From: Gemmatimonas sp. UBA2094
GTDB lineage: Bacteria; Gemmatimonadota; Gemmatimonadetes; Gemmatimonadales; Gemmatimonadaceae
Assembly: GCA_002331565.1 (NCBI GenBank)
Contig: DCZC01000168.1
Coordinates: forward strand, 1 to 31,036
Length of the DNA: 31,036 bases
Direction: 5' to 3'
Shown here: piece after piece, positions 1 through 31,036 of the stretch
Position numbering within the stretch: the stretch's first letter is position 1
Layout: every line of letters begins with the position of its first letter
Made by a program: the position numbers and the translations under genes
The notes under the pieces: model-generated
Databases searched by the model: none
What the model saw: the letters and a program-made list of their open reading frames with translations, nothing else
Told to the model about the DNA's origin: nothing

Positions 1-563
1 TGCGGCGCGCGGCCTCGGTGGTGGTGACCGTGAAGGCCGCCGACAGGCGTGCCGTGGAGCGCGTGGAAGCGTGCCTCCGCGAGGCGGCGCCCGATGTCCC
101 GATGGCGCGCGTTCACCTCGTGCCGGGGGGCGTGCGACGGGCGGCGGATTCCGGTGGCGGCCCTCTCGGTGTTTCTGAAAATGCCCAGGCCCACGACACC
201 GGTTGGCTCGCGGGGCGCTCGCTGTTGCTCACGTCGGCAATTGCCGATGCCGAAGCTTTCGAACGGCAGGTCGTCGCACAGGGCGTGCGGTTGGTCCGGC
301 ACCTGCGCTTCCCGGACCACCACGACTACAGCGATCGTGACGTGAGCCGGTTGGTGTCCGAAAGCCGCAACACCGACGGTGTCCTGTGCACCCTCAAGGA
401 TGCGGTGAAGCTTGCCTCCCGTTGGCCTCGCGAAGCTGTGCCCCTTTGGTATGTTTCACAGACACTCGTGATTGATCGAGGCGCCGAGGTCCTGCAGCAG
501 GAATGCCTTCGGGTGCTGGCGGCGCGCGCGGTCACGATTCCCACCGCCGGGTTATCCGGCTAA
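1..563 (+). CDS. lpxK: Tetraacyldisaccharide 4'-kinase, C-terminal part (5' end outside window)
   Basis: LpxK phosphorylates the 4' position of the lipid A disaccharide at the inner membrane, the step before Kdo addition. The reading frame is open at the left edge (first full codon at position 3), and about 187 codons are visible. The family is usually 320-350 residues, so roughly the N-terminal half, with the Walker A loop, is missing. The visible start (RRAASVVVTVK) matches the LpxK stretch 'a..vvvTrk'. The segments LLTSAIADAEAFERQ, LRFPDHHDYSDRD and GVLCTLKDAVKL are the typical C-terminal LpxK pattern (F.DHH.Y...D, then T.KDavKL). The TAA stop lies 15 bp before gdhA, suggesting co-transcription. 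It fits the Kdo and Lpt genes on the right of the window. Family assignment is confident; nothing can be said about its start. Confidence 0.88.
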   Translation, partial: RRAASVVVTVKAADRRAVERVEACLREAAPDVPMARVHLVPGGVRRAADSGGGPLGVSENAQAHDTGWLAGRSLLLTSAIADAEAFERQVVAQGVRLVRHLRFPDHHDYSDRDVSRLVSESRNTDGVLCTLKDAVKLASRWPREAVPLWYVSQTLVIDRGAEVLQQECLRVLAARAVTIPTAGLSG

Positions 564-578
564 ACAGACTCCCCGACA

Positions 579-1889
<1,311 letters not shown>

Positions 1890-1902
1890 TCGGTGCGGCG
1901 TA

Positions 1903-2367
1903 GTGCGCGTTTCGATCCTCGTCATCGGCCGGCCTCGTCATTCGGGGCTGGCCGATGCCATTCGGGACTATGAAACGCGAGCGGCGCGTTACTGGCCGCT
2001 CGAGGTGATCGAAGTGAAGGAGGAGCCCGGGCGGGGGTTGTCCGGTGACGCCGTTCGGGAGCGCGAGGGCGCCCGTCTCGTGGAGCGCCTTCCCGCTGAG
2101 GCGGTCGTGGTGGCCTGTGATCCGGGCGGTTCCGCGATGGATTCCGAGACGTTCGCACGCTGGCTGCAGGAGCAGCGCGACTCGGCTCGCAGCGTCTGCT
2201 TCGTCATCGGTGGAGCGCATGGATTGGGCGCTGCCGTGCGTGGCCGCGCCAATCGTCGGCTCTCACTGGCGCCATGGACGCTGCCGCATGAGGTTGCACG
2301 TCTGGTGCTGTCCGAGCAGTTGTATCGGTCGGGCACGATCAGCCGCGGTGAACCGTATCACAAGTGA
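1903..2367 (+). CDS. rlmH: 23S rRNA pseudouridine-1915 N3-methyltransferase
   Basis: RlmH is a small SPOUT-class methyltransferase that adds a methyl group to pseudouridine 1915 in helix 69 of 23S rRNA on assembled 70S ribosomes. The 154 residues match the family (about 155). The SAM-binding trefoil-knot segment reads FVIGGAHGLG (about 100-109). The C-terminus LYRSGTISRGEPYHK is the hallmark RlmH ending (qlYRA..i..G.pYHk). The start is GTG at 1903, which gives MRVSILVIGR, the usual beginning of the family. It lies 13 bp after gdhA and 34 bp before bshC. Confidence 0.95.
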   Translation: MRVSILVIGRPRHSGLADAIRDYETRAARYWPLEVIEVKEEPGRGLSGDAVREREGARLVERLPAEAVVVACDPGGSAMDSETFARWLQEQRDSARSVCFVIGGAHGLGAAVRGRANRRLSLAPWTLPHEVARLVLSEQLYRSGTISRGEPYHK

Positions 2368-2401
2368 CCGAGTCGGCTGAGCTGGCCGGGCACCGTACCC
2401 C

Positions 2402-4060
2402 GTGACCTTTCGCGATGAACTGTCCGTGACGCTCAGCAAGGTGGAACCGGGTGCCAGCCCATCGTCGGCTGCCGACGACGCGCTCCAGATCCGTCGTGTG
2501 CCGTTGGGCGGGAGTGCCTTTTCGCAGGCCCTGCAGCAAGGAAGGGTCGGCGGCAGTTGGTACGCACCGCGACCGGTCATGCCGGCGGCCTGGGCGGCGC
2601 ATATCGCGGCGGTGCGGGAGAGCATGCAGCAGACGGATTGGCTCACGGCGCTGGCGCCCGCCTTTGCCACTACCGGCGCGGCCGCGGAACGGTTGGCGCA
2701 GGCCGCCGCCCGCGGCGTCGTCGTGACAACCGGTCAGCAGCCGGGACTCTTCGGTGGACCGACCTACACGTGGACCAAGGCGCTTGGCGCTCTCGCCTTC
2801 GCGAACGAACTCGAGCGGCAGACCGGTGTTCCCGTGGCGCCGGTATTCTGGGCAGCCAGCGATGACGCCGACTGGGCGGAAGCAGCGGTGACCCATGTGG
2901 CCACGGCCCGGGGACTGCTCACGGCGTCGCTGGCCGGGCCCGCCACGGAAGGGGTCGCGCTGAGCGACGTACCCCTGGGGCCGTTGGCAGCGGCGCGCAC
3001 CGTCCTCGCGGCCGCGTGTGGGTCGACCGCCCATCCGTCTGTTCTGGAGTTGGTGGACGCCGCGTACGTACCACACGCGACGATCGGCGCCGCGTACGTC
3101 CAGTTGTTGCGCGCACTGCTCGAGCCACTCGGGATTGCGGTGCTCGACGCCTCGCATCCGGCGCTCCGCATGGCGGCCGACGGCTTTCTGCGCCGCGCGC
3201 TCAAGCATGCGCCGGCCGTACACGAGGCGCTGCGTGCCCGGGTGCAGGAAGTCGAACAGGCAGGTTTTTCGCCGCAGGTGGATGTGGTGGACGGGCTGTC
3301 GCTTGTGTTCCGCACACAGACCGTCGACCGGCAGGGTGAGGTGCAACGGGAGCGCGAGCGGGTCCCGCTCGGCGACGCGTCCGCGGCGGCGCGTGAGGCG
3401 GAACGGGGGACACTCGGGGCGAACGTGCTGCTGCGTCCCGTCCTCGAGCGCAGCCTGCTGCCGACCGTCAGCTACTGTGCCGGTCCCGGCGAATTTGCCT
3501 ACTTCGCGCAAGTGGAGCCCGTGGCGCGGGCACTCGGGGTGGCCGTGCCGGTGGTGACGCCGCGCTTCGCCTGCGAAGTGCTGGAGTCGGAGATGCTCGC
3601 GCGCCAGCAGCGCCTCGGCATCGCCGACGCCGATTTGCGGGACCCGCACGCGGCCGAGCGCCTCGTGGCCCGCAGTCAGTTGGATGAGACGGTGGCCGAC
3701 TCCATGGAACGTCTTCGCGTGGCGCTCGAGACCCAGGTCGGGGCCATGCGCGACGTCGTGGCCGGGGATGACGCGCCGGTCGCCGACGAGGTAGTGCAGG
3801 GGTTGGCGCGCGATCTGTCGCATCGGATCGATCGATTCGAACGTCGGGTTTTGTCCGGCGTGAAACGCCTCGAGCACGAGACAATGCGCGATGTCGCCGC
3901 GATCCGCGCAGCCGTGCGTCCCAACGGTCAATCGCCGGAGCGCGTGCTCAACCTGGTGCCGCTGCTCGCCCGGTACGGCGTCAGTGTGCTCGAGCGCATT
4001 CGCGAGGCGGCGGTGCCGCACGCGCGCGAGCTCGTGTCAGGCCCGCACGTGCCTGCGTGA
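2402..4060 (+). CDS. bshC: Putative bacillithiol synthase, cysteine-adding enzyme
   Basis: BshC joins cysteine to glucosaminyl-malate in the last step of bacillithiol synthesis. The 552-residue length is normal for the family (about 535-550). Diagnostic stretches are TGQQPGLFGGP (residues 110-120) and FWAASDDADWAE (149-160), which form the nucleotidyltransferase-like core. Further C-terminal are LLRPVLERSLLPTVSYCAGPGEFAYF and a helical, probably coiled-coil region (about 430-500). The start is GTG at 2402; no clear Shine-Dalgarno sequence is visible. The partners BshA and BshB are not in the window. The catalytic role of BshC is accepted from genetics in Firmicutes, so activity here is inferred. 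The next gene, murJ, starts 6 bp after the stop. Confidence 0.9.
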   Translation: MTFRDELSVTLSKVEPGASPSSAADDALQIRRVPLGGSAFSQALQQGRVGGSWYAPRPVMPAAWAAHIAAVRESMQQTDWLTALAPAFATTGAAAERLAQAAARGVVVTTGQQPGLFGGPTYTWTKALGALAFANELERQTGVPVAPVFWAASDDADWAEAAVTHVATARGLLTASLAGPATEGVALSDVPLGPLAAARTVLAAACGSTAHPSVLELVDAAYVPHATIGAAYVQLLRALLEPLGIAVLDASHPALRMAADGFLRRALKHAPAVHEALRARVQEVEQAGFSPQVDVVDGLSLVFRTQTVDRQGEVQRERERVPLGDASAAAREAERGTLGANVLLRPVLERSLLPTVSYCAGPGEFAYFAQVEPVARALGVAVPVVTPRFACEVLESEMLARQQRLGIADADLRDPHAAERLVARSQLDETVADSMERLRVALETQVGAMRDVVAGDDAPVADEVVQGLARDLSHRIDRFERRVLSGVKRLEHETMRDVAAIRAAVRPNGQSPERVLNLVPLLARYGVSVLERIREAAVPHARELVSGPHVPA

Positions 4061-4066
4061 GCGCGT

Positions 4067-5656
4067 ATGAGTGACGGGAGGGGCGGCCGCGCCGCATTCG
4101 TCGTTGCGGCCGGCATTCTCATCAGTCGGCTGGTCGGCCTGCTGCGCAACACGGCCTTCGCGTACTACTTCGGCGCGGGGGCCGCCTCCGACGCCTACAA
4201 CGCTGCGTTCCGCATCCCCAATGCGGTACGGAATCTGCTGGGCGAAGGCACCCTGTCAGCGGCATTCGTGCCCGTCTACAGCCGATTGCTCGGGCGGGAC
4301 GACACGGCGGGCGCCCGTGCACTGGCGAACGCGGTGCTCGGGTCACTGCTCGCCGCCGTGAGCATCCTGACGCTCGTCGGCATTGCCACGGCCCCGTGGC
4401 TTACGGCGGCACTCGCGGCCGGATTCGATGAACCGACCCGCGCCCTCACGACACGTCTCACCCGCGTGCTGTTCCCGATGACCGGGGTGATGGTGCTGAG
4501 CGGGTGGTGTCTCGGCATCCAGAACTCGCACCGCCGCTTCTTCTGGAGTTATGCAAGCGCGGCGCTCTGGTCGATGGCGCAGATCGTGCTGCTGCTGGTC
4601 GGCGGACCGCGAGCGGCCGACGCTGAGCAGCTGTCGTGGTGGCTCGCGTGGGCGACACTGGCTGGTTCCGTGCTGCAGGTGGCTGCGCAATTGCCCGAAG
4701 TCTTGCGTCTCACCGGCCCGCTGCGTCCCACCCTCGCGGTGGCTAGCGACGGGGCGCGGCAGGTGTTGCGCAACGTGGTCCCGGTGGTCACGGCGCTCGG
4801 CGTGGTGCAGATCTCCGGTATGGTCGATCTGCAGATCGCATCGTTTCTCCCCGCGGGTGCCGCGACGAACATCACGTATGCCAACACCCTCGCGCTGCTG
4901 CCCGTGTCGCTGTTCGGTGTGTCGGTCGCTGCCGCTGCGTTACCCGAGTTCTCCCGTGATTCCGGGGCACTGGCCCTCGAGTCGCTGCGTGAAAAGCTCC
5001 GCGGCGGCTGGCAGCGCATTCTCTTCTATGTGATTCCGAGCGCGGTGGTGTTCATCGTCCTCGGCGATTACTGCGTGGGGGTGCTGTATCGCGCAGGCCG
5101 CTTCGGGGCCGCTGAGCAGCGCCTGGTGCATACCGTGCTGGCCGGATACGCCGTCGGCCTCGTGAGTTTCGGGTCCGTCAAGCTGCTCGGCTCGGCGTTC
5201 TACGCGATACAGGACTATCGCACCCCGCTGCGCGCATCAGTGTTGAGCATCGTCGTGTCGGCCGTGGCTGCTGTGGGTATCGCGGTGCCGCTGCGCCATT
5301 CGCCGTACGCGACGGCGGGTATCGCTGTGGGATCGGCCCTGGGGTCGTACGTGAATCTCGTGGTGCTGGCCACCGGCTTGCGGGAGCGGCTGGGCGCGCT
5401 CTACACGCCAGCGATGTGGCAGGGGACCCGTCGGATCCTCATCGCCTCGGCGTTGGCCGCCGTGACGGGTACGGCGGCGCGCCTGCTGCACGGTTACTTT
5501 GCTCCGTCGCTGCATGTGCGGATGGCGGCCTTTCCCGTGCTCGGTGCGTTCGGCGTGACCTATCTGGTGAGTGCCTGGTGGATGGGGTCGGCAGAAGCGG
5601 CGCGTTGGGTACGGCGCCCGGTTCGCCGCAGGCGCGGCGACGGAGCGGAGGTATGA
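4067..5656 (+). CDS. murJ: Lipid II flippase MurJ (MviN family)
   Basis: MurJ moves lipid II across the inner membrane for peptidoglycan synthesis. The protein has 529 residues with about 14 hydrophobic segments, the MOP-superfamily size. The N-terminal pattern SRLVGLLRN ... SDAYNAAFRIPNAVRNLL carries R21, R27, D42 and R55. By alignment from memory these match the functionally important E. coli residues R18, R24, D39 and R52. The EGTLSAAFVPVYS segment (60-72) is also typical. The C-terminal tail is short and strongly basic (RRPVRRRRGD). The ATG follows bshC by 6 bp, and the stop overlaps the uvrC start (ATGA), so translation is probably coupled. Confidence 0.95.
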   Translation: MSDGRGGRAAFVVAAGILISRLVGLLRNTAFAYYFGAGAASDAYNAAFRIPNAVRNLLGEGTLSAAFVPVYSRLLGRDDTAGARALANAVLGSLLAAVSILTLVGIATAPWLTAALAAGFDEPTRALTTRLTRVLFPMTGVMVLSGWCLGIQNSHRRFFWSYASAALWSMAQIVLLLVGGPRAADAEQLSWWLAWATLAGSVLQVAAQLPEVLRLTGPLRPTLAVASDGARQVLRNVVPVVTALGVVQISGMVDLQIASFLPAGAATNITYANTLALLPVSLFGVSVAAAALPEFSRDSGALALESLREKLRGGWQRILFYVIPSAVVFIVLGDYCVGVLYRAGRFGAAEQRLVHTVLAGYAVGLVSFGSVKLLGSAFYAIQDYRTPLRASVLSIVVSAVAAVGIAVPLRHSPYATAGIAVGSALGSYVNLVVLATGLRERLGALYTPAMWQGTRRILIASALAAVTGTAARLLHGYFAPSLHVRMAAFPVLGAFGVTYLVSAWWMGSAEAARWVRRPVRRRRGDGAEV

Positions 5657-7689
5657 GCGCGGACGACGACCGTCTGCCGGATACCACAGCGCCGCAGTCG
5701 ATCGACGATCTGCCCGTGCCCGACGACGAGTGGACGCGCGCGGCACTCGCGCGGGGCATGCCGCTGGCGGTCGCACGACGACTGCCACACCTGCCGGAGT
5801 CCCCGGGGGTGTACCTCTGGAAGGATGCCGATGGCGGGGTGCTGTACGTGGGCAAGGCGAAGCGCCTCCGCTCGCGCGTGCGAAGCTACTGGGCGCAGGA
5901 CCACGATACCAGCCCGAAGACGCGAGGCTTGCTGCGCAAGGTGCAGGACCTCGACACGATCGTGGTTCCCAGCGAGTCGCATTCGCTCATTCTCGAAGCG
6001 ACGCTCATCAAGGAGTACCGTCCGCGATTCAACGTCGCGTTGCGTGATGACAAATCGTATCCCTACATCAAGGTGACGGTGCAGGAACCGTTTCCCCGTG
6101 TCATCGTCACGCGGCGATTGCAGGAGGACGGCGCACGGTATTTCGGCCCGTATACGGATGTAGGCTCGATGCGCCGCGCGCTCAATGTGGTGAAGCGTAT
6201 CTTCACGGTACGCTCGTGCCACTACGCGCTGCCGCGCGAGGCCCCGGAGCGACCCTGTCTCGATTACTTCATCAAGCGGTGCAAGGCGCCCTGCGTGGGG
6301 TATCAGACGACCGGGGACTACCGCGCCATGATCGACGAAGTGGTGTGGTTTCTCGAGGGGCGCACCAGCGACGTGATCTGCCATGTGCGCGATCGCATGA
6401 TGGAAGCATCGGAGCGTCTCGACTTCGAACGGGCCGGCGAGCTGCGCGATGCGTTGCATCATCTCGAGAAGATGGAAGAGCCCACCGTCGTGCTCGAAGT
6501 CGAAGGTGGTGATCGTGACGTGGTGGGATACGCGCGCGATGGCGAGGATGCCTGTGTGGTCATCATGCGCATCCGTGGCGGGAAGCTGCTCGCACGCGAT
6601 CATCGCCTGCTGGAGCACGCCGAAGGCGAGGACGATGATGCCGTGCTTGGCGCCTCGTTGTCGCAGTGGTATCGCACCGCGGATGCGCGCGCGGCTGACC
6701 TGCTCGTCCCCTTCGACTTCGAAGACCGTGAGGCGCTGGAGTCGTCGCTCGACGGCACGCGCATCCGGGTGCCGCAGCGCGGGCCGCGGCGCGCGCTGGT
6801 CGATCTGGCCGACAAGAACGCCCAGCACCTGCTCGAGGAGTTCAAACTGGCCTCCCTCGAAGCCGACGAACGGGCGGCCGACCCGGTGTACGAACTGCAG
6901 CGCGAGCTCGGTCTGCCACGACTGCCGCGATCGCTGGTGTGCTTCGACATCTCGCATGCGCAGGGCACCGACGTGGTGGCGAGCGCGGTGTGGTTCGAGA
7001 ATGCGCGCCCCAAGCGCAGCGAGTACCGCAAGTTCAAGATCCAGGTTTTCGAGGGGAACGACGACTTCCGCTCGATGCACGAGGTGGTGACGCGATTCTT
7101 TCGCCGCCGCCTCGACGAGGAGAAGCCGCTGCCCGATCTGGCCGTCATCGATGGCGGCAAGGGGCAGCTTGGCGCCGCCCGTGAGGCCCTCGACGCACTG
7201 GGCGTGAACCAGATCGGTCTCATCAGCCTCGCCAAGAAGGAGGAGGAGATCTTCCTCCCCGGTCGCAGCGAATCGGTGCGGCTGCCGCGCCGGTCGCCGG
7301 CCTTGCGCATGCTGCAGCAGGCGCGCGACGAGGCGCATCGGTTCGCCGTGACCTTTCAGCGGCAGAAGCGCGCGGCGCGTACCATCACGTCGGAGTTGCT
7401 CAAGATTCCGGGGATCGGTCCCAACAAGCGGCGGGCGCTGCTACACGTGTTCGGCAGCGTGCAGGGCGTGAAGGAGGCCTCGGTTGAGGCGATCGCTCGC
7501 GTTCCCGGTTTCGGCGAGACGTCGGCGAGGAAGGTGCTGACGGCACTGGGGGTCGAGGTGCCGGAGTCGTCCGATCCGCTCCTGCGTGCCGCAAAGCTGT
7601 CCGATCCCGACCGCCCGGACACGGGTGAGTCGGTCCCTGTCGTTCCCGACGATGCTCCCCTCCCGTCCCCGCCCGAACCCAACGCATGA
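5653..7689 (+). CDS. uvrC: UvrABC excinuclease subunit C
   Basis: UvrC makes both incisions in nucleotide excision repair. I chose ATG 5653 (678 aa) because it overlaps the murJ stop as ATGA and has GGAG at 5642-5645. An upstream in-frame start would run through murJ. Residues 1-45 are an acidic extension. The GIY-YIG nuclease follows (GVYLW at 52-56, LYVGK at 64-68, E115). Cys189, Cys202, Cys210 and Cys214 match the spacing of the reported UvrC iron-sulfur site. The UVR helix is at about 245-272. The RNase H-like endonuclease domain includes CFDISHAQGTDVVAS and AVIDGGKGQLGAA. A tandem helix-hairpin-helix pair follows (IPGIGPNKRRALL, VPGFGETSARKV). The last 45 residues are an acidic, proline-rich tail. 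The stop overlaps the thrC start. Confidence 0.96.
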   Translation: MSADDDRLPDTTAPQSIDDLPVPDDEWTRAALARGMPLAVARRLPHLPESPGVYLWKDADGGVLYVGKAKRLRSRVRSYWAQDHDTSPKTRGLLRKVQDLDTIVVPSESHSLILEATLIKEYRPRFNVALRDDKSYPYIKVTVQEPFPRVIVTRRLQEDGARYFGPYTDVGSMRRALNVVKRIFTVRSCHYALPREAPERPCLDYFIKRCKAPCVGYQTTGDYRAMIDEVVWFLEGRTSDVICHVRDRMMEASERLDFERAGELRDALHHLEKMEEPTVVLEVEGGDRDVVGYARDGEDACVVIMRIRGGKLLARDHRLLEHAEGEDDDAVLGASLSQWYRTADARAADLLVPFDFEDREALESSLDGTRIRVPQRGPRRALVDLADKNAQHLLEEFKLASLEADERAADPVYELQRELGLPRLPRSLVCFDISHAQGTDVVASAVWFENARPKRSEYRKFKIQVFEGNDDFRSMHEVVTRFFRRRLDEEKPLPDLAVIDGGKGQLGAAREALDALGVNQIGLISLAKKEEEIFLPGRSESVRLPRRSPALRMLQQARDEAHRFAVTFQRQKRAARTITSELLKIPGIGPNKRRALLHVFGSVQGVKEASVEAIARVPGFGETSARKVLTALGVEVPESSDPLLRAAKLSDPDRPDTGESVPVVPDDAPLPSPPEPNA

Positions 7690-8831
7690 CGACCGCATCC
7701 TGGACTCTTCGCTGCTCCGCGTGCGATACCGAAGCCGCCTTCGAACGTGCTTCGCTGTGCACTGCCTGTGGCCAGCCGCTCTTCGCCCGCTACCAGTCCG
7801 TTCCGGCGGGCACTCCGCTCGCCCCGCGATGGGATATGTGGCGGTACGCGCCGTTCATGCCCTTGCTGGGGGGTGAGGTACCGGTGTCGCTCGGTGAGGG
7901 GCTTACGCCACTGATCGAATCGACGTCGCTTGCGGCCGCCGTCGGGGTGCGAAAGCTCTTCATCAAGGACGAGGCACAGAATCCCACCGGATCGTTCAAG
8001 GCCCGCGGTATGAGCGCCGCGGTGACCCGCGCCAAGGCGGCGGGGGTACCGGGGATCGTCGTTCCGACGGCCGGGAATGCCGGTGCCGCGCTGGCGGCGT
8101 ACGCCGCGGCCGCGGGGCTCAAGGTGCGGGTGTACGCACCGCGCACCACGCCGCGGCCGATTCTCGACACGATCGAGGCGTTCGGGGCGGAGCTGATCCG
8201 CATCGACGGGCATATCGGTGATGCCGGGAAGCTCACGTTGGCGTACGCCGCCGAGACGGGCTATTTCGCCATTTCCACGCTGCGCGAGCCGTATCGCGTG
8301 GAGGGGATGAAGACCATGGGCTTCGAGCTCGCCGAGCAGTTCGGCTGGCGCGTCCCCGATGTGGTGGTGTATCCGACCGGCGGCGGCGAAGGGACCGTGG
8401 GTATCTGGAAGGCGCTGCAGGAACTCGCTGCGGGCGGCTGGTTGTCGGGCGGGCGTGTGCAGCCCCAGTACGTGGTGGCGCAGGCGGCGGGGTGTGCGCC
8501 GATTGCCCGTGCATTCGATGCCGGAGCGGACAAGGCGGAGCCGTGGGTCGACCCCATCACCTACGCCAGCGGCCTGCGCGTGCCGTCGCCGCTCGGTGAC
8601 CGCCTTGTGCTGCGCATTCTGCGGGAGACCGATGGTGTGGCCGCGACGGCCTCGGAAGATGCGATCCGCGAGTGGACGTATCGCCTGGCGTGTGCCACCG
8701 GCATCGACGCCGCCCCCGAAGACGGCTGCGCGCTGGCGGTGTTGCGCGACGCGGTGGCCGCAGGCCGGGTGAGGGCGGACGCCGAGGTCGTGGTGTTCAA
8801 TACGGGAAGCGGCGCGTCGTACCGGGCGTGA
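7686..8831 (+). CDS. thrC: Threonine synthase (PLP fold type II, with N-terminal zinc ribbon)
   Basis: This enzyme converts O-phospho-homoserine to threonine using PLP. It has 381 residues. The N-terminus carries two CxxC pairs (C10/C13 and C25/C28), a zinc-ribbon-like module seen in many bacterial and archaeal short-form threonine synthases. The PLP lysine is K105 in NPTGSFKARG (99-108). A glycine-rich phosphate-binding loop (YPTGGGEGTVGIWK) lies downstream. The start overlaps the uvrC stop as ATGA. A related PLP enzyme such as a cysteate synthase or threonine dehydratase cannot be fully excluded, but the zinc ribbon and GGGEG loop favour ThrC. The stop ends this packed gene run; the 170-bp gap after it holds a palindrome (8838-8847) and a promoter for the next gene. 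Confidence 0.9.
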   Translation: MTTASWTLRCSACDTEAAFERASLCTACGQPLFARYQSVPAGTPLAPRWDMWRYAPFMPLLGGEVPVSLGEGLTPLIESTSLAAAVGVRKLFIKDEAQNPTGSFKARGMSAAVTRAKAAGVPGIVVPTAGNAGAALAAYAAAAGLKVRVYAPRTTPRPILDTIEAFGAELIRIDGHIGDAGKLTLAYAAETGYFAISTLREPYRVEGMKTMGFELAEQFGWRVPDVVVYPTGGGEGTVGIWKALQELAAGGWLSGGRVQPQYVVAQAAGCAPIARAFDAGADKAEPWVDPITYASGLRVPSPLGDRLVLRILRETDGVAATASEDAIREWTYRLACATGIDAAPEDGCALAVLRDAVAAGRVRADAEVVVFNTGSGASYRA

Positions 8832-8882
8832 GGCGCAGGGTGCACCCATGGTGTTGCGAGCGTCCGAAGTCCATGAATTTTA

Positions 8883-8911
8883 TTGACTTCCGGCCTCACG
8901 CCTCGTAGTAT
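8883..8911 (+). promoter_or_regulatory. Sigma-70-type promoter upstream of the DUF512 gene
   Basis: TTGACT (8883-8888) is followed after exactly 17 bp by TAGTAT (8906-8911). This is close to the TTGACA-N17-TATAAT consensus, in an AT-richer patch of a GC-rich window. Transcription would start near 8918, giving a leader of about 84 nt before the ATG at 9002. It is the clearest promoter in the left half and probably drives DUF512-der-plsY-gpsA and perhaps the genes after them. Confidence 0.7.
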
Positions 8912-9001
8912 TTCTCAGGTGGGCGGCGACGCATCCGTTGCCGCCCGTTTGAGTTATCGGGGGAGGGTCACCGGGCCGCTTCCCCGTTTTCGTCCCGGGT
9001 C

Positions 9002-10297
9002 ATGGTTCGCGTCACGCAAGTCGAACCGGGGACCATTGCCGATCAGGTCGGCATCGTCCCCGGCACCGAGCTCCTCGCCGTCAACGAACGGCCGTTGGAG
9101 GACTTCCTCGATTGGGAGTTCCTGACGGCCGACGAGGCGTTCGTGGTAGCGGCGCGCCTGCCCGATGGCAGCGAGGTGGAGTACGAGATCGAGCGCGAGC
9201 CCGGCGACTCCATGGGGGTCGAGCTGGCGCCGCCCACCGTGCGCCGCTGCGCCAACCGCTGCGAGTTCTGCTTCATCGAGGGGTTGCCCAAGGGACTGCG
9301 CAAGGGCCTCTACATTCGCGATGACGATTATCGTCTCTCGTTTGCGTACGGCAACTTCGCCACGTTGTCGAACGTGAAGGAGCGGGACATTGCGCGCATC
9401 CTCGAGTACCGGCTGTCGCCGTTGTACGTCTCAGTGCACGCCACGCCCTGGGAAGCGCGCAAGGTGCTGCTCAATAATCCGCGGGTGCCCAACATCCTCG
9501 AGCAGCTCACGCGACTGGCCGACGGCGGCATCCAATTCCACTGCCAGATGGTGATCGTGCCGGGCCTCAACGATGGCGAGGTGCTCGAGCAATCACTCAC
9601 CGACCTCTGGCGTCTCGACGAGGCCGTCTTGTCGGTGGCGCTCGTACCGGTGGGCGTGACGCAGTTCTCGCATCTCTACACGGGGCAGCCGATGGACGAG
9701 GCGAACGCCCGGATGCTGTTGGACGCGGTGCACCGCTGGGAAGCCCGGGCGCTCGAAGCGCGTGGTGACCGCTGGGTATTCGGGTCGGACGAACTGTATC
9801 TGCTGGCCGGCGAGCCGCTCCCCGGTGTGGAGCATTACGGCGAGTTCTCGCAGATCGAGAACGGCGTCGGGGCCGTGACCTCGCTGCGCGCACGCGTGCG
9901 CGACGGTTTGCTGCAGCTGCCACGGCTCGACGGGCGGCGCATCGGTGTGGTGACCGGCACATCCATGGCACCGCTCATGCCCGAACTGCTCGAGCAACTC
10001 ACCGAGGCCACGGGCGCAGAGTTCCTTCTCATTCCCACCGAGAACTCGTTGTTCGGACCGACGACCACGACGGCCGGTTTGCTCGTGGGCGCCGACATCC
10101 GCCGCGCGCTCTCGGATCGGACCGATCTCGACCTCGCACTCATTCCGGCAGAATGCATCAACGACGACGGGCTCTTCCTCGACGAAGAGCCGTTCATCGC
10201 GGTGCGCGAGGCCCTGCCCATGCCCGTGTATCCCTCGTACGACTTCATTGACGCGCTCGTGCCCGAAGGGGATGCGGCGGTCGTTCCCGCTGCCTGA
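9002..10297 (+). CDS. DUF512 protein: PDZ-like domain plus radical-SAM-type Fe-S domain
   Basis: The exact function is unknown. Residues 1-65 resemble a PDZ domain (VTQVEPGTIADQVGIVPGTELLAVN). The motif C83-x3-C87-x2-C90 (RRCANRCEFCF) is a radical-SAM-type Fe-S site, followed by the family signature GLPKGLRKGLYIRDDDYRLSF. A DUF512 domain fills the C-terminus, with GVVTGTSMAPLMPELLEQL inside it. The length (431 aa) is normal for the family. It has a promoter of its own (8883-8911), and the gene sits 8 bp upstream of der. From memory, a DUF512-der-plsY-gpsA order also occurs in Clostridia, which hints at a role linked to ribosome assembly or envelope growth. No Shine-Dalgarno sequence is visible before the ATG. 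Confidence 0.9.
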   Translation: MVRVTQVEPGTIADQVGIVPGTELLAVNERPLEDFLDWEFLTADEAFVVAARLPDGSEVEYEIEREPGDSMGVELAPPTVRRCANRCEFCFIEGLPKGLRKGLYIRDDDYRLSFAYGNFATLSNVKERDIARILEYRLSPLYVSVHATPWEARKVLLNNPRVPNILEQLTRLADGGIQFHCQMVIVPGLNDGEVLEQSLTDLWRLDEAVLSVALVPVGVTQFSHLYTGQPMDEANARMLLDAVHRWEARALEARGDRWVFGSDELYLLAGEPLPGVEHYGEFSQIENGVGAVTSLRARVRDGLLQLPRLDGRRIGVVTGTSMAPLMPELLEQLTEATGAEFLLIPTENSLFGPTTTTAGLLVGADIRRALSDRTDLDLALIPAECINDDGLFLDEEPFIAVREALPMPVYPSYDFIDALVPEGDAAVVPAA

Positions 10298-10305
10298 ATT
10301 TCCGC

Positions 10306-11625
10306 ATGAGCCTTCCAGTCGTTGCCATCGTCGGACGCCCCAACGTGGGCAAGTCACACCTGTTCAACCGTATCATCGGCGAAGCCACGGCCATCGTGAG
10401 CGACGAGGCGGGCACCACCCGCGACCGTCACTTCGGCGAGGCCGAGTGGGCAGGGCATCACTTCTGGCTGGTCGATACGGGCGGGCTCGTCGAAGATTCC
10501 GACCTGCCCATGGACCTGGCAATTCGTCGTCAGGTCATCGAGGCCATCGACGAGGCCGATCTCATGCTCTTCGTGTGCGACGCGAAAGTCGGGGTCCATC
10601 CGAGCGATGCGCGCATCATGGACCTGCTGCGTAACTCCCAGAAGCCGTGGCTGCTGGTGGCCAACAAGGTCGACAATCCGGAGAGCACCGACTTCTACGA
10701 GTTCTATCGACTTGGCGTAACCGACGTGTACCCGGTCTCGGCGAGCAACGGCAAGGGCTCGGGTGACCTGCTGGACGCCGTGGTCAATGCCATCCCCGAG
10801 ACCAACGAGGAGCGCCCCGAGGCCATCCGCGTGGCGGTGATCGGTCGCCCCAATGTGGGCAAGTCGAGTTTCGTGAACCGGCTGCTCGGCGAGGACCGGC
10901 TCGTGGTGAGCGACATGTCGGGCACCACGCGTGACGCCATCGACGCCCCGATGCGCTACAAGGAGACCGATCTCATCTTCGTCGACACGGCTGGGCTGCG
11001 CCGGCAGTCGAAGATCGACGACGGAGTGGAGTTCTATTCGTCGCTGCGTACGCGCCGCGCCATCGACTCGTCCGATGTGTGTGTCCTGATGATCGACGCC
11101 ACCGAAGGGTTGCAGAATCAGGACCTCAAGATCGCCACCATGGCGTGGGAGGCGGGACGTGGGCTCATCCTCGTGATCAACAAGTGGGACCTGTACGAGG
11201 ACAAGACCGACAAGAGCGCCGACAAGTTCCGCAAGGAAGCCATCGACAAGGCGCCCTACTTCAAGTTCGTGCCGTTTCTGTTCACCAGTGCCGTGACGGG
11301 CCAGCGGGTCACCAAGGCCCTCGACCTCGTCCTCGAGGTGCAGGAGCAGCGCACGCGCCGCATCACGACGTCTCAGGTGAACGATGCGCTCGAGGAGATG
11401 GTGGCCCGTCGTCAGCCGCCGCAGGCCGCGGGCCGCGAAGTGAAGCTCAACTACGCCACGCAGGTCGAGATCGAACCGCCCACGATCGCCGTCTTCGGCA
11501 ATCACCCCGAGGCGATCCCCGAGCACTACATCCGCTTCCTGCACAACGGATTCCGGGAGAAATGGGGCTTCACCGGTTCGCCGCTGCGCATCATTCTCCG
11601 AAGAAAGAATAGTGATCGGACTTGA
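10306..11625 (+). CDS. der: Ribosome-assembly GTPase Der (EngA)
   Basis: Der is an essential double GTPase that binds the 50S subunit during assembly. It has 439 residues. The first G domain starts with GRPNVGKS (10-17) and has DTGG as G3 and NKVD as G4. The second has GRPNVGKSS, DTAG and NKWD. The C-terminal KH-like domain ends with FTGSPLRIILRRKN, the usual Der ending. One oddity: the residue after the first GKS is His18 (codon CAC), where the family normally has Thr or Ser. The Mg-binding Ser is kept, so activity is probably retained. The 3' end overlaps the plsY start by 14 nt. Confidence 0.97.
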   Translation: MSLPVVAIVGRPNVGKSHLFNRIIGEATAIVSDEAGTTRDRHFGEAEWAGHHFWLVDTGGLVEDSDLPMDLAIRRQVIEAIDEADLMLFVCDAKVGVHPSDARIMDLLRNSQKPWLLVANKVDNPESTDFYEFYRLGVTDVYPVSASNGKGSGDLLDAVVNAIPETNEERPEAIRVAVIGRPNVGKSSFVNRLLGEDRLVVSDMSGTTRDAIDAPMRYKETDLIFVDTAGLRRQSKIDDGVEFYSSLRTRRAIDSSDVCVLMIDATEGLQNQDLKIATMAWEAGRGLILVINKWDLYEDKTDKSADKFRKEAIDKAPYFKFVPFLFTSAVTGQRVTKALDLVLEVQEQRTRRITTSQVNDALEEMVARRQPPQAAGREVKLNYATQVEIEPPTIAVFGNHPEAIPEHYIRFLHNGFREKWGFTGSPLRIILRRKNSDRT

Positions 11626-12250
11626 GCTCCCGCTTTGGACGCTCGGCGCAGCGTATCTCGCCGGGTCGTTTCCCACCGCGTACCTCGTTGGCAAGGCCAA
11701 CGGGGTCGATCTGCGCACGGTCGGTTCCGGCAATCTCGGCGCGACCAACGTGTACCGGACGCTCGGGTGGCAGTGGGGGCTCTTGGTGTATCTCGTCGAC
11801 GGGCTGAAGGGGCTACTGCCGACGGTCCTGCTCCCCGGCGCGGTCGGCGTGGCGGGCGGCTGGCCGTGGGGGGTGCTGCTCGGCGTGCTCGCCATTGTCG
11901 GACACGTGAAGCCCATTTTCCTCATGGGGAAGGGGGGCGGGAAGGGGGTGGCGACCGCGAGCGGCGTGTTCTTCGCGCTCGCACCGGTGGCTGGCGCCTG
12001 TGCACTGCTGGCGTTCGCGCTGACGGTAGCGGCCACTCGCTACGTGTCGCTCGGATCACTTATCGGTGCGCTGGTTCTGCCGGTGGCCATGATGGCGCAG
12101 GCACGCGCGATCACGCCGCTCAGCCTCGTGGGTGCGGGTATCGCCGCCTTCGTGTTCTACACGCACCGCGACAATATCCGTCGGCTCATGCGCGGCAACG
12201 AACGCAAGCTCGGTGGCGACAAATCGGTGCAAGAGGGAGGAATGACATGA
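11612..12250 (+). CDS. plsY: Glycerol-3-phosphate acyltransferase PlsY
   Basis: PlsY transfers an acyl group from acyl-phosphate to glycerol 3-phosphate, the first step of phospholipid synthesis, in the inner membrane. It has 212 residues and several hydrophobic helices. The three PlsY motifs are visible: AGSFPTAYLVGK, GSGNLGATNVYRTLG and GHVKPIFLMGKGGGKGVAT. The start is taken as GTG 11612, inside the end of der, preceded by a purine-rich stretch (GAAGAAAG). The C-terminal tail is cytoplasmic, charged and slightly longer than usual. The stop overlaps the gpsA start, so the two enzymes that make and use glycerol 3-phosphate are translationally linked. Confidence 0.95.
   Translation: MIGLELPLWTLGAAYLAGSFPTAYLVGKANGVDLRTVGSGNLGATNVYRTLGWQWGLLVYLVDGLKGLLPTVLLPGAVGVAGGWPWGVLLGVLAIVGHVKPIFLMGKGGGKGVATASGVFFALAPVAGACALLAFALTVAATRYVSLGSLIGALVLPVAMMAQARAITPLSLVGAGIAAFVFYTHRDNIRRLMRGNERKLGGDKSVQEGGMT
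12235..12240 (+). promoter_or_regulatory. Shine-Dalgarno site of gpsA
   Basis: GGGAGG lies 6 nt before ATG 12247. It is one of the few strong ribosome-binding sites in the window and decides the gpsA start. The nearer ATG at 12242 is out of frame and stops after two codons. Confidence 0.75.
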
Positions 12251-13266
12251 TTCCGAACACCACTGCGGCTGCCATGCGCTGCGCCGTAATTGGCGGAGGA
12301 GCGTGGGGGACGGCCATTGCTGACCGGCTCGCGCGCAACGGTCACGACACGGTGCTGTGGGCGCGCGAGAAGGATGTGGTGGAGGCCATCAACACACGCC
12401 ACGAGAATCCGCGTTTTCTCGCCGACATTCCGTTGTCGCCGGCGCTCGTCGCGGCCGCTGACATGTCGCAGGCGCTACGTGGCGCCCAGCTGGTCGTGTA
12501 TGCGGCGCCGTCCCACGTACTGCGACCGGTCGTGGCGAGTTGCGCCCAGCACATCGGCGCGGGGACCGTGCTCTCCGTGGCCACCAAGGGCATCGAGCGG
12601 GAGACGCTCGCCCTCATGACCGAGGTCGTGGGCGAGGCCGCACCCGGGCATCCGGTCGTTGCCGTGAGCGGACCCAGCTTCGCCGCCGAGGTGGCGAAGG
12701 GGCAGCCTACTGCCGTCGTCGCGGCGTGCGCCGATCATTCGGCGGCCAAGCTGGTTCAGGGCGCCATGAGTGCGTCGGCCTTCCGCGTGTACACCAGCGA
12801 CGATGTGGTGGGCGTGGAACTCGGTGGTGCGCTCAAGAACGTGATGGCCCTGGCGACGGGAATTCTCGACGGCCTCGGTATGGGTTTCAATCCGCGCGCG
12901 GCGCTCATCACACGCGGTCTCGCCGAGATGACGCGGCTCGGCGTTGCCCTTGGTGCCAAGGCCGATACGTTCGCCGGTCTGGCAGGGCTCGGCGATCTGG
13001 TGCTCACGTGTACCGGAGCGCTGTCGCGCAATCGCGCCGTCGGGGTGGCCATCGGCATGGGACAGACCCTGGATGAGGCCATTGCCGGCAAGGACACCGT
13101 GGCCGAAGGCGTGCTCAACACCCAGAGCGCCAAGGCCCTCGCGGACAAGACGGGGGTGGCGATGCCAATCGTCGACGCAGCCCATCGCATCCTGTTCGAC
13201 GGCTGTGCTCCGCGTGATGCGGTGGCGGAGCTCATGGCGCGCGAACTGCGCGCGGAGCGCGACTGA
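12247..13266 (+). CDS. gpsA: NAD(P)-dependent glycerol-3-phosphate dehydrogenase
   Basis: GpsA reduces dihydroxyacetone phosphate to sn-glycerol 3-phosphate, the substrate of PlsY. It has 339 residues. The nucleotide loop is GGGAWGTA (16-23). SGPSFAAEVA (141-150) is a family signature, and the catalytic lysine is K197 in GGALKNVMALATG. The substrate-binding segment GLAGLGDLVLTCTG follows. ATG 12247 is chosen for its strong Shine-Dalgarno site and its ATGA overlap with plsY. A much longer in-frame extension upstream runs through plsY and is arginine-rich, so it is not coding. The MerR-type gene starts 2 bp after the stop. Confidence 0.97.
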   Translation: MIPNTTAAAMRCAVIGGGAWGTAIADRLARNGHDTVLWAREKDVVEAINTRHENPRFLADIPLSPALVAAADMSQALRGAQLVVYAAPSHVLRPVVASCAQHIGAGTVLSVATKGIERETLALMTEVVGEAAPGHPVVAVSGPSFAAEVAKGQPTAVVAACADHSAAKLVQGAMSASAFRVYTSDDVVGVELGGALKNVMALATGILDGLGMGFNPRAALITRGLAEMTRLGVALGAKADTFAGLAGLGDLVLTCTGALSRNRAVGVAIGMGQTLDEAIAGKDTVAEGVLNTQSAKALADKTGVAMPIVDAAHRILFDGCAPRDAVAELMARELRAERD

Positions 13267-13268
13267 CC

Positions 13269-13634
13269 ATGGCGGCCGCGCGCGGCGAACTCGTGCAGGA
13301 GTTCTACTCCATCGGCGACGTGTGCACCCTCACGGAGCTCAAGCCGCACGTGCTCCGTTACTGGGAAAGCCAGTTCAAGCTGCTCAACCCCGCGAAGAAT
13401 CGCAGCGGCAATCGCGTGTACTCGCGGCGTGAGGTGGAACTGATCCTGCTCGTGAAGCATCTGCTCTATACCGAGAAGTACACCATCGACGGTGCACGGC
13501 AAAAGCTCGACGAGCATCGCAAAGGCGGTTCCCTGCGTCCCGCCGCCCGGGCGGCGCTGGAAGTCGAAGCCCTCGAAAGCATCGAGCGTGAACTCGCCGA
13601 GTTGCAGGCTATGCTCGACGACGCCGCACGCTGA
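13269..13634 (+). CDS. MerR-family transcriptional regulator, short
   Basis: This is a 121-residue protein with an N-terminal MerR winged helix. FYSIGDVCTLTELKPHVLRYWE (from about residue 12) contains the helix-turn-helix and the 'LRYWE' signature. The wing follows, with SGNRVYSRREVELILLVKHLL. The C-terminal third is a helical, charged segment that could be the dimerising coiled coil (EALESIERELAELQAML). No metal-binding cysteine cluster or effector domain is visible, so it is not a metal sensor of the MerR/CueR type. It resembles the short MerR-like regulators common in Gram-negative housekeeping operons. The gene sits 2 bp after gpsA and 15 bp before surE. Its target is unknown. Confidence 0.88.
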   Translation: MAAARGELVQEFYSIGDVCTLTELKPHVLRYWESQFKLLNPAKNRSGNRVYSRREVELILLVKHLLYTEKYTIDGARQKLDEHRKGGSLRPAARAALEVEALESIERELAELQAMLDDAAR

Positions 13635-13649
13635 TTCCCCCATTCATCC

Positions 13650-14408
13650 ATGCGCCTCCTCCTCAGTAACGACGACGGCATTCTCGCGAAGGGACTCAGC
13701 GTCCTCGAGCAGGCCGTCACGCCGCTCGGCGATATCCACGTGGTCGCCCCCGACCGCGAACAGAGTGCCACCAGCCACTCGCTCACACTGCATCATCCGC
13801 TGCGCCCCGTACGCCTGGGCGACAAGCGCTGGCAGGTGGACGGGACCCCCACCGACTGCGTCATGCTGGCCTGTGAAGCGCTGCTCGAGAAACGTCCCGA
13901 GTTCGTGTTGAGCGGCATCAACCACGGCCCCAACATGGGCGAGGACGTGCTCTACAGCGGGACCGTGGCCGCCGCGATGGAAGGGCTCGCGCTGGGCATT
14001 CCCGCCGTAGCGCTGTCGTTCGCGGGCAGCGTACTGCGCGCGGACGCCATTCTCGATACGCAGGTTTCGCAGATTCGTGCCCTGGTGTCGCACCTCATGC
14101 AGCTCAAGACGTTCCCGCCCGACACCCTGCTCAATGTCAACCTCCCCGCCGTCCCGGGCCACGAGATCAAGGGTGTGCGCCTCACGCGACTCGGCCGCCG
14201 GGTGTTCAGTGATTCCATCACGAAGATGAAGGATCCTTGGGGCCGTGAGATTCTGTGGATCGGCGGCGGCAGTGTGGAGTGGAGCGGGCCGGAGGACTCA
14301 GATTTCCGCGCGGTGCACGATGGGTACATCTCGGTGACCCCGCTGCACCTCGATCTGACACACCGGGACATCCTCGACGCGGCGACGGACTGGTGGCAGG
14401 CGCCGTAG
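13650..14408 (+). CDS. surE: 5'/3'-nucleotidase SurE
   Basis: SurE is a metal-dependent phosphatase of nucleoside monophosphates linked to stationary-phase survival. It has 252 residues. The metal-binding NDDG is at 7-10 and PDREQSATSHSLTL is at about 34-47. SGINHGPNMGEDVLYSGTVAAAMEG (about 88-112) is the second signature. The gene is followed directly by pcm, as in the surE-pcm pair of Proteobacteria, where both handle damaged molecules. The pcm start lies inside the surE 3' end. Confidence 0.96.
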   Translation: MRLLLSNDDGILAKGLSVLEQAVTPLGDIHVVAPDREQSATSHSLTLHHPLRPVRLGDKRWQVDGTPTDCVMLACEALLEKRPEFVLSGINHGPNMGEDVLYSGTVAAAMEGLALGIPAVALSFAGSVLRADAILDTQVSQIRALVSHLMQLKTFPPDTLLNVNLPAVPGHEIKGVRLTRLGRRVFSDSITKMKDPWGREILWIGGGSVEWSGPEDSDFRAVHDGYISVTPLHLDLTHRDILDAATDWWQAP

Positions 14409-15049
14409 AGCCGGAGTTCCGCGGCGCACGTCGTCGGCTGGTGGAGGCGCTGCAGGACAAGGGCATCAAGGATCTCGCCCTCCTGCGCGCCATCGACAGC
14501 GTCCCACGTCACCTCTTCGTACCGCCCACGGTAAGGCATCGGGCGTACGAGGATTCGGCGTTGCCCATCGGCAATGGCCAGACCATTTCGCAGCCATACG
14601 TGCACGCGCGCGCAGTGGAGCAGTTGATGCTCACGGGGGGCGAGAAGGTGCTCGAAATCGGCACCGGCTCGGCCTACCAGACCGCGTTACTCGCGCAGCT
14701 CGCGGCGCAGGTGTTCTCGGTCGAGCGCTATCGTGAACTGCTCGATCGCGCCCGGGTGATTCTGCAACAGGCCAACGTGCGCAACGTCTCGCTGTCGCTC
14801 GGCGACGGCACCCTTGGGTGGCGTGAGTACGGGCCGTACGACGGTATCGTAGTGAGCGCCGGGGCCCCACAGGTGCCGCAGGCGTTGGAGGACCAGTTGG
14901 CCGAGGGGGGCCGCCTCCTCATTCCCCTCGGTGACAAGGAGGAGCAGATGCTCACCCTGTTCGTGAAGCGGGGCGGCCAGCTCGAGCGGCGTGACATCAC
15001 CTCCGTTCGCTTCGTCCCCTTGATTGGAGCGCAGGGTTGGCCTGGGTAG
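14393..15049 (+). CDS. pcm: Protein-L-isoaspartate O-methyltransferase
   Basis: PCM methylates isoaspartyl residues so that they can revert to aspartate, which repairs aged proteins. I chose GTG 14393, overlapping surE by 16 nt, because it gives 218 residues, close to the family length of about 210. Longer in-frame versions run back through surE. Motifs are the active-site segment NGQTISQPY (61-69), the SAM loop VLEIGTGSAYQTALLA (about 86-101) and the late motif EGGRLLIPLGD. A GTG about 48 nt downstream is a possible alternative start. The 68 bp after the stop separate it from apt. Confidence 0.95.
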   Translation: MAGAVEPEFRGARRRLVEALQDKGIKDLALLRAIDSVPRHLFVPPTVRHRAYEDSALPIGNGQTISQPYVHARAVEQLMLTGGEKVLEIGTGSAYQTALLAQLAAQVFSVERYRELLDRARVILQQANVRNVSLSLGDGTLGWREYGPYDGIVVSAGAPQVPQALEDQLAEGGRLLIPLGDKEEQMLTLFVKRGGQLERRDITSVRFVPLIGAQGWPG

Positions 15050-15105
15050 CCCGCGGCGACGATCCCCTGCGGTGACGCGGCCCCTGTTCGCCACCAACCG
15101 CTGAT

Positions 15106-15111
15106 TACATT
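15106..15111 (+). promoter_or_regulatory. Possible -10 element of a leaderless apt transcript
   Basis: TACATT ends 6 nt before the apt ATG at 15118, so a start point at the usual distance would fall on or next to the A of the start codon. No good -35 is visible 16-18 bp upstream. The AAGG directly touching the ATG is too close to act as a Shine-Dalgarno sequence. Weak evidence. Confidence 0.3.
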
Positions 15112-15117
15112 GCAAGG

Positions 15118-15687
15118 ATGACGTTAGCCCCAGCCCACGACTCGCTCGCCGCCCGCGTCGCAGGTGCGCTGCGTGACGTTCCGGATTTTCCCGCGCCCGG
15201 GATTCTCTTCAAGGACATCACCCCCGTGCTCGCCGATCCGCAGCTGATGCGTGACGTGGTAGAGCGGATGTGCGCCCCGTATGCCGATGCCGGCATCACG
15301 CACGTGGTGGGTGTCGAGAGCCGCGGATTTCTCTTCGGTATGCCGATGGCCCTCGCGCTTGGCGTGCCGTTCGCGCCGGCGAGGAAGCCGGGGAAGCTGC
15401 CGTGGCACACGGCACGCGAGGAGTACACGCTCGAGTACCGGAACGATGTCCTCGAGATGCACGAGGATGCCCTCGCGCTTGGCCGTGGCGCCGATGTGCC
15501 GCAACGTTCGCGGACGCTCGTCGTGGACGATGTGCTCGCCACGGGTGGTACGGCGGCGGCGACGTGCCGACTCGTGGAGCGACTGGGTGGCGTGGTGCAG
15601 GGGGTCGCCGTGCTCGTCGAACTCGGTGTCCTCGGCGGCCGGGCACTGATGCCCGGACGGAGCGTGACGGCGGTCCTGACGTTCTAG
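15118..15687 (+). CDS. apt: Adenine phosphoribosyltransferase
   Basis: APT salvages adenine with PRPP to give AMP. It has 189 residues. The N-terminal VPDFPAPGILFKDITPVLADP (about 21-41) and the ESRGFLFG loop (67-74) are characteristic. RKPGKLPWHT followed by YTLEYRNDVLEMH (about 89-115) is the flexible loop region of the APT family. The PRPP-binding motif is VVDDVLATGGT (135-145). The start follows a 68-bp gap, so it may have its own promoter. The final 12 bases of the gene carry the -35 element of the downstream tRNA promoter. Confidence 0.97.
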   Translation: MTLAPAHDSLAARVAGALRDVPDFPAPGILFKDITPVLADPQLMRDVVERMCAPYADAGITHVVGVESRGFLFGMPMALALGVPFAPARKPGKLPWHTAREEYTLEYRNDVLEMHEDALALGRGADVPQRSRTLVVDDVLATGGTAAATCRLVERLGGVVQGVAVLVELGVLGGRALMPGRSVTAVLTF

Positions 15688-15704
15688 GCGAGATTTCGTA
15701 TAGT
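15676..15704 (+). promoter_or_regulatory. Sigma-70-type promoter of the tRNA-Arg gene
   Basis: CTGACG (15676-15681) and TATAGT (15699-15704) are 17 bp apart. The -35 overlaps the apt stop codon region. Transcription would start near 15711, about 29 nt before the mature tRNA. An 8-bp direct repeat (CCGCGGGT) lies in the leader. Confidence 0.65.
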
Positions 15705-15739
15705 TAGGTGCGCCGCGGGTCACCGCGGGTGTGCCGGAC

Positions 15740-15814
<75 letters not shown>

Positions 15815-15906
15815 TTTGGGGATGAGGCGGGTGCCTTGTCGCGGTGAATCCCATTATGTTATCGGGTTGTAGCTCGTACCCCACCTTTCACCGTTGGCAT
15901 ATCCGC

Positions 15907-16572
15907 ATGGCGCAGGCGACCCGTAACGCAGCAAGCTCCTCGGCCTCCTTGAGCGACGACCCGATCGAGTCGGTCTCCACCTGGTTCCAGGGGAACAGCA
16001 AGCCGATTCTGATGGCGGTCGGCGGCGCCGCCGTGGCCGCGGCGGCTGTGATGCTGTACCGCAGCAGCACGGCGTCGACCCGTGAGAAGGCATCGGCCGC
16101 GCTGTACGCGGCGCAGACCCCATACGTCGAGGGGAAGTTGCCGGAGGCGGAAAAGGCGCTTGGTACGGTCGTCACGCGGTTCGGCAGCACGGCGGCCGGC
16201 CAGCAAGCGGCGGTCCTTCTGGCCCAGGTGCAGTTCGACCAGAACAAGGTCGACGAGGGGATCAAGACGCTTGAGCAGGCTGTTGGCGGCAGTTCGGCTG
16301 AGTTCAAGTCGAGCATCGAGGGGCTGATTGCCGCGGGCTACGAGCAGAAGAAGGATTTCGTGAAGGCGGCCGAACATTACGCGAAGGCCGCGTCGGCCTC
16401 GCCGTTCAAGTCCGAGAAGTACAACCAGCAGGCCAACCAGGCGCGGAGCCTCATGACCGCCGGCAAGGACGCGGACGCGCTCAAGATCTGGGAAGAACTG
16501 GCCAAGCTCGACGGCGAGCCGATTCAGCAGGAAGCGAGCGTTCGCATCGGCGAACTGCTCGGCAAGAAGTAA
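15907..16572 (+). CDS. Membrane-anchored TPR protein (YfgM-like)
   Basis: The product is not firmly identified. ATG 15907 gives 221 residues; a start further upstream would add about 21 residues of poor quality. Residues 1-30 are hydrophilic and Ser/Ala-rich, followed by one transmembrane segment (about 33-51, PILMAVGGAAVAAAAVMLY). The rest is alpha-helical with TPR-like repeats (for example YVEGKLPEAEKALGTVV, AAEHYAKAA, DALKIWEELAKL). This N-in, single-helix plus TPR layout is that of YfgM-like proteins, which assist envelope protein folding at the translocon. Orthology is an inference. It is the last + strand gene before dif and is followed by three hairpins. Confidence 0.8.
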   Translation: MAQATRNAASSSASLSDDPIESVSTWFQGNSKPILMAVGGAAVAAAAVMLYRSSTASTREKASAALYAAQTPYVEGKLPEAEKALGTVVTRFGSTAAGQQAAVLLAQVQFDQNKVDEGIKTLEQAVGGSSAEFKSSIEGLIAAGYEQKKDFVKAAEHYAKAASASPFKSEKYNQQANQARSLMTAGKDADALKIWEELAKLDGEPIQQEASVRIGELLGKK

Positions 16573-16645
16573 GGCCAGGGCGTCTGGCCCGGTTCGACCG
16601 GGCGACACGAAATCGGGCGGGTTCCTCGGCGGAACTCGCCCGATT
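16573..16645 (+). terminator. Three consecutive hairpins after the TPR gene
   Basis: Starting at the TAA stop there are three inverted repeats. The first is GGCCAG/CTGGCC with a 5-nt loop (16573-16589). The second is CCCGGT/ACCGGG with a 3-nt loop (16588-16602). The third is a 15-bp stem with one G-U pair and a 5-nt loop (16611-16625 with 16631-16645). The last is very stable and is the likely 3' end of the + strand transcript. No U-run follows, so it may act with Rho or as an RNA-end protector. Confidence 0.65.
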
Positions 16646-16727
16646 GTGCATTCCGGTTCGAATGTGACACTCACAGGGCAGTAGCTTGCGGCGATGGCGC
16701 CAGTTGCGATCTTTTACGACCCGGAAG

Positions 16728-16755
16728 TGTGCGTATAATACATGTTATGTAAACC
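16728..16755 (+). other. Candidate dif site (XerC/XerD chromosome dimer resolution site)
   Basis: The 28 bp have the dif layout. The left (XerC-type) arm is TGTGCGTATAA (16728-16738), the centre is TACATG (16739-16744) and the right (XerD-type) arm is TTATGTAAACC (16745-16755). Recalled reference arms: E. coli dif has GGTGCGCATAA (9 of 11 equal) and TTATGTTAAAT (8 of 11), and B. subtilis dif has the right arm TTATGTAAACT (10 of 11). The inner ATAA...TTAT dyad is present. The site is intergenic, exactly where the gene direction switches from all + to all - strand, as expected at a replication terminus. XerC and XerD would recombine here under FtsK control. The TATAAT inside it is part of the site and should not be read as a promoter. 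Confidence 0.82.
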
Positions 16756-16952
16756 GACGGTCGTGGATAACCGTGGGAAACTTGCCTGTAGAAATCGGGG
16801 CCGGATGTGGGAATCTCGTGTAAGTCCAGTTCCTTGAATCGTTTGCATCGCTTCTGCTGAGTCGAAATGTCATCTGCCGGTCACGGATTGTTGTTCTGTC
16901 CACCTGTCCACATGGCTCGTCGTGTATTTCTTCGGGGTTCGGAGCGGCGAAC
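16756..16952. other. Non-coding, AT-richer stretch next to dif
   Basis: No convincing gene is seen. The composition is visibly less GC-rich than the flanking genes. CGTGGATAA (16762-16770) reads TTATCCACG on the other strand, one base from the DnaA-box consensus. GTGGGAAA (16773-16780) and CTGTCCACA (16904-16912) are weaker look-alikes. The stretches 16755-16766 and 16908-16922 can pair over 12 bp with two small bulges. No promoter independent of dif is visible, so an RNA gene cannot be claimed. Confidence 0.5.
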
Positions 16953-16979
16953 AAAAACGGCGCCCTGAAGGCGCCGTTT
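16953..16979 (-). terminator. Intrinsic terminator of the pyrG-to-dapF gene run
   Basis: A perfect 10-bp stem (16955-16964 with 16970-16979, AAACGGCGCC/GGCGCCGTTT) has a 5-nt loop. Read on the - strand it continues as a run of five T with GTT after it, just 20 bp past the dapF stop. On the + strand the tail is weaker (TTTCTGTC), but the structure may also block stray + strand transcripts. Confidence 0.85.
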
Positions 16980-16999
16980 CTGTCAGCCGCCATGGGCAT

Positions 17000-17863
17000 T
17001 CAGAGGTCGCCGGTGACCCCGCGGAAGACCACGCGGCCCTCACCGCGTAACGTCGGCTTGACCCCTGCCGAGCCGGTGTCCGATCCCAAGGGACGCAGCT
17101 GGACCTCGAGGACCCGGCCCGAACTTGTCACGATCGGCACCGTGTCCGAGGTGACCTGTCCCCAGGATGCCAGCAGGGTTGCCGTCGCTACGGCGCCCGT
17201 GCCACAGGCGAGCGTCTCCCCTTCTACACCACGCTCGAAGGTCCGGTAGCGCCAACGTCCATCCGCCAGCCGGGAGACCCAGTTGACGTTCGCACCGGTC
17301 GGTCCCGCCGCCGTGTGCCACCGAAGCAGGGGGCCGCGTCCGGCCACGTCTACCGCTTCGGCGTCGTCGCACAAAATGACCAGATGCGGGATCCCGGCGA
17401 TTACGAAGCCGATGCGCTGCTCGCCGGCCTCGGGTTCGATGGCGCTCTCCGGGCGGATATCCGTGACCGGCTGAAAATCGATTTCTGGCAGGATGCCCTG
17501 GCCTGCCGGCCCACTCAGGCGGCTCGTGATGAGCCCAGCCCCCGTGGTCAGGCGCATGCCGTCAGCGGACGCCATGCCGAGCTGCGCCGACAGCGCGGTC
17601 GAACACAAGGTGGCATTTCCGCACAGATCGGCGGCCGTGCCGTCCTGATTGTAGAAGTGAATGACGACGTCGGCGCCACCGCTGGCCGGCTCGAGCACCA
17701 CCAGGCCGTCTGATCCTATCCCATTATATCTGTTGCAGATACGACGTATCGCCTCAGGTTCTGTGACAACGTCGAGTGGCACCTCACGCCCGTCGAAGAA
17801 GACGAAATCGTTGCCCGAGCCGGTCATCTTCGTGAACGGCAGTCCGCTCAGTGGCTTGGTCAT
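17000..17863 (-). CDS. dapF: Diaminopimelate epimerase (variant active-site signature)
   Basis: DapF converts LL- to meso-diaminopimelate for lysine and peptidoglycan. ATG 17863 gives 287 residues, starting MTKPLSGLPFTKMTGSGNDF, with the usual KM.GsGNDF opening. The two catalytic cysteines are at C81 (LCGNATLC) and C220 (ACGTGAVATA). The first differs from the common CGNGxRC signature: Gly is Ala and Arg is Leu. The rest of the fold (NGIGSDGLVVLEP, GIPHLV, GANVNWV, RTFERGVEGETLACG) is normal, so this is still probably DapF. The start overlaps the stop of the upstream GT2 gene (TGATG). It is the last gene of the - strand run and is followed by a terminator. Confidence 0.9.
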   Translation of the reverse strand: MTKPLSGLPFTKMTGSGNDFVFFDGREVPLDVVTEPEAIRRICNRYNGIGSDGLVVLEPASGGADVVIHFYNQDGTAADLCGNATLCSTALSAQLGMASADGMRLTTGAGLITSRLSGPAGQGILPEIDFQPVTDIRPESAIEPEAGEQRIGFVIAGIPHLVILCDDAEAVDVAGRGPLLRWHTAAGPTGANVNWVSRLADGRWRYRTFERGVEGETLACGTGAVATATLLASWGQVTSDTVPIVTSSGRVLEVQLRPLGSDTGSAGVKPTLRGEGRVVFRGVTGDL

Positions 17864-18627
17864 CAGTAGCGCCCGGTGATTCCCCACCAGCGGAGGCGCC
17901 ACACCATCCAGATGGCCTCTCGCACGATGCGCTTCGACATCTTCGAGTCGCCTTCCGTACGATCGTGGAAGACGATCGGAATCTCGGCGATGCGAAAACC
18001 GCGCTTCCACGCCCGGAAGCTCATCTCGATCTGGAACGCGTAGCCGTTCGAGCGTACCCGGTCGAGCGGAATCGCCGACAGCACCTCGCGGCGGAAGCAC
18101 TTGAAGCCGCCTGTCGCGTCACCGAGCCGAAGCCCCGTAATGGCACGGGCATAAATGTTGGCACCGTACGACAGGATGAGGCGGGTCATCGGCCAGTTGA
18201 CCACGGTCACCTTCCCGTCGCGGTAGCGCGACCCGAGGACGATATCGGCACCGTGGATGGCCGCCAGAAACTCCGGAAGGTGATTCGGGTCGTGCGAGAA
18301 GTCGGCGTCCATCTCGAAGACATACGCATAGTCGCGCTCCAGCGCCCAGCGGAAGCCGGCGAGGTAGGCCCTGCCGAGACCTTCCTTGCCGGCGCGGTGC
18401 AGCACGTGCACACGCGAATCGGCCGCCGCCAGCTCGTCTGCCAGTCGACCGGTGCCATCCGGCGAATTGTCATCGACGACCAGCACGTCGAGCCGCGGAT
18501 CCTGTTCGAGGATGCGCGGCACGATCCGGGTGATGTTGTCGCTTTCGTTGTACGTCGGCACGATCACCACCGCGCGTTCACCGAACGCGAGTGATCCCCG
18601 AGCCGGGGCTTTCATAACAGTCATCAT
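17863..18627 (-). CDS. Polyprenyl-phosphate glycosyltransferase, Dpm1-like GT2
   Basis: The protein likely transfers a sugar, often mannose, from a nucleotide sugar to polyprenyl phosphate at the inner membrane. The 254 residues lack transmembrane helices, as in soluble bacterial Dpm1-type enzymes. Motifs are PTYNESDN (24-31), DDNSPDGT (52-59), EMDADFSHDP (about 105-114, with the DxD at 107-109) and GSRYRDG. The C-terminal segment GGFKCFRREVL and the FxDRxxGxSKMS-like FHDRTEGDSKMSKRI are typical. Three ATGs lie near the start (18627, 18624, 18615); I use the first. The 108 bp upstream contain a G/C hairpin close to the start (18639-18661) and a 7-bp inverted repeat (18706-18733). Confidence 0.9.
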   Translation of the reverse strand: MMTVMKAPARGSLAFGERAVVIVPTYNESDNITRIVPRILEQDPRLDVLVVDDNSPDGTGRLADELAAADSRVHVLHRAGKEGLGRAYLAGFRWALERDYAYVFEMDADFSHDPNHLPEFLAAIHGADIVLGSRYRDGKVTVVNWPMTRLILSYGANIYARAITGLRLGDATGGFKCFRREVLSAIPLDRVRSNGYAFQIEMSFRAWKRGFRIAEIPIVFHDRTEGDSKMSKRIVREAIWMVWRLRWWGITGRY

Positions 18628-18735
18628 ACGATCGGTATGGGGGGCAGGCGAATTGCCCCATGCGGAAACATAGTGTGGATCGGCAAGGAGTTGCGCGCCG
18701 CCAGCGCTCCCGTGGCGTTCCGGAGTCGGGAGCCT

Positions 18736-19710
18736 TCACGGAGCGCCACGTGGCCGGTCCCGCTTGCCGCCGAGCCCGGCCCGCTGCGCGGGTGTCATGA
18801 GTAGCAGACCGACCAGCCCCGGGAGCACTTCCAGACTCGTGAGCCACACGCGCGAGGTCGCGCCGAGGATGGCCGCATCCCCCTGCCCCGCGGCGCCGCC
18901 GGCGATGAGCAGGGCACTGAGCGCCAGTTCCCGAAAGCCTATGCCACCGGGGGCGAACAACGCCAGAAAACCCACGAGGTATGACGCCGCGTAGATGGCG
19001 ATGTACAGCGTTGCGTTGGGGACGAGCGGGAGGACCCCTCGCGCGAAGCAGGCGAAGGCGAGCCCGTACCCGACCCAGGAGCACGTATTGAGCAGGGCCG
19101 CGAGCCAGACGTCGCGATTGCGCAGATGCTGCTCGGCGACCGGGAGCCCCCGCTTCAAGGCGTAGCGGTCGAGGATCGTTGGCAGAACGAACGGCAGCAG
19201 AATGACCCCGACGATGAATGCGAGGGCCGCAACCAACGAGACGCTCTGCAAGCCCGGCGAGACGGCGTCGAGGAACCGCCCACCGAACACGACCGCGACG
19301 CCGAAGCCGGCGCCGATATTCAAGAGCGTCCCCAGGATCGAAGCGCCGATCGCCGCGACTCCCGAGACGCCCTCGCGCGACGCGAGCAAACCCATGGCCC
19401 CGATCGACCACACCTTGCCGGGCACGTAACGCCCGAGATTGGAGACGGTCCAGATCTGGACGGCCCTCCCGTACGGCAACGAGCCACCCCACCCTGACAG
19501 CAGTAACCGCCAACTTTGTACGAGCATCGCGTAGGTGCCCAGGACCAGCGCGCTGGCGGCAAGAATCCACCCCCAACGGATGTGCAACGTCCGGGCGGCT
19601 CGCTCGACTTCTCCCCATTGCCGGTACAGCACCCACCCGATGAAGCCGAAGGTGAGGCTCAGCAGCAGCGCCCGCACCATGGGCGAGCGCATCACGCGCG
19701 CGACGTTCAT
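18736..19710 (-). CDS. Flippase-like integral membrane protein (UPF0104 / LPG-synthase TM family)
   Basis: The product is a polytopic membrane protein of 324 residues with about eight hydrophobic segments, of the lysylphosphatidylglycerol synthase transmembrane / AglD-like family. ATG 19710 (MNVARVMRSPMVRALLLSL) is chosen because it overlaps the GT4 stop (ATGA). Longer in-frame versions begin with an arginine-rich, non-coding-like stretch. Conserved patches are NLGRYVPGKVWSIGAMGLLA and the late FAPGGIGFRELALSALL, both typical of this family. These proteins often sit beside Dpm1-like glycosyltransferases and are proposed to move or use lipid-linked sugars. The substrate here is unknown. No soluble MprF aminoacyl-transfer domain is present. 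Confidence 0.85.
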   Translation of the reverse strand: MNVARVMRSPMVRALLLSLTFGFIGWVLYRQWGEVERAARTLHIRWGWILAASALVLGTYAMLVQSWRLLLSGWGGSLPYGRAVQIWTVSNLGRYVPGKVWSIGAMGLLASREGVSGVAAIGASILGTLLNIGAGFGVAVVFGGRFLDAVSPGLQSVSLVAALAFIVGVILLPFVLPTILDRYALKRGLPVAEQHLRNRDVWLAALLNTCSWVGYGLAFACFARGVLPLVPNATLYIAIYAASYLVGFLALFAPGGIGFRELALSALLIAGGAAGQGDAAILGATSRVWLTSLEVLPGLVGLLLMTPAQRAGLGGKRDRPRGAP

Positions 19711-20924
19711 GGGCGCCGTGCCCCGAGGCCGGCAGCATTGGCATACAGCGCCAGATATCGGCGCGCGACGGCGACCGGCGCGAAACGCGCCTGCATCTCG
19801 GCTCGTGCGCAAGACCCGAGGCGCTCGACAGTGCGGTCGTCGGCCGTGACACGCGCGATTGCCTCGGCGAGCGCGCCGATATCGCCGCACGGGACCAGCG
19901 TGCCACCATGCTCAGGGCGTACCACGTCCAACAGGCCGCCATCAGCGTAGGCCACCACCGGAGTGGCGCAGAGTTGGGCCTCCACGGCTACGAGGCCCAG
20001 TCCCTCTCCCCGTGACGGCATGATCACGGCACGGGCTCCGCGGTAGAGCGGAACCAGCGCGCCTTGCGGCAGCAGGCCGCGCCACTGGATGCGCGGAGCG
20101 ACGTGCAGGGTCGCGGCGAGCGCCTGGAGCGCCTCACGATCCGGGCCGTCGCCTACCACCACGAGCGTGTGATTCGCGAGCGCCGGCAAGGCGAGGGCCC
20201 GAAGCAGGTCTGCCAATCCTTTCTGCGCATTCAGCCGGCCGACGAAGAGCACCCCCTCCCGCTGCCCGTCGGCGCCGGCGACCGCCGGAAGTGCATCGAA
20301 ATGGCGGACATCGACCGGCATAGGGGCCACCTCGATGTCACCAGCGGGCGCGAGGCGGTGCGCCAGGTCGGCCAACCAGCCGGACACGGCGGTGCGGATG
20401 ACCGCTTCGCCGAGTACCGCTCGCATGACGGGATGAACGACGGGCTTGTTTTCGGCGAGTCGCACGTCGGAGCCGTGCATGGTCAGCACCCGTGCAGGAT
20501 CACCGGCGCGCGAGGTTTTGAGCAGCGCGAGTCCCGACGGGAACCACCAGTGAACGTGCACCACATCGAACGGATCGCCGCTCCGGCGTGCGTGGTCGAG
20601 GCAACGCCGCACGTGGCGTCGCGTGGCGGCCAGCAACTGCAGGAGGGCCAGGCGGCCGCTCCACGAGCCGGCGACCGTTTCAGCCATCGTACCGGTGTAG
20701 GCGAGGGTCATGCGCGCGTCGCTGGCGTAGCGCACGCGATCGATCCGGACGCCTTCCAGCGTGTCACTGGCCGGGAGTCCGGAGGCGCCCGGCGCGACGA
20801 TGTGGACGCGGGCCCCCTGCTCCTGCAGCGCCACCGCGAGCCGCAGAACGAACGAGCCCGCGGCGTCCCCCTCGTGCCGTGGGACATTGTGCGTCACGAA
20901 GAGGATCCGGGGCGCGTGTGGCAC
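19707..20924 (-). CDS. GT4-family glycosyltransferase
   Basis: This is a retaining, nucleotide-sugar-dependent glycosyltransferase with a GT-B fold. I place the start at GTG 20924 (405 aa, MPHAPRILFVTHNVPRHEGD), because the in-frame sequence before it runs through the upstream GT2 gene and is arginine-rich. The N-terminal domain has VVHVHWWFPSGLALL and TMHGSDVR. The C-terminal domain has LFVGRLNAQKGLADLL, VVVGDGPDREAL and MPSRGEGLGLVAVEAQ, with the E-x7-E donor-site motif. It resembles exopolysaccharide and lipopolysaccharide mannosyl- or glucosyltransferases. BshA is a member of the same family, but the N-terminal pattern here does not match what I recall of BshA. It lies 17 bp after the GT2 gene and overlaps the flippase-like gene. 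Confidence 0.88.
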   Translation of the reverse strand: MPHAPRILFVTHNVPRHEGDAAGSFVLRLAVALQEQGARVHIVAPGASGLPASDTLEGVRIDRVRYASDARMTLAYTGTMAETVAGSWSGRLALLQLLAATRRHVRRCLDHARRSGDPFDVVHVHWWFPSGLALLKTSRAGDPARVLTMHGSDVRLAENKPVVHPVMRAVLGEAVIRTAVSGWLADLAHRLAPAGDIEVAPMPVDVRHFDALPAVAGADGQREGVLFVGRLNAQKGLADLLRALALPALANHTLVVVGDGPDREALQALAATLHVAPRIQWRGLLPQGALVPLYRGARAVIMPSRGEGLGLVAVEAQLCATPVVAYADGGLLDVVRPEHGGTLVPCGDIGALAEAIARVTADDRTVERLGSCARAEMQARFAPVAVARRYLALYANAAGLGARRP

Positions 20925-20941
20925 GCGAGCGGGCGCGATCG

Positions 20942-21973
20942 TCAGGCCGGTTCGCGCGCGGCGTCGCGCGTCGCCCCTTGTTCCTCGGCTTCCATCTGCA
21001 TGGCGGTCAGTTCGCCAAGTTCGCGGCGCATCTCGCGCACCTCGGAGCGCTGCTGCGCGATCTGCTCGCCGAGCAAGCCGGTTGCGAAGAAGACGGAGCC
21101 GAGCACGAGACACGTCTGAATGACCGTCCACGCCCACCGCTGTCCGTCTCCGGTCACGAGCAGCCACGCGAGGGCCCCGAGTCCGGCGAGAACGCCGATG
21201 GTAAACAGCGCCGCACCCAGCATGCCGAATGCCAGCAGGGGCTTCTGGCCGAACCGCAGTTCGAACCAGACGGCCACCATATCCAGCACGCCGATGGGAA
21301 TTCGGGACAGGCCGAATTTCGAGCGACCCGAATGGCGCGGATAGAGCGGAATGGGTACTTCGGTGACCGTGAACCCCTGAGCCGCCGCCATCACGATCAT
21401 GTAGCGATGGAAATCGGGGCGCATGGGAAGCGCGGCCATAATTTCGCGGCGGTAGGCCTTCACGTTGTTGAGATCGCGTACCGGCACGTGGAAGAGCGAC
21501 CGGCTCAATCCGTTGTAGATGCGGGACACGAACGCCTTCTCGTACTTGCCCTGCTTGAAGCCGGTGACCATGTCCGACTCACCGGCAAGGATGGGCCCCA
21601 CCAGGCTCGGAATATCCTCGGGCTTGAACTGCAGGTCGGCGGGGTAAAACACCAGGATCTGCCCGCGCGCGTGCAGGTAGCCGGTGCGCAGCGCCTCGGC
21701 GATTCCGCGCTGCGCCCGGTGTCGTACCGGATGCAGAAACGGAAAGCGCGCCCGCAGCTCCTGCAGCAGCGCCCAGCTGCCGTCGGCGGATCCGTCGTCG
21801 ACCACGACGATCTCGTAGCTCGCCTGTTGAGCGCGGATCATGTCGGCGCAGAGCTCGACGAAGAGCGCGAGGTTACCGGCTTCGTCCTTGGCCGGGACGA
21901 GCACGCTGACGTCCACGGCCGGTCGATCGGCCGGGCGCGGCGCAACGTGGAGGGGACGGGTGCTCACAGCCAT
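20942..21973 (-). CDS. GT2 glycosyltransferase with two C-terminal membrane helices (GtrB/ArnC-like)
   Basis: The protein has 343 residues. The GT-A domain shows SVLVPAKDEAGNL (about 23-35), VVVDDGSADGS (56-66) and YPADLQ (110-115), in place of the usual DADLQ. Then come NNVKAYRREI and PLYPRHSGRSKFG. Two transmembrane segments (about 246-273 and 281-303) and a short coiled-coil tail (about 303-332) complete it. This is the layout of polyprenyl-phosphate glucosyl- or aminoarabinosyltransferases such as GtrB and ArnC. It probably loads a sugar onto undecaprenyl phosphate for envelope modification. The gene follows rpoN by 55 bp, and the sugar is unknown. Confidence 0.88.
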   Translation of the reverse strand: MAVSTRPLHVAPRPADRPAVDVSVLVPAKDEAGNLALFVELCADMIRAQQASYEIVVVDDGSADGSWALLQELRARFPFLHPVRHRAQRGIAEALRTGYLHARGQILVFYPADLQFKPEDIPSLVGPILAGESDMVTGFKQGKYEKAFVSRIYNGLSRSLFHVPVRDLNNVKAYRREIMAALPMRPDFHRYMIVMAAAQGFTVTEVPIPLYPRHSGRSKFGLSRIPIGVLDMVAVWFELRFGQKPLLAFGMLGAALFTIGVLAGLGALAWLLVTGDGQRWAWTVIQTCLVLGSVFFATGLLGEQIAQQRSEVREMRRELGELTAMQMEAEEQGATRDAAREPA

Positions 21974-22028
21974 GCGGAGGGGGCGATTTCAATGAGCGGA
22001 AACGTACGGAGCGACGGGCAACCCGACC

Positions 22029-23525
22029 TCACACGCGCTTGCGCATGCGGGTGGGCAGCACACCCAACTGGTCACGGTACTTGGCCACAGTGCGCCGCGC
22101 AATCTGTACACCGGTTTGCTGCAGAATCTCGACGATCGCCTGGTCGGTGAGCGGGTTCTTGGGATCCTCCCCGGCCACCAGCTTCTCGATCTGATCCTTG
22201 ATGCCACGGGCGGAGACGTCGTCACCGTCGGCGGTGGACAGCCCCGATGAGAAGAAGAACTTGAGCGGGAGCACGCCGCGGGGCGTCTGCACGAATTTTT
22301 CGTTGGTCACACGGCTTACGGTGGACTCGTGCATGCCCACGGCTTCGGCCACTTCGCGCAGCGTCAGCGGCTTGAGGGCCTGCACTCCGCGCTCGAAGAA
22401 TTCACGCTGACGGTCGATGATGTAGTGCATCACCTTGAGCATCGTCTGTCGCCGCTGCTCGATGGCCTGAATCATCCAGTTCGCCGAATTGAGCTTGCTG
22501 GCGATGAAGTCCTTGCTCTCGGCATCGAAGCGCTTCTTGTCGCGGGCGATGTCCTGATAGGCGCGCGACAGCTTGAGGCGCGGCAGGTTGCCGTCGTTCA
22601 GGAAGATGTGATAGTCCCCGTCGATCTTCTCGACGACGAGGTCAGGAATGATATAATTGTCACTCCCCGCGCTGAAGCGGAGCCCCGGCTTGGGATCGAG
22701 CTTGGCGATCTCGTCGGCTGCCCCCTGCACCGCCTGCGCACTGATCCCGTATCGCTTGGCGAGTTCGCTCCAACGGTGCGCGATGAGTTCCTCGAACGCC
22801 TCTTCGACCAGCCGATAGGCCAGTGAGGCTCGATGGCCGGCCGCCCGCAACTGCAGTAGCAGACATTCCCGGAGATCGCGTGCGCCCACGCCGGGAGGAT
22901 CGAGCTCCTGTATGATCTGCAGCATGCCGAGCATTTCCGCGTCGGAGAAGAGCGGCACATCGGCATCTATGTCACGTTCGTCCGCTTCCCCTTCAAGCAC
23001 CTCGTTCACTCCGCGCTGGATCTCGTCCAGCGGACACGCCAGATAGCCGTCGTCGTTGATGTTGCCAACGAACTCGTCGGCGAGGAGCGTCTGCCTCGGC
23101 GAAAGGTCGAGCAGCGACAGCTGTTCCGTGAGATGGTCGGAAAGATCCCTGGTGTCGACGGTGACCGGTTCGAAAAATTCACGCTGCTCGTGCTCTTCGC
23201 GCTGACCGCCGGTTTCGAAGCCGTCGAGCAGGACGGCCTCCCAATCGACCTCGTCGTCGCCGCTCTTCTCGGGCTCCGGCTCGGCCGATGCTTCCGGCTC
23301 CGTCAGGTCTTGCGCCTCGGCGCTGGCCTCGTTGGCGTCCGTCGAATCCTCGTCCTCGTCCTCGGGTTCGACGAGTTCGAGGAACGGATTCGTCAACAGT
23401 TCCTGCTTGAGATGCTGCTGCAGATCGAGAAGCGGCATGTGCAGGAGGTCCATCGCCTGATAGAGGCGCGGATTGACCTTGAGTTCCTGCCGGAGCCCCG
23501 CGTTCTGTTGCAGCCCGGTCTTCAT
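22029..23525 (-). CDS. rpoN: RNA polymerase sigma-54 factor
   Basis: RpoN directs transcription from -24/-12 promoters with the help of AAA+ activators. The 498 residues show all regions. Region I is Gln/Leu-rich ([20 protein letters not shown], then LLHMPLLDLQQHLKQEL). Region II is a long acidic stretch (about 50-97). The core-binding domain has AVGMHESTVSRVTNEKFVQTPRG in its helix-turn-helix. The RpoN box ARRTVAKYRD is at 476-485. The gene sits directly after lptB with a TGATG overlap, a pairing also known in Proteobacteria (lptB-rpoN). No hpf or ptsN follows. No -24/-12 promoter was identified in the window by eye. Confidence 0.97.
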   Translation of the reverse strand: MKTGLQQNAGLRQELKVNPRLYQAMDLLHMPLLDLQQHLKQELLTNPFLELVEPEDEDEDSTDANEASAEAQDLTEPEASAEPEPEKSGDDEVDWEAVLLDGFETGGQREEHEQREFFEPVTVDTRDLSDHLTEQLSLLDLSPRQTLLADEFVGNINDDGYLACPLDEIQRGVNEVLEGEADERDIDADVPLFSDAEMLGMLQIIQELDPPGVGARDLRECLLLQLRAAGHRASLAYRLVEEAFEELIAHRWSELAKRYGISAQAVQGAADEIAKLDPKPGLRFSAGSDNYIIPDLVVEKIDGDYHIFLNDGNLPRLKLSRAYQDIARDKKRFDAESKDFIASKLNSANWMIQAIEQRRQTMLKVMHYIIDRQREFFERGVQALKPLTLREVAEAVGMHESTVSRVTNEKFVQTPRGVLPLKFFFSSGLSTADGDDVSARGIKDQIEKLVAGEDPKNPLTDQAIVEILQQTGVQIARRTVAKYRDQLGVLPTRMRKRV

Positions 23526-24721
23526 CAGGCCCGCACTCCTTCATCGGCTTCTGCGAAGCGCGCACGGAGCCGGGCCGAGAGTGTCGGGCCGAGATAGATC
23601 TCCGCCACCGTGTCGTCGAATACGAGTTCGCGAACGGTTCCGGAGACTTTCACGACCCCGTCGTACATGATGTACGCGCGGTCGACGATGTCGAGCGTCT
23701 GCTCGACGTTGTGATCGCTGATGAGCACGCCGATGCCACGGTGGCGGAGCCCAGCCACGATCTGCTGGATGTCGTGGACCGCAATGGGGTCGACACCGGC
23801 GAACGGTTCGTCGAGCATCATGAACTTCGGCTGCGTAACGAGCGCGCGCGTGATTTCGAGGCGGCGACGCTCGCCACCGGAGAGCTGATACGCGCGACTG
23901 TTCCGCAGATGCTTGATACTCAGTTCGTCGAGCAGCATTTCGAGCCGTTCCTTGCGTTCCGCCGCCGAGAGGTCGAGCGTTTCGAGGATTGCCAGAATGT
24001 TCTGCTCTACGGTGAGTTTGCGGAAGACGGACGGCTCCTGCGACAGATACCCGATGCCCTGACGAGCCCGCTCGTACATCGGTATCTTGGTGATGTCGCC
24101 GCCGTCCAGCTTGATGGCGCCTGTCTGGGGGGCAATGAGCCCCACCAGCATGTAGAACGTGGTGGTCTTGCCGGCACCGTTTGGCCCGAGCAGCCCCACG
24201 ATCTCGCCCTGCGCCACCCGCACCGAGACGTCGTTCACCACCCGACGGCCGCGGTACACCTTTACCAGACTGTCGGCCGAAAGGACGGACGCGTCGGTAA
24301 GCGCCGCCGGCTGGCTCGTGCCGGTTACGACGCGATGTTCACCGGTGGCACGCATATCTCGGGCCAGATCGGCACGGACGTCCTGAAGGGCCGTCCACAG
24401 CGCCGGGACGACCTGCACGGTGGCGTCGGCGGAATCGCCACCGGCGAGCGGCTGGATGACACCACTCGCCGCCAGCCGGGGCAGCAGGGCCGCTGCCAAA
24501 TGGTTACGGACCTCGTCGGGCGCAAGGGCGCGGCCTTCGCTGTTCCCCTCGATGAACCGTCGGGCGAGGAGTTGCATTGGTACGGCGCCCGTCATATCGG
24601 CACCATCCAAGATGGCGCCCATCACGATGGCCAGCGACCGGTCGCCATGCACGGCGCGCTCCACCATCGACGTCGCGTCGGTGGTGGTGGCAGTCGTACT
24701 GGAAGCAGACGGTTCAGTCAT
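23525..24721 (-). CDS. lptB: LPS export ABC transporter ATPase LptB with N-terminal extension
   Basis: LptB powers LPS extraction from the inner membrane as part of LptB2FGC. The ABC core covers about residues 144-388: Walker A GPNGAGKT (179-186), Q-loop Q228, signature LSGGE (280-284), Walker B MMLDEP (301-306) and H337. The segments [17 protein letters not shown] and [11 protein letters not shown] are typical of LptB. The unusual part is residues 1-143. Normal LptB is about 240 residues and starts near the core. The ATG at 24721 overlaps the lptA stop (ATGA), and codons in the extension have the GC-rich third positions of the rest of the gene, so I consider it translated. A later start at about residue 123 is the alternative. 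Confidence 0.93.
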
Positions 24722-26514
24722 GGACGGCGACGGGAATCAGCGGGAGATAGGAGCGCGAGCGGCGGTGGTTTCGGGGACGAGGCCGGCGGACGACGTGGCG
24801 GTCGGGCCGGGGGCGTTCCCGCGGGAGGGGCGGTCCCCCGCCCGCGGCGAGAGGCCCGTGGAGCGGGGAGCGTGTCGGCAAGACTGTCGGGAGCCGGTTC
24901 GAGATACACTCCCGATGCCGCGGAATCTACGCGCACGTCACGCACTGCACCCGTGTCGAAGTTCACGTAGATGCGAACGCCTCGCACGTAATTGATGGCT
25001 GGGGGCGCCTGCCGTCCCTTCGAATTCGCGATGTGGAACAGTGAGCTCGCGTTGCCCAGCGCCCGGATCTCCTTCACCCTGGGGCCGGAACCGCTGTCTC
25101 GCGTGGCGGCAGTGGGTGCCGGTCGCGCGGGCTTCAGGCTGTCGGCCGCCGTACTATCGAAGAAGGCGAAAATGCTGTCTCCGCGCAGGACGTCCTTGTC
25201 CTTCGTGGTGATCTCGAGCGAGTCGGGGCTGCCGAGCGCCACCGCGTCCCCCACGGCACGCACCTCGCGCACCTGTCTGGCGGCCAGCCGGATGCGCATG
25301 GAGTCGGCCATCACATCCTGCTGCGGCGTGGTCGCCTTCGCGCGCCCCGCGCCGAAGGCGAAGGCCTCCTCGAGTTCCTGTTCCTTGAGCCGGATGTCGA
25401 TGACTTCCGCATTCAGTACGAGGTCCGAGCGCGTGGCGACCGACTTGTGACGCGCGACGACGCGATCGAGTTTGCGCGCCTTGCTGAACATGTCGATGGT
25501 ATCGCCGACGAGAGTGAACCGCTGTGCCGAGTCGCGGTTCACGATGCGGGCGCCGCGCACGAGGCGCGACTTCTCCGACACCTTGTCGAACGCGGCCGAG
25601 TCGGAGATGGCATTGATCTGCTCCCGATCGATGCGCACATCGCCCCACGCCATGAGGAGGGAGTCACCGGCATCCTCGAACCGGTTGGCTTGCACCGTTG
25701 TGGGGGCGGAGCGCCGTCCGGTGCTGTCCTTCTCGATCAGCGTGGCCGTGGAACGGCTCGGCGCGACCATGCGCGAGATCGGCCGCTCCGGCATACTGCG
25801 GAAATACTCGATGCTCGGACCCATGAACGAACTACCCGTCGCCGGCTGGGTCGCGACGACGTTGCCGTCGGCGTACAGGCGCCCTTCACGGGTGAAATAG
25901 GTAGCGTGCGTGGCCGTGATCTGCATCTTGTTCGGCTCCTCGTATACCACGTTGCCGTACAGATTCACGATACCGGCCGCCTGGAACTGCTCGGCGCTGT
26001 CGGCGCGGAGTCGATTGTTCTCTCCCTGACACCGGCCGACAAAGCCGCCGCCGATGAACGTGTTGGAAACCGTTTCGCTGATGCGGCTGTAGAGGAGCCG
26101 AGTCTCCGGGGGCGATTCCGCCATGTCCAGCACGCAGGGGCGGGACGCTGGCGGCTGTTTCCTGGGCGGCGTCTTCTTCTTCGCGGAATCCGCTTTGGCC
26201 TGGAGCCGCGCCGCCGAATCTGCCTTGGCCGTTACGACATTCGACGAATCGGCTGCCGCGGCCTTGGCGAGGCTGTCCCCAACGGGTTTCGCCGGGGCGA
26301 CGGCCGCTGCGCCCTTGGCAAGGCTGTCCGCGATGGATTGCGCCGCGGCGCCGGTAGCCGCGCCCTTGGTGCTGTCCGTCGTGTCCGGCTTCGAGGGCGC
26401 TGGAGCGGCATTCCGACGCACGCCACGGCACCCCGCCACCGTCACCATTATGGCGATGGTCGCGAGCACGAGCGCTCGGGTGGGCGCGGACGATGTTCGA
26501 CGGGAGGGGATCAC
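24718..26514 (-). CDS. lptA: LptA/OstA-family LPS export protein, large predicted lipoprotein
   Basis: The protein has 598 residues, about three times the usual LptA. GTG 26514 gives a signal peptide with the lipobox VAGC (Cys29), so lipidation is predicted. Residues 40-125 are an Ala/Lys/Asp/Ser-rich linker with near-repeats (DSLAK at 63-67 and 80-84). Residues of about 175-515 carry several OstA-type beta segments, such as [30 protein letters not shown] and [14 protein letters not shown]. These form the jellyroll that binds lipid A in LptA and the LptD N-terminus. The last ~60 residues are Pro/Arg-rich. Cys127 and Cys162 could form a disulfide. Function is inferred from the OstA motifs and from the position between lptC and lptB. 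It starts 10 bp after lptC. Confidence 0.85.
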
Positions 26515-26524
26515 GAGGTGGGGC

Positions 26525-27109
26525 TCAACGGGTGGGCACCTGCACCGTCGCGATGATCTTGCACGCCCGCATGCATCGGAAGTTGTTCAACTTCGGATCG
26601 GATTCGAAGCCGATACCGGAATGTTCGCGCTTGGGTTCGTTGAGCACGAACGCCGAATCGGAGAAGAACTGATTGCGAACCTGATCGAACACCAGTTGCT
26701 GGGAGGTGAAGCGCTTGCCGTCTTCGCGGACGACCACCACGTCCCCGCGCGCCTCGAGGCGCTGCAGGCGTGAGTTGTACGTCCCCGTTCGGGAGGTGAG
26801 CACGCCGTCCTTCACACCCTGCGACGTGTAGAACGTGAGATTCACGCGGCGCATTTCGATGCGCGTCCCGTCCTCGTAGAGGTACGACGTATCGGAGAGC
26901 AACTCTCCGTTGCTCACGCCTTTGTTGGTGAGCACGTGGCGCATGCCGAATCCCATCTGATCCGCTGAATCGGGCATGGTGGATGACTGCGCGCGCTTCA
27001 TGGTCGTCGGCTGCTTCTGGCACGCCGCCGCGCTGCACAGCAGGAGTCCCAGCACGATCATGCCCAGCGGGCGTACCGCGGGGACCCGGGTCGAACATAC
27101 GGCTGGCAT
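26525..27109 (-). CDS. lptC: LPS export protein LptC, predicted lipoprotein
   Basis: LptC receives LPS from LptB2FG and passes it to LptA. ATG 27109 gives 194 residues; the longer frame upstream overlaps kdsD. A hydrophobic N-terminus ends in SAAAC (Cys30), a possible lipobox. Typical LptC proteins instead keep an uncleaved membrane anchor. The body shows the LptC beta pattern: GVSNGELLSDTSYLYEDGTRIEMRRVNLTFYTSQG, then LTSRTGTYNSRLQRLEARGDVVV. The start overlaps the kdsD stop (TGATG), matching the kdsD-kdsC-lptC-lptA-lptB-rpoN neighbourhood of Proteobacteria. Confidence 0.88.
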   Translation of the reverse strand: MPAVCSTRVPAVRPLGMIVLGLLLCSAAACQKQPTTMKRAQSSTMPDSADQMGFGMRHVLTNKGVSNGELLSDTSYLYEDGTRIEMRRVNLTFYTSQGVKDGVLTSRTGTYNSRLQRLEARGDVVVVREDGKRFTSQQLVFDQVRNQFFSDSAFVLNEPKREHSGIGFESDPKLNNFRCMRACKIIATVQVPTR

Positions 27110-28101
27110 CAGATTGTCCCCGCGCGCATGAGGTCGTGCAGGTGAACGACCCCCACCAATCTTCCGTCGGTATCGATCACGGGCATTGCCATGATGCCGT
27201 GTGTTTCCATGCGGTGAACGATCGCACTTCCCAATTCGTCGGCTTCGGCCATGCGGGGCGTTCGGGTCATTACGGTGGCAACAGGGGTGGACAGCACGTC
27301 GTCCTGCCGTTCGAGGAGACGTGTCAGATCCCCTGCGGTGACGACCCCGCACACCCGATCCTGTTCCACCGCGATCGCGATGCCCCGCCGTTCGGCCAGC
27401 AAGACGACGGCCTCGCGCATGGTTGCGGTCGGTGACACGGCGGGGAGGCGGTCACGCTCCATGACGTCGCTGACGCGCGTCAGCAATCGACGCCCGAGTG
27501 CGCCGCCGGGATGGAAGCGCGCGAAATCTTCGGCACGAAACCCCTTCGCCTCCAGCAACGCCACCGCCAACGCATCGCCGAGGGCCAGCGTCACGGTGGT
27601 GCTCGTAGTTGGCGCCAGATTGTGCGGGCAGGCCTCCTCCCTCACGAGCAGGTCGAGCGTCACGTCGCATGAACGCGCGAGACGCGACGTGGCGACGGCC
27701 GTCATTGCGATCATCTTCACGCCAAGGCGCGCCAGCGCGTCGATGAGCGCGAGGAGTTCGCCGCTTTCGCCGCTCTTCGAAATCAGGATGGCCACGTCGT
27801 CGGCGCCGACGATCCCGAGATCGCCGTGAACGCTTTCCACAGGGTGCAGGAAGACGGCCGGCGTTCCCGTGCTGGTGAAGGTGGCGGCCATCTTGCGGCC
27901 CACCAACCCCGACTTACCGACACCGGCGACGATGACGCGTCCTGTGCACGCCGCGAGCAGGCGTACGGCAGCGGCGAACGGTTCACCCAGCGACGATTCG
28001 CTCGCGCGCAACGCCTCGGCTTCGAGGGCGAGGACACGGCGACCGCTTTCCACCAGCACTGCGGTCGCGAGCGTGTGGGACGAGGAGGACGTGGGGGTCA
28101 T
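27109..28101 (-). CDS. kdsD: D-arabinose 5-phosphate isomerase (SIS + two CBS domains)
   Basis: This enzyme interconverts ribulose 5-phosphate and arabinose 5-phosphate, the first step of Kdo synthesis. ATG 28101 gives 330 residues and overlaps the kdsC stop (ATGA). The SIS domain shows GVGKSGLVGRKMAATFTSTG, ESVHGDLG and ISKSGESGEL. The linker with FHPGGALGRRLL contains the histidine conserved in the KdsD/KpsF family. Two CBS domains follow (ATMREAVVLLAERRG... and ATVMTRTPRMAEADEL...). KpsF and GutQ paralogues have the same architecture, but the kdsC and kdsA neighbours support KdsD. Confidence 0.95.
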   Translation of the reverse strand: MTPTSSSSHTLATAVLVESGRRVLALEAEALRASESSLGEPFAAAVRLLAACTGRVIVAGVGKSGLVGRKMAATFTSTGTPAVFLHPVESVHGDLGIVGADDVAILISKSGESGELLALIDALARLGVKMIAMTAVATSRLARSCDVTLDLLVREEACPHNLAPTTSTTVTLALGDALAVALLEAKGFRAEDFARFHPGGALGRRLLTRVSDVMERDRLPAVSPTATMREAVVLLAERRGIAIAVEQDRVCGVVTAGDLTRLLERQDDVLSTPVATVMTRTPRMAEADELGSAIVHRMETHGIMAMPVIDTDGRLVGVVHLHDLMRAGTI

Positions 28102-28751
28102 TGTGGAACCTCGGAACTGATCACCGACACAACGGTCTCGGCGTCGGGATCTTCGCTGCGCGACTGTACGTACCGCTCGACGGCGTCGGCCCACTCGCCG
28201 CGCGCCTGCAGCAGCGCTTCGGTGAATTCGCGTACCGCGCCGTGTCCGCCGCGGGCGTGGAGATGCAGGTGGGCCGCACGGCGTGTTTCGGTGGTGGCGT
28301 TGCCTACCGCGACCGCGAGTCCCACGGCGCGCATGACGGCGAGATCCGGAAGATCGTCACCGACAAATGCCACGTCGTCGAGTGCGACGTTCCACGCGTC
28401 GCACAGGCGGCGCAGCGCCGGCAGTTTGCGGGCGTGACGGTCCTGGATGCAGGCATCAACGCGCAACTCGCGGGCACGCGTGGCAACACTTTCCGAGACC
28501 CGCCCGGTGAGAATGGCCACCTTGATGCCGCACTCGCGCAGCATGGCCATCCCGAGCCCATCCTGCACATCGTAGCGCTTCAACTCGAAGGACACAGCCC
28601 CGCCTTCGGGCATCGCACTGCCGAGATAGAGCCCGCCGTCGGTGAGCACGCCGTCGACATCGAAGGCGACGACCTGGATGCGCTTCGCCAGCGCCGGTTC
28701 GATACGTGGCGCGTGCACGACGAGCGGGGGCAATTCCGGACTCGCCATCAT
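28098..28751 (-). CDS. kdsC: Kdo-8-phosphate phosphatase (HAD family)
   Basis: KdsC removes phosphate from Kdo 8-phosphate. It has 217 residues, somewhat longer than the usual 170-190, with extra residues at both ends. The HAD nucleophile motif is AFDVDGVLTDG (D31 and D33). AILTGRVS is motif II and VAFVGDDLPDLAVM is the metal-binding motif. There is no cap domain, as in the C0 tetrameric KdsC group. Two ATGs stand in tandem (28751 and 28748); the first overlaps the kdsA stop. Confidence 0.94.
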   Translation of the reverse strand: MMASPELPPLVVHAPRIEPALAKRIQVVAFDVDGVLTDGGLYLGSAMPEGGAVSFELKRYDVQDGLGMAMLRECGIKVAILTGRVSESVATRARELRVDACIQDRHARKLPALRRLCDAWNVALDDVAFVGDDLPDLAVMRAVGLAVAVGNATTETRRAAHLHLHARGGHGAVREFTEALLQARGEWADAVERYVQSRSEDPDAETVVSVISSEVPQ

Positions 28752-29575
28752 CGACGTGTGGCCCGATCCCAGATGTCGACGGCGCGCTGCACGAGCGCGG
28801 AGAGATCGTGCAGCGGAATCATGTTGGGGCCATCGCTGGGCGCCACATCAGGATTGGGATGGGTCTCCAGGAACAAGCCCTGCGCGCCAGACGCCACGGC
28901 CGCGAATGTGAGCGGCGGAATGAACTCGCGCGCGCCGCCGCTGGCGCCGCCCTGTCCCCTGCCCGGCTGCTGTACGCTGTGCGTGGCGTCGAAGATGACG
29001 GGAACGCCGCACGCGGCGCGCATGCGGGCGAACGCGCGCATGTCGACCACGAGATCGCCATAGCCGAAGAACGTGCCGCGTTCGGTCACGGCTAGCGGTC
29101 CGCGTTCACGACCCGCCAGCGCCGCACCGGCTTCCACCTTCCGGACAGCGCCCGTCATGCCTTCCGGGTGCATCCACTGCCCCTTCTTCACGTTCACCGC
29201 CTTGCCGGTGGCACCGGCGGCGACGAGCAGGTCGGTCTGCCGACAGAGGAATGCGGGAATCTGCAACACATCGACCACGTCGGCCGCGGCAGCGCACTGC
29301 GCGGCTTCATGGACATCCGTGAGAATCGGCAACCCGGAGGCCGCACGCACGCGGTCGAGCGCTGCGAGTCCGGCCTCGAGTCCCGGGCCCCGTACGCCGT
29401 CGACATTGGAGCGGTTCGCCTTGTCAAAGCTGGCCTTGAAGATCACACCGCCGGGTACCTGTTCCGCCAGCCGTGCCAACGTCTCCGCCACGCGCAAATT
29501 GAGCGTGTCGTCCTCGAGCTGGCACGGTCCGGCGATGAGGAACAGCTCGCTGGACGGAAAGAGCGAAGCGCTCAC
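28748..29575 (-). CDS. kdsA: Kdo-8-phosphate synthase (probably metal-dependent type)
   Basis: KdsA condenses PEP and arabinose 5-phosphate. I place the start at GTG 29575 (275 aa, MSASLFPSSELFLIAGPCQL), as the frame before it runs into pyrG. Motifs: FKASFDKANRSNVDGVRGPG, ILTDVHE, LQIPAFLCRQTDLL, VNVKKGQWMHPEGM and FDATHSVQQPG. Cys18 in IAGPCQLE corresponds to the metal-ligand cysteine of Aquifex KdsA, where the E. coli metal-independent enzyme has Asn (GMNVLE). The late ETHPNPDVAPSDGP has the other acidic ligands. Placement between pyrG and kdsC follows a known pyrG-kdsA linkage. Confidence 0.95.
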   Translation of the reverse strand: MSASLFPSSELFLIAGPCQLEDDTLNLRVAETLARLAEQVPGGVIFKASFDKANRSNVDGVRGPGLEAGLAALDRVRAASGLPILTDVHEAAQCAAAADVVDVLQIPAFLCRQTDLLVAAGATGKAVNVKKGQWMHPEGMTGAVRKVEAGAALAGRERGPLAVTERGTFFGYGDLVVDMRAFARMRAACGVPVIFDATHSVQQPGRGQGGASGGAREFIPPLTFAAVASGAQGLFLETHPNPDVAPSDGPNMIPLHDLSALVQRAVDIWDRATRR

Positions 29576-29580
29576 GGTGA

Positions 29581-31036
<1,456 letters not shown>

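Follow-up and report, generated by a model that had tools for sequence, protein, structure and literature searches.

Which element occupies positions 16728-16755 of this window (the whole stretch of DNA analysed, 31,036 nucleotides), and does it stand alone at its locus? The 28 letters are almost certainly the chromosomal dif of a Gemmatimonas-like genome, an identity that rests on sequence, position and gene content, with the biochemistry carried over from the known system. They are most likely the site at which accidentally fused chromosomes separate at the end of replication. For the locus as a whole, the best explanation is very probably a working dif with a lineage-specific accessory module on its XerD side.

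The dif site and the chromosome terminus

The features of the locus are arranged as follows.

15844..16572, + strand: gene for a TPR-repeat protein, left neighbour of dif
16728..16738, + strand: XerC-side arm of dif, TGTGCGTATAA, 9/11 to the E. coli arm
16739..16744, + strand: central region of dif, TACATG, as read in the sequence
16745..16755, + strand: XerD-side arm of dif, TTATGTAAACC, as read in the sequence
16763..16780, + strand: proximal accessory block, two direct units, GTGGATAAC and CGTGGGAAA, spaced by roughly a helical turn
16820..16845, no strand: weak dyad, genus consensus GTAAG..TTGC....AA....CTTAC, degenerate in the window
16896..16913, - strand: distal accessory block CTGTCCACCTGTCCACAT, tandem units opposite to the proximal block, genus only
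17000..17863, - strand: dapF (diaminopimelate epimerase), right neighbour, convergent

The 28-bp site on the + strand reads TGTGCGTATAA-TACATG-TTATGTAAACC in an 11-6-11 layout, and the arms around TACATG are present exactly as a sequence-only reading of this DNA had described them. The likeness to E. coli that it noted also holds for the left arm, which is identical at 9/11 positions to the fetched MG1655 dif arm when compared by eye. The window contains one match to the dif consensus at <=3 mismatches, which has 0 mismatches, against a chance expectation of 0.03; 3/100 shuffles of the window gave a match. This is also the single match at <=3 mismatches in the source genome (2.65 Mb in 243 contigs, 59% complete). 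Since the consensus read backwards gave 3 matches in the same genome at this threshold, only the perfect score is informative. No better match, which would have spoken against dif, was found elsewhere in the source genome, at 59% completeness, or in the single-contig relative G020, where the sole other match at <=2 mismatches carried 2.

The site is intergenic, as proposed, with the end of the TPR gene at 16572 (+) on its left and that of dapF at 17000 (-) on its right. The flip of transcription polarity at this point is borne out by Pfam or NCBIfam matches for 13/13 ORFs of the + strand on the left and 8/11 ORFs of the - strand on the right, in a test confined to ORFs on the strand expected for each side. 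With gene names partly inferred from Pfam, the left side (579-16572, +) carries GDH, bshC, murJ, uvrC, der, gpsA, surE, pcm and apt, and the right side (17000-28751, -) carries dapF, glycosyltransferases, rpoN and an ABC ATPase.

The further proposal that the window marks the chromosome terminus is supported by the GC-skew switch in G020, by the convergence of KOPS and by the distance from dnaA. GC skew and most KOPS counts were obtained from about 640 kb sampled of the 4.64 Mb of this one relative. Here, the suggested skew check shows a change of sign at dif, within 5 kb: within 50 kb of the site, skew is positive in 10/10 of the 5-kb bins on the left and negative in 9/10 on the right. Samples of 20 kb are positive in 13/15 cases left of dif and negative in 13/16 cases right of it, with exceptions at 2.13, 3.38 and 4.43 Mb on the right and in the two samples nearest dnaA on the left. 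The samples closest after dnaA (G020:C1:1-20000 and 120001-140000) have negative or near-zero skew, and the skew minimum may therefore not coincide with dnaA. In an unbiased octamer count of G020, the most strand-skewed word is the KOPS word GGGCAGGG, with 44 copies pointing toward dif versus 5 away. The KOPS motif GGGNAGGG occurs 70 times toward dif versus 19 away in the sampled 640 kb, and KOPS in the window itself number 6 toward and 1 away. In the single-contig genomes G020, G028 and G029, dif and dnaA are separated by 41.6, 45.0 and 43.8% of the chromosome, respectively.

Both recombinases are encoded in the source genome, XerD with a TIGR02225 score of 356.9 bits (cut-off 329.6) and XerC with a TIGR02224 score of 335.7 bits (cut-off 335.15). 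The XerC gene lies on another contig, and the XerD gene lies 17.4 kb from dif (G000:C108:34109-34624); genes for XerC and XerD are usually distant from dif. A tyrosine recombinase gene is found 17-21 kb from dif on the XerD side in 6/6 genomes, only that of the source genome being typed as XerD. An extra arm-binding domain on XerD was considered and none was seen, the protein matching XerD across nearly its full length. The FtsK-gamma domain is present in 5/6 genomes and was not found in the source genome at 59% completeness. By the known mechanism, XerC would bind the left arm of dif and XerD the right arm, FtsK, guided from both sides by KOPS pointing to dif, would activate XerD, and a crossover at dif would convert a chromosome dimer into two monomers.

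Among 61 genomes, the source genome included, the site is present with 0-1 mismatch in 57, so the 28 bp are conserved in relatives, a point on which the sequence-only reading had made its claim depend. At <=2 mismatches 58/61 genomes have a match, the sole match of G027 carrying 2 mismatches and being unlike dif; matches with 2 mismatches were not counted, because the backwards control also matched in 13/61 genomes at this threshold. Three genomes (G019, G040 and G050) have no match at <=2 mismatches in this search. The site appears to be single-copy, with one perfect match in the incomplete source genome and one each in single-contig G020, G028 and G029. In the drafts G010, G024 and G038, dif lies on two overlapping contigs each, and contigs end within 160 bp of dif in G010 (C159/C260), G024 (C25/C202), G038 (C70/C171), G016 (C195) and G036 (C123). 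A mobile element at the breaks in G010, G024 and G038 was considered and rejected: the alternative left flank of G010 resembles strain variation of one sequence, and the ORFs read in it are, by eye, the usual neighbours, with no mobile gene among them. Two other drafts each hold two copies of dif plus box that differ in their spacer letters (G336:C12/C41 and G283:C48/C98), perhaps from two strains or a mixed bin. The exact genus core was found in 20 named records, 18 of them titled Gemmatimonadetes, Gemmatimonadota, Gemmatimonadaceae or Gemmatimonas; of the remaining two, the title of the first says just 'bacterium' and the second bears a Kuenenia label that perhaps marks a mislabelled bin. 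A dif in this phylum is not new, because Kono 2011 already lists a predicted dif for its one Gemmatimonadetes genome (PMC3025954).

A conserved block on the XerD side

The dif site is followed by 6-7 variable bases and then by GTGGATAACTGTGGGAAA. This proximal block spans +8 to +25 after dif, and in 27 genus loci 16/18 of its columns are invariant, the other two being constant in 22/27 and 26/27 loci. These loci were selected for the usual core and the word GTGGATAA within 20 bases; the selection loses only one f2 locus (G043) and the genus member G011, which is the sole genus locus with another core and carries only the first unit. A fixed-frame profile of the 27 loci shows conservation of the XerD-side flank and not of the XerC-side flank. 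A repeat on the XerC side, suspected from a gapped alignment, was not seen in this profile and was dropped. Every one of the 25 matches to the 18-mer block at <=2 mismatches sits at dif; they come from 24/41 genomes, namely 23/25 of the genus plus one of f2, G010 having two on the contigs that overlap there. The sequence-only reading had made no mention of this block.

Outside the genus, a simpler form of the block can be followed. The search for [TC]GTGG[AG]NA at +14 to +19 covered 112 loci, those left after collapsing identical core plus first 25 flank letters, and dif variants are missed among them because selection used a strict dif pattern. The word TGTGGANAA or a close variant is found 15-16 bp past the XerD arm in 81/97 loci of one set of families and in 0/15 loci of four others. 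Under the analysis tool's own family labels, f1-f11, the box-bearing families are the genus (27/28), other f1 (20/27), f2 (25/32), f3 (4/5), f8 (3/3) and f5 (2/2). The genus and other f1 loci were counted by handle, with G011 placed in the genus and the total unchanged. The families without the box are f7 (0/11), f6 (0/2), f4 (0/1) and f9 (0/1), so that absence rests mainly on f7, and a further 16/97 loci of the box-bearing set, G011 included, have no recognisable box. The joint pattern TTATGTNAA-N17/18-TGTGGANAA is present in 112/395 genomes of the phylum, compared with 0/395 for the reversed control. Its matches are confined to f1, f2, f5 and f8 and include 0/25 genus genomes, which escape the pattern because their box reads TGTGGGAAA. 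Among the 54 boxed loci of the 85 non-genus loci, 17 have a second unit exactly 10 bp upstream, and spacings one or two bases off account for 2, 1, 2 and 1 loci. The variable letter of the non-genus boxes is G in 23, A in 17, C in 9 and T in 5.

The genus locus is larger. The distal block or a variant of it starts 139-142 bases after dif in 24/28 genus loci, about 115 variable bases past the proximal block; of the other four, a contig end truncates two, and the block is missing from the remaining two. Its exact form has 10 copies in 41 genomes, all at dif, and at 1-2 mismatches it is also found away from dif, for example in G045, G051 and G022. The weak dyad, moderately conserved, lies roughly midway between the two blocks, and no position in the dyad scan scores higher than its centre at +78 (0.372 versus a mean of 0.253, sd 0.032, in 25 loci). 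An IHF site was considered for this middle part, given YAANNNNTT[AGC] near +65 in 14/26 genus loci; it is absent in the window and was later read as part of the dyad.

Very probably, the flanking block is a real conserved accessory site. The conserved box pair beside dif suggests that an additional protein takes part there, and the block is accordingly described here as a putative accessory protein-binding module. The minimal module would be a TGTGGANAA box 15-16 bp past the XerD arm, joined in some loci by another unit nearer to dif by one helical turn, to which the Gemmatimonas module would add an inverted pair about 140 bp off and the weak dyad between. That the spacing is constant and the sequence in between is not points to binders of double-stranded DNA acting in one complex with dif, a complex that could possibly form a loop. 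A reading of the box as a KOPS was rejected: this lineage uses GGGCAGGG/GGGNAGGG as its KOPS, and the words of the box occur too seldom for that role, with counts of 5 and 2 for TGTGGANAA, for example, across the 640 kb. DnaA and dif are also present in families that have no box, so dimer resolution does not generally require it.

Known systems and rival readings

The usual description of chromosomal dif is of a 28-bp site for which XerCD and FtsK suffice. It is likewise presented as a 28-bp target in Kono 2011 (PMC3025954). By itself, the dif in this window is of low interest, since such a site was to be expected; for specialists, the accessory block is the part of interest. With the XerCD/dif-FtsK-KOPS system of E. 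coli the locus shares the 28-bp 11-6-11 site, XerC and XerD, FtsK-gamma (in relatives), polarised KOPS GGGNAGGG, the position far from dnaA and the GC-skew switch. The one E. coli dif examined, that of MG1655, has no TGTGGANAA box past the XerD arm, whereas a conserved block follows it here. The nearest published idea appears to be the XerA/dif system of Thermococcales, in which the flanks are conserved and a partner protein is considered by the authors (PMC2958812). Those flanks are described as about 23 bp, AT-rich and served by a single recombinase (PMC2958812), whereas here GTGGA boxes lie on the XerD side and XerC and XerD are both present. Titles and abstract openings in the literature searched gave no DnaA-box-like or GTGGA block at dif, which does not prove its absence from print. 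A block at fixed distance in several families, unseen in four of the same class, would mean that some bacteria add another protein at dif.

A dedicated accessory protein other than DnaA could bind the boxes and shape the XerCD-dif complex, making recombination dependent on topology or the cell cycle. This is somewhat unlikely, though in keeping with the fixed, helically phased placement beside the XerD arm, with the restriction of the genus block to dif, and with a variable letter that is free in non-genus boxes and A or T in the box upstream of dnaA. A parallel is provided by the plasmid sites cer and psi, in which a Xer core is joined by accessory DNA bound by host proteins, with accessory sequences of about 180 bp given for cer (PMC5357621). 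The comparison is between plasmid sites served by PepA and ArgR or ArcA (PMC5357621) and, here, a chromosomal dif with KOPS. Against a dedicated protein, no candidate was found, and the presence of FtsK-gamma (in relatives) and KOPS means that an accessory filter is not obviously needed. A replication fork trap, with opposed proximal and distal pairs stopping forks at dif in the manner of Tus-Ter or RTP-Ter, is improbable. It draws on the inverted pairs of the genus, the two tandem units per block and the skew change within 5 kb of dif in G020. The flip of gene orientation at dif could, however, alone explain the skew, and a Tus family protein is absent in 8/8 genomes searched. Outside the genus no distal pair was detected, so the trap would be one-sided in other families. 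In B. subtilis, TerI/TerII with RTP share with the genus block the arrangement as inverted pairs of tandem half-sites at the terminus. TerI/TerII are not known to sit at a constant distance of a few bases from dif.

Two further readings concern the conservation itself. That the block belongs to a transcribed RNA or a small gene overlapping dif is very improbable: TGTGGG of the proximal block could pair with matching letters in the distal block, but 0/15 predicted pairs show a change on both sides (RNA folding, 24 loci) and no Rfam match above the gathering score was found in 16000-17400. Additionally, no frame is stop-free in all 24 loci, and no sigma-70-like promoter was found in 16500-17050. 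It is scarcely credible that dif alone is real and that its flank reflects residual similarity of close relatives. The loci are indeed related, but the fixed-frame profile shows adjoining columns that are close to random, and the box holds a fixed offset across several families with 0/395 in the reversed control.

DnaA as candidate binder

DnaA is the leading candidate and the most likely single binder of the box, a plausible assignment made from sequence, although its chance of being correct is put at somewhat less than even. It is favoured because the box on the other strand reads TTNTCCACA. DnaA boxes are given as TTATCCACA in many bacteria and as TT(G/C)TCCACA in Actinobacteria (PMC4285127). 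Just upstream of dnaA, TTATCCACA is found in G020, G000, G029, G025 and G028, and TTTTCCACA in G033; the dnaA-dnaN gap of G224, with both genes confirmed, contains TTCTCCACA and TTATCCACC, both of which recur among the dif boxes. The region downstream of dnaA was compared in 28 of 30 loci, with region ends set by script: TCCAC[AC] occurs 60 times in 6313 bp of these 28 regions versus 83 times in 28 x 1200 bp of dnaA coding sequence. The densities are 9.5/kb and 2.5/kb, respectively, a difference of about fourfold. In other families, TGTGGANAA agrees with TTATCCACA at 8 or 9 of 9 positions.

Several observations count against DnaA. The TCCAC[AC] words downstream of dnaA begin with varying letters, where those at dif always begin with TT; 7/28 of the regions have no such word. 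The genus units are imperfect DnaA boxes, one at 8/9 and the others 2-3 letters off TTATCCACA, and this imperfection speaks against the assignment. Scanning 653 kb of G020 at <=1 mismatch to TTATCCACA gave no cluster, dif included. A search for triple TCCACA arrays matched 4/22 genomes, and the backwards control also matched 4/22, so that only the position of two of the true matches (G043 and G224), which adjoin dnaA, favours DnaA.

If DnaA does bind the box, it may couple the initiator's state to dimer resolution or termination, or it may instead be stored or reset at the terminus. A single locus would then link initiation with the end of the cell cycle. The stronger version, in which part of the Gemmatimonadota carries dif and a fixed DnaA-box array as one element, with dimer resolution or termination licensed by, or feeding back on, initiation, is doubtful. 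The datA and DARS sites of E. coli offer a comparison, as non-coding sites with multiple DnaA boxes, conserved sites and variable spacers, and datA and DARS2 are described as also carrying an IHF site (PMC4585315). The datA and DARS sites do not lie at dif in E. coli. At the present locus the boxes are imperfect, with an IHF-like core only weakly suggested.

A second DnaA-related protein was noticed in these genomes. In G020 (C1, ~1,693,232-1,695,010), a gene adjoining that of a DUF4388-TPR protein encodes a 592-aa protein in which two DnaA-type ATPase domains were recognised and the DnaA DNA-binding domain was not. Second DnaA-type matches like this protein occur in >20/30 genomes, and the gene lies ~240 kb from dif in G020 and G028.
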